Notes: a model not told the origin generated them from the letters alone. Shown: positions 1 through 64,000, numbered from the stretch's first letter. The stretch is DNA of 64,000 bases from an uncultured Bacteroidales bacterium (GCA_944321155.1 CALUKG010000002.1:1-64000); one strand, 5' to 3'. Numbers and translations are program-made.

Positions 1-1302
1 AGTAGGGCATGTGCTGTATTGACAGATGACATCGTGTTCAATATAGATTTGTGCGGCGAAAACACTTGTAATTTTGTTCCTGCTGCCCGTTGGGAGTCTA
101 TTGGTTTCAATACGTCCTACAAAGGGCATTTTAATGGAAATGGACATATAGTAAGAGGCTTGTATTTTTACAATAACACAGCCTATACGGTAGGACTGTT
201 TGGGAAAATCGGTCCGGAAGGAAAGGTGGAGAATGTGGGAATGGAAGATATCTATATATTGGGGAAAAGTGATGTAGGAGGAATAGCCGGACAAAATAAC
301 GGAGTGGTGGAGAATTGTTATGTGAGGGGTATATTGAAAGTGCATTCGTCAAGTGCCAGCACAAATATTGGTGGAATAGTCGGAATGAACGGAGGAGAAA
401 TGAGGCATTGCTATAGTACGGCCAAATTGATGAAAGGAGATGCTATTTTGGGAGGTGGTATATGTGCAGTGAATTATGTTGACGGTATAATCTGGAATTG
501 CTACCATGAAGCAGGAGGTTCTCAGACTTCGGTGATTCTTGAAAATGCCGAAGGAAACCGTTATGCCAGTGTGGAAACGTCCGAGTTTAATTCCGGTAAG
601 ATAGCATGGTTATTGCAGGAAGAGCAAATAGAGGAAACTGTGTGGGGACAAACTTGTGGAGAAGGCTATCCAGAGTTGTGTGATGACAAGGCTGTGTATA
701 AAGTCTATGTGCAGAGAGATACAAATGAGCTGGTAAGTTATTATGGGAACGTGGGTGATACCATTGTGTTGGCAGACAGAGAGTCTTGGGAGATGAGTGA
801 AGATGAATATTGCTTTATTGGGACGGAACAATTGCTGACAGATACCATTATAGTTAATGGAAATGTACGCGTTATGGTGTCGGAAGCCACCCATCAACTG
901 CAACTGACTTGTGAAGAAGGCAGGGGAGAAGTGAGAGGTGGAGGAACATACGCACATGGTGCATCTGTGGTGATAGAAGCCATAGCAGCCGAAGGATATT
1001 TGTTTGAAGCATGGTCAGACGGCAATAGTGAGAGCCGGCGTGAAGTGCTAGTGGAAAGCGATATGACGCTCGGTGCGCGATTTGTGGAAGACACCACCAC
1101 ATGGGTGCGTAATCATAGCATGGAGCCGTGCTACAGGATTGAAGGCTGTATATTGGAAATCATTGCCACAGAAGGTGTGAAGATATATACGACAGAAGGA
1201 ATCGAAATAGAACGGAACAATGCTGGACGTGTTCGGCTGAAAAGACAGCAAGTGTATATTATAGTGAGTGAATGTGGGAAAGAAAGAATCATGATACAAT
1301 AA
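1..1302 (+). CDS. GLUG-repeat surface/secreted protein, 5' end cut by window
   Basis: The reading frame is open from the first base, so the gene starts upstream and only its last 430 or so residues are present. It carries at least four GLUG-type repeats (VGLFGKIG, VGGIAGQNNG, IGGIVGMNGG and LGGGICAVNY, each followed by xNCY or similar), roughly residues 58-165 of the visible part. A divergent InlB-B type repeat follows (GRGEVRGGGTYAHGASV ... FEAWSDGN), about residues 300-360. The last 60 residues resemble a short C-terminal beta domain often seen on Bacteroidetes secreted proteins. A surface-exposed or adhesin-like role is inferred from the family; the ligand is unknown. The apparent TTG at 19 is not a real start. 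Confidence 0.75.
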   Translation, partial: SRACAVLTDDIVFNIDLCGENTCNFVPAARWESIGFNTSYKGHFNGNGHIVRGLYFYNNTAYTVGLFGKIGPEGKVENVGMEDIYILGKSDVGGIAGQNNGVVENCYVRGILKVHSSSASTNIGGIVGMNGGEMRHCYSTAKLMKGDAILGGGICAVNYVDGIIWNCYHEAGGSQTSVILENAEGNRYASVETSEFNSGKIAWLLQEEQIEETVWGQTCGEGYPELCDDKAVYKVYVQRDTNELVSYYGNVGDTIVLADRESWEMSEDEYCFIGTEQLLTDTIIVNGNVRVMVSEATHQLQLTCEEGRGEVRGGGTYAHGASVVIEAIAAEGYLFEAWSDGNSESRREVLVESDMTLGARFVEDTTTWVRNHSMEPCYRIEGCILEIIATEGVKIYTTEGIEIERNNAGRVRLKRQQVYIIVSECGKERIMIQ

Positions 1303-1369
1303 ATCCAATGATATGCAGGAAAATTTATTTGATATAAGTGGAAAAGTAACAACATAAAAAAGAGAAGAT

Positions 1370-1837
1370 ATGACACATGAAGATTTTATGAGAGAGGCAA
1401 TTGCCTTGTCAGTTGAGAATGTGAAGAATGGCGGTGGTCCGTTTGGCGCAGTCATTGTGAAAGACGGAGAAATCATTGCCCGTGGTGTGAACCGTGTGAC
1501 CTCCAATTGTGACCCGACTGCCCATGCGGAAGTGTCGGCCATCAGAGCGGCTGCTGCCAAACTGCAACGCTTCGACTTGAGCGGCTGTGACATATACACC
1601 TCGTGCGAACCTTGTCCGATGTGTTTGGGTGCCATTTATTGGGCCCGACTGGACCGGATGTTTTATGGCAACACCAAGACAGATGCGAAGAACATCGGAT
1701 TTGACGATTCGTTCATCTATGACGAGATAGATTTGAGAATAGAAGACCGCAGGTTGAAATCAAAACAACTGCTTCCCGAAGAAGCCATTAAGGCATTTGA
1801 AGACTGGGAGAAAAACACTGATAAGATACCGTATTAA
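1370..1837 (+). CDS. guaD: Guanine deaminase (nucleoside deaminase family)
   Basis: This 155-residue cytosolic zinc enzyme is expected to deaminate guanine to xanthine in purine salvage. The CMP/dCMP deaminase fold is clear: the zinc and proton-shuttle motif HAE is at residues 52-54 and PCPMC at 81-85, giving zinc ligands H52, C82 and C85 and catalytic E54. TSCEPCPMCLGAIYWAR and the GFDDSFIYDEID segment match what I recall of Bacillus GuaD rather than TadA or cytidine deaminase, and the length fits. It lies 67 bp after the GLUG gene with no obvious shared function. A strong hairpin terminator follows at 1854-1898. Confidence 0.9.
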   Translation: MTHEDFMREAIALSVENVKNGGGPFGAVIVKDGEIIARGVNRVTSNCDPTAHAEVSAIRAAAAKLQRFDLSGCDIYTSCEPCPMCLGAIYWARLDRMFYGNTKTDAKNIGFDDSFIYDEIDLRIEDRRLKSKQLLPEEAIKAFEDWEKNTDKIPY

Positions 1838-1853
1838 CCAATAATTGGATAAA

Positions 1854-1898
1854 AACAATGACAGGGAAGGCTCATCAACCACCTTCCCTGCCATTGTT
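1854..1898 (+). terminator. Hairpin terminator after guaD
   Basis: A 17-bp inverted repeat with one mismatch (aacaatgacagggaagg at 1854-1870, ccttccctgccattgtt at 1882-1898) with an 11-nt loop. It lies 16 bp after the guaD stop. There is no long U run, so it may act as a processing or bidirectional hairpin. Confidence 0.65.
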
Positions 1899-2188
1899 AT
1901 ATTGAAAGATATTCGGTGGTTTTGATGATAAAATGTCATTTTGTGTAGTCTCGGTGTAGGCTATGTCATGGCTATGGGATTTCTGCGGATTGGTGACGGT
2001 AAACGGAAAGAGCATTTTGATAGATGTTTGTTGATTATTTAAGCAAAATGTCATTTGAAGATAGCCGTGTGGGCTTATTAGTAGAAGTATGCGTTAGGGA
2101 GAAGTGAAGTGTTTTTGCTTATGGGTGTTGCGGTGATTTTTTATTAAGGAAAATGTATGTACCTTTGCCCAATGTAAACCGGCATTGT
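1899..2188. other. Intergenic region with two copies of a small palindrome
   Basis: This 290-bp stretch has no supported gene. The palindrome AAATGTCATTT occurs at 1931-1941 (within AAAATGTCATTTT) and again at 2046-2056. A -7-like element TACCTTTG lies at 2159-2166, just upstream of the deacetylase start. The palindromes could be regulator sites for the following operon. Confidence 0.4.
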
Positions 2189-2803
2189 ATGTTTAAGTAT
2201 CGGATTCCTGATATATTGCGTTTTGTGTATCCAAAGGCTGTATGGCGATGTTCGTCTCATGAACGTTGCATTTATCTAACCTTTGATGATGGTTGTGTTC
2301 CTGAAGTGACACCGAAGGTGTTGGAGATATTGGAAAACGAACGTATTAAGGCAACTTTCTTTTGTGTAGGCGAAAATGTGGAAAAGTATCCGCTTTTGTT
2401 TGAGGAATTGCGGGCACGCGGGCATCAGGTGGGGAATCATACCTATAATCACTTGAAAGGCATAAAGGTAAGCTTTGATGATTATTTGGCAAATGTGGAG
2501 AAAGCAGACCGGCTGATTGGAAGTCCGTTGTTTCGTCCGCCTTATGGTCGTATTACTCCAGTTCAGATGAAGGCATTACGCGATAGGTATGGGTATAAGA
2601 TAATCCTATGGGACCTGATAACGAACGATTTCAACAAGAATCTGTCTCCATCTGAAATTATGAGAAATATTAAACGCTATACCAGAAATGGTTCTATTGT
2701 AGTGTTTCATGATTCTGTAAAGGCGGCCAAAAATATGCTTGCTGTATTGCCTGAGGCTATCAAGTGGTGGAAAGAAGAAGGTTATGAATTTAGAACCTTG
2801 TAG
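2189..2803 (+). CDS. Polysaccharide deacetylase (NodB domain)
   Basis: This 204-residue carbohydrate esterase family 4 protein should remove N- or O-acetyl groups from a cell-envelope polysaccharide or peptidoglycan. The NodB motifs appear in order: TFDDG (metal and base Asp pair, near residue 33), HTYNH (two metal histidines, near 84-88), RPPYGR (near 116), LWD and a terminal HDS. No clear signal peptide is visible. The frame opens at 2153, but a -7 promoter element (TACCTTTG, 2159-2166) lies inside that extension, so ATG 2189 is preferred. It is followed after 4 bp by the DUF2851 gene, suggesting co-transcription. The substrate is unknown. Confidence 0.85.
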   Translation: MFKYRIPDILRFVYPKAVWRCSSHERCIYLTFDDGCVPEVTPKVLEILENERIKATFFCVGENVEKYPLLFEELRARGHQVGNHTYNHLKGIKVSFDDYLANVEKADRLIGSPLFRPPYGRITPVQMKALRDRYGYKIILWDLITNDFNKNLSPSEIMRNIKRYTRNGSIVVFHDSVKAAKNMLAVLPEAIKWWKEEGYEFRTL

Positions 2804-2807
2804 TGGA

Positions 2808-4073
2808 ATGAACGAGGCGTTTTTATATTATATATGGGAGCATAAGCTGTTTTTGACCTCAGAGTTGCGAACAACTGATGGAGAAGATATCAGTATGATT
2901 GATATTGGTAGGCGAAATAGGGATGCCGGACCTGATTTCTTCAATGCAAAGATTAAGATTGGCAGTACTGTGTGGGCCGGCAATGTGGAGATGCACCTGA
3001 AATCGTCGGACTGGTATAGGCATGGGCATGAGAAAGACAAAAACTATGACAATGTGATTTTGCATGTGGTTCTGTTGGCCGATAAACAGGTGATGCGTTC
3101 CGATGGGCAGGTTGTGAAACAGTGTGTGCTGCCTTACCCGAAGCGGTTGGAAGAACATTATGACGAATTGATGGAGAGCAAGCTGCCGATAAGATGCGCG
3201 GAAAAGTTGGGTGAGGTTCCGTCGCTTTTTCTTACAAGTTGGAAAGATTCGCTGTTGGTGGAAAGACTGGAAGATAAAAGTGCCTATATAGAGCAATTGT
3301 TGCAAGCCAACAAACGCAATTGGGAGGAAGCTTTTTATGTGACCTTGGCACGCAATTTTGGTTTTCATACTAATAGTATGGCATTTGAGTTGACGGCATT
3401 GTCATTGCCTTTGTCTTGTATTGGCAAACACAGAAACAACTTGAAGCAAGTAGAAGCATTGTTGTTTGGACAGGCGAATCTGTTGTACGGTGAAAAGGAT
3501 GAGTATGCGCAGGCACTCTTGAAAGAGTATGAATTTTTGGCTAGTAAGTTTGATTTAAAGCCAATTCAGGAAGGAATGTGGAAGAATCATCGTTTGCGAC
3601 CCTCCAATTCTCCGTATGTCCGTATTGCCCAATTTGCTGCCTTATTGTATTATTCTCAAAGGTTGTTCTCCAAATTGTTGGAGTGCGGACATGTCAATGA
3701 AATGTATGCTTTGTTTGAGACAAAACCTTCCGAGTATTGGAAAACGCATTATAGTTTTGGCGAGGCCGGTGATGTTCATACAAAAATAGTGGGAAAAAGT
3801 TCATTGCGGATTATCATTATGAATACGGTGATTCCCTTTATGTTTTATTATGGCAAGTGTCATTCCAATGAGGAGTTGATGGATAAGGCAGTGTTGTTTT
3901 TCCGGCAATTACCCGCAGAAGAAAATCACATAATAAAGCAGTGGAAACAAGTGGGATTGAAAGCAGATAACGCAGGCGACTCGCAGGCTTTGTTACAGTT
4001 GTGGCACCATTATTGCGAAAAGAAAAATTGTTTGAAATGTAGGATAGGACACAAGATATTGGTTGTTCGGTAA
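2808..4073 (+). CDS. DUF2851 family protein
   Basis: A protein of about 421 residues of a Bacteroidetes-restricted family with no established function. Typical features are the N-terminal MNEAFLYYIWEHKLF, the RRNRDAGPDFFNAKI block, GNVEMHLKSSDWYRHGH with conserved charged residues resembling a nuclease-like core, and a Cys pair near the end (NCLKCRIG). The frame is open from 2739, but that part overlaps the deacetylase; ATG 2808, 4 bp after the upstream stop, matches the usual family start. It lies between the deacetylase and an Ig-like lipoprotein, with only 10 bp to the next gene. The nuclease resemblance is an impression, not a claim. Confidence 0.8.
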   Translation: MNEAFLYYIWEHKLFLTSELRTTDGEDISMIDIGRRNRDAGPDFFNAKIKIGSTVWAGNVEMHLKSSDWYRHGHEKDKNYDNVILHVVLLADKQVMRSDGQVVKQCVLPYPKRLEEHYDELMESKLPIRCAEKLGEVPSLFLTSWKDSLLVERLEDKSAYIEQLLQANKRNWEEAFYVTLARNFGFHTNSMAFELTALSLPLSCIGKHRNNLKQVEALLFGQANLLYGEKDEYAQALLKEYEFLASKFDLKPIQEGMWKNHRLRPSNSPYVRIAQFAALLYYSQRLFSKLLECGHVNEMYALFETKPSEYWKTHYSFGEAGDVHTKIVGKSSLRIIIMNTVIPFMFYYGKCHSNEELMDKAVLFFRQLPAEENHIIKQWKQVGLKADNAGDSQALLQLWHHYCEKKNCLKCRIGHKILVVR

Positions 4074-4083
4074 TTGTTTGTAG

Positions 4084-5889
4084 ATGAGGAAAATAACATT
4101 TATAATAAGCGTTATAGCATTATTTCTATGTTTGGTTGCACCATCGTGTGCCAATCGCGGACAAGGTCCGCAAGGTGGGCCGAAAGACACCATCCCCCCA
4201 GTGGTTTTGAATGAAATGCCTGCTAATGGCTCGTTAAATTCTAAGGTGAAGGAGATTGAGGTGACATTTGATGAACTGATATTGACGGAGAATACCATGG
4301 AGAATGTCATCATTTCACCTCCACAGACCAAACTCCCGGAAATCAAGTCGAGAGGTAAGAAGCTGGTTGTGGTTTTTAACGAGGATTTGATTGATAGCAC
4401 TACGTATACAATAGATTTCGGCAACAGCATTGTAGACAATAATGAAAAGAATCCTTTGCGGGGATATACCTATGCTTTTTCAACGGGTCCGACAATAGAT
4501 TCCTTGCAGATAAGCGGATATCTGATAAATGCTGAGGACCTGAATCCTGTTGAAGGTTGTCTGGTGGGCTTACATGCTGACTTGAGCGATACGGCATTTA
4601 CGAGTAAACCCTTTACGCGTGTGACACGTACTGATTCAGTGGGATATTTTACCATTAAAAATATCAAGGAAGGACGATATAAAATATTTGCTCTGAATGA
4701 TTTAAGTCGTGATTATATGTTTCAGGCCGGTGAGGGACTGGCTTTTAATGATTCGATAATTACGCCTTATGTGAAAACGGAGGTGGTTGTGGATACCATA
4801 TTCAATGACTCGTTGTTTGTAGACAGTATTGTTCATAAGAATAATGTCCTATATGGACCGAACAATATTCTGCTGTATTATTTTAAGGAGAACAAAGTAA
4901 TGCGCAGATTATTGAAAACAGAACGTCCTGAACAACATTTCTTCCGCATCTATTTTAGCGCGCCAGCTGATAGTCTGCCCCATATAGAACCAATTGGAGA
5001 GGATTGGAGCAAGCATGTGATGGTGGAATATAATAATACAAAGGATACGATAGTATATTGGCTGACTGATTCTATGACAATTACAACAGACACCTTGAAC
5101 TTTGCTATTACTTATCTAAAAACAGACTCCTTGTTTGAGTTGTATTCGCAGACAGATACCCTTTCTGCTGTATATCGGCATCCGCGAATTGGCAGAAAAG
5201 CCAAGCAGACAGAGCAACAGGTACAACCTTTGTCTATAAAGACTAATGCAAATAATTCATTTGAGATTTATAATGATTTGCTATTGGCATCTCCTACTCC
5301 AATCGCCTCTATAAATGATACGATGATGCATCTGTATGAAGTGATAGATAGTACATATCACTTGTTGCCATTAAATTACAGTGCAATAGACTCTACACGA
5401 AAGTCCTTTAGAATCCAGCACGAATGGAAGCCTACTGGAGAATATGTTTTCCAGATGGACTCTGCATGTATGTATGACATATACGGCAAGACCCATGTGG
5501 CTGTTAATGCCAAGTTCAAAATCAAATCACTGGAAGATTATTCAAATCTGGTTGTAAAGATTCAGCCTTTTGACTCTACGGCAATTTTGCAATTGCTTAG
5601 TCCCAAGGATCAGGTTGTGCGTGAATTATGGGCTGCTGAAAATGGTGTTAAATTTGAAAATGTAAAACCGGGAGATTATTATTTGCGAATGTTTTACGAT
5701 AGCAATAATGACGGTAAATGGACAACAGGCAATCAGCAGAAGAAGATTCAACCGGAAACAGTTATATATAATTCAAAAAAACTGACCTTACGGGCGAATT
5801 GGGATTTTGAAGAGTTGTGGAATTTGAATGAACTACCTGTTCTGGAACAAAAGCCTGCAGAATTGAAGATAAGTAAAGGAAAAAAATAG
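4084..5889 (+). CDS. Ig-like (SbsA/Big_5 type) envelope lipoprotein
   Basis: A 601-residue exported protein. The N-terminus has a hydrophobic signal followed by APSC, a plausible lipobox with Cys at about residue 22, so it is probably outer-membrane anchored. The next 110 residues (GGPKDTIPPVV ... EIEVTFDEL ... YTIDFGNSI) form the Ig-like domain common in Bacteroidetes. A second beta-sandwich with a 'GYFTIKNIKEGRYKI' carboxypeptidase-regulatory-like stretch follows near residues 140-215. The rest is beta-rich and ends in a basic tail. It is the last gene of the run starting at 2189. A structural envelope role is inferred. Confidence 0.75.
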   Translation: MRKITFIISVIALFLCLVAPSCANRGQGPQGGPKDTIPPVVLNEMPANGSLNSKVKEIEVTFDELILTENTMENVIISPPQTKLPEIKSRGKKLVVVFNEDLIDSTTYTIDFGNSIVDNNEKNPLRGYTYAFSTGPTIDSLQISGYLINAEDLNPVEGCLVGLHADLSDTAFTSKPFTRVTRTDSVGYFTIKNIKEGRYKIFALNDLSRDYMFQAGEGLAFNDSIITPYVKTEVVVDTIFNDSLFVDSIVHKNNVLYGPNNILLYYFKENKVMRRLLKTERPEQHFFRIYFSAPADSLPHIEPIGEDWSKHVMVEYNNTKDTIVYWLTDSMTITTDTLNFAITYLKTDSLFELYSQTDTLSAVYRHPRIGRKAKQTEQQVQPLSIKTNANNSFEIYNDLLLASPTPIASINDTMMHLYEVIDSTYHLLPLNYSAIDSTRKSFRIQHEWKPTGEYVFQMDSACMYDIYGKTHVAVNAKFKIKSLEDYSNLVVKIQPFDSTAILQLLSPKDQVVRELWAAENGVKFENVKPGDYYLRMFYDSNNDGKWTTGNQQKKIQPETVIYNSKKLTLRANWDFEELWNLNELPVLEQKPAELKISKGKK

Positions 5890-5920
5890 CTTAAAAAATA
5901 GACTGTAAAAGAGTATTTTT

Positions 5921-5951
5921 TTTGTAAACTCGGTTAAATACTATATCTTTG
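5921..5951 (+). promoter_or_regulatory. Bacteroidetes-type promoter for the OmpA-family gene
   Basis: -33 TTTG at 5921-5924 and -7 TATCTTTG at 5944-5951, spaced 19 bp, matching the Bacteroidetes housekeeping consensus. It rules out translation starts upstream of about 5960. Confidence 0.8.
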
Positions 5952-5975
5952 CAATTGTATATTAAAAATAGCCAT

Positions 5976-7220
5976 ATGATGAATGTATTGGGAGCATATA
6001 AAAACCGTTTTTTGTTTTTGATTCTGTTTTGTACCTTCTTTTATACTACTATATTAGCAGAAGATAATGTCCTTTATGAAGAGAAAGATTATCGAACTTC
6101 ACATTGGTCACTGGGTGTTCAAGGTGGCTTGAGTTTCCTTGATGGTGATATTAGCCAGCACAATAAGGAGTTGATGACCTTTTTTAGTAATCCTGACTTG
6201 GAGTGGAATGTAGATGTTTATGGTGAGTATTCAATTAATCCATTGGTGGGATTGGGATTGGAATATCGCTATACTAGGATGGGGCAGGCAAATACAGCCT
6301 TGCAGTCCAATGGTGATATGCATGAATTGGCTCCATATGCATCAATCAGTTTGAATAAGTTGTTGACGATGTCCTCTAGGCCTTTTAAATGGAATCTGTT
6401 GTTTAAACTAGGTATGGGGATTGGTTACTACCAGATATTTACAGAAAGCCTTAATGGAAGCATGGCGGAGAAAGTGACTTATGGAGATTTGAAAGGGATA
6501 AGTTTGATGCTACCTTTAGGCCTTGGATATGAATATAATGTGTCAGATAATTGGTCGATAGGGGCGTATTATGACTATCGTTATAGTCTGGCAACAGATT
6601 TGTTGGATGCAAAAATGGCAGGTACGTCCAATGACGGTTTGCATGAGCTCACATTAGGTGTACGATATAAGTTCAAAGCAAAGAAATTCCCACATAATAA
6701 GAATATCAGTTGGCGTCTCTATCGCAACAAGCAGTTGATGAAAGATGTGGCAGAAGGAAATGCAGATGCTTATCAGATGGCAGCAATGGGCCTGAGGACA
6801 CCAACGAAGGATACCTTGTACATCATGGAATCACATAAAGATACACTTTATATGGTGTCTAAAGATATTATAAGAGAGGTTCCGCAAACACAATATTCTG
6901 TATATTTTGCTACAGGTAAATCTGAATTGCAATCAACGGGGTTGATAGATATTGCTCATGTGGCAGAGGCCATGATTGAGAATGAGAATATGATTGTACA
7001 TGTACATCCGTATTACGACCGTTCGGGAAGCAAAGAGTTCAATCTTAAGCTGGGTAGAGAACGTGCTGAACGTATCAAATATGAATTGGTTTATGTTTGG
7101 GGAATTGATGCAAGTAGGATAAGGACTTATGAAGCAAAAGTATTGTTGACAAAAGACGACAAATTGCATTATCAACCATTCAGACGTTGTGATATGATTT
7201 TGGAAGAAGTTAATAAATAA
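5976..7220 (+). CDS. OmpA-family outer membrane protein
   Basis: A 414-residue protein with an N-terminal hydrophobic signal (NRFLFLILFCTFFYTTILA). A beta-barrel of about 190 residues follows (GVQGGLSFLDGDI ... LTLGVRYKFKAK). The C-terminal OmpA-like peptidoglycan-binding domain begins near YSVYFATGKSEL and includes the DRSGSKEFNLKLGRERAERI block. It probably tethers the outer membrane to peptidoglycan. The start is set by the promoter at 5921-5951: either ATG 5976 or the next codon. A terminator at 7241-7277 ends the unit. Confidence 0.85.
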   Translation: MMNVLGAYKNRFLFLILFCTFFYTTILAEDNVLYEEKDYRTSHWSLGVQGGLSFLDGDISQHNKELMTFFSNPDLEWNVDVYGEYSINPLVGLGLEYRYTRMGQANTALQSNGDMHELAPYASISLNKLLTMSSRPFKWNLLFKLGMGIGYYQIFTESLNGSMAEKVTYGDLKGISLMLPLGLGYEYNVSDNWSIGAYYDYRYSLATDLLDAKMAGTSNDGLHELTLGVRYKFKAKKFPHNKNISWRLYRNKQLMKDVAEGNADAYQMAAMGLRTPTKDTLYIMESHKDTLYMVSKDIIREVPQTQYSVYFATGKSELQSTGLIDIAHVAEAMIENENMIVHVHPYYDRSGSKEFNLKLGRERAERIKYELVYVWGIDASRIRTYEAKVLLTKDDKLHYQPFRRCDMILEEVNK

Positions 7221-7240
7221 TGTAGTAAATGATATGAGTG

Positions 7241-7277
7241 AAGGGGCTGGCTTGGAAACAAGTTTAGCCCCTTTTTG
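7241..7277 (+). terminator. Rho-independent terminator after OmpA-family gene
   Basis: Stem aaggggct (7241-7248) with agcccctt (7266-7273), extended inwards by ggcttg/caagtt pairing, followed by a T run. Confidence 0.85.
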
Positions 7278-7414
7278 ATGCAACTAATACCTGAAAAAGT
7301 ATTTGTTATTTGTGAGGTTGCGGTTCAATATGTCAGTTTCTCACGTATTGAAGCGTTAGCTTTTTAGGTGAAGAGAAGTTGTACATTGTTTAGCGATTAT
7401 CCGTCAATTTGTTG

Positions 7415-7422
7415 TATCTTTG
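7415..7422 (+). promoter_or_regulatory. -7 promoter element of thiL
   Basis: TATCTTTG, 18 nt before the ATG at 7441. The -33 box is not clear. Its position excludes the in-frame upstream start at 7368. Confidence 0.65.
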
Positions 7423-7440
7423 TCGGCAAACATAAAGATA

Positions 7441-8471
7441 TGGAAAGAAAGCGTACAGCAATAGCTACAATAGGAGAGTTTGGATTGATTCGTCATTTGA
7501 CCGAAAAGTTTCCTTTAAGAAATACATCTTCATTGAAGGGGGTAGGCGATGATGCGGCGGTGCTCGATTATAAAGATAAAAAGGTCTTGGTTACTACCGA
7601 TCTGCTTTTGGAAGGAATTCATTTTGATTTGCAATATACGCCGCTCAAACACCTAGGTTATAAGTCGGCCATTGTGAATTTTTCCGATATATATGCAATG
7701 AACGGGCAACCGAAGCAGATAACGGTTTCACTCGGTGTATCCAAACGTTTTTCCATAGAAGATTTGGAGGAATTATATAGTGGTATTAAGATAGCTTGTG
7801 ACAATTATGGGGTAGATCTTGTAGGAGGAGATACTTCGGCTTCTATGACAGGTTTGTGCATAAGCATTACTTGTATCGGCGAGGGTGATTCCGATAAAAT
7901 TGTTTACCGTAATGGAGCCCGTCCAAACGATATCATTTGTGTTACTGGTAATTTAGGGGCCGCTTATATGGGCTTGCAACTTTTGGAGAGAGAAAAGAGA
8001 GTTTTTGAAGGCAATGACAATGTTCAGCCTGATTTTGAGGGTAAAGACTATATTTTACAGCGCCAATTAAAGCCGGAAGCGCGTCGTGATGTGATTGCGG
8101 CTTTGCAAGAGAGAGGCATAAAGCCAACGGCCATGATGGATGTGTCGGATGGATTGTCATCGGAATTGATGCATATTTGTTCGCAGAGCAATACGGGGTG
8201 TAGGATTTACGAGGACAAAATCCCTATCGATTACCAATCTGCTGTTATGGCAGAAGAGCTTAATATGAACATAGTGACGGCTGCACTCAACGGGGGTGAA
8301 GATTATGAATTGCTTTTCACCATTCCGTTGGAGGATTATGAGAAAATAATTCCTGTGGACAATGTCAATATCATTGGTCACATGACCAAGCCAGAGTTGG
8401 GACTCAATTTGATTGGTAGAAATGGGGAAGAAATTCAGCTCAAGGCACAAGGTTGGAACTCCTTGCAATGA
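7441..8471 (+). CDS. thiL: Thiamine-phosphate kinase
   Basis: This 343-residue cytosolic enzyme phosphorylates thiamine monophosphate to thiamine diphosphate with ATP. ThiL/PurM-like motifs are visible: GDDAAVLDY near the N-terminus, TTDLLLEGIHFD (metal and substrate Asp), YKSAIVNFSDIYAMNG, DLVGGDTSAS, and MDVSDGLSSELMHIC in the C-terminal domain. Length and motif order are normal. ATG 7441 was chosen because the -7 element lies at 7415-7422. It is followed by the separately promoted pyrH. No TPP riboswitch-like sequence was noticed upstream. Confidence 0.95.
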
Positions 8472-8479
8472 TGAACAGC

Positions 8480-8511
8480 TTTGCAGATTTAAATTTGAAT
8501 GTATAACTTTG
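8480..8511 (+). promoter_or_regulatory. Promoter of pyrH-frr
   Basis: -33 TTTG at 8480-8483 and -7 TAACTTTG at 8504-8511, 20-bp spacing, 22 nt before the pyrH ATG. Confidence 0.8.
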
Positions 8512-8533
8512 TAAAATCAACATTGAGATAAGT

Positions 8534-9244
8534 ATGATAGCCTATAAAAGAATTTTGTTGAAACTCAGTGGAGAGTCATTGATGGGTGAACGCCAATATG
8601 GCATAGATGAAAATCGGTTGGCACAGTATGCTTCCCAGATTAAGGAAGTGGCTGACATGGGTGTGCAGGTTGCCATTGTAATTGGTGGTGGAAATATTTT
8701 CCGTGGACTGAGTGGAGCTTCTAAAGGATTTGACCGTGTGAAAGGTGACCAAATGGGAATGCTGGCTACTGTTATCAACAGTTTGGCTTTAAGCTCGGCA
8801 CTTGAAGCAGTAGGAGCACAGCCGCGTGTATTGACGGCTGTCCGCATGGAACCGATTGGAGAATTTTATAGTAAGCAGAAGGCTTTGGAGTCGTTGAAAG
8901 CAGGGGAAATTGTGATATTTTCTGCCGGAACTGGATGTCCATACTTTACTACAGATACGGGTTCATCGTTGAGAGCAATAGAGATAGAAGCGGATGTGAT
9001 GTTGAAAGGTACCCGTGTGGATGGTATATATACGGCTGACCCGGAAAAAGACCCTTCGGCAACGAAATTTACAGAGATTACTTATGATGAAATCTATAAT
9101 CGTAATCTGAAGGTGATGGATTTGACAGCCACTACCATGTGCAAGGAGAATAATATGCCTATTTATGTATTTGATATGGATACCCCAGGTAACCTTAAGA
9201 AGGTTCTTGAGGGTCAGCAAATAGGTACGTTGGTGAAGAAATAA
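8534..9244 (+). CDS. pyrH: UMP kinase
   Basis: This 236-residue hexameric amino-acid-kinase-fold enzyme phosphorylates UMP to UDP with ATP in pyrimidine synthesis. It begins YKRILLKLSGESLMG (K-LSGE nucleotide-binding motif), then VIGGGNIFRG, DQMGMLATVINSLAL, FSAGTGCPYFTTDT and GIYTADPEKDP, all standard for bacterial PyrH. It forms a unit with frr 38 bp downstream, a conserved pairing. A good promoter is directly upstream. Confidence 0.97.
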   Translation: MIAYKRILLKLSGESLMGERQYGIDENRLAQYASQIKEVADMGVQVAIVIGGGNIFRGLSGASKGFDRVKGDQMGMLATVINSLALSSALEAVGAQPRVLTAVRMEPIGEFYSKQKALESLKAGEIVIFSAGTGCPYFTTDTGSSLRAIEIEADVMLKGTRVDGIYTADPEKDPSATKFTEITYDEIYNRNLKVMDLTATTMCKENNMPIYVFDMDTPGNLKKVLEGQQIGTLVKK

Positions 9245-9282
9245 TAGATAAGAATTAAATATAACCCCAAAAACAAATTGAT

Positions 9283-9843
9283 ATGATTGACGTAAAGCCC
9301 TATTTTACACAGGCAGAGGAAAACATGGAAGCTGCAGTTATGTATCTTGATGAAACGCTGGCTCATATCCGTGCGGGAAAAGCTTCTGCTAGAATATTGG
9401 ACCCAGTACGTGTTGAATATTATGGAAGTATGACTCCGGTGGCAAATGTTGCGACGATTGCAACTCCAGATGCCAAGACTATTACCATTCAGCCATGGGA
9501 AAAAAATCTTCTTCCTGCAATAGAAAAAGCAATTCTTAATTCAGAAATAGGTATTACTCCTGCCAATAATGGCGAAATTATCAGGCTCTGTTTTCCTCCA
9601 CTTACAGAAGATAGACGTAAGCAATTGGTAAAACAAGCGCGTGCAGAAGGTGAGGATGCAAAGGTAAGCGTAAGAAATGCTCGTCGTGATGCTATTGAAA
9701 AGCTGAAAAAGCTGGTAAAGGAAGGTTTGCCTGAAGATTCAGAAAAAGACGCAGAGAATGAAGTGCAAAAATTGCATGACAAATATATCAAAAAGATAGA
9801 AGAAGTCTTGGTGGCCAAAGAAAAGGAAATCATGACTGTATAG
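9283..9843 (+). CDS. frr: Ribosome recycling factor
   Basis: A 186-residue cytosolic factor that, with EF-G, splits post-termination ribosomes. Length is standard. The conserved [62 protein letters not shown] and [13 protein letters not shown] blocks are all present (quoted in part). Co-transcribed with pyrH. In many Bacteroides rsgA follows frr; here a UUCG-capped terminator and then parC follow. Confidence 0.97.
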
Positions 9844-9871
9844 GATTCTTCAAGTTTTAAGTTTTAAAGTC

Positions 9872-9906
9872 AACCCTAAAAGTCTTCGGGCTTTTGGGGT
9901 TTGCTT
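9872..9906 (+). terminator. Terminator after frr
   Basis: Hairpin with arms aaccctaaaag (9872-9882) and cttttggggtt (9891-9901), apical tcttcggg, then a T-rich run. Confidence 0.85.
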
Positions 9907-10006
9907 TTAATATATGTAAAATCTTTGCCTTTGCAGAGTTGCTTTATTTTTTTGGGGTTGCATGAGGAACGACTGGGCAAAACCCAGTAGAAAACTGTTT
10001 TTTTGA

Positions 10007-10038
10007 TTTGTCTTTGCGCTTGCCTTTCACTATCTTTG
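10007..10038 (+). promoter_or_regulatory. Promoter of parC
   Basis: -33 TTTG at 10007-10010 and -7 TATCTTTG at 10031-10038, 20-bp spacing. The ATG at 10077 leaves a leader of about 33 nt. Confidence 0.8.
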
Positions 10039-10076
10039 CAAAGGAATAACCACTAATACTCAAACCCAAGAAGCAT

Positions 10077-13040
10077 ATGTCCAAAGATGAAGAAGTAAAA
10101 CCAGACGAGTTGAACCAAAATACTGATGGAAACGAAGCATTAGAGCATTCATCATATAAGTTACCGGAAACAAACTCGCCGGCAATTCTGCACCATCTTA
10201 CAGGCATGTACCAGAATTGGTTTCTTGATTATGCTTCTTACGTTATCTTGGAGCGTGCTGTTCCTGACGTGTATGATGGCCTGAAACCGGTTCAGCGGCG
10301 TATTCTTTATTCCATGCGCCGTTTGGAGGACGGACGTTATAATAAGGTTGCTAATATAGTGGGACATACCATGCAGTTTCACCCACATGGTGATGCTTCT
10401 ATTGCTGATGCGCTTGTACAATTGGGACAAAAGGATTTGTTGATAGACTGTCAGGGTAACTGGGGTAATATCTTTACAGGAGATAGTGCGGCAGCTTCCC
10501 GTTATATAGAAGCGCGTCTGTCAAAGTTTGCTTTGGAAACTCTTTATAGCCCTAAGGTTACAGAGTGGAAATTGTCATATGATGGCAGAAACAAGGAACC
10601 GATTACTTTGCCCGTCAAATTTCCTCTTTTGCTGGTACAAGGTGTTGAAGGTATTGCTGTAGGGTTGAATTCAAAAGTCCTTCCTCATAATTTTACGGAG
10701 ATTTGTGAAGCTGCAGTTCAATATCTTAAAGGTGAACCATTTACGCTGTATCCTGATTTTCCGACAGGAGGTTTTATTGATGTGTCCAAATACAATGATG
10801 GTGAACGTGGGGGAATGGTGCGTATTAGGGCTAAAATCAACAAGCTCGATAATAAGACGCTTGTAATTACAGAGATTCCTTATGGAAATAATACCGGAAA
10901 GATTATCGACTCCATCATTAAAGCCAATGAGAAAGGAAAAATAAAAATTCGGAAGGTAGATGACAATACTGCTGCTACAGTCGAAATCCGGGTACATCTT
11001 CAAGCGGGAGTATCATCTGATAAAACCATTGATGCTTTGTACGCTTTTACTGATTGTGAGCAAAGTATCTATCCGAATTGCTGTGTTATTAGGGATAAGA
11101 AGCCGGAATTCCTCTCCGTTGGAAAATTGTTGGCGGTGAGTGTGGAACATACGAAACAGATTTTCCATGAGGAGTTTTTGGTGCAATTGGCGGAACTGCA
11201 GGAGCAGTTGTTCTTCACTTCATTGGAAAAAATATTTATTGAGCAAAGGATATATAAGGACCAACAGTTTGAAGACAGTGCTTCGCAGGAAGATGTGATT
11301 GTTCATGTGAGTGCACGGGTACAGCCTTTCCGCGAACAACTGGTAAGGGATATTACTCCAGATGATATTCTTCGGTTGCTGGACATTAAGATGGTGCGTA
11401 TTACGAAGTTCGATTCACAAAAAGCAGATGACAATATTGCCCTTATAAAGAAGAAAATCGCTGAAGTGGAATACAATATTGAGCATCTGACAGAATATAC
11501 CATCAAGTGGTTTGAATACCTCAAAAACAAGTATGGCGAGAAATATCCTCGTCGAACAGAAATAAGAAACTTTGAGACGATTGTAGCTACCAAGGTGGTA
11601 GAGGCAAACGAGAAACTCTATATTAACCGAGAAGAGGGCTTTATTGGTACTGCATTGAAGAAGGATGAGTTCGTTTGCAACTGTTCCGACATTGACGATA
11701 TCATTGTATTCTTCAAAGATGGTCGCTATAAAATTGTAAAGGTAGCCGATAAGCTTTTTGTCGGTACGAATGTCATTCATCTTGATGTGTTCCGCAAAAA
11801 CGATAAGCGTACGGTTTATAATGTCGTATACCGTGACGGGAAAGGTGGTGAATACTATATGAAGCGTTGTGCCGTGTATGGTGTGTCACGTGATAAGGAT
11901 TATGACTTGACGCAAGGAAAGCCCGGTTCGAAGATTGTATACTTTACCGCTAATTCCAATGGAGAAGCTGAGGTGATTCGTGTGGTTTTGAAGCCTAATA
12001 TCCGATTGAAAAAAACGGTATTGGAGAAAGACTTGAGTACATTGGCCATAAAGGGACGTCAGTCTAGAGGAAATCTTTTGACAAAGTATGATGTTTTGCG
12101 AATAACTCTAAAACAGAAAGGCGGTTCTACATTGGGTGGTCGTAAGGTTTGGTTTGACCCGGATGTTATGCGTATTAACTATGACGGCAGAGGTTCTTAT
12201 CTTGGAGAATTCTTTAACGAGGATGCTGTGCTTGTTATAAACAGAAATGGTGAATATTATACTACCACTTTTGACAGTTCCAACCATTTCCAAGGTGATT
12301 TGATACATGTAATCAAATACAACCCCGATACGGTTTGGTCTGTAGTATTGTGGGACGCGGACCAAAAATATTATTATCTCAAAAGATTCCTGTTGGAACC
12401 GACTTCTAAACCGGTTAACTTTTTGGGAGATAATCCGGCATCATATATGGTATTGCTGATGAGTGATGAATATCCGCGTATAAGGGTCGTTTTTGGAGGT
12501 AATGATGCTGCGCGTGAACCGTTGACCATTCATGTTGATGAATTTATTGGAGTAAAGGGTTGTAAGGCTAAAGGAAAGCGTCTGACGACCTATCAAGTGG
12601 AAAAGGTGGAGGAATTAGAACCTTATATACCGGTGGTGGAGGCAACGGATGAAGAAGCGGTCGATGACTCTGCGGATTTAGAGGAACCAGCCAATGAAGA
12701 TTCTGTACAAGATACTGAAGCGCCTGAAAACGAAATGCAGCAAGGAGATATTTCAGAACAAGATGAGGCCTCGCAGCCGGAGATGTCAGGACAGATGCAG
12801 GAAGAGCAGACGGTTGCGTCGGAGGAAGAGGTTGAACCATTGCCACGGAAAGATAATAGTCAAGAAAGAGAGCCTGCTCCTTCGGAACTGAATGAGATAA
12901 AAATGGAAATTGTGGCGGAGATACCAGAGGATTCGCTTCCCATGAATGAAAATCAGGAAGTGCAGCCACGAACGAAAAGGCGTTCGACAAAAAGCAGCAA
13001 TAAAGCCGATGGCGAAAAGGGGCAAATGAGTTTGTTCTGA
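10077..13040 (+). CDS. parC: DNA topoisomerase IV subunit A (GyrA/ParC family)
   Basis: A 987-residue type IIA topoisomerase subunit that decatenates chromosomes with ParE. The breakage-reunion core contains KPVQRRILYSM, the QRDR helix FHPHGDASIADAL (residues 101-113) and the catalytic Tyr143 in AASRYIEARL. The C-terminal beta-pinwheel spans roughly residues 530-860. A long acidic low-complexity tail (about 865-970) then turns basic and ends in QMSLF (983-987), a sliding-clamp-binding type pentapeptide. The family also includes GyrA; the short Bacteroidetes-type QRDR and lack of a GyrA box favour ParC. The position equivalent to E. coli ParC Ser80 appears to be Ala107. Confidence 0.88.
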   Translation: MSKDEEVKPDELNQNTDGNEALEHSSYKLPETNSPAILHHLTGMYQNWFLDYASYVILERAVPDVYDGLKPVQRRILYSMRRLEDGRYNKVANIVGHTMQFHPHGDASIADALVQLGQKDLLIDCQGNWGNIFTGDSAAASRYIEARLSKFALETLYSPKVTEWKLSYDGRNKEPITLPVKFPLLLVQGVEGIAVGLNSKVLPHNFTEICEAAVQYLKGEPFTLYPDFPTGGFIDVSKYNDGERGGMVRIRAKINKLDNKTLVITEIPYGNNTGKIIDSIIKANEKGKIKIRKVDDNTAATVEIRVHLQAGVSSDKTIDALYAFTDCEQSIYPNCCVIRDKKPEFLSVGKLLAVSVEHTKQIFHEEFLVQLAELQEQLFFTSLEKIFIEQRIYKDQQFEDSASQEDVIVHVSARVQPFREQLVRDITPDDILRLLDIKMVRITKFDSQKADDNIALIKKKIAEVEYNIEHLTEYTIKWFEYLKNKYGEKYPRRTEIRNFETIVATKVVEANEKLYINREEGFIGTALKKDEFVCNCSDIDDIIVFFKDGRYKIVKVADKLFVGTNVIHLDVFRKNDKRTVYNVVYRDGKGGEYYMKRCAVYGVSRDKDYDLTQGKPGSKIVYFTANSNGEAEVIRVVLKPNIRLKKTVLEKDLSTLAIKGRQSRGNLLTKYDVLRITLKQKGGSTLGGRKVWFDPDVMRINYDGRGSYLGEFFNEDAVLVINRNGEYYTTTFDSSNHFQGDLIHVIKYNPDTVWSVVLWDADQKYYYLKRFLLEPTSKPVNFLGDNPASYMVLLMSDEYPRIRVVFGGNDAAREPLTIHVDEFIGVKGCKAKGKRLTTYQVEKVEELEPYIPVVEATDEEAVDDSADLEEPANEDSVQDTEAPENEMQQGDISEQDEASQPEMSGQMQEEQTVASEEEVEPLPRKDNSQEREPAPSELNEIKMEIVAEIPEDSLPMNENQEVQPRTKRRSTKSSNKADGEKGQMSLF

Positions 13041-13051
13041 TGTGGAAAAAC

Positions 13052-13087
13052 AAAAAAACCGAAGTATAAATCACTCCGGTTTTTTTA
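13052..13087. terminator. Bidirectional terminator between parC and the small minus-strand gene
   Basis: Arms aaaaaaaccgaagt (13052-13065) and actccggttttttt (13074-13087). A/T runs on both sides allow termination in both directions. Confidence 0.85.
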
Positions 13088-13103
13088 TGAACATCACTTC
13101 TGG

Positions 13104-13274
13104 TTAGTCGTTTATGTAGCGGTTGATGATGATATGGGCCAAGAAGCCGATAACCATTGCGCAACCACCGGTTGCTAACCAAGCATTTGAAGGTGCTACA
13201 TAATAATAAATAGCCAATGCAACAACGCCAAGCAAAACAATAATAGCGCCTAAATATTTCAAAATGGTTTTCAT
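13104..13274 (-). CDS. Small two-helix membrane protein, 56 aa
   Basis: On the minus strand ATG (13272-13274) to TAA (13104-13106) encodes 56 residues. It begins MKTILKYLGAIIVLLGVV and has two predicted membrane helices, about residues 5-26 and 37-52, with the loop YVAPSNAWLATGG between them and a C-terminal NRYIND. A -7 element TATATTTG (minus strand, 13311-13318) lies 36 nt before the ATG, and a terminator follows the stop, so it is a complete single-gene unit. I do not recognise a function; such short hydrophobic proteins are common in Bacteroides. Confidence 0.7.
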   Translation of the reverse strand: MKTILKYLGAIIVLLGVVALAIYYYVAPSNAWLATGGCAMVIGFLAHIIINRYIND

Positions 13275-13310
13275 AATGATATAGAGTTTTTAACTTCGAA
13301 GTTTATTCTG

Positions 13311-13318
13311 CAAATATA
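13311..13318 (-). promoter_or_regulatory. -7 element for the 56-aa membrane protein gene
   Basis: CAAATATA on the plus strand, i.e. TATATTTG reading left. No clear -33 box. Confidence 0.55.
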
Positions 13319-13383
13319 ATGGCTTTTTTTCATTGAGAGGAATAATCTGAATATAAAAAAGACTTTTTAGGAAAAAAACGATT

Positions 13384-14742
13384 ATGCGAGTGCTTAAGAA
13401 TTATATTCCGTTTTATAAGAATAATTTAAAGATTGCCTTACCTATCGTTTTGACACAGGTGGGGGGTGGCATTGTCGCTTTGATGGATAATGTAATGGTT
13501 GGACACTTGGGGGCTGTTGAGTTGGCCTCTGTAGCTTTTGCCAATTCCATTTTTGTGTTGGGGCAAGTGTTTGTGATGGGAGCGGTTATGGGTTTGACTC
13601 CACTGGTTGGACAGGCTTATGTTCAGTCAGACTTGGGACGTGTCAAGGCGTTGTTTTACAATGCTTTGGTTTTTGTTTGTATTCTAGGTTCTGCTATTAC
13701 GTTGATTTTAGGGCTGGTTTATCCGTTTTTTGACTATATGGGGCAGGATACAAGTGTGGTCCGTTGGGCAAAGCCCTATTTCCTGCTTCAAGTGTTTAGC
13801 TTGTTGCCTTTGCTGATTTTTTGTTTGTTCAAGCAGTTTTTGGAAGGGTTAGGAAATACAAAAGTGGCAATGATTATAACGCTTGTAGCCAATATAATCA
13901 ATATAGTGCTGAATTATCTGCTTATATATGGAAAGTGTGGATTTCCTTATTGGGGAGTGGTCGGAGCAGGAGTGGCCACTTTGATTTCACGCATACTTAT
14001 GGCGGTAGGCTTTTTTGTCTATGTTCGAACAAAAGATTCTTGGTGGGGATATTTAAAAGGGGTTACCGCAGATTTGTTTCAGGCAAAAAGGGTATGGACA
14101 GTAGCACGTGTTGGAATGCCGATAGGGGGGCATATGCTTTTGGAGTGTACGGCTTTTGCTTTGTCGGCTATCATGGTCGGGTGGTTGGGTGCTGTTCCGT
14201 TAGCAGGAAACCAGGTGGCACAAAATATATCACATTTGACATTTATGCTTGTTGTGGGAATTGGGTCGGCCACCACTATTCGTGTGAGTCATCGTTTGGG
14301 TGAAAAGAATTTCTATGCTTTGCGCATGGCAGGTAAAGCGTCGGTTCATTTGTGCCTGCTGACCAATACGCTTATGGCGATATTTATGATTGCCCTCTCA
14401 CGACAGATTCCACGTATTTTTACAACCGATATGGCGGTTATTGATGCAGCGGCTCCTTTGTTGGTATTGGCGGGATTGTTCCAGATTTCTGATGGATTGC
14501 AAACGGTGGGAGCCAGTATATTGCGTGGATTGACCGATGTGAAACGACCGGTAATTTATGCGTTTATTTCCTATATCTGTATCAATCTTCCTCTTGGTTA
14601 TTTGCTTGCCTTTAAGTTCCACATGGGGGCTTCTGGTGTATGGGTCGGATTCATAGTGGGATTGTCCATTGCTGCTATATTGTTTCACGTTAGATGCAAT
14701 CGTCAAATCAATAAATTGGAAAGAGAGATGGCGCACGTTTAA
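13384..14742 (+). CDS. MATE family efflux transporter (NorM-like)
   Basis: A 452-residue inner-membrane antiporter with about 12 hydrophobic segments in two repeated MatE halves. The first half begins LKIALPIVLTQVGGGIVALMD with DNVMVGHLG; the second contains GMPIGGHMLLECTAFALSAIMVGWLG. Family members export cationic drugs or metabolites using Na+ or H+ gradients; the substrate here is unknown. No clear promoter was identified in the 100 bp upstream. Its stop is 56 bp before the polA start. A second MATE gene at 23773 belongs to a different subgroup. Confidence 0.92.
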   Translation: MRVLKNYIPFYKNNLKIALPIVLTQVGGGIVALMDNVMVGHLGAVELASVAFANSIFVLGQVFVMGAVMGLTPLVGQAYVQSDLGRVKALFYNALVFVCILGSAITLILGLVYPFFDYMGQDTSVVRWAKPYFLLQVFSLLPLLIFCLFKQFLEGLGNTKVAMIITLVANIINIVLNYLLIYGKCGFPYWGVVGAGVATLISRILMAVGFFVYVRTKDSWWGYLKGVTADLFQAKRVWTVARVGMPIGGHMLLECTAFALSAIMVGWLGAVPLAGNQVAQNISHLTFMLVVGIGSATTIRVSHRLGEKNFYALRMAGKASVHLCLLTNTLMAIFMIALSRQIPRIFTTDMAVIDAAAPLLVLAGLFQISDGLQTVGASILRGLTDVKRPVIYAFISYICINLPLGYLLAFKFHMGASGVWVGFIVGLSIAAILFHVRCNRQINKLEREMAHV

Positions 14743-14785
14743 TATTTTTACAGATGCTTTAGCGTGTTCAGCAGGCTAAATGCAG

Positions 14786-14793
14786 TATCTTTG
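14786..14793 (+). promoter_or_regulatory. -7 element of polA, only 5 nt before the ATG
   Basis: TATCTTTG at 14786-14793; ATG at 14799. With the usual Bacteroidetes spacing the transcript would start at or next to the A of the ATG, implying a leaderless or near-leaderless message. Confidence 0.6.
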
Positions 14794-14798
14794 CAAGT

Positions 14799-17552
14799 AT
14801 GAAAAAATTATTGCTCATTGATGCTTACGCTATGATATATAGGGCGTATTATGCCTTCTTGAAAAATCCGAGGATTAACTCAAAAGGCATGAATACATCC
14901 GCAATTTATGGTTTTGTTACCATATTGGAGGATTTGTTGAAACGTTTGCAACCCACACATGTGGGAGTCGCTTTTGACCCTTCTGGCAAAACCTTCAGAC
15001 ATGAAGCCTATGAGGCGTATAAAGCTCAGCGGGAGGAAACTCCTGAGGATATCAGAAAAGCAGTTCCTTATATAAAAGATATAGTAAAGGCATATCGTAT
15101 TCCTATATTGGAGGTACCTGGATTTGAGGCGGATGATGTGATTGGAACTTTGGCTCATAAGGCTGCTGACCATGATTTTCAAGTGTTTATGGCCACGCCA
15201 GATAAGGATTATGGTCAATTGCTTACCCGTGAGAATGTGTTTATGTATCGTCCTCGTCATAGCGGAGGATTTGAACAGATGGGTGAGGCGGATGTTTGTG
15301 AAAAATATGGCATAGAAAATAGCCGTCAGGTAATTGACTTGCTGGGACTTATGGGAGATGCTTCTGACAATATCCCTGGATGTCCGGGAGTGGGCGAAAA
15401 GACGGCTGTGAAGTTGCTGCGTGAGTTTGGTGATATAGACAATCTGTTGGCAAATACCGACCAAATTAAGGGTGCACTGCGCAGCAAGATAGAGGAGAAT
15501 GTGGAAAAGATTCGTTTCTCACGGTTTTTGGCAACTATTCGTGTGGATGTTCCTGTTGATTTTGACGAAGAGGCTTTGCACTTGCAGAGTCCGAATAAAG
15601 ATGAACTTGTGGCGATTTATTCGGATTTGGAATTCCGGCAGTTCTTGCAAAAAATACAACCTCCTCAACAACAGCAGCAGATGTCTTTGTTTGCAGAGCT
15701 GGAGGCACAGACAGATACGGAGATGCCTGTTGACACTGTTTCCATGCAGCGTTTCCATGCCGATAAGGTTAGTTATCATCTGATTCAGACGGAGGAGCAG
15801 ATAACCCGGTTGCTGGCTATGCTTGCCGAACAGTCAGAAGTGTGCTTTGATACGGAAACTACCGATGTCAATGCCATGCAGGCAGAATTGGTGGGCATGT
15901 CATTTGCCTGGAAAAAAGGCGAAGCTTATTTTGTCATATTGCCCGAGAAAAAAGAGGAAACGCTTGAGATTGTAACTCGTTTCAAACCTTTCTTTGAATC
16001 GGACAAGATAGCCAAGGTTGGACAAAACATGAAGTATGATCTGACCATGTTGCGCCATTATGGCATCACATTAAATGGTCGTTTGTTTGATACTATGATT
16101 GCCCATTATCTCATTCAGCCGGATTTACGTCACGGCATGGATTATTTGGCTGAGATTTACTTGAATTATCAGACGATACATTACGATGATTTGGTGGGCA
16201 AGGGGAAAAAGCAACTATCGTTGCGGCAGGTAGCTTTAAACGATTTGTCTGATTATGCTTGTGAAGATGCAGATATTACTTGGCAACTTAAACAGATTCT
16301 TTCTGATGAGATAGAAAAGAATGGCCTGCAGCATTTGTTTTATGATTTGGAAATGCCTTTGATGAAGGTGTTGGCTGATATGGAATGGGTGGGAGTACGA
16401 ATAGATCAGGATGCTTTGGCTCGGTCTTCTGCTTATCTCACTCAACGGATGCATGAAGTGGAAGGAGAGATTTTCGAACTGGCGGGAGAGGAATTTAATG
16501 TTAGTTCGCCCAAGCAGGTAGGTGAGGTGCTGTTTGAGAAACTGAAATTGGACGAGAAGGTAAAGAAAACCAAAACCGGACAGTATTCGACTTCCGAAGA
16601 GGTATTGGTGAACTTGCGTTCAAAGCATCCAGTTGTACAGAAAATACTGGACTATAGGGAGATAAAGAAATTGTTGAGTACCTATGTCGATGCATTGCCG
16701 CTTATGGTCAATGAGCATACGCATCATTTGCATACGTCCTATAATCAAACGGTTGCTGTAACAGGTCGACTCAGTTCAAGTAACCCTAACTTACAGAATA
16801 TTCCTATTCGGAGTGATTTGGGGCGTGTCATTCGTGAGGCTTTTGTGCCAGATGAGGGCTGTTTGTTCTTGAGTGCGGATTATTCGCAGATTGAACTGCG
16901 GATTATGGCTCATTTGAGTGGTGATGAGCATATGATAGAGGCTTTTCGGGAAGGACGTGATATTCATGCAGCAACAGCATCAAAAATTTATGGGGTACCT
17001 TTGGAGGAGGTAACTTCAGATATGCGCAGGAAAGCCAAAACGGCTAACTTCGGTATCATTTATGGTATCTCAGCTTTTGGCTTGGCTGAGCGGCTGGATA
17101 TACCACGTTCAGAGGCTAAGATGTTGATTGATGGCTATTTTGCTTCCTATCCTAGAATTAAAGACTTTATTGATGCTAGTATTGCCAAAGCAAAAGAATT
17201 GCAATATGCAGAAACATTATTGGGAAGAAAGCGTTTTCTTCCGGATATAAATTCCAAGAATAGTGTTGTGCGAGGCTTTGCCGAACGAAATGCGGTCAAT
17301 GCCCCCATTCAGGGAACTGCAGCTGACATTATTAAACAGGCAATGGTCAGAATCTCTGAACGCTTTAAGATGAAGCATGTCCGCTCGTCCATGACGATGC
17401 AGGTTCATGATGAGTTGAATTTTTCGGTTGTTCCTGATGAATTGGAATTGGTGAAGCAAATTGTTGTTGAAGAGATGGAAAATGCTATGCATCTAACTGT
17501 GCCTTTGGTGGCCGATTGTGGCATTGGTTCTAATTGGTTGGAGGCTCACTAA
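14799..17552 (+). CDS. polA: DNA polymerase I
   Basis: A 917-residue repair polymerase that removes RNA primers. The 5'-3' exonuclease occupies about residues 1-290 (LIDAYAMIYRAYYAF, EADDVIGTLA, GDASDNIPGCPGVGEKTA). The 3'-5' exonuclease appears intact: FDTETTD, GQNMKYDL and YACEDADIT carry the Asp/Glu metal ligands. The polymerase domain has DYSQIELRIMAHLSGD, KTANFGIIYGIS and MQVHDELNF. In the linker between the first two domains, QQQQQMSLF contains a clamp-binding type QMSLF at residues 294-298. The start is fixed by the -7 element 5 nt upstream. The next gene follows with 1 bp spacing. Confidence 0.97.
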   Translation: MKKLLLIDAYAMIYRAYYAFLKNPRINSKGMNTSAIYGFVTILEDLLKRLQPTHVGVAFDPSGKTFRHEAYEAYKAQREETPEDIRKAVPYIKDIVKAYRIPILEVPGFEADDVIGTLAHKAADHDFQVFMATPDKDYGQLLTRENVFMYRPRHSGGFEQMGEADVCEKYGIENSRQVIDLLGLMGDASDNIPGCPGVGEKTAVKLLREFGDIDNLLANTDQIKGALRSKIEENVEKIRFSRFLATIRVDVPVDFDEEALHLQSPNKDELVAIYSDLEFRQFLQKIQPPQQQQQMSLFAELEAQTDTEMPVDTVSMQRFHADKVSYHLIQTEEQITRLLAMLAEQSEVCFDTETTDVNAMQAELVGMSFAWKKGEAYFVILPEKKEETLEIVTRFKPFFESDKIAKVGQNMKYDLTMLRHYGITLNGRLFDTMIAHYLIQPDLRHGMDYLAEIYLNYQTIHYDDLVGKGKKQLSLRQVALNDLSDYACEDADITWQLKQILSDEIEKNGLQHLFYDLEMPLMKVLADMEWVGVRIDQDALARSSAYLTQRMHEVEGEIFELAGEEFNVSSPKQVGEVLFEKLKLDEKVKKTKTGQYSTSEEVLVNLRSKHPVVQKILDYREIKKLLSTYVDALPLMVNEHTHHLHTSYNQTVAVTGRLSSSNPNLQNIPIRSDLGRVIREAFVPDEGCLFLSADYSQIELRIMAHLSGDEHMIEAFREGRDIHAATASKIYGVPLEEVTSDMRRKAKTANFGIIYGISAFGLAERLDIPRSEAKMLIDGYFASYPRIKDFIDASIAKAKELQYAETLLGRKRFLPDINSKNSVVRGFAERNAVNAPIQGTAADIIKQAMVRISERFKMKHVRSSMTMQVHDELNFSVVPDELELVKQIVVEEMENAMHLTVPLVADCGIGSNWLEAH

Positions 17553-17553
17553 A

Positions 17554-19461
17554 ATGAAAGTGATGAATAAATATTTGTTACTTTTTCTGTATTGCTGCTT
17601 GTTTGTTTGGACGGGCATGGCTGATGTAAACTATCGCGCAAGTATTATTGATGAAGACTTGCGTATGAATGCTTTGTCAGTTGTGCGTAATAGTGAGACA
17701 TTTCTTGAGATAAAATCAGAGGATAAAGCAATCTATAAGGAGATTCGTGCTGTTACCATATTGGAACCGGAAGGAAAAGCGGCAGCGGATTTTATGTTTC
17801 TTTCTTCGCCCAAGACTAAGTTGTCAAAGTTTACGGCTACTATATATGACCGAATGGGAGAGCCTTTGTTGAAAGAAAGCAAGAAGAAACTGGTCATGGA
17901 GCCTTGTATGCCTACCCAAAAGAATTCCAATCTGGTGTTTTATAGGTATGTTCCCCAACCTTCTTCTTATCCATATACGATAGTTTATGAGTGGGAGGTA
18001 GTATATACTGGTCCTCTTATGGAAATACCATTGTTTATGCCCCAAAGAAAGAAGGCACAAGCAGTGGAGAAGGCAGATTATACAATAACAGCTCCGCCGG
18101 CTTATGAGTTGAAGCATGTCGCTTTTAATACTTTTGAAGATTATACACAGTCGGCAACAGATAAGATTAAGACGCATGTTTTTAAAATGCGTAATCTACC
18201 GGCTATACCGGATAGCCCATATTCATTGCCTTTGTTCGAACTTGCCCCTCGTGTAATGATGTTACCAATAGGGAATCAGGAAGCTGATGAAGGGTTGAAA
18301 GATTGGGATGCGTATGCACAATGGTACTACAATAGGCTGGAACATATGGCCTCATTATCTGAGGAGCAAAGAAATAAGATAGGCTTATTGGTCGGCACAA
18401 TCCATTCTGAACAGGAAAAGTATAAACTGCTCAGAAATTCCATGGCATTGCCACAGTCTTATGCTTTGTTGGATGGCTATATAGCTGACCTTCCTTTAGC
18501 TCCGATATCTGATATTCCATATTTCACGCAATTGGATAGCAGAATGATGGCAATGTATTGGTGGGCAATACTTAGAGAGGCAGGAATAGATGTGGATTAT
18601 GTACTTACAAGCCTTCAAGGGGAGCAACTTGCGGAAACTCCCAATCATCATCAGTTGGATTATGCTTTGTTGCGTGTAAGATTAGGTGGGGATACTATAT
18701 GGATAGACGCTGGAGATACAATTGTTGAAAAAGGATATCTGCGTTCCATGCTGCGTGGTCGTGATATGTTGGTGATAGGTGAGGGTGCGAGTGGGATGTT
18801 CCGTTTGCCGCTTTTGCCAGATACAGCCAATATGCAAACGTCTCACAATCGTATTCAAGTGGAAAGGTCTGGTTTGACAAAGATGGACCTGCAGCTTCGT
18901 TCTTATGGAAGCTGTTATGAATCTGTACGCCCCTTGTTGGCAAAGCCGCTTCGTCTGCGGAAACGTGCATTTTCTGACATGTTGGCTCATCCGATGAATA
19001 TCGGTCAGATGTCTTTTGAGGAGACTGTGGGTGAAGTTCCTTCCATCTCGTTGCATGTACAGATGTCAAATGAGTATTTTACGGATTATGTTGGCAGCAC
19101 GTTGTTTATGTCTCCCAATGTTCTGCGTAATGGTTTTCCTGATGTACAGCCCGTTTATCGACGGATGGGGGATGATGTGTTTGTGAAAGAAGGCTTTGCT
19201 TATATTGACACAATGGAGATTGTTGTTCCAGAGAATTATGAAATAGACTTGTTTCCAGAAGACCGGGTTATGGATTCAGAATATGGTACTTTTTCCATGC
19301 ATACGGAATTGGTTCCTTATGGGGCAGTCATAATCCATAAACTTTTATTGAAAGGCGGACGCTATTCGGCAAGTGCTTATGATGACTTTATGCGTTTTTG
19401 TGTGCGAGTGAGTGATGCTTATGCAGAAAGACTATATATGCGTCCTAAAAGAAAGAGATAG
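17554..19461 (+). CDS. DUF3857 / transglutaminase-like exported protein
   Basis: About 635 residues with an N-terminal signal (NKYLLLFLYCCLFVWTGMA). A DUF3857 beta domain covers the first 230 residues (IYKEIRAVTILEPEG ... YPYTIVYEWEV), followed by a region in the position of a transglutaminase core and a C-terminal beta domain. In the core, the usual Cys motif aligns by eye to LDSRMMAMYWWAILREAGID with Ser in place of Cys, and the usual His to Asp in HHQLDYALL, while WIDAGD keeps an Asp. It may therefore be catalytically dead. Start at ATG 17554 or 17563, directly after polA. Function unknown; periplasmic location inferred. Confidence 0.75.
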   Translation: MKVMNKYLLLFLYCCLFVWTGMADVNYRASIIDEDLRMNALSVVRNSETFLEIKSEDKAIYKEIRAVTILEPEGKAAADFMFLSSPKTKLSKFTATIYDRMGEPLLKESKKKLVMEPCMPTQKNSNLVFYRYVPQPSSYPYTIVYEWEVVYTGPLMEIPLFMPQRKKAQAVEKADYTITAPPAYELKHVAFNTFEDYTQSATDKIKTHVFKMRNLPAIPDSPYSLPLFELAPRVMMLPIGNQEADEGLKDWDAYAQWYYNRLEHMASLSEEQRNKIGLLVGTIHSEQEKYKLLRNSMALPQSYALLDGYIADLPLAPISDIPYFTQLDSRMMAMYWWAILREAGIDVDYVLTSLQGEQLAETPNHHQLDYALLRVRLGGDTIWIDAGDTIVEKGYLRSMLRGRDMLVIGEGASGMFRLPLLPDTANMQTSHNRIQVERSGLTKMDLQLRSYGSCYESVRPLLAKPLRLRKRAFSDMLAHPMNIGQMSFEETVGEVPSISLHVQMSNEYFTDYVGSTLFMSPNVLRNGFPDVQPVYRRMGDDVFVKEGFAYIDTMEIVVPENYEIDLFPEDRVMDSEYGTFSMHTELVPYGAVIIHKLLLKGGRYSASAYDDFMRFCVRVSDAYAERLYMRPKRKR

Positions 19462-19468
19462 ATACGAA

Positions 19469-20407
19469 ATGAATAGACTGATTTTCTCCATTTTTTTATT
19501 TCCTGTTTTGTTGCTTCATTCATGTGCTCAGAAACAGGAGTTGGAACATGTACCTGCGAAACCGGACTATAGTTCTCCCAGTTCATGGTATGTGGTGTCG
19601 GATGATTCTGCAAAGGCTGATATTTTCTATGTAACGCCTACATGTGTGTGGGACTGGTCTGATGAGAATGGTTTTTTGTATCATCATGCTGATATTTCCA
19701 ATATAGAGCAAAGGGAGGCCATACGGCCATCGTTGGAATTGGCAGATGCTATCTTTGGAGAAGAGGCGTCATTTTATGCTCCCTATTACCGACAGATTAC
19801 ATTGGAATCATGGATGGAGGGTGAAGCAATAGTGGAAAAACGTTTTCCGTTGGCAATGAGTGATGTATTGGAGGCTTTTGATTATTATATGGACCATTTC
19901 AATAATGGACGTCCGTTTGTGTTGGCAGGTTTCAGCCAGGGAGCAAAGGCTGTAGTGGAATTGCTGAAAGTGATGGACAAAGAAGCCTATGAGCGTATGG
20001 TGGTTGCTTATGTGATTGGTTATAAGGTAACAGAACAAGATTTGACATATGCTTATATACGCCCAGCCAAAGATTCAGTGGATGTTGGCGTGGTTGTATG
20101 TTATAATTCGGTTGAAAAGGTGGAAGCGATAGCACCGGTATTGTCACCGAGTGCTGTTTGCATAAATCCTCTGAACTGGTCCAATGATACGCTAACAGCA
20201 TATTTGAATGACACAGTTACAGTGAAGAAAGATGACAAACATCAGGTGTTGTTGGTTAATGGTTTTTCTTCTGCTGATTTATTTCTTCCACAATTAGCTG
20301 ATTTGTTCGTACAAGGTAATTACCATTTGTATGAATTAACCTTTTATCAGGATTGTTTGGCACGAAATGTAGCACGGAGAGTTCAAGCTTTTTATGCGAA
20401 GAAATAG
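19469..20407 (+). CDS. DUF3089 alpha/beta-hydrolase lipoprotein
   Basis: A 312-residue protein with signal and lipobox (FPVLLLHSC, Cys at about residue 17), so likely anchored in the envelope. The DUF3089 signature is visible: ADIFYVTPTCVWDW near the N-terminus and the nucleophile elbow GFSQGAKAV around residues 155-163, giving a Ser nucleophile. An esterase or lipase-like activity is inferred; the substrate is unknown. ATG 19469 lies 7 bp after the DUF3857 stop and gives the proper signal peptide, unlike the longer overlapping frame starting at 19412. Probably co-transcribed with the preceding gene. Confidence 0.8.
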   Translation: MNRLIFSIFLFPVLLLHSCAQKQELEHVPAKPDYSSPSSWYVVSDDSAKADIFYVTPTCVWDWSDENGFLYHHADISNIEQREAIRPSLELADAIFGEEASFYAPYYRQITLESWMEGEAIVEKRFPLAMSDVLEAFDYYMDHFNNGRPFVLAGFSQGAKAVVELLKVMDKEAYERMVVAYVIGYKVTEQDLTYAYIRPAKDSVDVGVVVCYNSVEKVEAIAPVLSPSAVCINPLNWSNDTLTAYLNDTVTVKKDDKHQVLLVNGFSSADLFLPQLADLFVQGNYHLYELTFYQDCLARNVARRVQAFYAKK

Positions 20408-20539
20408 CATTCTTGTTTGGTCTTGTATTTGTGTCTTACGATTTAAGTATGTATCTTAGTAGCCTTAATGGGTTTGGCGTGTTTTTTGTGCCTAATTAAT
20501 TGATTGTTGATTTGTTAATGCATTATCTTGATTAATGAT

Positions 20540-21613
20540 ATGGAAAATAATTTTTGCGTTATAATGGCAGGTGGTGTGGGAAGCCGTTTCTGGCCGTTTA
20601 GTCGCACGAAATGTCCGAAACAGTTCCTTGATTTTTTCGGTACTGGAAGAACTTTGTTGCAGATGACCTTTGATCGCTTTAAAACATTGGTGCCACCGCA
20701 AAATGTGTTGGTGGTGACAAATTTCATGTACAAGGATTTGGTTATGGAACAGTTACCGTTCTTGTCTGCTTCACAGGTCTTGTTGGAACCAACGCGTCGA
20801 AATACTGCACCTTGCATTGCATATGCAGTAAATAGAATAAAGTCGGTCAATCCGAACGCCAATATAGTTGTGGCTCCTTCCGATCATTTAATCTTGGATG
20901 AGATGACTTTTATTGAAACAATCCGTACAGGACTTGATTTCGTAAAAGGAAATGACCGTTTGCTTACATTAGGTATGACTCCGACCCGACCTGAAACAGA
21001 ATATGGATATATTCAGATGTCGGATGGAGATACCAATCTTCGAAAAGTAAAAGCGTTTACAGAAAAACCGAATTTGGAGATGGCCAAGTTGTTTCTGGAG
21101 AGTGGCGAGTTTTTATGGAATTCAGGTATTTTCTTGTGGAATGTACGTGCAATAGATGCGGCTTTTAGAGCATATTTGCCTGAGATGGCATCCAAATTTG
21201 ATATGGGAAAGGATGTCTACAATACGGATAAAGAAGTTGCATTCATAGAAGAAATGTTTTCTTCTTGTCAAAATATTTCCATAGACTATGGTATTATGGA
21301 AAAGGCTTCCAATGTGTATGTGCTCTGTGCAGATTTTGGATGGTCTGATTTGGGAAATTGGTGCTCACTTTATGAATTGTCAGAGAAGGATCAGCAGGGT
21401 AATGTAGCATTAAAATGCAATACGGCCTTTTATGATAGTAATGATAATGTCGTTGCATTGTCGGATGGTAAGTTGGCTGTCATTTCCGATTTGAATGGTT
21501 ATATAGTGGCAGAGGCAGGTAATGCTTTGCTGATTTGTAAACGTGATAACGAGCAGGCTATTCGTCAATATGTCAACGATGCACAAGTGCGTTTTGATGG
21601 TAAATATAATTAA
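20540..21613 (+). CDS. manC: Mannose-1-phosphate guanylyltransferase
   Basis: A 357-residue nucleotidyltransferase making GDP-mannose from mannose-1-phosphate and GTP, the precursor of mannose, fucose and related sugars in surface glycans. It shows the N-terminal VIMAGGVGSRFWPFSRTKCPKQFL block (quoted in part), LLEPTRRNTAPCIAYA, VAPSDHLI and the C-terminal FGWSDLGNW. Short form without an isomerase domain. ATG 20540 is preferred over the TTG 12 bp upstream. A possible weak promoter (TATCTTGA) lies just before it. Precedes a small membrane protein by 12 bp. Confidence 0.92.
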   Translation: MENNFCVIMAGGVGSRFWPFSRTKCPKQFLDFFGTGRTLLQMTFDRFKTLVPPQNVLVVTNFMYKDLVMEQLPFLSASQVLLEPTRRNTAPCIAYAVNRIKSVNPNANIVVAPSDHLILDEMTFIETIRTGLDFVKGNDRLLTLGMTPTRPETEYGYIQMSDGDTNLRKVKAFTEKPNLEMAKLFLESGEFLWNSGIFLWNVRAIDAAFRAYLPEMASKFDMGKDVYNTDKEVAFIEEMFSSCQNISIDYGIMEKASNVYVLCADFGWSDLGNWCSLYELSEKDQQGNVALKCNTAFYDSNDNVVALSDGKLAVISDLNGYIVAEAGNALLICKRDNEQAIRQYVNDAQVRFDGKYN

Positions 21614-21625
21614 GATTGTAGGAGT

Positions 21626-21910
21626 ATGTCCATATTGTTTCCAAAAGTAAAGAAGCCCCGTGAATGGGATTATCGGCCAATATATTACGATCCCGAAAAA
21701 GAGGAACGTAAGGAAAAGTTACGTGAATTACAGATGCAGCGTGGTGAGTCAGATTCCTCTGTAAAGGGACATACGCTTCATCGCGGTTCGTTTCGTGAGG
21801 CAGCAGATAGAAATAAATCAGACCGTTTGCGTAATAAAAAGCATTCTTCTTTGCTGTTTTGGGTGATAGTGTTAGCGTTGTTGATATTTGTTTTTTATTT
21901 TCTGATATAG
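21626..21910 (+). CDS. Small C-terminally anchored membrane protein, 94 aa
   Basis: A short basic protein: a soluble, charged N-terminal 70 residues (PREWDYRPIYYDPEKEE ... RLRNKKH) followed by one membrane segment, about residues 74-94 (LLFWVIVLALLIFVFYFLI). The WDYRPIYYDP motif suggests a conserved family. It sits between manC and mutL (12 and 4 bp gaps), so it is probably in one operon with them. I do not recognise a function; position just before mutL is all the context offers. Confidence 0.75.
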   Translation: MSILFPKVKKPREWDYRPIYYDPEKEERKEKLRELQMQRGESDSSVKGHTLHRGSFREAADRNKSDRLRNKKHSSLLFWVIVLALLIFVFYFLI

Positions 21911-21914
21911 TTTA

Positions 21915-23756
21915 ATGCCAGATATTATACATCTTTTGCCTGACTCGGTCGCTAATCAGATAGCTGCAGGTGAGGTAATCCAGCGGCCTGCTTCCGTTTT
22001 GAAAGAACTGGTGGAAAATGCGATTGATGCAGGAGCAGATAGCATCCAAATTATATTGAAGGATGCTGGTCGTACACTTATTCGTGTGGTTGACGATGGA
22101 AAAGGAATGTCCGAGACGGATGCCCGTATGGCTTTTGAGCGCCATGCAACTTCAAAGATTCGTCAGGCGTCCGATTTGTTTTCTTTGCATACCATGGGCT
22201 TTAGGGGTGAGGCTTTGCCTTCCATTGCTTCTGTGGCGCAAGTGGAACTTCGAACGCGTAGACGTGAAGATGAATTGGGTACTTTAATTAAATTGGCTGG
22301 TTCGGATGTGGAACTACAGGAGCCCGTCAGTTGTGCTTATGGTAGTGCATTTGATGTGAAGAATCTGTTCTTCAATGTTCCTGCACGGCGCAGATTTCTC
22401 AAATCGGATGCAACCGAAATGAAGAATCTGCTAACGGAATTTTATCGTATAGCTTTGGTCAATCCTAAAGTAGCTTTTTCGCTGATATCAGATGATGAGG
22501 AACTGTTTGAGCTCTCTCAAGGTTCCACCAAAGTTCGCATTGATGAATTGTTCGGCCGCTCAAAGAAGAATTTTGTGCAGCAACTGTTGCCGATTGATAC
22601 AGATACCCAACTGATACGGATACGTGGCTATATTGGCAAACCTGAGTCGGCTCATAAGAGTGCCTGCCAATATTTTTTCGTTAATGGGCGTTACATGCGT
22701 CACCCTTATTTCCATAAAGCAGTAATGAATGCTTATGGCAATATGCTGGCATCGGATGTAAATCCTCATTATTTTATCTATTTGGAGGTAGAACCAGAGA
22801 ATATAGATGTAAACATACACCCGACTAAAACCGAAATCAAATTTGCTGATGAACAAGCAATTTGGCCTATCTTATGTGCTACAGTCAAGGAGTCTTTGGG
22901 TAAGTTTAATGTAGTGCCTGCCATTGATTTTGATCAGGAGAATGTAATAGACATTCCCGTGTTGAATGCCAATGAGTACGAAAAGGTGAAAGCACCTTCT
23001 ACTTCGTTCAATCCACATTATAATCCATTTTCTTCTTCATCATCAGATTATCAAAGGAAATCATTTGATTGGGAACGTTTGTATGCTGGTTTGGAGAAAA
23101 AAACGGATATATCTTTCCCGGATAACAGTCATGATGTTTTGCCGCTGGAAGATAATGAGGCGAAACAGGATACTCCTTTGTTTGATGAGGAGATTGGAGG
23201 TGTGACTCTGATGCAGTTGCATGGAAAATATATTCTGACATCTGTGAAGTCTGGTCTTATGATGATTGACCAGCAGCGTGCTCATGCTCGTATCTTGTAT
23301 GAACGTTTTATGCAACAGATGAAAGACAATAGGGGGGTATCGCAAAAGTTGCTGTTTCCGGAAATATTGGAACTGTCATCGGATGATGTACATTTGTTTG
23401 AAGAACTGATGGCAGATTTGCGTTTGGTCGGTTTTGATATTGACCGTTTTGATAAATGTGCTTATTCTGTTAACGGAGTACCCGCAGATATGGATGGAGG
23501 TGACCCGATTCTGGTTCTAAACGACATTTTGTCTTTGGTGAGAGATGGTCATTCAGATATTCAACAGGCACGTTTGGAACGTATTGCTCTCGCTTTGTCC
23601 AAGACTGCGATGTTAAAGTCGGCCAAAGAACTCTCTGAAATGGAAATGCGTGATTTGTTGGATAAATTGTTCGCATGTAAAAATCATGCTTATTCTCCTG
23701 ATGGAAAGCCAGTTATTGCCTTGCTGGCAATGGGTGAATTGGAAAAATATTTTTAG
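21915..23756 (+). CDS. mutL: DNA mismatch repair protein MutL
   Basis: A 613-residue GHKL-ATPase that couples MutS to strand removal. The N-terminal ATPase is typical: IAAGEVIQRPASVLKELVEN, VDDGKGM, FERHATSK, TMGFRGEALPSI, NVPARRRFLK, and DVNIHPTK near residue 300. A disordered linker covers about 345-420. In the C-terminal domain the endonuclease signature of MutH-less bacteria appears degenerate: DQQRAHARILYE (from residue 452) lacks the His and first Glu, and SPDGKP stands where CPHGRP is expected. QKLLF (477-481) matches a clamp-binding motif in the usual MutL position. Confidence 0.96.
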   Translation: MPDIIHLLPDSVANQIAAGEVIQRPASVLKELVENAIDAGADSIQIILKDAGRTLIRVVDDGKGMSETDARMAFERHATSKIRQASDLFSLHTMGFRGEALPSIASVAQVELRTRRREDELGTLIKLAGSDVELQEPVSCAYGSAFDVKNLFFNVPARRRFLKSDATEMKNLLTEFYRIALVNPKVAFSLISDDEELFELSQGSTKVRIDELFGRSKKNFVQQLLPIDTDTQLIRIRGYIGKPESAHKSACQYFFVNGRYMRHPYFHKAVMNAYGNMLASDVNPHYFIYLEVEPENIDVNIHPTKTEIKFADEQAIWPILCATVKESLGKFNVVPAIDFDQENVIDIPVLNANEYEKVKAPSTSFNPHYNPFSSSSSDYQRKSFDWERLYAGLEKKTDISFPDNSHDVLPLEDNEAKQDTPLFDEEIGGVTLMQLHGKYILTSVKSGLMMIDQQRAHARILYERFMQQMKDNRGVSQKLLFPEILELSSDDVHLFEELMADLRLVGFDIDRFDKCAYSVNGVPADMDGGDPILVLNDILSLVRDGHSDIQQARLERIALALSKTAMLKSAKELSEMEMRDLLDKLFACKNHAYSPDGKPVIALLAMGELEKYF

Positions 23757-23772
23757 ATAATAGTTTTTGAAT

Positions 23773-25140
23773 ATGACACAAGGTTTACCGTTAACGCTTG
23801 GAACTGAGCCCGTTGGGAAATTGCTTAGGCAATATGCTATCCCTGCCATTATAGCCATGACAGCTTCTTCGTTGTATAATATGGTGGATAGGATTTTTAT
23901 TGGTCAAGGGGTGTCAGCATTGGCGATTTCAGGATTGGCTGTAACTTTTCCTTTAATGAATCTTGCAGCGGCTTTTGGTTCTTTGGTTGGTGTTGGAGCG
24001 AGTACATTGATTTCTGTAAAATTGGGTCAGCGTGATTATAAAACAGCCCAGCAGGTATTAGGGAATGTATTGGTCCTGAATACAATTATCGGTGTTGTTT
24101 TTATGGTGTTTGCTTTGTTGTTTCTTAATCCGATTCTCTTCTTTTTCGGAGCAAGTGAGCAGACAATCGGCTATGCACGTGATTATATGATAATCATTCT
24201 GCTGGGCAATCCAATCACTCATATATATTTGGGACTGAATTCGGTGCTTCGTTCGGCGGGACATCCTCAAAAAGCTATGTATGCTACCATAATGACTGTG
24301 GTTTTAAACTCAATACTGGACCCTTTGTTCATTTTTGGATTTAAGTGGGGAATTCAAGGGGCCGCTATAGCCACTATATTGTCACAGTTGGTAGCTTTGA
24401 TGTGGCAGTTTAAGTTGTTCTCCAATAAGGATGAATTACTTCATTTCCACCGGGGTATTTTTCACTTGAAACGACGTATCGTGTTCGATTCTTTAGCTAT
24501 TGGCATGGCTCCTTTTATGATGAATTTAGCAGCATGTTTTATTGTGATTCTGATTAATAATGGTTTGAAGAACCATGGAGGTGATTTGGCTATTGGAGCG
24601 TACGGAATAGTAAACAGTGTTGCTTTCCTGTTTGTGATGATTGTTATGGGGTTGAATCAAGGGATGCAGCCGATTGCAGGATATAATTATGGGGCATTGC
24701 AAATGAATAGGGTTTTGGAAGTACTTCGTAAGACCATATTTTATGCTACATTGATAACGACAGTAGGCTTTTTGGCGGGTGAGCTGATACCACGTTTGAT
24801 TGTACGGATATTTACACCAGATGAAACTTTGATGGATTTGGCGGTTTATGGCATGCGTATTACGGTCATGTTTTTCCCTTTTGTTGGCTTTCAAATGGTT
24901 GTGAGCAACTTTTTTCAAAGCATTGGTATGGCAAAAAAGGCTATTTTCCTGTCTTTGACTCGGCAAGTTATTTTCCTGATTCCTTTTTTGCTGATATTAC
25001 CCCACTTTTTTGGAATAACAGGGGTATGGGCAAGTTTGCCTGCCGCTGATTTTGTAGCTTTTGTAGTGTCGGCTATTATGTTAGTGATTCAGATTAAAAA
25101 GTTTAAGGCCCAATATGCTTTGCAGATAGCGGAGAAATAG
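23773..25140 (+). CDS. MATE family efflux transporter (MepA/DinF-like)
   Basis: A 455-residue inner-membrane protein with about 12 helices. N-terminal TEPVGKLLRQYAIPAIIAM and YNMVDRIFIGQGVSALAISG, then GVGASTLISVKLGQ, and a second half starting near IGMAPFMMNLAACFIVILINN with MGLNQGMQPIAGYNYGA match the MepA-like subgroup. It presumably exports cationic compounds. ATG 23773 is used; it lies 16 bp after mutL, so it may share the mutL transcript. It is distinct from the NorM-like pump at 13384. Confidence 0.9.
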   Translation: MTQGLPLTLGTEPVGKLLRQYAIPAIIAMTASSLYNMVDRIFIGQGVSALAISGLAVTFPLMNLAAAFGSLVGVGASTLISVKLGQRDYKTAQQVLGNVLVLNTIIGVVFMVFALLFLNPILFFFGASEQTIGYARDYMIIILLGNPITHIYLGLNSVLRSAGHPQKAMYATIMTVVLNSILDPLFIFGFKWGIQGAAIATILSQLVALMWQFKLFSNKDELLHFHRGIFHLKRRIVFDSLAIGMAPFMMNLAACFIVILINNGLKNHGGDLAIGAYGIVNSVAFLFVMIVMGLNQGMQPIAGYNYGALQMNRVLEVLRKTIFYATLITTVGFLAGELIPRLIVRIFTPDETLMDLAVYGMRITVMFFPFVGFQMVVSNFFQSIGMAKKAIFLSLTRQVIFLIPFLLILPHFFGITGVWASLPAADFVAFVVSAIMLVIQIKKFKAQYALQIAEK

Positions 25141-25165
25141 GGGAAAAGAGAAAGGAGATAATACT

Positions 25166-25765
25166 ATGATTTTAAACATTGGAAGACAATTGGGGAGTGG
25201 AGGGCGTGAGGTAGCTAAGCGATTGGCCCAAGAACTCAATATGAATTATTTTGATAAGGAAATTCTTTTGTTGGCAGCAAAAGATAGCGGCATTTGTGCA
25301 GAAATGTTTGAACGGGTAGATGAATGTGCGGAGAAGAGTGGCGGATTTTGGGGGTTACATGTACCCTGGAATTCTTATTTGCCTTTTGTTTCTGGGCTAA
25401 CTAATGATGCTTTGTTTAAAATCCAAAGTGATGTCATACGTCGGGAGGCGGAGAAGCATGATTGTGTTTTTGTGGGACGTTGTGCAGACTATATTCTTCG
25501 CGAGCGTCAAGATTGTTTGAACGTTTTTCTCATGGCGGACAAGCATGACAGGATTGCCCGAATCATGCAGCATTATGATTTTGATGAGAAGCAGTCGGAA
25601 GAACGAATGAGGAAGTCTGATAAAGAGCGTGCTGCCTATTACGATTTTTATACGGATAAATCATGGGGAGTTGCCTCCAGTTATGATTTGTGCCTCAATA
25701 CTTCTATATGTGGGATAGATGGCGCAGTTAAGACGATAAAGGATTTTCTTCTTTATAAGAAATAG
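25166..25765 (+). CDS. Cytidylate kinase-like family protein
   Basis: A 199-residue P-loop-type protein of the Cytidylate_kin2 family. It begins ILNIGRQLGSGGREVAKRLA, where GRQLGSGG replaces the classical Walker A, then FVGRCADYILRER, FLMADKHDRIARIM and a C-terminal RAAYYDFYTDKSWG, all characteristic of the family. Real CMP kinase activity is not established for these proteins. It follows the MATE gene by 25 bp and is followed by a strong terminator. Confidence 0.85.
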   Translation: MILNIGRQLGSGGREVAKRLAQELNMNYFDKEILLLAAKDSGICAEMFERVDECAEKSGGFWGLHVPWNSYLPFVSGLTNDALFKIQSDVIRREAEKHDCVFVGRCADYILRERQDCLNVFLMADKHDRIARIMQHYDFDEKQSEERMRKSDKERAAYYDFYTDKSWGVASSYDLCLNTSICGIDGAVKTIKDFLLYKK

Positions 25766-25770
25766 AATGA

Positions 25771-25804
25771 AAACAGGTAAATTGCCATGCAATTTACCTG
25801 TTTA
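25771..25804. terminator. Bidirectional terminator between converging genes
   Basis: Perfect 14-bp stem aaacaggtaaattg (25771-25784) / caatttacctgttt (25790-25803) with a 5-nt loop, between the kinase-like gene (plus) and aroB (minus). Confidence 0.9.
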
Positions 25805-25835
25805 TATAGCAGATATCCCTTCTTTGGGGTATAGA

Positions 25836-26882
25836 TTAATTGTTCAGTAGAAAATCGATAGCTTCAAAAATCTCTTCTTTAGTAGCCGTTTGATTGATGG
25901 CAATTTTACCTACATCGGAAAGAAGAGTGAAATTGATGTGCTGTACGTCCAGATTTTTTTTGTCATGCATCATCAGATTATATAAAGTTTCATATGATTT
26001 GCATGATATGGCGGGTATTCCGTAATGTTGTTTGGCAAAAGAAAGCATATCAATTAAGACAGCTTTAGGGAATCCCAGTTTTATATGTGATAAATATAGT
26101 TCTGCTATCATCCCCCAAAGAACAGCATAACCATGTAAAATAGGATGCGGTGTCGTGTATGAATAGCTTTCTATGGCATGTCCAATGGTATGCCCGAAGT
26201 TTAATGCTTTTCGAATGCCTTGTTCTTTAGGGTCTTGTTCAACAATCTGCGTTTTAATTTCGATGTTTCGTTTCAAGAGCAATACCAGTTTTTCTTTGTT
26301 GAAAGTTTGTACATCGAAATTCAGGGTGTTTTTCCAATCTTCTACTGAGGATATCAATGCATGCTTTATCATCTCTGCATAGCCAGATAAAAGATTGTCT
26401 GGACTAAGTGTTGCAAAAAAATCAGTGGCGACAATCACTTGAGCTGGAAGTTGGAATACCCCAATTTCATTTTTCAATCCATTAAAGTTAACAGCAGTTT
26501 TGCCACCGGTTGCAGCATCTACAGCTCCCAATAGTGTAGTGGAAACGTTTATATATTTCATGCCGCGTTTATAGGTGGAAGCGACAAATCCCCCTAAATC
26601 AGTAATCATTCCTCCACCAATATTGAGAAAAAGAGAATGTCTGGTTGCTCCATTTTTCCCCAATTCCGACCATAGATGGATGGCGGTTTCTATAGTTTTA
26701 TGTTCATCTCCGGCTGGAACGTTGAGCTGAATGGCATTGTTGATGGCAGGCACCTTTCTTTGTAGTAAGTGTAGGCAGTTATGCTGTGTGTTTGTATCGG
26801 TTAATACAAATAGGAGGTCGTAATCGTATTCTGTTAACAGTCGATTCAGGTCTTGAGATATATCTGAAGATATAATGGTCAT
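25836..26882 (-). CDS. aroB: 3-dehydroquinate synthase
   Basis: A 348-residue NAD- and metal-dependent enzyme converting DAHP to 3-dehydroquinate, the second step of the shikimate pathway. Motifs seen: PAGDEHKTIETA, LNIGGGMITDLGGFVASTYKRG, TTLLGAVDAATGGKTAVN, GYAEMIKHALI, and LNFGHTIGHAIE with the metal histidines (each quoted up to 20 residues). Length is normal. It lies 6 bp after the thioesterase gene on the minus strand, so they are probably one unit read from the promoter near 27517-27547. Confidence 0.95.
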   Translation of the reverse strand: MTIISSDISQDLNRLLTEYDYDLLFVLTDTNTQHNCLHLLQRKVPAINNAIQLNVPAGDEHKTIETAIHLWSELGKNGATRHSLFLNIGGGMITDLGGFVASTYKRGMKYINVSTTLLGAVDAATGGKTAVNFNGLKNEIGVFQLPAQVIVATDFFATLSPDNLLSGYAEMIKHALISSVEDWKNTLNFDVQTFNKEKLVLLLKRNIEIKTQIVEQDPKEQGIRKALNFGHTIGHAIESYSYTTPHPILHGYAVLWGMIAELYLSHIKLGFPKAVLIDMLSFAKQHYGIPAISCKSYETLYNLMMHDKKNLDVQHINFTLLSDVGKIAINQTATKEEIFEAIDFLLNN

Positions 26883-26888
26883 AAATAT

Positions 26889-27257
26889 TTAATTTAGTTT
26901 TGACATGAAACGATTTGCGTCAACAATGAAGCGCTCGTGTTCTGCTTCACCAAGTAATTCTCCAGCCTCATTTGTGACTTCAATATGAAATGTCAACCTG
27001 CGTCCTTCTTGTTGGAGCATGGTCGCAGTGCATATTGCTTTTGCTCCGATTGCTAATGCCTTAACATGTTTTACATTGACAAGAGTTCCAACTGTTGTTT
27101 CTCCTTCTTTGAGTTCTCCTACAGCCATTTGTGCAGTTTCTTCCATCAGAGCTACCATTGCTGGTGTTCCATAAACCATTAATGAACCGGAACCAAGTGC
27201 CTTTGCGGAAAGTTCTGGTGTAACAGTGATTTCTTTTTTTGCTTTCATAATTGACAT
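26889..27257 (-). CDS. Thioesterase family protein (FlK-like hot-dog fold)
   Basis: A 122-residue protein. The sequence VYGTPAMVALMEETAQMAV, VGTLVNVKHVKALAIG, GRRLTFHIEVTNEAGELLG and AEHERFIVD matches the single-domain hot-dog thioesterases related to fluoroacetyl-CoA thioesterase, with the catalytic Thr/Glu/His region at TPAMVALMEE and NVKHVKA. The natural acyl-CoA substrate is unknown. First gene of the aroB unit. The start may be ATG 27257 or the in-frame ATG three codons later. Confidence 0.82.
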   Translation of the reverse strand: MSIMKAKKEITVTPELSAKALGSGSLMVYGTPAMVALMEETAQMAVGELKEGETTVGTLVNVKHVKALAIGAKAICTATMLQQEGRRLTFHIEVTNEAGELLGEAEHERFIVDANRFMSKLN

Positions 27258-27365
27258 TTTGTTATTCTTTTGTGGGTTTTAATGCTAATAGTAAGTACTA
27301 GTGACTATCAAATAGTTATTTATATGTTAAAATCAAGTTAAATATGGAATTTTGATATGTATATG

Positions 27366-27397
27366 CTTGCGTATAAGTACAAAAGTCTATATCTTTG
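27366..27397 (+). promoter_or_regulatory. Rightward promoter of a putative short RNA
   Basis: -33-like CTTG at 27366-27369 and -7 TATCTTTG at 27390-27397, 20-bp spacing. There is no protein start before the terminator at 27443. Confidence 0.6.
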
Positions 27398-27402
27398 CAT
27401 CG

Positions 27403-27473
27403 TGTTTTTCATGGTATTAGATTTAAGGTTAAGTAAAGATTGGGTTGTCGTGATGACAACCTTTCTTTTTTTA
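27403..27473 (+). ncRNA. Putative short transcript (about 70 nt)
   Basis: Defined by the promoter at 27366-27397 and the hairpin plus T run ending near 27473. The 45-nt leader before the hairpin contains an ATG (27411) followed by only a few codons. Could be a small RNA or an attenuated leader. A leftward promoter at 27517-27547 would make an antisense transcript through it. No known family was recognised. Confidence 0.4.
27443..27473 (+). terminator. Hairpin terminator of the short RNA
   Basis: ggttgtc (27443-27449), loop gtgat, gacaacc (27455-27461), followed by tttctttttttat. Confidence 0.75.
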
Positions 27474-27516
27474 TCTGTGTCCTATTTCTTTTTCCCATTG
27501 GTCATCAATCTTACTG

Positions 27517-27547
27517 CAAAGATACGTAAAGGTAAGTGCAGTACAAA
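27517..27547 (-). promoter_or_regulatory. Leftward promoter, probably for thioesterase-aroB
   Basis: Read on the minus strand: -33 TTTG (CAAA at 27544-27547) and -7 TATCTTTG (CAAAGATA at 27517-27524), 19-bp spacing. It implies a leader of about 250 nt before the thioesterase ATG. Confidence 0.7.
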
Positions 27548-27728
27548 TGAAAAATACATTTTTTCAAATTGCATGTAGGTTTATACAATGTTCATGGATT
27601 TATATTGAACTATTGTTTTGTATGTTCTCTGTTTTAATGATAAATGATGACTGAAGAAGTTAACCACTTTTGACTGGTTTTTCAAGAAAAATAATTACGG
27701 AAATATTTCTGCAAATAAAATAAAGTGT

Positions 27729-27736
27729 TACCTTTG
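27729..27736 (+). promoter_or_regulatory. -7 element of mdh
   Basis: TACCTTTG, 41 nt before the mdh ATG. A weak TTTC at 27706-27709 sits at -33 spacing. Confidence 0.6.
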
Positions 27737-27777
27737 CGTGCGATGAACTATGGTCACTAATTCTAAAATAATATATT

Positions 27778-28719
27778 ATGTCAAAAGTAACAGTTGTAGG
27801 TGCAGGTAACGTGGGTGCTACGTGCGCTAATGTATTGGCAGTAAACGAAGTTGCCAATGAAGTTGTATTGATTGATATCAAAGAAGGTTTTGCTGAAGGC
27901 AAAGCAATGGATATTATGCAGACAGCTCAATTGATGGGATTTGATACTGTTGTAAAGGGTGTAACCAACGATTATTCTCAAACGGCTGCTTCTGATGTTG
28001 TTGTCATTACTTCTGGGATGCCGCGTAAACCGGGAATGACCCGTGAAGAGTTAATTGGTGTCAATGCAGGTATTGTAAAGTCCGTTGTAAGCAGCATTTT
28101 GGAATACTCACCCAATGCCATACTTGTAATTGTCGCCAACCCAATGGACCCAATGGCATATTTGACTTTGCATGCATTTGGTTTGCCACGCAACCGTGTA
28201 ATTGGCATGGGTGGTGCTCTAGACAGTTCTCGTTTCAAATATTTCTTAAGCCAAGCTTTGGAATGCAATGCCAATGATGTTGATGGTATGGTTATCGGAG
28301 GACATGGCGATACAACAATGATTCCTTTAGCAAGATTGGCTACCTATAAGGGAATTCCTGTATCAAACTTGTTGCCGGCAGAAAAACTGGAAGAAGTGGT
28401 TAAGTCAACAATGGTAGGCGGAGCTACATTGACTGGCTTGCTGGGAACTTCTGCTTGGATGGCTCCTGGTGCAGCTTCTTCATTCTTGGTTGAATCTATC
28501 ATCAAAGACCAGAAGAAGATGATAGTTTGCGCTACTGCATTGGAAGGCGAATATGGTATGCATGACATTACTATTGGTGTACCGGTCATTATAGGTAAGA
28601 ATGGTATTGAAAAGATAGTTGAACTTGAACTTAATGAGGAAGAAAAAGCCAAATTGGCAGCAAGTGAAGCTGCTGTTCGCAAAACCAATAGCGTATTAAA
28701 GGAAATTGGAGTTTTATAA
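27778..28719 (+). CDS. mdh: Malate dehydrogenase
   Basis: A 313-residue NAD-dependent enzyme interconverting malate and oxaloacetate; in Bacteroides it serves the reductive fumarate branch. The Rossmann motif VVGAGNVGATCANVLA, MPRKPGMTREELIGVNAGI (Arg substrate contacts), NPMDPMAYL and the catalytic VIGGHGDTTMIPLARL (His) are present. It is the LDH-like class. Own promoter upstream and terminator at 28795-28842. Confidence 0.96.
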   Translation: MSKVTVVGAGNVGATCANVLAVNEVANEVVLIDIKEGFAEGKAMDIMQTAQLMGFDTVVKGVTNDYSQTAASDVVVITSGMPRKPGMTREELIGVNAGIVKSVVSSILEYSPNAILVIVANPMDPMAYLTLHAFGLPRNRVIGMGGALDSSRFKYFLSQALECNANDVDGMVIGGHGDTTMIPLARLATYKGIPVSNLLPAEKLEEVVKSTMVGGATLTGLLGTSAWMAPGAASSFLVESIIKDQKKMIVCATALEGEYGMHDITIGVPVIIGKNGIEKIVELELNEEEKAKLAASEAAVRKTNSVLKEIGVL

Positions 28720-28794
28720 TCTCTTTAGAATATACTTCGCATGGAGTAACTTCATGTGCTTAGCATATTATTTCACTAATCATCAATAAGTTGC

Positions 28795-28842
28795 ACAAGA
28801 AGGGGCTTGCCGCTGTGACAGCGTTGGCCTCTTGTTTTTTTT
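28795..28842 (+). terminator. Terminator after mdh
   Basis: Outer stem acaaga (28795-28800) / tcttgt (28830-28835) with inner ggcttgccgctg/cagcgttggcc pairing, then eight T. Confidence 0.85.
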
Positions 28843-28872
28843 ATTGATGTTTCTCTTGTCCTTTTTTCGTTG

Positions 28873-28880
28873 TATATTTG
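28873..28880 (+). promoter_or_regulatory. -7 element of the methyltransferase gene
   Basis: TATATTTG, 22 nt before the ATG at 28903. -33 weak. Confidence 0.55.
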
Positions 28881-28902
28881 CATTTTAAAATGAAAGACAG
28901 AT

Positions 28903-29682
28903 ATGCAGGAACGACATAAGAATTCTATTATGTATATTGAGGAACAGAACTATACGACTAAAAAGTATATAGTTCCTTATATTGCTCAATACCATCCTGT
29001 AACGGAACAACAGAGAGTCTTGGAGATTGGGTGCGGTACGGGTGGTAATATGAAACCTTTTTTGGATTTGGGGTGCCATGTTACTGGTATTGACATAGAA
29101 CAAGATTCCATTAATCAGGCTATAGAATATTATGCCAATCATCCTTACAGAGAAAGGTTGCATTTGTTATGCGAGGACATATACAAAGCAGATGACTTGC
29201 ATGATACGTTTGATATTGTTTTCATTCGTGATGTCATAGAGCATATACCTAACCAGGAGCGTTTCATGGGTTTAATTAAGAAATTCTTGAAACCGACCGG
29301 TGTTGTGTTTGTTGCGTTCCCACCATGGCAAAACCCATTTGGCGGCCACCAGCAAATATGTAACAGCAAGTTCCTTTCACATTGTCCGTGGATGCATTTA
29401 CTTCCCAAAAAGCTATATACATGGATGCTGAGTTTGGGGCATAATGAGCCGGTAAAATGCTTGATGGAGATAAAAGATACAGGGATTTCCCTGGAACGTT
29501 TCTTGTCCATTGTGCATAAGGAACGGTATGAAATATTGGACCAGACCTTATATTTTATCAATCCAAATTATGAAATAAAATTTCATTTGCACCCATGTAA
29601 ACTTGTGAGGCTATTGAATATTCCTTATATCAGGAATTTTTATACAACCTGTGGCTATTACCTGCTAAAAATAGGCGAGTAA
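28903..29682 (+). CDS. Class I SAM-dependent methyltransferase
   Basis: A 259-residue protein with the class I fold: motif I VLEIGCGTGGNMKPF (about residues 40-54), acidic end of strand 2 GIDIEQDS, and FIRDVIEHI after strand 4. The C-terminal part (PPWQNPFGGHQQICNS, LPKKLYTWML) resembles methyltransferases acting on small molecules or lipid/glycan intermediates, but the substrate cannot be assigned. Single-gene unit between mdh and the carbonic anhydrase, each with its own promoter. Confidence 0.85.
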   Translation: MQERHKNSIMYIEEQNYTTKKYIVPYIAQYHPVTEQQRVLEIGCGTGGNMKPFLDLGCHVTGIDIEQDSINQAIEYYANHPYRERLHLLCEDIYKADDLHDTFDIVFIRDVIEHIPNQERFMGLIKKFLKPTGVVFVAFPPWQNPFGGHQQICNSKFLSHCPWMHLLPKKLYTWMLSLGHNEPVKCLMEIKDTGISLERFLSIVHKERYEILDQTLYFINPNYEIKFHLHPCKLVRLLNIPYIRNFYTTCGYYLLKIGE

Positions 29683-29708
29683 CGCTGAGGAAGGCAAGAC
29701 GATTTTTA

Positions 29709-29740
29709 CTTGTATATGCGTAAACGGATTTGTATCTTTG
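29709..29740 (+). promoter_or_regulatory. Promoter of the carbonic anhydrase unit
   Basis: -33-like CTTG at 29709-29712 and -7 TATCTTTG at 29733-29740, 20-bp spacing, 22 nt before the ATG. Confidence 0.7.
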
Positions 29741-29762
29741 CATTAAAATATAAAGAGGAAAA

Positions 29763-30281
29763 ATGGCACTAATTAAATCAGTAAGAGGATATACTCCCGA
29801 AATCGGAGAAGATTGTTTTTTGGCAGAAAACGCAACGGTTGTTGGTGATGTTGTGATGGGGAAAGGATGTAGCGTATGGTTTAATGCCGTATTGCGAGGT
29901 GACGTTAATTCTATCCGTATAGGTAATCATGTGAATATTCAGGATGGGGCAGTGTTGCATACCTTGTATGAAAAGTCGCAAATTCATATAGGTGATTATG
30001 TGTCCATAGGTCATAATGTCACTATTCATGGTGCGACAGTAAAAGATTATGCCTTGGTGGGGATGGGAGCTACTGTACTTGATGGTGCTGTAATTGGTGA
30101 AGGGGCTATTGTGGCGGCAAATGCCTTGGTGTTGAGTAATACCCAGGTGGAACCTCACACCATTTGGGCTGGAGTGCCGGCAAAGAAAGTGAAAGATGTT
30201 TCACCGGAGCAAGGAAATGAAATCAATAGGAAAATAGCACACAACTATGCAATGTATGCTAGTTGGTATGAACAAAAATAG
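29763..30281 (+). CDS. Gamma-class carbonic anhydrase family protein
   Basis: A 172-residue left-handed beta-helix protein with hexapeptide repeats (VVGDVVMGKGCSVWFNAVLRGD, IGDYVSIGHNVTIHGATV, quoted in part). Histidines in HTLYEKSQIHIG and GHNVTIHG fit the three zinc ligands of gamma-carbonic anhydrases. Members hydrate CO2 or bind metals without activity. It starts a run of four closely spaced genes through 31597 (12, 2 and 3 bp gaps). Confidence 0.88.
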   Translation: MALIKSVRGYTPEIGEDCFLAENATVVGDVVMGKGCSVWFNAVLRGDVNSIRIGNHVNIQDGAVLHTLYEKSQIHIGDYVSIGHNVTIHGATVKDYALVGMGATVLDGAVIGEGAIVAANALVLSNTQVEPHTIWAGVPAKKVKDVSPEQGNEINRKIAHNYAMYASWYEQK

Positions 30282-30293
30282 GAAACAGGCTGG

Positions 30294-30782
30294 ATGAGAG
30301 AAACTAGACCGATTCGTTTGCTTTTTGTCTGTCTGGGGAATATTTGTCGTTCGCCTATGGCAGAATGTGTTTTTGAATATTTGGTAAAAGGCCGTAATGA
30401 TTTGTTTCATTCTTATGAGGTTGATTCTGCTGGAATAGCCGGTTATCATATAGGAGATTTGCCGGATGTGCGTATGAGGGAGGCTGCGTGGCAAAGAGGA
30501 TACAAAATGACAAGTCGTGCCCGTCAGGTGGGTTTTGAGGATTTTGAAACGTTTGATTTGATAATCGGTATGGATGATGCTAACATTGATGCTTTGAAAG
30601 AAATGGCACCTAATGTTGAGGCACTAGGGAAAATTGTGAAAATGACTGATTATTGTATTCATATGGAAGCAGACCATGTGCCTGACCCTTACTATGGTGG
30701 TACGGCCGGGTTTTATTATGTGATTGATTTGTTGGAGGATGCGTGTCAAGGCTTATTGGATAGTTTGGAAAAACGAGATTAA
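30294..30782 (+). CDS. Low molecular weight protein-tyrosine phosphatase
   Basis: A 162-residue cytosolic phosphatase. The P-loop CLGNICRS (C-x5-R-S) is at about residues 13-20 and the general-acid motif VPDPYYGG near 130. Length is standard. It may act on tyrosine kinases of capsule export or on arginine phosphate, but no such partner is in the window. Second gene of the carbonic anhydrase run. Confidence 0.92.
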   Translation: MRETRPIRLLFVCLGNICRSPMAECVFEYLVKGRNDLFHSYEVDSAGIAGYHIGDLPDVRMREAAWQRGYKMTSRARQVGFEDFETFDLIIGMDDANIDALKEMAPNVEALGKIVKMTDYCIHMEADHVPDPYYGGTAGFYYVIDLLEDACQGLLDSLEKRD

Positions 30783-30784
30783 TT

Positions 30785-31225
30785 ATGAAGCATTTATTTT
30801 TAGTCGTAAGTTTATTGGTTAGTGTGTATGCTGCAGCGGAAGGTGTGGAGTCTCAGCAGGGTACTAGTCATTTGACCAAAGCCCAGTTTTTTGAGAAGGT
30901 ATATAATTATGAAAAAAATCCTTCGGAATGGGTATATGAAGGAGACAAGCCTTGTCTAATCGATTTTTATGCCTCTTGGTGTGGTCCCTGCAAACGTTTG
31001 GCTCCTATTCTGGAGGAATTGGCCGTCCAATATGCTGGGAAGATTTACATATATAAGATTAATACGGAAGAGGAGCGTGAGTTGGCTGCTGCATTTGGTG
31101 TGCAGAGCATACCCACTTTATTGTTTTGTCCAATGGGGGAACGTCCGCAGATAGCTAAAGGAGCGCTTCCAAAAGAAACACTTATAAAAGCCATAGAAGA
31201 AGTGCTCTTAAAGGAAAGTAAGTAA
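30785..31225 (+). CDS. Exported thioredoxin-family protein
   Basis: A 146-residue protein: a short signal sequence (HLFLVVSLLVSVYAAAEG), then a thioredoxin domain with FYASWCGPCKRLAP (active-site CGPC near residues 66-69), the cis-proline loop SIPTLLF and a normal C-terminal helix. A periplasmic disulfide reductase or chaperone role is inferred. It begins 2 bp after the phosphatase stop. Confidence 0.9.
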   Translation: MKHLFLVVSLLVSVYAAAEGVESQQGTSHLTKAQFFEKVYNYEKNPSEWVYEGDKPCLIDFYASWCGPCKRLAPILEELAVQYAGKIYIYKINTEEERELAAAFGVQSIPTLLFCPMGERPQIAKGALPKETLIKAIEEVLLKESK

Positions 31226-31228
31226 AAA

Positions 31229-31597
31229 ATGCGTCAACGACTGTTGCTTATATTAGGATTGCTTGTATGGATTAATGTCATTGTCTTTGGCATAACAGAG
31301 CAGAAGGATACGGATGACGGTAGGCAGGTAGTTCCGGTGGAACATTCAGAAAAGAGACATTTTGAACGTCCTGCTTTTGATGCACTCCTTATCGGAAACA
31401 TACGTACAAATCCAATACAAGGAACCACTGCGCGTCAGCAGGAGAAGCAGCAGCAGACGACGTTTACGTCTGTTTTTTCCAGTGGATTTAGATTGTTCTA
31501 TAAAAATGCACTTCATTGCAAATATATTTTACATTTACAGATAATTCCGAATTTTCCTTCCATAGATATTGGTTATCCTTTTGATGTGTTTTGGTAA
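31229..31597 (+). CDS. Hypothetical exported or membrane protein, 122 aa
   Basis: It starts 3 bp after the thioredoxin gene. The N-terminal 21 residues are hydrophobic (LLLILGLLVWINVIVFGI) and look like a signal or anchor. A low-complexity Gln-rich stretch (TTARQQEKQQQTT) follows near residue 75, then ALHCKYILHLQIIPNFPS near the end. No family recognised. Operon position supports it; composition is only weakly protein-like, so it may be poorly conserved. Confidence 0.5.
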   Translation: MRQRLLLILGLLVWINVIVFGITEQKDTDDGRQVVPVEHSEKRHFERPAFDALLIGNIRTNPIQGTTARQQEKQQQTTFTSVFSSGFRLFYKNALHCKYILHLQIIPNFPSIDIGYPFDVFW

Positions 31598-31605
31598 TTG
31601 AATAT

Positions 31606-31666
31606 ACATGACAAGGTCATGTGTAAATGTTTTTGTAAGTTCACGGGTATATCGACTATATCCGTG
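31606..31666. other. Two small hairpins after the thioredoxin run
   Basis: acatgac/gtcatgt (31606-31622) followed by a short T-rich run, and cacgg...ccgtg with an AT stem (31642-31666). The first could terminate the run. Confidence 0.45.
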
Positions 31667-31708
31667 TAATAGTTATTATTCAATTATTCAAATCTTAAAA
31701 TCAAAGTT

Positions 31709-32203
31709 ATGGATACAACAACATTCATTATTGGTATAATTATAATATTATGTGCCGCATTACCCATTATATTGACTAATTATTTTAGAAAACGTAGAGA
31801 AAAGCTGGCTTTACAAGGAATTCAGGAATTGGCTAAAAAATCAGGAGAGGAGCTGGATACTTATGAAATTGGTATGGTCTTTTCCATCGGAATGGATAAA
31901 ACGCTTCGCCATCTTTATTTTTCACGTATTGGTGAACCTGCGCTGCAAGTGCAGTTGAGTAAGGTTAAATATTCGACCATTCTTAATAAGTCTCATGATG
32001 TTAAAACTGCAGAAGGCAATCATAATGTGATTGATGAGATTGGTATTCAGATTGCCTTGAAAGATGAATCACAACAGCCAATCGTTCTGGAGTTCTTCAA
32101 TGCAGAAAAAGATAGTATTTCCGTTGACAATGAGAGTCGTGTAGCAGAACATTGGTCTCGCTTGATTAACAAGCGGTTGGGTAATACCTCTTCAAGAAAG
32201 TAG
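31709..32203 (+). CDS. Hypothetical N-terminally anchored protein, 164 aa
   Basis: An N-terminal membrane helix (TFIIGIIIILCAALPIIL, about residues 5-23) followed by a basic stretch and a soluble cytoplasmic domain of about 135 residues with mixed alpha/beta character. Sequence such as ALQVQLSKVKYSTILNK and NVIDEIGIQIALKDE suggests a folded domain, but I do not recognise a family. It stands alone, ahead of a series of hairpins. Confidence 0.7.
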   Translation: MDTTTFIIGIIIILCAALPIILTNYFRKRREKLALQGIQELAKKSGEELDTYEIGMVFSIGMDKTLRHLYFSRIGEPALQVQLSKVKYSTILNKSHDVKTAEGNHNVIDEIGIQIALKDESQQPIVLEFFNAEKDSISVDNESRVAEHWSRLINKRLGNTSSRK

Positions 32204-32216
32204 GAAATCCTTAGAT

Positions 32217-32442
32217 ATCACATGCTTTTAAAAAGCGTGGTGTAAGCGATTCTCATTTTAATGAGAAAGAATGAGGGTTTATCATAATATGCAATCTGCT
32301 TCGTTGCTATCAGAATTTGGGCTCGGTCATTTACATCAGTAAACTCCCTGCGCCCTCACCTTCAATGCCTTGCATCTTACATGTTCTGACAAACTTTAAA
32401 GGGATTGTGTCAAGAAACCCATTTGACACAATCCCTTCTTTT
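32217..32442 (+). other. Structured 3' region: three hairpins plus terminator
   Basis: Within the 297 bp between the 164-aa gene and the CDF gene: a gcttttaaaaagc hairpin (32224-32236), ttctcatt/aatgagaa (32250-32267), a gggc...gccc element around tttacatcagtaaa (about 32320-32356), and the terminator at 32399-32437. No coding potential is seen. It may be a structured RNA or long 3' UTR. Confidence 0.45.
32399..32442. terminator. Strong bidirectional terminator
   Basis: Perfect 15-bp stem aagggattgtgtcaa (32399-32413) / ttgacacaatccctt (32423-32437), then ctttttg. It serves both the upstream plus-strand gene and the minus-strand CDF gene. Confidence 0.9.
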
Positions 32443-32500
32443 TGTAGATGGACTTTGTAGGTCTGTGTGGGTGTTTGTTTTACAATTGGGTTCAATTCTA

Positions 32501-33406
32501 TTAGGTGGTTGCTGTTTTTTTGTAAGGTTCAACATGCAATGTTATGTGTGTGGCAGGCCCATATTCTTGCCTTATTTTATTTTCAATGTCAACTGTAATG
32601 GCGTGTGATTCCTTTACTGTCATATTCTCATCAAGTCTGATATGTACATCTATAGCGATGTTTGCTCCTATTTTTCTGGTTTTGAGGTTGTGTGGATCTT
32701 TTATGGATTGATTTGATGTTATTATTTGTAGGATTTTAGCTTCTTCCTCATCAGGGAGTGATTTTTCCAGAAGTTCGTTTAGCCCAGGAATAATTAGTTC
32801 GATGGATACTTTGATGATGAATAGGCCAACAACAATAGCTGCAATTGGGTCAAGTATCCTCCAGTTTTCTCCGAGAAAAAATGCACCGGCAATACCAACA
32901 AGTGTACCAATGGATGAAAATGCATCAGATCTATGATGCCATGCATTGGCTATAATAGCAGGTGAATTAGTGCTTTTCCCTACTTTGACTGTTGCTTGAT
33001 ATAATAATTCTTTTGATATGATGGAAATGGCAGCTGTGTATAGGGCGATTATGCTTGGAGCTGGAATGGTATGACCTTTAATTACTTGTGTGATTAATTG
33101 CACGTTGTGTGAGATAATGCCAATAGCGACAGATAACAATGCAATTCCAATGATGACGGTTGCCAATGTTTCAAATTTTCCATGTCCAAAATCATGTGAT
33201 TTGTCTTTGGGTTTTGCTGAGATATGTACGAAAAGTAAAACCACAATATCAGTAAGGAAATCAGAGCAGGAATGCACGGCATCTGCAATCATGGCTCCAC
33301 TGTGTCCCAAGAAACCAGCTAGAAATTTAGCGATGGTTAATATTACGTTTACAATAGTACCTATAAGTGTAATTCGGTAAATGCTTTTTTTTCGACTTTC
33401 GTTCAT
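32501..33406 (-). CDS. Cation diffusion facilitator (CDF) metal exporter
   Basis: A 301-residue inner-membrane metal/H+ antiporter, probably for zinc or iron. Six hydrophobic segments in the first 210 residues. Transport-site motifs are HSCSD in helix 2 (HxxxD, after GAMIADAV) and HHRSD in helix 5, with HDFGHGKFETLA between. The cytoplasmic domain (SLPDEEEAKILQII ... THITLHVEP) has the usual ferredoxin-like end. Single-gene unit; no clear promoter found. Confidence 0.92.
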   Translation of the reverse strand: MNESRKKSIYRITLIGTIVNVILTIAKFLAGFLGHSGAMIADAVHSCSDFLTDIVVLLFVHISAKPKDKSHDFGHGKFETLATVIIGIALLSVAIGIISHNVQLITQVIKGHTIPAPSIIALYTAAISIISKELLYQATVKVGKSTNSPAIIANAWHHRSDAFSSIGTLVGIAGAFFLGENWRILDPIAAIVVGLFIIKVSIELIIPGLNELLEKSLPDEEEAKILQIITSNQSIKDPHNLKTRKIGANIAIDVHIRLDENMTVKESHAITVDIENKIRQEYGPATHITLHVEPYKKTATT

Positions 33407-33570
33407 CGTACGTGGATTTTTGAATTTAAAGTAAGTAAAACGAAAGCAACTTATGTTTATTGTTTTTCTTCTATTTTTTTTGCTTGTAGCATTGAATTTT
33501 TATACGATATCGCGATAAAATGATTCAGTTTTAGTGGGTTGGATAGTAAATTGCTTTGTGAAAAAAATAG

Positions 33571-33578
33571 TATATTTG
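33571..33578 (+). promoter_or_regulatory. -7 element of rdgB
   Basis: TATATTTG, 25 nt before the rdgB ATG; the -33 box is not at ideal spacing. Confidence 0.5.
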
Positions 33579-33603
33579 CAGCTGTAATTATATATGGACG
33601 ACT

Positions 33604-34209
33604 ATGAGATTGGTATTTGCGACCCATAATGAGCATAAACTGAATGAGGTACGTAATATATTGTGTGCGTACGCAGAAAACAATGGAACAATCCCAATAG
33701 ATTTGTTGAGTTTAAATGATTTGAATTGCCATGATGATATTCCAGAAAATGAGAATACGTTGGCAGGAAATGCAAGGGCAAAGGTGGATTTTGTGTATTC
33801 ACGTTTTTCTGTGGACTGTTTCGCAGATGACACAGGATTGGAGATTGAAGCCTTAGGAGGTGAACCGGGAGTCTATTCTGCTCGTTATGCGGGTGATGGT
33901 CATGATTCCCTTGCCAATAGAAGGAAAGTGATGGACCTGATGCAAGGGGTGAGCAATAGAAGAGCCAGGTTTAGGACTGTAATTGCTTTGAGATTGGATG
34001 GGAATGAGCATCTGTTTGAAGGGGTGGTAAATGGAATTATTACAGAGTCGGAACGTGGAATAGGTGGGTTTGGTTATGACCCTATTTTCCAGCCGGATGG
34101 GTTTGATATGACATTTGCTGAATTGGATATTAAAACGAAAAACTCCATTAGTCATCGTGGAATGGCGATGCGGAAATTGGTTGAATATTTAGTGAATTAT
34201 CAAAAATGA
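33604..34209 (+). CDS. rdgB: XTP/dITP pyrophosphatase (RdgB/HAM1 family)
   Basis: A 201-residue enzyme hydrolysing non-canonical purine NTPs (ITP, XTP) to protect DNA. Motifs: the N-terminal [54 protein letters not shown] (quoted in part), [11 protein letters not shown] and [11 protein letters not shown]. Length normal. Its stop overlaps the next gene by the ATGA tetranucleotide, so the two are translationally coupled. Confidence 0.95.
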
Positions 34210-36536
34210 AAAGGACATTTTTTTGCATAATAGTTTTTTTTGTGTCTTCTTTTGTTGCAATGGGGCAATTGGCGATGGGAGAATGGCGTACACATTTTTC
34301 TTATGACAATGTGAATACAATTGCCCAATCCCCCAATAGAGTATATGCTGTAAGTAATGGTGCCTTGTTTTCTGTTGACAAACGGGATGGTTCGATAGAG
34401 TTTTATAGTAAATTGTCTGGTATGAACGATGCCGCAGTTTCGGATATTGTTTATTCTTCAGATAATGACTGTCTGATAATTATTTACGAAAATAGCAACA
34501 TAGATATAATGCGCTCTGGCGGTATTACTAATGTTCCTGATTTATACAATAAGCAATTGGGTTCAAGTAAAGCTATAAATGATGTTTTTGTATATGGGGA
34601 ATTGGCATATTTGTCATGTGATTTTGGTTTGATGGTTGTGAACTTGGCGAAGAATGAAGTGGCAGAAACTTGTTATATTGGTGAAAATGCATCGCAAGTA
34701 AAGGTTTTAAATACTGTGGTATATCATGATTCAATTTATGCAGTAACGGAAAGTGCTTTGTATGCCACGGCAACTTCCAATCCGAATATAGTAAATTATG
34801 AGTATTGGAATGTGACTTCGGCGGAGAATCTCCCAGGTAGTGGTGTTGTTGAGCAGATACATTCCTTTGGAAATGATTTGTTATTATTACGTAATGGCAA
34901 AGTGTATAAAAGGAGTCTAAACAGCGGAAGCTGGGAGAATGTTTTGAATGATGTTGATATTGTTTCTTTGCATGCATCAAATGGTATTCTTATGGGAATG
35001 ACAGCTACTTCTGTTCTTCGTGTCTCTCCTACTTATGTATATGACGTGATTCCGTTGGCTAATCCTCATGATGCGGTTTTTGATGATAATAGGAATATGA
35101 TATGGATAGCAGGAGATGCCTTGGGGATTGTTTCATATAACAATCTAGATCAGACAATAAATTATTATAAGCCAAGTGGTCCGGCAGTAAATATTCCCTA
35201 CAGGATGACCTTCTCTAATGGCAGATTGTTTGTGTTGCAAGGAGGAAGATGGGCGGTTCAGTATAACCGTTTAGGGGTTGTGATGATTTATGAGAATGGT
35301 ACATGGAATAATATAATGCATACAGAATTTCCTTTGTTGCCTTCTGGAAGTTATCCAAAAGATTTTATGTCGGTAATAGTTGATCCTTTGGATAATAAAC
35401 ATTTTTATGTTACGTCTTATGGCATGGGGTTATATGAGTTTGTTAATGACGAATTGTATGAACATTATACTTTTGAAAATAGCACAATTTCTACTATTTA
35501 CCCTAATGGAAATCTAACACAGAAATATCATTATATGCGTACGGATGGCGGGGCAATTGATGAAGATGGCAATCTATGGATAACAAGTGCTTCTGCTTCT
35601 AATGGGTTGAATTTGATGGATAAACAGAAAAGATGGACTGCTATAGAATATGGTACAGTGTTGACGTTGCCTACTTTGGGTACAATGTTAATTCCGAGTT
35701 CAATGAGCAATCGATATAAATGGATATTGTCTCATCGTTATACCCCAGGCATAGTCTTTTACGATGATAATAATACTCCATATGATAATAGTGATGATTT
35801 TGCTTCCATGATAAGCTCATTTAAAGATCAGGATAATAATACTTTAAGTCCATTGGAATATTATTCCATGGCTGTGGATAAGGATGGTGCTGTTTGGGTA
35901 GGTACGGATATTGGTCCATTGGTTTTTCCTGATGCAGAAGCGTCATTTAACAGTAATCAGTGTACACGTATAAAGATACCAAGAAACGATGGTACTAATC
36001 TGGCTGATTTCCTATTGGAAAATGAAAAGATTAATGCAATTGCAGTTGATGGAGCGAATAGAAAATGGATTGGAACGGAATCTTCTGGCCTATATCTTAT
36101 GTCTGAAAATGGTCAGGAAACAATAGAGCATTTTACAACTCAAAATAGTCCTTTGTTGTCCAACCAAATATTGTCTTTGGCGATTAATTCAACTACGGGT
36201 GAGGTGTTTATAGGGACAGGATCTGGATTGTTGTCTTATCAAAGTGACGCTGCAGAAGGAAATGAAAATATAGCAAAAGTATCTGCCTATCCTAATCCTG
36301 TTAGAGAAGATTTTAATGGGGTTGTTACCATAACTGGTTTGGTTGATGGTTCAATTGTGAAAATTACTGATATATCAGGAAATCTTGTTTGTGAAACGCG
36401 TTCCAATGGTAGTTTGGCAACATGGGACTGTAAAAATAAGTGGGGACACAAAGTAAGTACCGGAATTTATCTTGCAATATGTGTAAGCGAGGATGGGTCA
36501 GAGTATGGTAGAACCAAAATATTGGTGATAGAATAG
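34206..36536 (+). CDS. PorZ-like two-propeller protein with T9SS-type C-terminal domain
   Basis: A 776-residue exported protein with a signal peptide ([17 protein letters not shown]). The N-terminal [19 protein letters not shown] and repeated propeller blades, including two-component-regulator-propeller type motifs ([42 protein letters not shown]), match PorZ of Porphyromonas, whose length I recall as the same. The last 80 residues (VSAYPNPV ... [13 protein letters not shown]) are a type A sorting-domain fold. PorZ is part of the type IX secretion attachment complex, yet no other T9SS gene was seen here. It may have a different role in this lineage. Confidence 0.75.
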
Positions 36537-36723
36537 TATTCAAGAGTATTTGCTGAATGTTCTTATAGAGAGTTGTTGAATTAGGAAATTCTTTGAGAAT
36601 AAATAGATATGCAATAGGGCAGGGATATCGTAAGGGGTATTCCTGTCTTTGTGTAGATGTTGTCCTTTTCTCTTTTTTGTTGATTTTTGTTATACTACCG
36701 CTGTCGGAACAATAAGTTTTTCT

Positions 36724-36731
36724 TACCTTTA
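36724..36731 (+). promoter_or_regulatory. Possible -7 element upstream of the palindromic element and rsmH
   Basis: TACCTTTA, one base off TAnnTTTG. If active, the 36745-36924 element would lie inside the rsmH leader. The -33 box is unclear. Confidence 0.3.
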
Positions 36732-36739
36732 CAAATTGA

Positions 36740-36929
36740 ATAAACCCAAATCGGTCATTAGAGGCTGATTATTTGTGGTCTTGATTGTAATGCGCTGATA
36801 AACAATGATTTAAAATCTCATTTTTCTAATGACCGCCATTAGAAAATCAAGATTACAATATATTCATTTTCAATGCCTTACAATCAAGACCACGAAAATT
36901 GGATATTCTAACGACCGATTTGGGATAAA
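36740..36929. mobile_element. 180-bp MITE-like palindromic element with 5-bp target duplication
   Basis: 18-bp terminal inverted repeats cccaaatcggtcattaga (36745-36762) and tctaacgaccgatttggg (36907-36924) match at 17 of 18 positions. They are flanked by direct ATAAA (36740-36744 and 36925-36929), consistent with a target-site duplication. Inside are a perfect 16-bp inverted repeat (gtggtcttgattgtaa 36775-36790 / ttacaatcaagaccac 36878-36893) and a central 10-bp palindrome (36822-36831 / 36837-36846) that repeats the terminal ctaatgaccg core. No coding capacity. It lies directly before rsmH. Confidence 0.7.
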
Positions 36930-36942
36930 TAGGATAATCTAG

Positions 36943-37869
36943 ATGCAAAAAGAAATGGTGACAACTGCAGGTTCATATCATGTACCGGCTCTTTTGATGG
37001 AGACGGTGGATGGATTGAATATTAAGTCTAACGGTATTTATGTGGACGCAACTTTTGGTGGTGGTGGACATTCAAGAGAGATTATGCGTCGTTTGGGGAA
37101 AGATGGGCGTTTGTTGGCGTTTGATCAGGATATGGATACATATACCAATAAAATAGAGGATAATCGTTTTGTTTTTGTGCATGCCAATTTCTGTTACCTG
37201 CGAAATTTTTTGCATTATCACAATATAGAGGAAATAGATGGCCTCTTGGCTGATTTGGGTGTGTCGTCCCATCATTTTGATGATGAAACCCGTGGCTTTT
37301 CCTTCCGTTTTGATGGCGATTTGGATATGCGAATGAATAGGAATGCTTCGTTAAAGGCTTCCGATATATTAAATGGTTATGCAGAAGATAAACTGGCTGA
37401 TATCTTTTATGTATATGGAGAAATGCGTAATGCACGATTGATAGCCAGAGCTGTTGTTAGAGAACGGATGGTGGCTCCAATAGATACTGTACAGCGTTTT
37501 TTGGAAGTGTTAAAACCTTTTGTGGGAAAGGATAAGGAAAAAAAGGACTTGGCACGTATTTTTCAAGCTCTACGTATTGAGGTGAACGATGAAATGGATA
37601 CTTTACGTAAATTGTTGGAGGATGCCGTTAAAGTGCTTAAGCTAGGAGGCAGAATTGCTATTCTGACGTATCATTCATTGGAGGACAGACTCGTGAAGAA
37701 CTTTTTTAAGACGGGCAACTTTGAAGGGAAATTGCAGAAAGACTTTTATGGGAATCCAATTGTACCTTTACGTTTGGTCAATAATAAGGTGATTGTTGCA
37801 AGTGATGAGGAGGTGGAAGCAAACCCTCGTGCAAGAAGTGCTAAATTAAGAATAGCGGAAAAAATTTAA
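36943..37869 (+). CDS. rsmH: 16S rRNA (cytosine-1402-N4)-methyltransferase
   Basis: A 308-residue SAM enzyme methylating C1402 in the ribosomal P site. Motifs: HVPALLMETVDGL, YVDATFGGGGHSREIM (SAM loop), LLADLGVSSHHFDDETRGFSF, and AILTYHSLEDRLVK near the C-terminus. Length is standard. It is the first gene of a partial dcw cluster; mraZ, its usual upstream neighbour, is absent and replaced by the palindromic element. The ftsL-like gene follows by 3 bp. Confidence 0.96.
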   Translation: MQKEMVTTAGSYHVPALLMETVDGLNIKSNGIYVDATFGGGGHSREIMRRLGKDGRLLAFDQDMDTYTNKIEDNRFVFVHANFCYLRNFLHYHNIEEIDGLLADLGVSSHHFDDETRGFSFRFDGDLDMRMNRNASLKASDILNGYAEDKLADIFYVYGEMRNARLIARAVVRERMVAPIDTVQRFLEVLKPFVGKDKEKKDLARIFQALRIEVNDEMDTLRKLLEDAVKVLKLGGRIAILTYHSLEDRLVKNFFKTGNFEGKLQKDFYGNPIVPLRLVNNKVIVASDEEVEANPRARSAKLRIAEKI

Positions 37870-37872
37870 GCT

Positions 37873-38235
37873 ATGGAGACGAGTATGAATGAATCAGATA
37901 ACGAAAAGGCAAGAAACTTGTCCCCCTTGTCTGTCTTGCGTGAGTTTCTGAATGGTGACTTTTTGCTGAAGGGCTTTATTGGCAAATACTATAAGGGTTT
38001 GTTGATTTTTATCTTCTGCTCTTTTCTCTACATTGGGAATCGTTATGCATGTGAGAAGCAATTAGCTACTATTGTTGCCTTGCAAAAGGAGCTGAAGGAT
38101 GTAAAGTATGAAGCGTTGTCTACTTCAGCAGAATTGATGCAGATGAGCCGACAATCCAATGTTCAGGAGGCTTTGTCGGAAAAAGGAATCTCTTTGGAGA
38201 TAAGTAAAACATCGCCTATAATCATCAAAGATTGA
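37873..38235 (+). CDS. FtsL-like cell division protein
   Basis: A 120-residue bitopic membrane protein: a cytoplasmic N-terminus of about 50 residues, one membrane helix (GLLIFIFCSFLYIGNRYA), then a periplasmic heptad-like segment (LATIVALQKELKDVKYEALSTSAELMQMS, quoted in part here as LQKELKDVKYEAL). Position between rsmH and the PBP gene and the Bacteroidetes-type layout identify it as the FtsL-like divisome subunit. Confidence 0.85.
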   Translation: METSMNESDNEKARNLSPLSVLREFLNGDFLLKGFIGKYYKGLLIFIFCSFLYIGNRYACEKQLATIVALQKELKDVKYEALSTSAELMQMSRQSNVQEALSEKGISLEISKTSPIIIKD

Positions 38236-38245
38236 TTGGATATAA

Positions 38246-40417
38246 ATGGAAAAGAAAACGATACGACTACTTCGGTTCTCTTTGGTGTATTTTCTGTTGC
38301 TCTTCTTGTTTATGTTACCAATAGGCAAGATGTTTCGAATCCAATTGATAGAACGTGAACATTGGATGGAATTGGCAAAGAGCCAGGTGAGAACTGACAT
38401 TGAGGTTAAACCGAATCGCGGTAATATATATTCTTCTGATGGTCGTCTGATGGCCAGCAGTATTCCGTCTTACGTTTTGTATATGGACCCATGTACAGAT
38501 GCATTACGTGCAGATGGTAGCAAACTGTTTTATGAATATGTTGATTCTGTTTCTGTGGCTTTGTCTGGATATTTTGGTGATAAATCAGCTTCTGAGTATA
38601 GAAGAATGTTGGTAAATGCACATAATTCAGGTAAACGTTACTTGCGTTTATATCCTCATAGAATATCCTATTTCCAATTAAAAGACGTATTGAGTTTCCC
38701 TTTGTTTAATAAAGGGCGCATTAAAAGTGGTTTAATCCCCCAGTTGCGTACGGACCGTGTAAAACCGTTTGGTTCATTGGCATCCCGAACTATAGGAAAT
38801 ATCTATGGTGATGCAACAAAAGGCGGCAGTTCGGGTTTGGAGATGTATTTTGATGATGTGTTGTGTGGAGAACCGGGAAAGGCAACGCGGCAGATGATAG
38901 CCAACAAGCGGATTGAGTATGTTGAAAAGGAGCCTCGTGATGGCTCGGATTTGATAACAACCATTGATGTGGACATTCAGGATGTAGCAGAGGAAGCTTT
39001 ATTGAATGAATTGAATAGAATTGGTGCTCATTCCGGGTATGTGGTAATGATGGAAGTCCATACAGGAGAAGTCAAGGCTATTGTGAATATGGAACGTAGT
39101 GGTGACAGTGGAACTTATAGGGAAATGCGTAATGGTGTTGTTTCTGATATGGCTGAGCCTGGTTCTACTTTTAAGACGGCTTCTCTTATGGCTGCCATAG
39201 ATGAAGGATATGTGACTATCCATGATTCGGTAGATGTAGGGACAGGTATTGAATATTTTTATGATGTAGCCATGCGTGACCATAATTATAGAGGAGGAAA
39301 GCCTGGTACTGGTTATGGAAAAATAACCTTAGAGAATGCATTGGAAGCATCTTCCAATGTGGGTATATCGCATGTTATTGTAGAGCATTATGGAAAGCAT
39401 CCTGAGAAGTTTGTTGAAAAACTCTATGAAATGGGCTTGAATGAGCCGCTGAATTTGGAGATACCAGGAACAGCGAGTCCTAATATACGTTCTCCCAAAG
39501 ATGAAAATGTGGATTGGTCGGGTACAACTCTGCCGTGGATGAGTATCGGTTACGAAGTACAGATACCCCCCATCTATACATTGACTTTTTATAATGCCAT
39601 TGCCAATGGAGGGAAAATGATAAAGCCATTTTTTGTAAAGGAAATCAGACGTGATGGAGAATTGGTTGAAAGTTTTGAAACGGAGGTGATACGCTCCAAG
39701 ATTTGCTCCCAAAATACATTGGAACAGATAAAAATAGCATTAGAGGGTGTCGTATGGCATGATAAGTATGCAACTGCCAGGGCCGTTCGTTCCTCAAAGG
39801 TGAAGATTGCTGGTAAAACCGGTACGGCGCAGATATCTAACGGATTGTTAGGCTATAAATATGGTGGTAAGTCACACCAGGTATCATTCTGCGGTTATTT
39901 CCCTGCTGATAATCCAATGTACACGTGTTTGTGTGTGATACGTCGTCCTGCTCCTGGCTATGCTCCTTCTGGAGGAACTATGGCTGGATCGGTTGTCAGA
40001 AATATCGCAGAGCGCACAATGGCGATGAAGGTATTAAGAAATGTGGAGGAGTTGGTGTCTGATTCCACTTTTGTCTATGAGATGCCAACAATTAAAAGAG
40101 GACGTTATGAGTCTGTTTGGAAAGCATGTCATTCAGTAGGGTTGGATTTGGACAATGCCCGTCGTCTTAGGGATATGGATTGTGACTGGGCGCGTGTAGC
40201 TTTGACAAACGATACATTGTCGGTTGTTGGAATGTCGGTTAATCCTCATGCTGTTCCCAATGTAATAGGCATGGGACTGCGTGATGCTGTTTTTGCTATT
40301 GAGCAAACCGGAATGTCTGTTCGTGCGTCTGGTGTTGGAAAAGTGATTAGGCAGAGTGTTACGCCAGGTTCTACTCCCATGAAAGGCGCAATGGTATATT
40401 TGGAATTGAAACCATAA
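38246..40417 (+). CDS. ftsI: Penicillin-binding protein (FtsI/PBP3 class) with PASTA domain
   Basis: A 723-residue class B PBP, the septal peptidoglycan transpeptidase. N-terminal anchor ([18 protein letters not shown]), PBP dimerisation domain beginning [19 protein letters not shown], and a transpeptidase domain with SxxK in [11 protein letters not shown], SxN in EASSNVGIS and KTGT in [12 protein letters not shown]-terminal PASTA module ([20 protein letters not shown] ... PMKGAMVYL) covers about the last 65 residues. All active-site motifs are intact. Part of the rsmH-murE unit, 10 bp after ftsL. Confidence 0.95.
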
Positions 40418-40430
40418 TAATATATTCGTT

Positions 40431-41876
40431 ATGAAATTGTCTTATTTGTTGAATGGTCTGAAGCCTATACGTACAATTGGTGATTTGGACATTGAGATTA
40501 ATTCTGTACAGTTTGATTCTCGTCTCGTACAAAGCGGTGATTTGTTTGTTGCTACGCCGGGTACTGTAGTTGATGGGCATGATTATATCCCAAAAGCAAT
40601 AGCTCAAGGTGGTGTTGCTGTAGTGTGTGAGCAGTTACCGGCAGAATTGGATGCTAAGGTTACTTATGTTCAGTTACGCGATAGTCTGGAAGGGTTGGGT
40701 ATCATAGCTTCAGCGTATTATGATAATCCTTCAAGAAAACTGACTTTGGTTGGTGTTACAGGTACAAATGGTAAGACGACAATAGCAACGTTATTGTATA
40801 AGTTGGCACGAGCCTTAGGCTATAAGGCGGGGCTGTTAAGCACTGTTTGTAACTATATTAACGAGGAGGCTGTTGAGGCTACGCACACGACCCCAGATCC
40901 ATTAGAACTGAATCATTTGTTAAGTAGAATGGTGGATGCGGGTTGCAAGTACGCTTTTATGGAGGTAAGTTCACATGCTGTTGCCCAACGTCGTATTGCA
41001 GGTTTGGATTATGATGGTGGCATATTTACGAATTTGACTCGTGACCACATTGATTATCATAAAACGTTTGACAACTATCGTGATGCCAAAAAACGTTTCT
41101 TTGACGAACTGCCACCCAAAGCGTTTGCTCTTACCAATGCAGATGATAAGAATGGTTTGGTTATGTTGCAGAATACACAAGCCAAGCGTTTGACCTATTC
41201 ATGCAGAACTTTGGCTGATTTCAATGGTAAGATATTGGAAGAAGGTTTTGAGGGCATGCTACTCCAGTTGAATGGAAAAGAAGTTTTTGTTTCTTTGGTA
41301 GGTCGTTTTAATGCTTATAATTTATTGGCAATTTATGGGGCAGCTATTTCGTTAGGTTTTGACCGTGATGAAGTGTTGCGTATACTAAGTGCTCTTACGG
41401 CAGTTAGCGGACGATTTGAATGCATACGTTCGCCAAAGGGATGGACGGCTATTGTGGATTATGCGCATACTCCCGATGCTCTTACAAATGTGATAAATAC
41501 AATCAATGAGATTCGTAAGAAGGAAGCGCAATTGATAACAGTTGTTGGTTGTGGTGGTAACCGAGATAAAGGGAAACGACCTATGATGGCTCATGAGGCT
41601 GCTATTGGAAGTTCACGTGTGGTACTGACGAGTGATAATCCCCGTGATGAGGAACCAATGGATATATTGAACGATATGCTTGCAGGTTTGAACGATACCG
41701 AACGTCAGGCGGCTCTTGTTATTTCAGACAGGCGTGAGGCAATAAAGACTGCATGTGCATTGGCTCAGAAAGATGATGTGATTCTGATAGCAGGTAAGGG
41801 ACATGAGGATTATCAGATTATAAAAGGCGTAAAGCACCATTTTGATGATAGAGAAGAGGTGCGTAAATGCTTATAA
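40431..41876 (+). CDS. murE: UDP-MurNAc-tripeptide synthetase (meso-DAP adding)
   Basis: A 481-residue Mur ligase adding the third peptide residue to UDP-MurNAc-L-Ala-D-Glu. ATP-binding [15 protein letters not shown], carbamylated-Lys region, and the C-terminal SDNPRDEEP carry the features; DNPR is the known determinant for meso-diaminopimelate, so DAP-type peptidoglycan is predicted. In most Bacteroidetes mraY and murD follow; here the next gene is a TfoX-domain protein, so the dcw cluster stops at murE. Confidence 0.96.
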
Positions 41877-41890
41877 TCTTCTATTGAGCT

Positions 41891-42202
41891 ATGGCTAGTA
41901 CAATCGGTTTTGTTGAATATGTCTGCGACTGCATTGTCGGTTGCGGACATATTCGTTATAGGAAGATGTTTGGCGAGTATCTGGTTTATGTGGATGATAA
42001 GCCAATTTTTCTGGTTTGTGATAATCGGATTTTTGTGAAGGAATTTCCAGTTTTAAAGTCCGTATTGGATAATGTATCTATGGCCACTCCCTATCCGGGA
42101 GCGAAAATGCATTATCTTTTGGACCCGGATAATATAGAAATGATAAAACGTGTTGTAGACACAATTTTACCTTTAGTTCCAGCAAAGCTTCCCAAAAAGT
42201 GA
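41891..42202 (+). CDS. TfoX/Sxy N-terminal domain protein
   Basis: A 103-residue single-domain protein with the TfoX_N signature: IRYRKMFGEYLVYVDDKPIF, VCDNRIFVKE and a C-terminal PYPGAKMHYLLDPD (quoted in part). Full-length TfoX/Sxy regulates competence in gamma-proteobacteria; stand-alone N-domain proteins have no assigned role. It starts 14 bp after murE and may be read from the same transcript. Confidence 0.85.
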   Translation: MASTIGFVEYVCDCIVGCGHIRYRKMFGEYLVYVDDKPIFLVCDNRIFVKEFPVLKSVLDNVSMATPYPGAKMHYLLDPDNIEMIKRVVDTILPLVPAKLPKK

Positions 42203-42257
42203 AAAATCCAAATCTTTTTCAGTGATAACCAAGTTGTAAGAATTGAAACATTGGGGT

Positions 42258-43163
42258 CTATCTCATATATCCTTGGATAAAATCTAAGATTTTCTCGCTC
42301 TCATCAGGATGAAACCAATGAATCTCCTTGTCTGCATTAAACCAGGTAAACTGTCGTTTGGCATAATTGCGTGAGTCCTGCTTGATTTTTTCGATGGCAA
42401 AATCAAGCGTACAATTACCTTCCATGTATTGGTACAGTTCTTTATATCCCACCGTATTGAGGCTGTTTAAGTGGCGGTATGGGAACAAAGGTTCTGCCTC
42501 ATTTATTAAGCCTTCCTCAATCATTTGGTCTACCCGTAGGTTTATTCTTTCATATAATTCGGGTCTTGGTCTGTTTAGGCCTATTTTGACAATGTTAAAG
42601 GGCCTTTTTTTCGTTTGTCCTGTACAGAAGCTGGAATAAGGCTGTCCGGTAGCAATGGATACTTCTAGTGCGTGCAACATGCGTTTATGGTTGAATCTAT
42701 CCACTTTTTCATAATGAACTGGGTCCACTTTTTTTAGTTCTTGCTGTAGCCATTCAAGACCATTTTGTTGATATTGTTCGTTAACTTCCTTCCTGATATG
42801 TTCAGGAACAGATGGTATGTTGTCAAATCCTTTGCAGACCGCATCGATATACATCATGGAGCCTCCAACCAATAGTTGGTTAGGATTGACGGCGAATAAA
42901 TCTTCTAGAAGTTTTATTGCCTCTTCTTCATATTGTCCTGCACTATAACTATCGAAAATGGATTGTGTTCCGATAAAGTAGTGTTTTACTTGCAACAACT
43001 GTTCTTGGGTAGGTGCTGCTGTACCGATTTTCAACTCCTTATATATTTGGCGTGAATCGGATGAAATGATTGGTGCGCCCAGTAATTTTGCTATGTTGAA
43101 ACTGAGCTCTGTTTTGCCTACTCCTGTTGGACCTAAGAGAACAAATAAAGTGGAAGATTGCAT
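42258..43163 (-). CDS. miaA: tRNA dimethylallyltransferase
   Basis: A 301-residue enzyme adding dimethylallyl to A37 of tRNAs reading UNN codons. P-loop LLGPTGVGKTELS, SSDSRQIYKELKIGTA (catalytic Asp region), and the C-terminal DSRNYAKRQFTWFN are diagnostic. Length standard. Last gene of the five-gene minus-strand run that begins at 46948; it lies 30 bp after the lamin-tail gene. Confidence 0.95.
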   Translation of the reverse strand: MQSSTLFVLLGPTGVGKTELSFNIAKLLGAPIISSDSRQIYKELKIGTAAPTQEQLLQVKHYFIGTQSIFDSYSAGQYEEEAIKLLEDLFAVNPNQLLVGGSMMYIDAVCKGFDNIPSVPEHIRKEVNEQYQQNGLEWLQQELKKVDPVHYEKVDRFNHKRMLHALEVSIATGQPYSSFCTGQTKKRPFNIVKIGLNRPRPELYERINLRVDQMIEEGLINEAEPLFPYRHLNSLNTVGYKELYQYMEGNCTLDFAIEKIKQDSRNYAKRQFTWFNADKEIHWFHPDESEKILDFIQGYMR

Positions 43164-43193
43164 AAATGATTTTCTTACAAATGTAGGGTCTTT

Positions 43194-44993
43194 TTACTGA
43201 CCATGAACAATCAATGGTATTTTCTTTTTTATCCTTTTTCCTGTTGACGGATGGTATGCCTCAAATAATAGTGCATAAATACCGGTTTCTACGTTTTTCC
43301 CGTTATTTGTGGTGCCGTCCCAGATAATCTGATTTTCTGTTGCCATCAATAGGTTGTCCGCTAGCTCTGCGATAAAAAGGCCGCTAGGTGTGAATATCCT
43401 TACGTTGGCAATGTAGCCCTGCTCTGGTAGCAGACAATGGATTATACAAATATCTTCGTATCCGTTGCCATCAGGAGAAAATGCTTCTGGTTCGGCCCAG
43501 ACGGAACCCCCTTTCGTATTTCCGTCAGATACATATATATTTGTATATTGCGAGTTGGTATAGCCAGGAGTACCATAATAATAAGTTGATGCGGCAGAGT
43601 GCCAGGAAGTGGCATCATTGGAAGGCAAGTCAGGGTGAAGTCTTTCAAGAGCCACTCCTTTGATGTTTTTTACCAAAATATGTTGCCAGTCAGGTGTGTA
43701 TCTGACAGAATCTGCAATCTCACCTGAATCGGATACCAAGTATATGGTAGTGCCTTCATTACTGAGTGATTGTTTCCAGTCGCATTCTACAATATTAGCT
43801 GTATCAGGCACATTATGTTTATTGCGTAATAGAATAGCGTTTTCTGTTAATCCGATAACGTTATGTGGTCTCAATGTAGATGCAGGAAAGTGATTCCCCG
43901 TGTTGAAGATCCCATCCTTTTTTCGGGTCGTTATTTTCCAGTTGCTCATGTCAATGGAATGTGGGGTACGATTGATAATTTCAATATATTCAAGTCCGTC
44001 TGTATCGGGTTCATACATTATTTCATTGATTCTGATAGTGGTGTTGTTGGCAGGAGTGGCAATGCCTGTGCACTTGTAGTCTAATCCCTCAAGCGGGTTG
44101 CCTGATATGTCTTCTAAGTAGGAGATTCTTGTGCAATACTCTTTCTGTGTGTCTATTTCTTCCTTCAATAGGATAAACATTTCATGTGTTTGTCCTGATT
44201 GGATTTGAGCAATTGCGACATTTCTTTCTTCACATGTTACATTTACTTCTGCAGTTTGGATATTGATTGGCTCATTGAACGTCAGCAGTAATGTGTCAGG
44301 TGGTAGAATGGAATACCCGTCCCATTGTGGTGCTTGATTATCCACTTGCTCCCATCCACGGATAATAATATCATCAAAGGAAAAGGCAAGGCCTTTGCTT
44401 TGGGTGCAAGTATAGCTTATCGCACAATAATTGGACTGCTGTATATGCTGGCTCTGTGCTTCTCCTTCTTTGATTTCCGATTGTTCGTGAATAGCTTTTG
44501 TATATAGTGCCCACTGACCATTGTTGTGTGTAACACGTATATTAATGGCATTGGCATCTTGGGCAAGCAGGTTCTCTCGTCCCGCAATCAGTAGTTGTTC
44601 TTCTCCTTGGTGGCGAACATAAAGAGAAACATTGTCTTGGGTTCCACCCATTACAACATAATAGCTTTCGGTGGCTCTTGTGGGATTGGGGTGGTTGCTG
44701 GTCAGATAGAATGTTGAGAAATTGGCACTGGAAGGGTTGCAATCAAAAACAGCAAAAAAATCCCATTGTGCATTGTTTATCAGGCGGCATGGTGTTGAGA
44801 GGTAGGCTGTTGTTGCGGTTGCTGCATTACTTTGCAGTCTCCCAAACTGATTGATGGTGAACAACGCATTATCCCCATTCCATGCAGGATTATTAGTAAA
44901 ATCGCCATCCGAGAAATCATCCTGCAAGATGACCTCCTGTCCGTAAAGTGAGAAAAGATGTATGATTAGTAATATGAGAATAAGACATCTCAT
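43194..44993 (-). CDS. Lamin-tail-domain exported protein
   Basis: A 599-residue secreted protein with a signal peptide (LILILLIIHLFSLYGQ). A concanavalin-like N-terminal region (DFSDGDFTNNPAWNGD), an Ig-like stretch (SILPPDTLLLTFNEPIN) near residue 230, a lamin-tail domain (IRINEIMYEPDTDGLEYIEI, about 320-440), and a FlgD-like/CHU_C-type C-terminus (FSPDGNGYED ... WDGTTNNGKNVETGIY) follow in order. Such architectures occur in gliding or T9SS contexts of Bacteroidetes. The role here is unknown. One base separates it from folE. Confidence 0.78.
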   Translation of the reverse strand: MRCLILILLIIHLFSLYGQEVILQDDFSDGDFTNNPAWNGDNALFTINQFGRLQSNAATATTAYLSTPCRLINNAQWDFFAVFDCNPSSANFSTFYLTSNHPNPTRATESYYVVMGGTQDNVSLYVRHQGEEQLLIAGRENLLAQDANAINIRVTHNNGQWALYTKAIHEQSEIKEGEAQSQHIQQSNYCAISYTCTQSKGLAFSFDDIIIRGWEQVDNQAPQWDGYSILPPDTLLLTFNEPINIQTAEVNVTCEERNVAIAQIQSGQTHEMFILLKEEIDTQKEYCTRISYLEDISGNPLEGLDYKCTGIATPANNTTIRINEIMYEPDTDGLEYIEIINRTPHSIDMSNWKITTRKKDGIFNTGNHFPASTLRPHNVIGLTENAILLRNKHNVPDTANIVECDWKQSLSNEGTTIYLVSDSGEIADSVRYTPDWQHILVKNIKGVALERLHPDLPSNDATSWHSAASTYYYGTPGYTNSQYTNIYVSDGNTKGGSVWAEPEAFSPDGNGYEDICIIHCLLPEQGYIANVRIFTPSGLFIAELADNLLMATENQIIWDGTTNNGKNVETGIYALLFEAYHPSTGKRIKKKIPLIVHGQ

Positions 44994-44994
44994 A

Positions 44995-45591
44995 TTATTT
45001 GTATCGAATCAGATTCATAAACTCTTCGCGCGTTTTTGCTTGCTGAAATGCACCGGTAAAATCTGATGTCGTTGTTATGGAGTGTTGTTTCTGGATGCCT
45101 CTCATTTGCATACATAGATGTTGTGCCTCAATGATTACCATTACGCCAAGAGGATTGAGTGTACGTTGTATGCAATCCTTAATTTGAGTGGTCATTCTTT
45201 CCTGTACTTGCATTCTTCTTGCAAAAACCTCTACTACACGTGGTATTTTGCTAAGGCCGGTTATACGCCCATTGGGAATATAGGCAACATGCACTTTTCC
45301 AAAGAAAGGCAATAGGTGATGTTCGCACATAGAATAAAAGTCTATGTCTTTTACGATGACCATTTGCTTGTAATCTTCTTCGAACATAGCACTTCGAAGA
45401 ATTGCTTCCGGGTCTTGGTCATACCCTTGCATCAGGAATTGATATGCTTTGGCTACTCGTTCAGGTGTTTTTATCAAGCCTTCCCGTTTGGTATCTTCTC
45501 CGAGAATCTCAATAACACTTTTGATTTTTTCTGCTATTTGAGAAGTTTTCTCTGCATTATATTGGAAATTATTCTGATTGGAAGTGCTCAT
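44995..45591 (-). CDS. folE: GTP cyclohydrolase I
   Basis: A 198-residue enzyme converting GTP to dihydroneopterin triphosphate, the first step of folate synthesis. Zinc-binding motifs: [20 protein letters not shown] (Cys and His) and [11 protein letters not shown] (second Cys), with [20 protein letters not shown] between. Length normal for the short form. In the run between the SPOR protein and the lamin-tail protein, spaced 2 and 1 bp. Confidence 0.96.
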
Positions 45592-45593
45592 GA

Positions 45594-46112
45594 CTATTTT
45601 AATATTTGTATTAAATCCCGAACTATATATACATCTCCTTGGATGGTAGGGAATTTATTGATGATTTCCTGCCGTAGCAGGTTGCTTTCGTCCTGATTCC
45701 TGAAATTGCCTAGACGCACTTTCCAGAAAGGAGGGTTATAGATAACGTAAGTTGGAATGTCAGGAAATTGGGCTTGCATTTCTTTTTCAATTTTGAATGC
45801 CTCTGCTTTGGCAGTTTTGGGTGCATTGCTGGAAAATACTTGAACCCTGTATCCTTGAATTTCTGCCGTCTCTATTGTTGATGTTCCGGAAATCTTGGTA
45901 GAAATAATATTTATCAGGCGTTGGTCCTGATAGATGGTTACTTTGCCACCTTCCAAACTGTCGGCTAATGCCGTAAATATTTTTGGAGGCGTTTTATGTA
46001 AAGTGGAGTCTTGGATAAACTGGGTTGAGTCTTTTGCAAGATTGTCGGCTGCCTGTATGGACAGAGCAAATATAAAAACATATCCCAAGACAAATAAATA
46101 TTTTTGTGACAT
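45594..46112 (-). CDS. SPOR-domain protein
   Basis: A 172-residue exported protein: signal ([17 protein letters not shown]) and, from about residue 85, a SPOR domain ([19 protein letters not shown] ... [16 protein letters not shown]) that binds denuded glycan strands at division sites. It probably acts at the septum or envelope. Second gene of the minus-strand run. Confidence 0.85.
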
Positions 46113-46126
46113 GGCTTATGCTGTTT

Positions 46127-46948
46127 TTAATACTTGTCGAAACGACATGTAGCACAATTGCGGTTGTTCTTGAATATGTAAGATAATTTTATACCTGCTG
46201 TAAAATAGCCGTCTGCCCATTTTGATTGTTTTCCTGACGTTTCGCCTGATGGATTGATAAATGGATATCCGTCAAGACTGCAACTGGTATTGTCAAGCAA
46301 TGTTTGATGGCAATCAACTTCCAATCCTATTGTGAAATTGTTGGAAATCGGAAAATCTACACCTAACCCGATAGGAATGGTTGGAGTGAACCGACTAACA
46401 TTTTTCTCTGTAGTGCCAAAGTGAGTATAGCTTATGTTGCTATATGTAGCTCCAATGCCACCGAAAATGTAAAACCATTTGCCAACTTCAGTGAATGGAT
46501 AATATTGGAACGTTACATCGGGTTCAACAATAAATGAGGAAAATTCTTTTCGTTGATTGGCCGCCTCCAGATATTTGAAATTGTTGCCATTGAGTTTACC
46601 ACCTAACACATGGAAACGTAATCCTACATGTTTTTGTAAAGGTATCATGTACGAAAGTTCTCCGTAAAAGCCTAAATGAGTATCCCAATTATTTGAATTT
46701 TGGTCAACTATAGCCAGGCCAGGAAACTCAACGTCACCAAAATATTGGTTTAATCCAAATTCTAGTGTTAAAATGTGTCCGGAACCTTTTCCTTTTGTAT
46801 GTATACCATATGAATTGGCGCGGTTATTCCACGAGTATACCTTCTTATATCTACCGTCGTTTGTGATGATTCTTCTCTTTTGTGCGCTGATAATCAGCGG
46901 TATAGACAAAAAGAAGAGAAGAATAAATATGTGTTTGTATTTAGTCAT
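46127..46948 (-). CDS. Outer-membrane beta-barrel protein
   Basis: A 273-residue protein with a signal peptide (IFILLFFLSIPLIISAQ) and alternating amphipathic strands (LTLEFGLNQYFGDVEF, FYGELSYMIPLQKHVGLRF, FYIFGGIGATYSNISY, YFTAGIKLSYIF). After the last strand the chain continues with NNRNCATCRFDKY, an unusual C-terminal Cys pair. Similar in style to PorT/OmpW-like barrels; not assigned. First gene of the run ending with miaA, with a strong promoter at 46972-47003. Confidence 0.75.
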   Translation of the reverse strand: MTKYKHIFILLFFLSIPLIISAQKRRIITNDGRYKKVYSWNNRANSYGIHTKGKGSGHILTLEFGLNQYFGDVEFPGLAIVDQNSNNWDTHLGFYGELSYMIPLQKHVGLRFHVLGGKLNGNNFKYLEAANQRKEFSSFIVEPDVTFQYYPFTEVGKWFYIFGGIGATYSNISYTHFGTTEKNVSRFTPTIPIGLGVDFPISNNFTIGLEVDCHQTLLDNTSCSLDGYPFINPSGETSGKQSKWADGYFTAGIKLSYIFKNNRNCATCRFDKY

Positions 46949-46971
46949 ATGATGCTAATTTCAGAGCGTGA

Positions 46972-47003
46972 CAAAGATATAAAAAAAAATTTTGTTACAC
47001 AAT
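46972..47003 (-). promoter_or_regulatory. Promoter of the beta-barrel/SPOR/folE/miaA run
   Basis: Minus strand: -33-like ATTG (47000-47003) and -7 TATCTTTG (CAAAGATA at 46972-46979), 20-bp spacing, 23 nt before the ATG. Confidence 0.7.
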
Positions 47004-47288
47004 ATGTGAGAGAAGCTCTTCTATTTAATGCTTTTTAATTGATTCGTTCTATTATACTCTCAGATAGTTGCTTGTGTGTTGATGGAAGAGTGTGAAATAT
47101 GACTTTATATGTGTATTATATGTAAATTTTATTGGATTTGTAATAGGTTATGTGGCTTGATTGGGATGTGGATGTGACCGATCTAGTAGGATGTCGTTGT
47201 TGGGTTGTTATGGAATCTTATACTGATTGGATAAATATTTAAGTGAAAAACTTATGGAGGAATATGGATACATTCTGCTGAAAATGGT

Positions 47289-47296
47289 TACCTTTG
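47289..47296 (+). promoter_or_regulatory. -7-like element upstream of the acetyltransferase start
   Basis: TACCTTTG. If real, translation must begin after it, which favours GTG 47317. Confidence 0.45.
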
Positions 47297-47316
47297 TGCA
47301 CCTGAAAAATACGGCA

Positions 47317-47907
47317 GTGAATGAGATAGAAAAAATGCGTAATGGGGAGTTGGCGGATTTTACCTCTCCTGAGATGCAGGCAAGTTTCAAGCATGCCAAA
47401 TCATTGCTTGCTCGAATGCGTACTATGAGTGCTTATGATGCAGATTACAGGACGTTGTTGGAGCAGCTTATTCCTTCCATTCCTCAAACATCGATTGTTT
47501 TTCCTCCTTTTCATTGTGATCATGGACATGGAATTATAATGGGGCATCATGTTTTTGTTAATGCAGGATGTACCTTCTTGGATGGTGCTTTTATTCGGAT
47601 TGGCCATCACACACTGATTGGCCCTTCGGTACAGATTTATACACCGCATCATCCATTGGATTATAGGGAACGCCGGCAAGGAAAAGAGTTTGCTTATCCG
47701 GTGACAATAGGTGATGATTGTTGGATTGGTGGAGGAGTTGTTATTTGTCCTGGTGTCACAATAGGTGATAGGGCCATTGTTGCTGCTGGAAGTGTGGTGA
47801 CAAAAGATGTTCCTCCAGATACTTTGGTTGCAGGAAATCCAGCTGTCGTGAAGCGGATACTTAATGGAAATAATAATGACAGGGATGATTTTGTAACAGA
47901 AATGTAA
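47317..47907 (+). CDS. Sugar O-acetyltransferase (maltose/galactoside type)
   Basis: A hexapeptide-repeat left-handed beta-helix enzyme transferring acetyl from acetyl-CoA to sugars. NEIEKMRNGELADFTSPEMQ matches the usual family N-terminus, followed by GHHVFVNAGCTFLDGAFI, the catalytic-His region IYTPHHPLDYRERRQGKE (quoted in part), IGDDCWIGGGVVICPGVTIG and VTKDVPPDTLVAGNPA. The frame is open from 47227 (ATG 47284 also possible), but GTG 47317 fits the family start and lies after a -7 element; it yields 196 residues. The 3' end overlaps a putative Pho box. Confidence 0.85.
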   Translation: MNEIEKMRNGELADFTSPEMQASFKHAKSLLARMRTMSAYDADYRTLLEQLIPSIPQTSIVFPPFHCDHGHGIIMGHHVFVNAGCTFLDGAFIRIGHHTLIGPSVQIYTPHHPLDYRERRQGKEFAYPVTIGDDCWIGGGVVICPGVTIGDRAIVAAGSVVTKDVPPDTLVAGNPAVVKRILNGNNNDRDDFVTEM

Positions 47908-47908
47908 T
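47892..47908 (+). promoter_or_regulatory. Putative Pho box upstream of the response regulator
   Basis: TGTAACAGAAATGTAAT: two hexamers (47892-47897, 47903-47908) with 11-bp period, like the PhoB direct repeat. It lies 52 bp before the regulator start and suggests autoregulation. No ideal -7 element follows at 10 bp. Confidence 0.5.
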
Positions 47909-47959
47909 ATGTTTTACATGTGGTTGTCAATTGAACTCCCTTTTTTTGCATAAAATTAT

Positions 47960-48649
47960 ATGCTTATGGAAACAGCTCGAATTTTAGTCGTTGACGATGA
48001 AGAAGATTTGTGTGAAATCTTGCAGTTCAATCTGGAAACAGAGGGATACGAGGTGGAAGTTGCCTATTCTGCTGAGGAAGCACTCCAAAAGGACATTGCC
48101 AATTTTGATTTGATACTTCTTGATGTCATGATGGGAGAGATTTCCGGCTTTAAGATGGCTCGCATCTTGGCAGCTGATCCTAAGACGGCAAACATACCGA
48201 TTATATTTATTACAGCCAAAGATACAGAGAATGATTTGTTGACTGGCTTTAGTATTGGAGCAGAGGATTATATAGCTAAGCCTTTCTCCATTAGGGAAGT
48301 CCAGGCGAGGATAAAGGTAGCTTTGCGAAGAAGGAATATTGTGGAAAAGGAGCCTGTTCATGTAATTCGTTATGAAACTTTGGCAATTGATCTGGATAGC
48401 AAAAAAGTAACTCTGGATAATGTAGAGATACCATTTACTAAAAAAGAATTTGAAATTCTCAAATTGTTTATGCAATGCCCGAACCGTGTGTTTACACGCG
48501 ATGAGATTTTAGATAAGGTGTGGACAAATGAGGTATGTGTACTTGACAGAACCATTGATGTGAATATTACGAGATTGCGTCGGAAAATAGGCCCCTATGG
48601 AAAAAACATAGTGACGCGTTTGGGCTATGGATATACTTTTGAAATGTAA
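47960..48649 (+). CDS. phoB: OmpR/PhoB-family response regulator
   Basis: A 229-residue regulator (ATG 47960 or 47966). Receiver domain: ILVVDDEEDLCEIL (acidic pocket), LILLDVMMGEISG (phospho-Asp in LLD), FITAKDTENDLLTGFSIGAEDYIAKPFS (Thr and Lys switch residues, quoted in part). C-terminal winged helix: PFTKKEFEILKLFMQCPNRVFTRDEIL and VDVNITRLRRKIG type region. PhoB identity is inferred from the PhoR-like partner, the Pho-box repeat upstream and two matching boxes in the nearby phosphatase cluster. Confidence 0.8.
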   Translation: MLMETARILVVDDEEDLCEILQFNLETEGYEVEVAYSAEEALQKDIANFDLILLDVMMGEISGFKMARILAADPKTANIPIIFITAKDTENDLLTGFSIGAEDYIAKPFSIREVQARIKVALRRRNIVEKEPVHVIRYETLAIDLDSKKVTLDNVEIPFTKKEFEILKLFMQCPNRVFTRDEILDKVWTNEVCVLDRTIDVNITRLRRKIGPYGKNIVTRLGYGYTFEM

Positions 48650-48653
48650 TACT

Positions 48654-49913
48654 ATGAAACTGAACACCAAATTGTTTCTTTATTTTTCGAGTGTCTTTGT
48701 CGTTTTTATGGTGATAGCCACTGTATTTCTGTATCAGAATGACAAGAAACTCCGTCAACAACAGCTGGATCATGAGTTGGCCATATATACTCATATGGTG
48801 CATTTGTGTTTTGAGGATTCTGCTTTTCTGCAGCAGGAGACCACGCAAAGAATAAAATCTTTAGTGGTGGATTCGGCACTAAGAATTACTGTAATTGCTC
48901 TTGACGGGCATATTGTTTTTGATTCGGAATATGCGGGTGATACAGCTATGGATAATCATTTGCAGCGGATTGAAATCCAAGAGGCATTGTCAACAGGTAT
49001 AGGAAAAGTTGCCCGACAATCCAATTCACTGCATAAGTCTTATTATTATTTTGCGGAAAAATTCCCTGATATGTATGTGCGAGCATCCATGCCATATAAT
49101 GTGACCATTCTCTCATCATTGAAGTCTAATGAGGCTTTGTTGGAGCTAATGGCTGTTTTGTTGGTGATTGCAATGGTTGTGCTTTATTTCATCTCTCAGC
49201 GTTTTTCTGATAATATTGCAGGACATGAAACCTCTTTTAAGGAACAGCTTACTCTTAATATTTCACATGAATTGAAGACACCAGTCAGCAGCATTTTGGG
49301 TTATACAGAAAGTATTATCAATAATCCGGAACTACCCAAGGAGAAAAGAGACCAGTTTATAGACAGAACTTATACGCAAGCTTTAAGGTTGAAAAGTCTT
49401 CTTGAGGATATTTCGATACTCAATAAGCTCTCAAAAGAAAGCGAACTTTATCAGAGGGTGAACTGTAATCTGGCTGATATAATCCAAAATGTGATAAATG
49501 ATGTACAGCTTCAAGCGGAAAAGAACCATGCTTTGATAGAAAAAAGAATATTCCCACAAATGCCAATTCTTGGCAATCCCACGCTTCTTTATTCCATTTT
49601 TAGAAATATGCTGGACAATGCATTGCTTTATGGAGGTGAAGGGGTGGTTATCCGTATAACTTGCTTTAATTCAGATGCCAAACAATATTATTTTACATTT
49701 ACAGATAATGGTCCGGGTGTACCTGAGGAGCATGTAGCCCATCTTTTTGAACGTTTTTATCGTGTGGACTCCGGACGGAGCCGCAAGATGGGAGGCACAG
49801 GTCTCGGATTGGCCATAGTAAAACATGCCGTTCGTTTCCATGGGGGAAACATAGCGGCAGAAAACAGACCAGAAGGCGGACTCGGGTTTATGTTCAACTT
49901 AAAGAAGAAGTAG
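48654..49913 (+). CDS. phoR: Sensor histidine kinase, PhoR-like
   Basis: A 419-residue inner-membrane kinase: TM1 (LFLYFSSVFVVFMVIATVFL), an extracytoplasmic domain of about 130 residues, TM2 (LLELMAVLLVIAMVVLYFI), then the H-box LNISHELKTPVSSILGYTES, N-box YSIFRNMLDNALLYG, G1 FTDNGPGVPEEH, F-box LFERFYRVD and G2 GGTGLGLAIVKH. No HAMP or PAS domain is evident. It starts 4 bp after the regulator stop. Its 3' end overlaps the minus-strand regulator gene by 20 bp. The PhoR call is inference from context. Confidence 0.82.
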   Translation: MKLNTKLFLYFSSVFVVFMVIATVFLYQNDKKLRQQQLDHELAIYTHMVHLCFEDSAFLQQETTQRIKSLVVDSALRITVIALDGHIVFDSEYAGDTAMDNHLQRIEIQEALSTGIGKVARQSNSLHKSYYYFAEKFPDMYVRASMPYNVTILSSLKSNEALLELMAVLLVIAMVVLYFISQRFSDNIAGHETSFKEQLTLNISHELKTPVSSILGYTESIINNPELPKEKRDQFIDRTYTQALRLKSLLEDISILNKLSKESELYQRVNCNLADIIQNVINDVQLQAEKNHALIEKRIFPQMPILGNPTLLYSIFRNMLDNALLYGGEGVVIRITCFNSDAKQYYFTFTDNGPGVPEEHVAHLFERFYRVDSGRSRKMGGTGLGLAIVKHAVRFHGGNIAAENRPEGGLGFMFNLKKK

Positions 49914-50844
49914 GCAAATCGTTTATATCTATCAGTTGATTGACAATGGCATAGATAGTCAACCCTGCAGGGCTATGTATTTGCAGCTTGCGGGCAATAT
50001 TTCGTCTGTGAGTAATTACGGTATGCACCGATAGATATAGCTTATCTGCAATTTCCTTGTTTGTAAGTCCTTTGACAACGCTCACTACAATGTCCTTTTC
50101 ACGTTGGCTTAGTGCTTCTTGAGAAGTTGTAGGAGCCTCTTTCGGTTTTATGGGATTCTTACGTTTGCTTTGTTCGAGCAATCTTACAGCAGGAACAAAG
50201 AGATTGTCTTCAACAAGGCAATGCGTTGCCAAATCCTTTTCGCAAGTGAAAATGTCGAATAATGCGGAATTGAGCAGGTCATTTCCTGATTCGGCAGGAT
50301 AATATTTGATGATGATGTTTTTCAGTTCTGTCAGTTTGTCGGCTACATGTTCATCATCTATGGCGCGATGTCGTTCTGCAAATGTTTCAATACTATAGTC
50401 ATGGGGGTGCTGACCATTGAGAAGCTGCTCAACATACACGAAAACAGTCTTGTCCTCATATTCCATGTGGCGGTACACTTCCTGTGAATAGGCGTCAAAG
50501 TATTGCAGAATCATGAGTGCAACTTTGTTCTCGAGGCCGCAATTAATGGCTTCAATCAGTTTCCTTCGTATCATGGGGAAACAGAAATCCAGAAAATATC
50601 CGTGGGCCTTTTGCAGATAGTTGACCAATTCCTTGACAGATAAATCTTCTATATTACAATTCTCGCCTCCCTCCTTATAGTTGGCAACTGCCAAAAAGGT
50701 AGGTGTGTGAACCTGATTCTGTTCACACACTTCCTTTACGGTTTTGTCACCAAAGCCAAGAGGAAGACCGAAACGGCTTAACACTTGCAGCAACTCATAA
50801 TGGTTACCGACAAGTTCGCTCATTTTGTCATTTTCCTTATACAT
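49894..50844 (-). CDS. RIC-like N-domain + hemerythrin + LuxR-type HTH regulator
   Basis: A 316-residue fusion. Residues 20-55 (LSRFGLPLGFGDKTVKEVCE, HTPTFLAV) resemble the N-terminal domain of YtfE/ScdA di-iron repair proteins. Residues 75-225 form a hemerythrin-like bundle with candidate di-iron ligands H81, H126/E130, H159 and H208/E212 all present. Residues 244-305 are a LuxR/GerE helix-turn-helix (LSQREKDIVVSVVKGLTNKE). This suggests a transcription factor sensing O2, NO or iron. It starts 20 bp after the TonB receptor stop, so it is likely the last gene of that operon. Confidence 0.85.
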   Translation of the reverse strand: MYKENDKMSELVGNHYELLQVLSRFGLPLGFGDKTVKEVCEQNQVHTPTFLAVANYKEGGENCNIEDLSVKELVNYLQKAHGYFLDFCFPMIRRKLIEAINCGLENKVALMILQYFDAYSQEVYRHMEYEDKTVFVYVEQLLNGQHPHDYSIETFAERHRAIDDEHVADKLTELKNIIIKYYPAESGNDLLNSALFDIFTCEKDLATHCLVEDNLFVPAVRLLEQSKRKNPIKPKEAPTTSQEALSQREKDIVVSVVKGLTNKEIADKLYLSVHTVITHRRNIARKLQIHSPAGLTIYAIVNQLIDINDLPTSSLS

Positions 50845-50864
50845 TGGTATTATTGTTTGATTGT

Positions 50865-53195
50865 TTATAAACTGAATTTCAAACCTGCAAAATAGCTGCG
50901 AGGGGTGCTTGGACCATATATATAGCCTCCATCGCGTTTGCTGCCCTCGTCAAAGTCTTTCTGGAAGCTGTTCAAAATGTTTTGAACACCTGCATTGACT
51001 TGAAGCGTGGTATTGCCTTTCAGCTGAATGTCGTATGCCACCTTCAGATTCAAGTCAAAGAAGGCAGGAGTCAACACTTCTTCGTCATGTTCAATGTATC
51101 CAGCACAATGTTGTACCCACATGCGTCCTGTATATGTGCCCGATGCGGCAATGTTCAGACCTCTGATAGGTAAATAATTAACAGTTAGGTAGCCATAACT
51201 GTTCGGAGAGCGGAACATTTCTTTTCCGGTTTTTCTTCTCAATACGGCTTGCTCATCTTCTGTCCATCCCCATTCTGCTTCATCGTATTGGCTTTGTTGG
51301 ATAGTACCTCCCAATTGGATGTTCCATTTGTTGCTGGGTGCCACGCGTGCTTCCAAACTTACGCCCATAACAGTTGCTCCTTTGCCATTTTGGCGTTCAT
51401 ATTTCAGTAATGATTCGTCGGTGCTGGGCATTTCGTTCAATACAAATACGTCCTGCAATTTAGTAAAAAATCCGTCAATCAGGAAATTTGTCTGAACTTG
51501 ACCGAAACTTTTGTAGAAATCAGCAGATAGGTTTACACTGTGTGAACGTTCGGGACGCAGATTTTCAGCATTGTGGATAATGGAACTTTTTCCTCCAACA
51601 GCTGTAATGTGCAAGTCTTCGTCAAAAATCTGTGGGGCTCTGAATCCCATGGCATATCCTGTACGCAGGCTGACCCATTCAGCGGGATTGTAACGGAAGT
51701 TTACGCGTGGACTGAAGATGGGATTTTTAATCAGATTGTGCTTGTCCATGCGCACACCCAACAACATGGTCCATGTCTTGTTCTTCCATTCGTTTTGTGC
51801 AAATGCGCTATACATGAAAATATCTTGCTGTACATCGTGGTTGTGGGCCAGTGTCTCGTCATGCAGTGTGTTGTAGTTCACTTCTGCTCCTACTGTCAGG
51901 TCGGCTGGCATAAACAGACATTTTTCCATGCTGTAAATGTATTGGACACCGCCGACTGTGGTCAGGTCTTTGGTTGTTCCATAAGCATTGGGGTCCTTGT
52001 CTGTTCCATAATAACTGTTTCTGTGTACGTGTTGTGCAGAGGCATAAACACTTAAACGATGCTTGTAGTCACGGGTAAACCAATCGAACTTGATGCCACC
52101 CGTATTGATGTTGTGTTCTGTTTGTTCTGCGATATTAGCCTCGTGGGGTGGGATAGACAAGCTGTCTCCACCACGCCTGAATTCGTATGAATTGTGATAT
52201 TCAATGGATAATTTGGATTGAAGAGAAGTCTTGAAATAGCTTCTGAATCCAAGATTATGATTACGCAGCATGCCAATTTCAGTAAAACCGTCTCCATTGG
52301 CATCCCAACCTTCACGTTGTTTGGTGCTACCATACAGACTTGCCCCATATTTGCCGTTTTCTGATACCAGCGCACCATTGACACTGGTGTTGACATCTGT
52401 TTTAGTTCCACCAATCAGAGTGGTCGTGTTGCTTATGGTCAGTGAGTTGTTAAGTGGCTCTTTTGTGATGATGTTGATAGTGCCGGCAATCGCATTCGCA
52501 CCATATAATGCCGAACCTCCTCCGCGTATCACTTCTACTCGTTCTATCATATTGGCTGGTATCTGTTCCAGACCATATACTCCAGCCAGCGCGCTGAATA
52601 TGGGGCGGCTGTCTATCAATATCTGCGTATATGGCCCGTCCAGACCGTTGATTCTCACTTGAGTGAAGCCGCAGTTTTGGCAATTGTTTTCCACCCTCAC
52701 ACCTGGTTGGAAATTCAGTCCTTGTGCCATGCAGGTCGCATTGGTGTTTTCGAAAATTTTAGGAGTCAACACATTGACGATATTTGACGCTTCCCTGCGT
52801 GTGGTTTCACCTCTGTTGGCGCTTACTACCACATTGTCAAGCAATACGGCATCTTCTTCCATTACGAAGTTTACTTCCTGTGTGCTGTTGGCTTTTACAT
52901 CAATTTCCTTGCTGATGGTTTTGTAACCCACAGAACTTGCAGTAATGGTGTATTTCCCTTCTGGTAGGTTCTTGAGGAAATAGTGTCCAGTGGCATCTGT
53001 TGTGGTTCCAATGGTGGTTCCTTTGATAGCTATGGTAATAAATCCCAGGTGGTCACCGGTTGTTTTGTCGGTAACATCACCGATAATGTGTGCGTCGCTT
53101 TCGGTTTTCACACGTTTGGCATCGTTGTTGGGCTCTATGGCATAAGTGAGAAGTACATGACATAACAATACCATGAGAAAATATATTTTTTTCAT
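50865..53195 (-). CDS. TonB-dependent receptor with CQNC motif
   Basis: A 776-residue outer-membrane receptor: signal peptide to about residue 19, carboxypeptidase-regulatory-like domain about 37-115 (IIGDVTDKTTGDHLGFITIA), plug about 130-250 containing NNCQNCGFTQVRINGLDGPY (Cys172 and Cys175) and IERVEVIRGGGSALYGANAI, then a beta-barrel ending YFAGLKFSL. The siderophore/cobalamin/metal-type plug and the His-rich partner gene suggest a metal or metal-complex ligand, not glycan (no SusD gene is present). Middle gene of a three-gene minus-strand unit. Confidence 0.88.
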   Translation of the reverse strand: MKKIYFLMVLLCHVLLTYAIEPNNDAKRVKTESDAHIIGDVTDKTTGDHLGFITIAIKGTTIGTTTDATGHYFLKNLPEGKYTITASSVGYKTISKEIDVKANSTQEVNFVMEEDAVLLDNVVVSANRGETTRREASNIVNVLTPKIFENTNATCMAQGLNFQPGVRVENNCQNCGFTQVRINGLDGPYTQILIDSRPIFSALAGVYGLEQIPANMIERVEVIRGGGSALYGANAIAGTINIITKEPLNNSLTISNTTTLIGGTKTDVNTSVNGALVSENGKYGASLYGSTKQREGWDANGDGFTEIGMLRNHNLGFRSYFKTSLQSKLSIEYHNSYEFRRGGDSLSIPPHEANIAEQTEHNINTGGIKFDWFTRDYKHRLSVYASAQHVHRNSYYGTDKDPNAYGTTKDLTTVGGVQYIYSMEKCLFMPADLTVGAEVNYNTLHDETLAHNHDVQQDIFMYSAFAQNEWKNKTWTMLLGVRMDKHNLIKNPIFSPRVNFRYNPAEWVSLRTGYAMGFRAPQIFDEDLHITAVGGKSSIIHNAENLRPERSHSVNLSADFYKSFGQVQTNFLIDGFFTKLQDVFVLNEMPSTDESLLKYERQNGKGATVMGVSLEARVAPSNKWNIQLGGTIQQSQYDEAEWGWTEDEQAVLRRKTGKEMFRSPNSYGYLTVNYLPIRGLNIAASGTYTGRMWVQHCAGYIEHDEEVLTPAFFDLNLKVAYDIQLKGNTTLQVNAGVQNILNSFQKDFDEGSKRDGGYIYGPSTPRSYFAGLKFSL

Positions 53196-53266
53196 GTAAC
53201 AATTAGAGTATTATAGTTCGTAAATAGTGTAGTTGTGTGAGAGGGATTGCTCTCTTGTTTCAATGG

Positions 53267-53599
53267 CTATAATACCCGTGTAGGAGGCGCGCGTAGGCTG
53301 AAATGTTGTAAGACAGTATATAATTGATGCTCTGTTCTGCTGATGTTGCGCAGAACTTTTATAGCATACAATGCGATTAAGAAAGTCGGAATTATATTGT
53401 TGCCGATGAGGCAATTACTCAAGCTCTTGATAGTTTGAAAGTCGGCAGCGTTGTGTTGGTGTTGTTGGCTTCCGAGGTGTGAGTGGGCTATCAGAACACC
53501 GTTCACCTCGTGTACGTGCATGAAAAAATGGCTGCTGCTGTAGCTGAATATAAATATACTCAGCAGAAAAAAGCAGAATATGTGTTTCTTCTTAACCAT
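53267..53599 (-). CDS. Small His-rich membrane protein ('LRAPP' family)
   Basis: 110 residues: hydrophobic N-terminus (IFCFFLLSIFIFSYSSS), then a histidine-rich loop HVHEVNGVLIAHSHLGSQQH with H24, H28, H30, H39, H41, H47 and H49, a second membrane segment (about 66-84) and a C-terminal SLRAPPTRVL. I recall similar short H-x-H / HSH proteins ending in LRAPP in other Bacteroides, without assigned function. Metal binding in the periplasm is inferred. It lies 71 bp upstream of the TonB receptor gene on the same strand and has its own -7 element at 53620-53627. Confidence 0.7.
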   Translation of the reverse strand: MVKKKHIFCFFLLSIFIFSYSSSHFFMHVHEVNGVLIAHSHLGSQQHQHNAADFQTIKSLSNCLIGNNIIPTFLIALYAIKVLRNISRTEHQLYTVLQHFSLRAPPTRVL

Positions 53600-53619
53600 G
53601 CCTTGCTCGAATGGAGGTG

Positions 53620-53627
53620 CAAAAATA
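53620..53627 (-). promoter_or_regulatory. -7 element of the His-rich/TonB/hemerythrin operon
   Basis: Minus strand TATTTTTG (CAAAAATA on plus), 20 nt before the ATG. -33 weak (CAGA at 53646-53649). Confidence 0.55.
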
Positions 53628-53703
53628 CGATAAAATATCTGAATGCAGAAAGTCTGAAAAGAGAAACACCTACATTTAGGTATTGCCTCCTCTTCTTCAT
53701 GGA

Positions 53704-53751
53704 TTGTTCAAAATGCTATTAAAATGCTGGGAACATTGTCAAAATGCTATT
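53704..53751 (-). repeat. Phased AAAATGCT direct repeats upstream of the His-rich operon
   Basis: AAAATGCT at 53710, 53721 and 53741 on the plus strand (spacing 11 and 20 bp, near one and two helical turns); the first and third sit in the longer repeat caaaatgctatt. Placed about 85-130 bp upstream of the -7 element, they are candidate regulator sites. The remaining bases to 53885 contain small hairpins (ggcgga/tccgcc) and no gene. Confidence 0.4.
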
Positions 53752-53885
53752 GAAGAACGAGGCGGACTCCGCCGAGAAATGCAGCAGAGACCATGCCGAC
53801 ATGGTGCTGCAATGCTTCTCTTACACAATGTTTGTAAAATCGTCTTTTTTCTGGCAAAATGTCAGAGTGGATAGAAACGCCGCAG

Positions 53886-54695
53886 CTATTTCTTCATTTT
53901 CTGTTCAATGCGGATTTTTGCCTTGCGTTGTTCCTCTTTCAGCCTTGTCACATCCTTCATCACAATGGCGAAGTGGTAGCTTTCGCCGAGTGCCCTCCGT
54001 TCATTCTCAGAGAGATAGTAAATATAGCTGCTGCCGCCTTTGAGGGTTACTTTAATGCGGTCTTTCATGTGTTCGGAAATGAATTGGAGCAATGGCATTG
54101 CATCCTCATCATTTAGCAGCAAGGTTTCATAATGCATGCCGTCTGTTTCAAACTGGTGCACATCGCCCGGCACTGACGAAACGCTGATGTCGTTCGAGGT
54201 GAGTTCCACCATGTTATAGTTGATTTGCTTGCCTCCGCAGTAAGTGCTTTTCATCACCACCTTAGCACTTTCCGTGATGAAGGTTTGCAGATAGCACCGT
54301 GCAGCATTGCTTTCCGTGCGCAGCAGCTTGTTCACATATTGCCCCTCTTCCATGTATAGGGTGTCATGTTCAAACCGGAAATTCTTCGCCAGCGAGTCCT
54401 TTACATGTTCCATTTGTGGCAGCAGGCTGTCGCAATAGGCCAATGTGCGTTTGCTTTCAATCACCACAATGCTGTCAGACAGATGTTTTGCAATACGTCT
54501 CATCGGTACTTCACGCGGATAAAGAATATGCACACTGTCCAATTCGTTTTTAGCGGCATTCAGTTGGTTTTGGGCTATCAGTGCGCGTGCCTCTTGCAGG
54601 TGCAGGGCAGCTTTCTCCTCGTCACTCAGTTGGTTACATGCAGCAAATGCTACAATCAGAAGCAGTATGTAATGGAATTTGCTCTTCATAATCAA
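53886..54695 (-). CDS. Conserved lipoprotein with helical N-terminal region
   Basis: A 269-residue exported protein (start 54695 or the in-frame ATG two codons on). Signal and lipobox ILLLIVAFAACN place a lipid-modified Cys at about residue 20. The next 100 residues are helical and TPR-like (EEKAALHLQEARALIAQNQL), followed by a beta-containing domain (IKVTLKGGSSYIYYLSENERRALG) and a basic coiled C-terminus (RLKEEQRKAKIRIEQKMKK). Family not assigned. It has a near-perfect promoter at 54743-54774. Confidence 0.75.
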   Translation of the reverse strand: MIMKSKFHYILLLIVAFAACNQLSDEEKAALHLQEARALIAQNQLNAAKNELDSVHILYPREVPMRRIAKHLSDSIVVIESKRTLAYCDSLLPQMEHVKDSLAKNFRFEHDTLYMEEGQYVNKLLRTESNAARCYLQTFITESAKVVMKSTYCGGKQINYNMVELTSNDISVSSVPGDVHQFETDGMHYETLLLNDEDAMPLLQFISEHMKDRIKVTLKGGSSYIYYLSENERRALGESYHFAIVMKDVTRLKEEQRKAKIRIEQKMKK

Positions 54696-54742
54696 TATCC
54701 AGTTTAAAGCAGATACGTCGTTTGGTCTAATTCAAATCTATG

Positions 54743-54774
54743 CAAAGATACGATATATAGGCGGTTATGACAAA
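54743..54774 (-). promoter_or_regulatory. Promoter of the lipoprotein gene
   Basis: Minus strand: -33 TTTG (CAAA at 54771-54774) and -7 TATCTTTG (CAAAGATA at 54743-54750), 20-bp spacing. Confidence 0.8.
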
Positions 54775-54840
54775 TTATCCTTATCTTTGAATAAGATATG
54801 GACGGCTCGGCAGAATCCAATTATAAAACTGTGTTTTACA

Positions 54841-54872
54841 TTTGCTTCTGCACTCGCCTTTACCTATCTTTG
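54841..54872 (+). promoter_or_regulatory. Promoter of the SDR gene
   Basis: -33 TTTG at 54841-54844, -7 TATCTTTG at 54865-54872, 20-bp spacing. Decides for ATG 54897. Confidence 0.8.
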
Positions 54873-54896
54873 CCCTACTGCAAAATACAATGGTTT

Positions 54897-55652
54897 ATGG
54901 AAAATGGAAAATCTTCTCCCCGCCGGGTATTCATCACCGGTGGTGCCCATGGCATCGGCCGCAGTATCGTACAGGCATTTGCCGCTGCAGGCCATCAGGT
55001 CGCTTTTGTCGATAAGGATGCAGAGCGGGGTAGGTTGGTAGCTCAGGAAACAGGGGCCTTTTTCTATCAAGTGGATGTGGCGGATAAAGACGCTTTGGAA
55101 GTGGTTATGCATCAACTCTTCCAGCAATGGGGCGATATAGATATATTGGTCAATAATGTGGGCATCAGCAAGTTTACACCCATTGTAGAAACTAGTGTCG
55201 AGGAATTTGAACGCATCATCCGAGTAAACCTTACTACGGCTTTTATCACCTCACGCATGTTGGTGCTTCATCGTAACTCTTTGCCGCAGCCCAATCCCTT
55301 TGGTGGACGCATCATCAATATTTCCTCCACGCGCTATTTGCAGAGCGAACCCGGCACCGAGGCCTATTCGGCATCCAAAGGTGGTATTACATCTTTGACC
55401 CATGCCTTGGCTGCTTCCTTGGCCGATTTTCGTATTACGGTCAATTGCATCGCTCCCGGATGGATACACGTCAACGAGAACGAGCACATCCGTTCCCTTG
55501 ACAATGACTTCCATTTCTCTAAACGTGTCGGCTACCCCGAAGATATCGCACGGGCATGTCTTTTCCTTGCTAGAGAGGAAAATGACTTTATCAACGGTCA
55601 ATGTCTGGTAATCGATGGCGGCGCCACCAAAAAGATGTTCTATCCGGAATAA
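54897..55652 (+). CDS. Short-chain dehydrogenase/reductase
   Basis: A 251-residue NAD(P)-dependent oxidoreductase of unknown substrate. Classical SDR motifs: cofactor loop FITGGAHGIGRSIVQAF, Asp in FVDKD suggesting NAD preference, LVNNVGIS, and catalytic Ser in INISSTRY with Tyr/Lys in AYSASKGG; C-terminal ERI/NGQCLVIDGGA. The promoter at 54841-54872 lies inside the longer open frame from 54798, so ATG 54897 is used. GC-richer codons than the adjacent TonB receptor gene. Single-gene unit. Confidence 0.9.
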   Translation: MENGKSSPRRVFITGGAHGIGRSIVQAFAAAGHQVAFVDKDAERGRLVAQETGAFFYQVDVADKDALEVVMHQLFQQWGDIDILVNNVGISKFTPIVETSVEEFERIIRVNLTTAFITSRMLVLHRNSLPQPNPFGGRIINISSTRYLQSEPGTEAYSASKGGITSLTHALAASLADFRITVNCIAPGWIHVNENEHIRSLDNDFHFSKRVGYPEDIARACLFLAREENDFINGQCLVIDGGATKKMFYPE

Positions 55653-55734
55653 ATTTATGTTTTCTGAACGGGTTTGTGGAAATTCTTGATAACAGACAAA
55701 AAACGTTGAATTTTTAATATAGCAAACAAATCAT

Positions 55735-55769
55735 TGTAATATCTATGTAATATATGCCAGATACTTTTG
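55735..55769 (+). promoter_or_regulatory. Pho box plus -7 element of the phosphate-cluster TonB receptor
   Basis: TGTAATATCTATGTAAT (55735-55751; hexamers 11 bp apart) followed after exactly 10 bp by the -7 element TACTTTTG (55762-55769). No -33 TTTG is needed in PhoB-activated promoters. Same geometry as 58621-58655. Confidence 0.65.
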
Positions 55770-55790
55770 CTCTCAAAAATTATTCGTTTT

Positions 55791-58526
55791 ATGAGATGTT
55801 TAAGTATCTTGTGTTCAGTGCTTTTTATGGCTGTTTCGTTGTCTGCAGAGCCATTAGTTGGTGTGGTTGTAGATGGGCAGACTAATGAGTTGTTGGTCGG
55901 TGCAACTGTTTATTTGAAAGAAAATCCTTCTATAGGAACAACAACGGGTTTGGACGGTTCTTTTGTATTACCTGACGTTCCTAGTGACGCCTGTGTGGTA
56001 TGCAGCTATATTGGTTATTGCTCCAAAGAATTGCCTGTTAATAAGATGGGTAGTTCGTGTAATGTTGCGTTAGAACCGGCTTCAATGTCTTTAGGCGAAT
56101 TGTCTGTAGTAGCGAAGGCCGATCGTTCAACAGAACAAAATGCCCGTCATTTGGAAAAAGTGGCTCCTACTGTGCTCAACGTAATGAGTGCGCGTAGTAT
56201 AGAGGTTTCACCGGATATGAATGTTGCTGGTGTTTTGCAGCGTATGTCTGGAGTTACAATGGAAAAAGATGGTTCTGGCGACGGACAATATGCTATTCTT
56301 AGGGGAATGGATAAAAGATATAATTATACATTGGTCAATGGAGTCAAGATACCGAGCCCTGATAATAAGAATAGATATGTGGCATTGGATATGTTTCCTA
56401 GTGAATTGCTCGATCGCTTGGAAGTACATAAAGCTTTGACAGCAGATATGGAGGGAGATGCAACAGGAGGGGTAGTAAATATGGAAATGAAGGATGCCCC
56501 AGAACATTTTGTATTGAATGCTCATCTTGCTTCTGGTTTTAGTACAATGACATTGTCGGAAGGTATTACGCTGTATGAACGTAAGGGGCTGATGAATAAT
56601 GCTCCTCGTACTTTATATGGTAGTGATTATGCTGCAAGTATGGCAGACTTTACTATGTCTACAAGTACACTCAATCGTAGAAACGCTTTACCTGATATGA
56701 CTGCCGGACTTTCAATTGGACATCGTTTTTTGCATAATAAGTTTGGCATTATGGCAGCAGCCAGTTTTCATAATTATTATAAAGTGACCGATGGTTTTTT
56801 CTTTTCTGATGTAATGCCTCAATCAGAACAGACTGTTCGTCTCAGTAGTATGAAAAATCGTACCTATTTCGAACAGTTGATGGAATATGGGGCACATCTG
56901 AAGTTGGATTACCGAATTTCTTCACGTCATGATATCTCATGGTATGGGGCTTTTGTAGGAACAGGTAGTTGGCAATTGAGAGATACGGAAGAGACGGATT
57001 TGTCTTTGAATTACAATCCTCAAAAAGGGAATGCAACCATATATTATGAAACGCGTTCAAGGTATACCGAGCAACATATATTTAATTCAACATTGCAAGG
57101 TAAACATGAATGGCTGGAAGGCTTTTCTACTGATTGGTCGGTTGTCTATTCTTTGGCAGGGCAAGACAGACCGGATAACACATACATCACTTTGGAAAAC
57201 AATAGGCAAAACAACGTTGATTACATAACGGCTGATTATTCCGAAAGACGTTGGGAGAGAAATGATGATCGGGACTGGACTGCTTATTTGAATGTGAAAT
57301 ATGGGACAAACATAGCAGAAAACCATTTCTTAGAGTTGAAAGTTGGCGGTTTATATCGCAATAAGGTACGTCACAACAATTATGTTTCTTATAACTTTCT
57401 TCCATCTGGAGTGTCACGTCCTGTAATGGGACAGGATTTTAATTCTTTGAATGAAATAGAATGGAGAGTAAGTACACCTAAAGGTAGTGTGGGCCCGCTT
57501 AATTATAATGCAGGAGAAAATATAGGCGCTGCTTATTTGATGGGAACATATACCTATGACCAAATCAGGCTGATTGCAGGAATTAGGGCTGAGCATACTG
57601 ACCAACATTACTATGTTTATTATCCAAAAGCAGGTGATTCACCTAATGGAGGACAGATATATTGGGACTTTTTGCCCTCTGTACATATGAAATATTCACC
57701 GATAAAAGATATGAATATCCGTGCCGATTATTTCCGTTCCATTAATCGTCCGGGCTTCTTTGAGATTGTACCTTATTCTATTATTTATGAAGATTATATG
57801 GAATTTGGAAACAAAGACCTTAAGCGGGCTGAAATTGATAATGTGGATATACGTTGGGAGTGGTTCCCAAAAGCTACAGAGCAGCTTATGGTCGGGTTGT
57901 TTTATAAGCATATCAAGAATCCAATAGAATACGCATATTATACTGTCAACAATCGTCAGTTTGGATATGGGCCGGCCAATTTAGGTACAGCTCAAAATGT
58001 TGGGGTGGAGGTGGATTTGACCAAATATTTCAGAAATTTCGGAATTAAGGCTAACTATACATATACGCATTCTGAAATAACTACTCCAAAGACACTTTAT
58101 GAATATGATTCGGAAGGTAATTTGCATCGTACAGAAAAGGATCAGACACGACCATTGGTAGGACAAGCTCCGCATGTTGCCAATTTGGCGTTATTGTATA
58201 AGGATACAAAATATGGATGGGATGCCCAATTGGCAGGTGCCTATACCAGTGAAAAAATTGCCATTGCATCACATTATTACAATTCAGACTATTGGGATGG
58301 AGATTATTTCTCTTTGGATGCATCAGTAAGCAAATCTTTTAAATGTGGATTGGTTATTTTCTTTAAGGGAAGCAATTTGCTGAATACAAAATATGTCAGA
58401 TATATTAAAACGGTTAATTCCTACAATGCGGAATTTCCGTATCAGAATGTAGATTCAGGTAAAACGTTGATTAAAGAGAATCGTTCAGGACAGTCGTTCT
58501 TGTTTGGATTACGTTTTAAGATGTGA
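55791..58526 (+). CDS. TonB-dependent receptor (phosphate-cluster)
   Basis: A 911-residue outer-membrane receptor. Signal peptide (CLSILCSVLFMAVSLSA), carboxypeptidase-regulatory-like domain (LVGVVVDGQTNELLVGATVY, to about residue 105), plug domain (VAGVLQRMSGVTMEKDGSG, YNYTLVNGVKIPSP, VEVHKALTADMEGDATGG type) and a long barrel ending GQSFLFGLRFKM. The plug is of the Caulobacter-type TonB receptor class. No SusD partner. With the Pho box upstream and a phosphatase downstream, a phosphorylated ligand is inferred. ATG 55791 chosen because the -7 element covers the TTG at 55767. Confidence 0.88.
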   Translation: MRCLSILCSVLFMAVSLSAEPLVGVVVDGQTNELLVGATVYLKENPSIGTTTGLDGSFVLPDVPSDACVVCSYIGYCSKELPVNKMGSSCNVALEPASMSLGELSVVAKADRSTEQNARHLEKVAPTVLNVMSARSIEVSPDMNVAGVLQRMSGVTMEKDGSGDGQYAILRGMDKRYNYTLVNGVKIPSPDNKNRYVALDMFPSELLDRLEVHKALTADMEGDATGGVVNMEMKDAPEHFVLNAHLASGFSTMTLSEGITLYERKGLMNNAPRTLYGSDYAASMADFTMSTSTLNRRNALPDMTAGLSIGHRFLHNKFGIMAAASFHNYYKVTDGFFFSDVMPQSEQTVRLSSMKNRTYFEQLMEYGAHLKLDYRISSRHDISWYGAFVGTGSWQLRDTEETDLSLNYNPQKGNATIYYETRSRYTEQHIFNSTLQGKHEWLEGFSTDWSVVYSLAGQDRPDNTYITLENNRQNNVDYITADYSERRWERNDDRDWTAYLNVKYGTNIAENHFLELKVGGLYRNKVRHNNYVSYNFLPSGVSRPVMGQDFNSLNEIEWRVSTPKGSVGPLNYNAGENIGAAYLMGTYTYDQIRLIAGIRAEHTDQHYYVYYPKAGDSPNGGQIYWDFLPSVHMKYSPIKDMNIRADYFRSINRPGFFEIVPYSIIYEDYMEFGNKDLKRAEIDNVDIRWEWFPKATEQLMVGLFYKHIKNPIEYAYYTVNNRQFGYGPANLGTAQNVGVEVDLTKYFRNFGIKANYTYTHSEITTPKTLYEYDSEGNLHRTEKDQTRPLVGQAPHVANLALLYKDTKYGWDAQLAGAYTSEKIAIASHYYNSDYWDGDYFSLDASVSKSFKCGLVIFFKGSNLLNTKYVRYIKTVNSYNAEFPYQNVDSGKTLIKENRSGQSFLFGLRFKM

Positions 58527-58620
58527 ATTGCATAATAGTATAGAATGTCAGAGAGGAAGGTTGGTTATCGTATTTTGTTCATTGTTTTATAGTAATAATG
58601 CAATAGAAACAGAACCTTTT

Positions 58621-58655
58621 TGTAATAATTATGTAATGTGTGCGGAATACTTTTA
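58621..58655 (+). promoter_or_regulatory. Pho box plus -7 element of the beta-helix lipoprotein gene
   Basis: TGTAATAATTATGTAAT (58621-58637; 11-bp period), then 10 bp, then TACTTTTA (58648-58655). Nearly identical in layout and sequence to 55735-55769. Confidence 0.65.
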
Positions 58656-58676
58656 CACCCGAAATCATAAATAATT

Positions 58677-59996
58677 ATGCATATGAGAACATTAATTCAA
58701 TCTATTTGTGCTGCAGCTTGTGCTGCATTTATTTTTACGGCTTGCGAACCTGTTAATACGCCTAATCCTACTCCGGATTTAGATGGTGATGAAACGGTTA
58801 TGAAGTTGCAGGGGACGAAAATAGAGTGGCCTGCTGATACGACAGTGATACTTGACCGCCATTTGGAAATAGGAGTTGATCAGTCTTTATACATACATGA
58901 AGGGGCAACTGTTATTGCCGATAATGCTGAACTTAAACCGGAGATTGTGGTTTTAGGTAATCTTTACGTTTTAGGAACAGAGAAAAAACCAGTAACATTT
59001 ACAGTGGAGGAGTCTTCACGTGCTAATCGTTTTTCCCGTAATTGGGGGGGAATTATTTGCGGATATGATAGCAAGGAAGTGGTACTCGAGAATGCTATTA
59101 TTGAATATGGAGGTGCACAGACTACTGAAGAGTCTTTGTCTTTCCGTCACAAATTATTTAAAACTGAAACCGGCGAGGGAGTTCCTGCATTCCATTTCTG
59201 CAATCCACAAGGCCAATTTGTTATCGTAAATTGTACTTTCAGATATAATGCAGAAGACCATACTTACATTACTGGTGGAAAGTCCATAATGATGAATAAC
59301 CGTTTTATTTGTAATGGTTTTGATGGAGGAGAAGCCATAAACTACAAATCTGAATGTTTGGCCGATATTGCCAATAACCTAATCTATGATGCGAACACTA
59401 ATGGTTTCAAATTAAGTAATGGTGGTTTTGTTAATGTACAGTCACATTTGATTTGTTATAACAATACTATGGTTAATTGTGGATGGCGTCGCCCGAAAGT
59501 GAAAGGAGGATGCATTTGGTTGGAGGATAATATTTGGGTTGAACTTTATAATAATCTGATGTATGACTGTCGTTGGGGACTGAAAGAAAGTGTTGAAGAG
59601 CCAATGGACCAGAAATCTGTAATAACTCCAAACTATTATTTTGCATCAACGCAAACTGGCTGGGAACAAATGCAACCAACTGAAGATGAAGAAGAGGGTA
59701 TCCGCAATGGAGCAGACGATATAATGAGTGAAAAGCCGGGAGATAAGGATCCTCTTTTTGCAAATTATACGCAACAGGAAAATGTAAATGTCAATGTAGG
59801 TGCTAATGAAGGGGATATCCCTCAGGAATGGAACGATGCATGGGACTTCTCTTTAAAGGCTGGTTCTCCTGCAGCACAAGGTGGAAAAACCGATTTTACA
59901 CGTCATTATGGCACTAAGGGCCTTACTTTTGCAACAGGAAAAACATATGCCTCACCCGAACCGGCTGAATATTTTGGCGCTTTTGGAGTGAAATAA
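58677..59996 (+). CDS. Right-handed beta-helix lipoprotein
   Basis: A 439-residue exported protein; lipobox FIFTAC with Cys23 makes it a likely surface lipoprotein. After a Pro/Thr linker (PVNTPNPTPD), repeated short strands (SLYIHEGATVIADNAELKPE, IVVLGNLYVLG, VVLENAIIEYGG, FVIVNCTFRYN, MMNNRFICNGF, ANNLIYDANTNGF, CYNNTMVNCG, LYNNLMYDCRWG) form a parallel beta-helix of about 300 residues. Such folds bind or cleave polysaccharides; no catalytic site is obvious. Own Pho-box promoter. Start 58677 or the ATG two codons later. Confidence 0.78.
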   Translation: MHMRTLIQSICAAACAAFIFTACEPVNTPNPTPDLDGDETVMKLQGTKIEWPADTTVILDRHLEIGVDQSLYIHEGATVIADNAELKPEIVVLGNLYVLGTEKKPVTFTVEESSRANRFSRNWGGIICGYDSKEVVLENAIIEYGGAQTTEESLSFRHKLFKTETGEGVPAFHFCNPQGQFVIVNCTFRYNAEDHTYITGGKSIMMNNRFICNGFDGGEAINYKSECLADIANNLIYDANTNGFKLSNGGFVNVQSHLICYNNTMVNCGWRRPKVKGGCIWLEDNIWVELYNNLMYDCRWGLKESVEEPMDQKSVITPNYYFASTQTGWEQMQPTEDEEEGIRNGADDIMSEKPGDKDPLFANYTQQENVNVNVGANEGDIPQEWNDAWDFSLKAGSPAAQGGKTDFTRHYGTKGLTFATGKTYASPEPAEYFGAFGVK

Positions 59997-60018
59997 TAAA
60001 ATAGGACAATGAATAGAG

Positions 60019-60059
60019 GCACTTTTACCGTTTTGCCATATGTAAAGCGGTAAAAGTGT
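60019..60059 (+). promoter_or_regulatory. Hairpin between beta-helix and phosphatase genes
   Basis: acttttaccg (60021-60030) / cggtaaaagt (60048-60057), 10-bp perfect stem, 17-nt loop, no T run afterwards. Likely an mRNA processing, stability or partial termination element in the operon. Confidence 0.5.
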
Positions 60060-60077
60060 CGTTAAATAATTATCGAA

Positions 60078-61016
60078 ATGAAAAGATTTTTTTTAATGGT
60101 TGTTTTGCCGTTATTGGCAATTGGTGCATTGGCACAGATACAGGTTCCTCAGTTGAACGAAGATACATGTTTTACTTTTCTTTTGGCAAATGACTTGGGG
60201 AGAAATGGTTATTATGATCAGAAACCAATTGCAGAGTTAATGGGTGAATTGGCTGCAGAAATTGATGTTGAGTTTGTGGCAGCTGCTGGTGATGTTCATC
60301 ATTTTGAAGGGATTGTCAGTACACAGGATCCGTTGTGGCTCACGAATTATGAGCAGGTCTATAGCCACCCTGAGTTGATGATTCCCTGGTATCCGATTTT
60401 AGGAAACCATGAATATAGAGGTAATACTCACGCCGTTATTGATTATAGTAAAGTAAGTCGTCGTTGGGAGATGCCTGCCCGTTATTATACAAAGGAATTT
60501 AATGTCAATGGAAAAGAGTCGGTTCTACTTGTTTTTATTGATACTCCACCGTTAATAGACAAATATAGGGAAGACATAGAGCAATATCCTGATGCGGCTA
60601 AGCAGAACATGAAAAAACAGTTGAACTGGTTAGACAAGGTTTTAGCGGGAAGTAATGCAAAGTGGAAAATTGTTATCGGTCATCATCCTGTTTTTGCAGA
60701 GTCAAGCAAAAGTGAACATGAAAGAACCGATCTTCAGAAACGTATTCTGCCGATTATGGAAAAATACAGAGTAGATGCTTATTTGTGTGGACATATTCAT
60801 AACTTCCAGCATATTAAGCCACAGTCTTCGTCCATTGATTTTTTGGTAAATTCTTCTGCTTCTTTGGCACGTAAGGTTAAGCCGATAGAAGGAACTCGTT
60901 TTTGTAGTGGTGATACTGGATTTACTGTAGTTTCACTTTCTGACAATGCATTGACATTTTTCTTGATGAATGTGCAAGGGCAGATAATTTATTCATACAC
61001 TCGTACGAAAGAGTAG
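60078..61016 (+). CDS. Metallophosphoesterase, purple-acid-phosphatase (ACP5) like
   Basis: A 312-residue exported enzyme (signal FFLMVVLPLLAIGALAQ). The calcineurin-like metal motifs are in order: D39-L-G in ANDLGRNG, GDVHH (71-75), GNHE (109-112), IGHHPVF and GHIHNFQH. The layout (N-terminal DxG, short spacing, SGDTGFTVV near the end) resembles tartrate-resistant acid phosphatase. The GDxxY tyrosine that gives purple enzymes their Fe3+ charge-transfer colour is replaced by His75. A periplasmic phosphomonoesterase role fits the upstream Pho boxes. No own promoter seen. Confidence 0.85.
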   Translation: MKRFFLMVVLPLLAIGALAQIQVPQLNEDTCFTFLLANDLGRNGYYDQKPIAELMGELAAEIDVEFVAAAGDVHHFEGIVSTQDPLWLTNYEQVYSHPELMIPWYPILGNHEYRGNTHAVIDYSKVSRRWEMPARYYTKEFNVNGKESVLLVFIDTPPLIDKYREDIEQYPDAAKQNMKKQLNWLDKVLAGSNAKWKIVIGHHPVFAESSKSEHERTDLQKRILPIMEKYRVDAYLCGHIHNFQHIKPQSSSIDFLVNSSASLARKVKPIEGTRFCSGDTGFTVVSLSDNALTFFLMNVQGQIIYSYTRTKE

Positions 61017-61031
61017 GTTTGGGGATGAAAT

Positions 61032-61064
61032 AAAATGGGAGGTACGGTTCGTGCCTCCCATTTT
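61032..61064. terminator. Bidirectional terminator
   Basis: aaaatgggagg (61032-61042) / cctcccatttt (61054-61064), with additional inner pairing, between the phosphoesterase (plus) and tatD-like gene (minus). Confidence 0.88.
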
Positions 61065-61100
61065 AATCTATAGAATTATGACCTTATTGTTTCTGATTCA

Positions 61101-61649
61101 TTAATAGTCCTCATCCGTTTCAAAGAAATAGTCAGCTGCAGGGAGTTTCTGTAGCAGTTCGTCTTTGCGTTTGTAGTTGATGGAGAGTTTGAATCCCAGT
61201 TTCAACAGTTGGGAGGCAAGTTGGTTGTTGCCGCAAAATCCGTGAATAATCCACAGGCATTTTTCGTTTTTCTTGTGGTGTTTCTTGTAGAGCGCAATCA
61301 ACTCGTCCCACGCCTTTACACAGTGGATAATCAGATGTTTGCCGTGTGTAAGTGCCAATTCAATTTGTGGCTCAAATAGGGTCATCTGCCTTTCCATGTC
61401 AGCAGTGGCGTTTTTGTCAAGCCCACATTCACCAATGGCCCACAGGCGTGGGTCATTGGCGGCTGAGGCTATAAGGTCAAGTGCAGGCGTCAGATGTGCA
61501 TCCCATGGATGTATTCCGGCCGAGAAATAGCCTTGGGCATTCCCCTCTAACCAGGCAGGCAGTTCGTCCATTGTCAGATTTCTCACCGAACATCTCGTGT
61601 CTGCCTTCGGGTTGTGTGTGTGCACATCACTGATGCCGTCACAGCTCAT
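61101..61649 (-). CDS. TatD family metal-dependent hydrolase, C-terminally short
   Basis: A 182-residue TIM-barrel hydrolase (putative 3'-5' exonuclease or deacylase). Metal ligands: DVHTHNP (HxH), IGECGLD (Glu), LIIHCVKAWDEL (His), WIIHGFCGN (His) and ETDED (Asp). The chain stops right after ETDEDY, where family members usually continue about 30 residues (SIxxxY ... helix). All ligands are kept, but the final helix is missing. It starts 2 bp after the OPT transporter stop on the same strand. Confidence 0.82.
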   Translation of the reverse strand: MSCDGISDVHTHNPKADTRCSVRNLTMDELPAWLEGNAQGYFSAGIHPWDAHLTPALDLIASAANDPRLWAIGECGLDKNATADMERQMTLFEPQIELALTHGKHLIIHCVKAWDELIALYKKHHKKNEKCLWIIHGFCGNNQLASQLLKLGFKLSINYKRKDELLQKLPAADYFFETDEDY

Positions 61650-61651
61650 GC

Positions 61652-63640
61652 TTATTCAACTTTGGCTTTTTTGCAATCGTAGATAAAGTAGAGGCAAAGC
61701 AATACATACATCACCAGTGCCAACCATTGTCCTCCGTTGCTTTGTGCCCATGCGGTTTGATAAACGTCAACACCGGCAAACTTCATGGCGGCGCTCACTA
61801 CGCCCATCAATGCACCACCGGCAATGAAGCCTGATGCTATCAATGTACCTTTCTCTTGGCGTGCATTGTTCAGTTTGGCGTCCTTGCTGCGTGTGCTTAC
61901 ATACCAGCTGATGAATCCGCCCACCAAAAGCGGAGCATTCAGTTCCATAGGAATAAACATACCCAAGGCAAATGCTAAGGCTGGCACTTTGAAGATGGTC
62001 AATATAACGGCAAGCAATGCACCTATACCATAGAGAATCCATGGTGCACCGGCACCCGACATCAACGGGTCAATCACAGCAGCCATGGCGTTGGCTTGCG
62101 GAGCTACCAAGGCATTCTCACCTGTAAATCCGTAAGTCTTGTTCAATATCATAATCACACCGCCCACAGTGGCAGCCGATACCAGTGTGCCCAGGAATTT
62201 CCAGGTTTCCTGTTTGGCAGGGGTCGTACCAATCCAGTAACCGATTTTCAGGTCAGTGATAAATCCGCCAGCCATACTCAATGCGGTACATACTACACCA
62301 CCGATAATCGTGGAAGCCACGATACCGGCAGTTCCTTTCAGTCCAACGGCAACCATAATCACGGAAGCCAAAATAAGCGTCATCAGTGTCATACCCGATA
62401 CAGGGTTTGTTCCTACAATGGCAATAGCATTGGCAGCAACCGTTGTAAACAGAAACGCAATCACGGCAACAACTAAAATACCCACTATGGCATGCATCAG
62501 ATTATCTACCACACCTAAATAGAAGAAGATAAAGGTGGCAACCAAGGCGATGATAATGCCGAATACGATGATTTTCATCGAAATGTCACGTTGCGTGCGC
62601 GATACTTGTACTGCTGCGTTCGATTTGCCGCGCATCTCTCTTCCGGCAAGCCCGATGGCGCTCTTGATAATGCCCCATGATTTGATAATGCCAATGATAC
62701 CGGCCATGGCAATACCTCCAATACCGATATGGCGTCCGAAGGTGGTGAATATTTCTTCAGGGGTCATGCTGGCCATAACTCCGTCAAAGGTCGGGTTCAA
62801 TACCATAAGGGTCTCTTGTCCGAATGCAGGGAAAAGTGGCACTAATACAAACCATACCAAAGCCGAACCGGCACAGATAATGGCAGCGTATTTTAGTCCC
62901 ACAATAAAGCCCAGACCCAATACGGCGGCACCCACATTGATTTTAAATACTAATTTGGCCTTGTCGGCTATCATCTCTCCAAAAGGCAGAATGCGGGTAG
63001 AGAAAGTTTCACTCCATGTACCGAATGTGGCAACCAGGAAATCATACAATCCGCCAATCAGTCCGGCAAACAGCAGAGGCTTGGCTTGGCTGCCTCCCTT
63101 TTCGCCCGACACTAATACTTGCGTAGTGGCTGTAGCTTCGGGGAAAGGATATTTGCCGTGCATGTCGCTCACAAAGTATTTTCTGAACGGAATAAGGAAC
63201 AGGATACCCAACACACCACCCAGCAATGAGCTGAGGAATACCTGCATAAAGCTCACTGTCAAATCAGGATGTTTGGCTTGCAAAATATACAGGGCAGGCA
63301 ATGTAAAGATAGCACCTGCTACAATCACACCTGAGCTTGCACCGATAGATTGGATAATCACATTTTCGCCTAAGGCGTTTTTACGTTTGGAAGCACTTGA
63401 AAGTCCTACTGCAATGATGGCAATAGGGATGGCGGCTTCAAATACCTGTCCCACTTTCAATCCCAGATAGGCGGCTGCGGCTGAAAACAATATGGCCATC
63501 AGCAAGCCAATACCTACTGAGCGGAAATTGACCTCAGGATAATTCTTGTCAGGCGATAAAATAGGCTTGTACACCTCGCCCGGCTTTAATTCCCTTCCGG
63601 CATTTTCCGGAAGACCCGTCACTTTTTCTTCTTGTTCCAT
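61652..63640 (-). CDS. OPT family oligopeptide transporter
   Basis: A 662-residue inner-membrane proton-coupled importer of short peptides (or metal chelates). About 14-16 membrane helices. Family features: NFRSVGIGLLMAILFSAAAAYLGLKVGQVFEAAIP (in part), GENVIIQSIGASSG, KYPFPEATATTQVLVSGEKGG, and the C-terminal VPALAFALGMFIPMELNAPLLVGGFISW (in part). The composition yields long antisense frames with no independent support. Followed immediately by the TatD-like gene. No convincing promoter consensus was located upstream. Confidence 0.93.
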   Translation of the reverse strand: MEQEEKVTGLPENAGRELKPGEVYKPILSPDKNYPEVNFRSVGIGLLMAILFSAAAAYLGLKVGQVFEAAIPIAIIAVGLSSASKRKNALGENVIIQSIGASSGVIVAGAIFTLPALYILQAKHPDLTVSFMQVFLSSLLGGVLGILFLIPFRKYFVSDMHGKYPFPEATATTQVLVSGEKGGSQAKPLLFAGLIGGLYDFLVATFGTWSETFSTRILPFGEMIADKAKLVFKINVGAAVLGLGFIVGLKYAAIICAGSALVWFVLVPLFPAFGQETLMVLNPTFDGVMASMTPEEIFTTFGRHIGIGGIAMAGIIGIIKSWGIIKSAIGLAGREMRGKSNAAVQVSRTQRDISMKIIVFGIIIALVATFIFFYLGVVDNLMHAIVGILVVAVIAFLFTTVAANAIAIVGTNPVSGMTLMTLILASVIMVAVGLKGTAGIVASTIIGGVVCTALSMAGGFITDLKIGYWIGTTPAKQETWKFLGTLVSAATVGGVIMILNKTYGFTGENALVAPQANAMAAVIDPLMSGAGAPWILYGIGALLAVILTIFKVPALAFALGMFIPMELNAPLLVGGFISWYVSTRSKDAKLNNARQEKGTLIASGFIAGGALMGVVSAAMKFAGVDVYQTAWAQSNGGQWLALVMYVLLCLYFIYDCKKAKVE

Positions 63641-63757
63641 AAATGAATCTTGTTAGTTGTTTAAATTATTGTTTGGTTCTATATTTCCCTTTTTGGTTTA
63701 TATATTAGATACTTAAGGCCGAAAAAATGGAAGAACTTTGAGAAAAATGCCTAAATG

Positions 63758-63789
63758 CTTGCAAGTTTGCTCATTTCTTCCTACCTTTG
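63758..63789 (+). promoter_or_regulatory. Promoter of the tRNA gene
   Basis: -33-like CTTG at 63758-63761 and -7 TACCTTTG at 63782-63789, 20-bp spacing. Confidence 0.65.
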
Positions 63790-63832
63790 CAACCGCTTTG
63801 CAAATATAAGATATTTTTTCTTCAATGCAAGC

Positions 63833-63906
63833 GGTCCTATAGCTCAGTTGGTTAGAGCACCTGACTCATAATCAGGGGGTCCTTGGTTCAAGCCCAAGTG
63901 GGACCA
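63833..63906 (+). tRNA. tRNA with CAU anticodon (Met or Ile2)
   Basis: 74 nt folding as a complete cloverleaf: acceptor ggtccta / tgggacc, D arm gctcagttggttagagc, anticodon stem cctga / tcagg with loop ctcataa (CAU), variable ggggtc, T arm cttgg ttcaagc ccaag, discriminator A. No CCA is encoded (cac follows). The CAU anticodon could be elongator tRNA-Met or tRNA-Ile2 with lysidine; I cannot separate them with certainty. It is not an initiator by its paired first acceptor base pair. Confidence 0.93.
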
Positions 63907-63915
63907 CACACAATC

Positions 63916-63948
63916 AAGCACTTACATCACGATGTAGGTGCTTTTTTT
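63916..63948 (+). terminator. Terminator after the tRNA
   Basis: aagcacttacatc / gatgtaggtgctt 13-bp stem (one G-T pair) followed by seven T. Confidence 0.9.
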
Positions 63949-63955
63949 ATCCCAA

Positions 63956-63963
63956 TATCTTTG
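63956..63963 (+). promoter_or_regulatory. -7 element for a gene beyond the window
   Basis: TATCTTTG immediately after the tRNA terminator. No start codon for a convincing gene follows before the window ends. Confidence 0.5.
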
Positions 63964-64000
63964 CGAGAGACAAAGAGAAAAACGCCCCAAAATCCTGGAT

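Follow-up and report, generated by a model that had tools for sequence, protein, structure and literature searches.

A probable PhoB-controlled outer-membrane operon for phosphate scavenging in uncultured gut Bacteroidales

The locus and its three proteins

The window (the whole 64-kb stretch of DNA that was analysed, from a metagenome-assembled genome of an uncultured Bacteroidales bacterium) carries consecutive genes for a TonB-dependent receptor, a beta-helix lipoprotein and an exported phosphatase, two direct-repeat promoters and, further upstream, phoB and a phoR-like gene. These features are (positions in the window):

47892..47908, + strand: Pho-box-like repeat TGTAAC-N5-TGTAAT, the distal pair upstream of phoB
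47960..48649, + strand: phoB, phosphate-regulon response regulator of the Bacteroidetes type (NF053854, 349 bits, cut-off 270)
48654..49913, + strand: phoR-like sensor histidine kinase (NF053855, 454 bits, below the cut-off of 500; HisKA and HATPase_c domains)
55735..55751, + strand: candidate Pho box 1, TGTAAT-N5-TGTAAT, exact to the pattern and conserved; presumed ancestral promoter of the operon
55762..55769, + strand: -7 element TACTTTTG, exactly 10 bp 3' of box 1
55791..58526, + strand: TonB-dependent receptor, 911 aa (CarboxypepD_reg-like PF13715, plug PF07715, barrel PF00593)
58621..58637, + strand: candidate Pho box 2, TGTAAT-N5-TGTAAT, restricted to this genus
58648..58655, + strand: -7 element TACTTTTA, exactly 10 bp 3' of box 2
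58677..59996, + strand: beta-helix lipoprotein, 439 aa, lipobox Cys23 (PF13229; right-handed, pectate-lyase-like fold)
60078..61016, + strand: TRAP/ACP5-like metallophosphoesterase, exported, 312 aa, with no box of its own

An earlier note on this DNA had described the three genes as encoding a TonB receptor, a beta-helix lipoprotein and a phosphatase-like enzyme, and domain matches confirmed all three (the last as a calcineurin-like phosphoesterase). The phoB and phoR genes (47960-49913), located approximately 6-8 kb upstream of the operon and left unmentioned in that note, are the strongest local evidence for Pho control. The phoR-like kinase is shorter than the NF053855 model. It is adjoined on the opposite strand (49894-50844) by a gene whose product weakly resembles the di-iron FeS-repair (RIC/hemerythrin-like) family, in a fusion with a LuxR-type DNA-binding domain.

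The structural model of the receptor (pLDDT 68 overall) shows the barrel fold with a poorly modelled plug; its fold matches are generic, the nearest solved structures being siderophore receptors, and no ligand was inferred from it. For the lipoprotein, whose Cys23 is invariant among orthologues, the model (pLDDT 84) is closest to the pectate lyase Pel9A (Z 24.3 over 293 residues, rmsd 3.1 A). The nearest folds in general are those of pectate lyases, alginate epimerases and enzymes of the GH28 type, with Z scores of 20-24. Foldseek alone gave weak matches (best E 0.004) and a PDB sequence search with this protein returned nothing useful. A pectate-lyase-like fold shows no function. In the domain search the lipoprotein matched PF13229 (Beta_helix) only, and a SusD-like partner is therefore absent, which distinguishes the operon from SusCD/PusCD systems.

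The phosphatase is homologous to mammalian purple acid phosphatase (1ute) over 200 residues (E 2e-35) and keeps six of the seven metal-ligand positions (Asp39, Asp72, Asn110, His202, His239 and His241). The seventh, Tyr55 of uteroferrin, is replaced by His75 here and in nearly all orthologues. The roles of these positions are assumed to be those in uteroferrin, where the tyrosine gives purple enzymes their colour; with histidine in its place the enzyme is not expected to be purple, and its metals may differ. Judged by its sequence, it is a relative of TRAP/ACP5 and not a typical purple enzyme. It could act on periplasmic esters instead of a ligand imported by this receptor.

Conservation of the gene order

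The order receptor, beta-helix lipoprotein, phosphatase is kept in 18 Bacteroidales loci (Barnesiella, Muribaculaceae, Porphyromonadaceae and others), with 53-67% identity outside the genus; among these, the receptor is cut short in one locus (L038) and absent from a short contig in another (L042), and in two the phosphatase is truncated by the end of the contig. Such conservation indicates that the three genes are a conserved operon. A search of the phylum with a lipoprotein profile revealed strong matches in five further genomes (six loci), in all of which the lipoprotein gene, its product 29-41% identical to ours, directly follows that of a TonB receptor. Two of these loci also contain a recognisable phosphatase relative, and in another a calcineurin-like phosphoesterase gene comes next.

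One of the phylum-wide genomes (G034) has two receptor/lipoprotein pairs near phoU-phoB-phoR (phoU assigned by reading its sequence only), with genes for a PF12850-type phosphoesterase and a glycosyltransferase between them. Its contig (L197, 1-19501) carries a phosphate island, comprising the phoU-like gene, phoB, phoR, the PF12850-type phosphoesterase, the glycosyltransferase and both receptor/beta-helix pairs with phosphoesterases. In Flavobacterium johnsoniae, phosphoesterase and glycosyltransferase genes of this kind are grouped with lipid remodelling.

Comparison of the window with contigs of Ca. Gallipaludibacter merdavium (G059; L102-L104 and L051) revealed 97-100% identity over 54000-60576, about 82% over 31500-50500 and about 99% over 28500-31500 and 51000-52500. 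The near-identical block suggests that species of the genus have recently exchanged the scavenging operon; a chimeric assembly is a possible alternative.

Direct-repeat promoters and the genes they precede

The pattern TGTAAT-N5-TGTAAT-N10-TACTTTT(G/A) is present in the window at 55735-55769 and 58621-58655 (both + strand) and in no other copy, and the full pattern (TACTTTTR) did not appear in any of 100 dinucleotide shuffles of the window, which upholds the description of two boxes of the same geometry in the earlier note. Both -7 elements lie 21 nt 5' of the ATG, and the two promoters are identical at 27 of 35 positions. Origin of one promoter by duplication of the other was also considered and is unproven, as an alignment of the wider region scores no better than the best shuffle. 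The earlier claim that neither promoter has a -33 TTTG at normal spacing was confirmed by direct reading at 19-21 bp 5' of each -7 element, where the consensus scan also lists none. The interval between the receptor and lipoprotein genes revealed no terminator-like site, and read-through from box 1 into the lipoprotein gene therefore remains likely.

The relaxed repeat TGTAAYN5TGTAAY occurs three times in the 64 kb (0.09 expected), the third copy being that at 47892 before phoB, while the exact TGTAATN5TGTAAT has five copies in the whole 2.49-Mb genome. A genome-wide search for the full pattern with up to two mismatches yielded six matches (none for the reversed control); the four best-scoring ones lie 5' of the genes for the receptor, the lipoprotein, PhoB and a TonB-receptor-like protein of 1038 aa. 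When three mismatches were allowed, the control exceeded the real pattern (81 vs 55 matches), so only the best few sites were trusted. The site before the 1038-aa protein (L202:2260-6553, contig C4 of the same genome) reads TGTTAC-N5-TGTAAA-N10-TACATTTG; the protein has an N-terminal CarboxypepD_reg domain and is followed by a DUF5689 lipoprotein. These genes are likely a further member of the Pho regulon.

The pattern was then applied blind to 200 genomes of the family, with the reversed pattern as a control, giving 29 sites against 0. Four of these are the present locus in its two carrier genomes. Among the 25 lying elsewhere, 17 directly precede phosphate transport genes (protein families assigned for representatives): 5 Na/Pi cotransporters, 6 PiT, 2 PstS, 1 PstC and 3 OprP-type porins; one further site precedes a TonB receptor. 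Another 13 sites found across the order include those before a Na/Pi cotransporter, PiT, two Porin_O_P-like proteins, polyphosphate kinase (ppk), a TonB receptor and phoB. Since most of its sites directly precede phosphate transporter and porin genes, the motif very probably serves these Bacteroidales as their Pho box; it overlaps the -33 region, and 10 bp separate it from the -7 element TAnnTTTG. The set of phosphate genes behind it would be hard to explain other than by PhoB, and the proposal that the two boxes are Pho boxes, made from the window alone, is thereby supported. Beyond the order, the strict pattern gave only two other matches in 344 other Bacteroidota genomes; the half-site evidently drifts across the phylum, and a phylum-wide consensus is not claimed.

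The E. coli Pho box is made up of direct repeats that recur every 11 bp; it overlaps the -35 region and leaves 10 bp to the -10 element. The Bacteroidales motif shares this geometry, whereas its half-site is TGTAAY/TGTWAY instead of TGTCAT, its -7 is the Bacteroidota element read by a different primary sigma factor, and in many operon promoters of the Bacteroidales type the register comprises four half-sites. Pho boxes of the direct-repeat type have been described, as have two PhoB sites in front of phoB (PMC10294691) and the Bacteroidota -7 consensus TAnnTTTG (PMC7366714). Bacteroides fragilis has a PhoB regulator of the same type, which binds the pstC promoter directly and on which the pst genes, phosphatases and polyphosphate kinase depend (PMC3547664). 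No PhoB binding motif or consensus was found in that paper, no Pho box or motif is defined in the F. johnsoniae study discussed below (PMC8115612), and no Bacteroidota Pho-box consensus was found in the open-licence literature searched. The present data offer a testable definition for Bacteroidales (TGTWAY half-sites, 11-bp period, N10, TAnnTTTG), with which phosphate regulons could be recognised in gut genomes from nothing but their sequence.

The regions upstream of the orthologous genes were scanned with a matrix trained on phosphate-transporter promoters only. The best matrix site 5' of the receptor had p of approximately 0.005 per locus against shuffles in 14 of 15 loci outside the genus and p 0.03 in the fifteenth (L046). 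A box, strict or weaker, is present in the receptor promoter of all 15 orthologous loci examined; the earlier note had named conservation of the repeat upstream of orthologues as a point on which its reading could fail. In two loci (L036 and L043) the matrix picked another pair of half-sites, but taking the -7 element as the anchor brings out the same architecture there as well. TACTTTTG or TAATTTTG occupies the -7 position of the receptor promoter in 14 of the 15. Most relatives have four half-sites of varying strength in an 11-bp register ending 10 bp before the -7 (e.g. TGTTAC-N5-TGTAAT-N5-TGTAAA-N5-TGTTAT-N10-TACTTTTG), while the window has two. A clear box is absent from the most distant receptor promoters. 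No box precedes the beta-helix gene outside this genus, all other loci having a single operon promoter. The statement that two boxes define the locus thus holds for this genus and fails elsewhere, and this distribution suggests that in this genus a further promoter, built like the first, was acquired for the lipoprotein and phosphatase genes.

The phoB promoter departs from this arrangement, in that its -7 TTTG lies 32 bp (10 + 2x11) beyond the box, compared with the standard 10 bp. A box was found in only 5 of 30 phoB promoters, 4 of which share the 32-bp spacing. With moderate confidence, this spacing may be taken to mean that the register is unchanged and that the proximal half-sites have degenerated.

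Proposed function and alternative readings

The closest known counterparts are the phosphate utilisation systems PUSIII and PUSIV of F. johnsoniae, likened to the present operon by gene pair and fold, in which a TonB receptor gene also stands next to that of a beta-helix/pectin-lyase-fold lipoprotein. The PUSIV pair, Fjoh_0545 (receptor) and Fjoh_0546 (lipoprotein), belongs to a phoBR operon (PMC8115612) and rises by log2 8-10 on phosphate depletion (PMC8115612, Lidbury et al. 2020); the phoBR genes of the window, about 6 kb upstream, provide a similar linkage. Unlike these systems, the operon described here has a TRAP/ACP5-like phosphatase as its third gene and defined Pho boxes. By this analogy it is of an already known kind, a phosphate-starvation TonB system, here apparently with the Bacteroidales form of the Pho box. 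The analysis adds to this kind a promoter architecture with four half-sites, a second box peculiar to the lineage, linkage to phoBR, a phosphatase of the TRAP-like type and a regulon that appears reduced, no Pst or PiT having been found. The comparison extends a phosphate-starvation outer-membrane system of plant-associated Flavobacterium to uncultured gut Bacteroidales.

The preferred reading, with a probability of roughly 0.85, is that this is a PhoB-controlled outer-membrane operon for scavenging phosphate. It very probably draws phosphate out of organic matter once the supply of phosphate is exhausted, as its gene content and promoters suggest, which would imply that the gut offers a source of organic phosphate. 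The phosphate-scavenging role put forward in the earlier note is supported, including by the induction of the F. johnsoniae pair. Under low phosphate, PhoR would phosphorylate PhoB, which would bind the TGTAAY half-sites (11-bp spacing) in place of the missing -33 element, 10 bp before TAnnTTTG, and recruit RNA polymerase with the primary sigma factor. The beta-helix lipoprotein, predicted to lie on the surface, would bind or trim a phosphate-bearing polymer, the product of which the receptor would import using TonB energy; the TRAP-like phosphatase would then free phosphate in the periplasm. A Na/Pi cotransporter would take it into the cell, a step proposed because neither PiT nor PstS was detected in the 96%-complete genome (a difference from B. 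fragilis), and one Na/Pi cotransporter was found.

Several other explanations were weighed. AT-rich intergenic DNA might have produced the two boxes by chance. In favour of this, the repeat TGTAATN5TGTAAT with two mismatches is no more frequent in the window than chance predicts (13 copies against an expected 14), and this loose pattern was dropped from the search for that reason. The reading has a negligible probability and is refuted by the shuffles, the family-genome counts and the retention of the box upstream of orthologues. The repeat could also be the site of another OmpR/PhoB-family regulator (responding to iron, redox state or envelope stress), with a cargo other than phosphate, e.g. 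an iron complex. Regulators of this family share direct-repeat sites and several are encoded in the genome, and the receptor model is nearest to siderophore receptors, although this match is generic for the fold. Such a regulator is nevertheless very unlikely, given that the motif precedes genes for PiT, Na/Pi cotransporters, PstS, PstC, phosphate-selective porins, ppk and phoB, that the operon ends in a phosphatase gene and that the similar-looking F. johnsoniae pair responds to phosphate depletion (PMC8115612).

Two further readings concern what the proteins do. The operon may be a carbohydrate-utilisation system with a polysaccharide lyase or hydrolase as its beta-helix protein; its control by phosphate would then be due only to phosphorylation of the glycan or to growth being limited by phosphate. 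The predicted fold, with the lyases and related enzymes named above as its nearest structures, is compatible with this, as is the frequent import of glycans by TonB receptors of the phylum; yet a shared fold is no proof of function, the operon has neither a SusD-like partner nor a carbohydrate-active enzyme besides the beta-helix protein, and phosphatase genes adjoin the lipoprotein gene in conserved loci, so that we regard it as unlikely. Somewhat less doubtful, though still improbable, is that the lipoprotein is an accessory factor for surface phosphatase activity and that the receptor imports an unrelated compound or aids surface display. The model for this is ElpS of Caulobacter crescentus, a low-phosphate surface lipoprotein whose release accompanies more phosphatase activity (PMC2996285), and the FI-FIII lipoproteins of F. 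johnsoniae are reported to be 31-36% identical to the low-phosphate lipoprotein of C. crescentus (PMC8115612). ElpS is, however, encoded beside a type II secretion system and not in a receptor operon, whereas the lipoprotein gene here is strictly coupled to a TonB receptor gene in every strong locus seen, both in these genomes and in others of the phylum, which argues for joint work on a ligand.

A broader reading may be entertained, tentatively and with less than even odds: the Pho regulon of this lineage would have shrunk almost to phoB and one operon mining an undescribed phosphate polymer, with Pst and PiT gone, the Na/Pi cotransporter unboxed (its promoter has the -7 without a box), the second box newly evolved and the block recently moved between species.

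Two minor observations were made among the strict Pho boxes in other genomes. In L065 and L068 the box precedes genes for small sigma-factor-like proteins (about 200 aa, putative), which may form an ECF sigma cascade under phosphate control. Two genomes from a single genus (L090:1501-1899 and L091:1467-1865) have it before the gene of a 114-aa exported protein.
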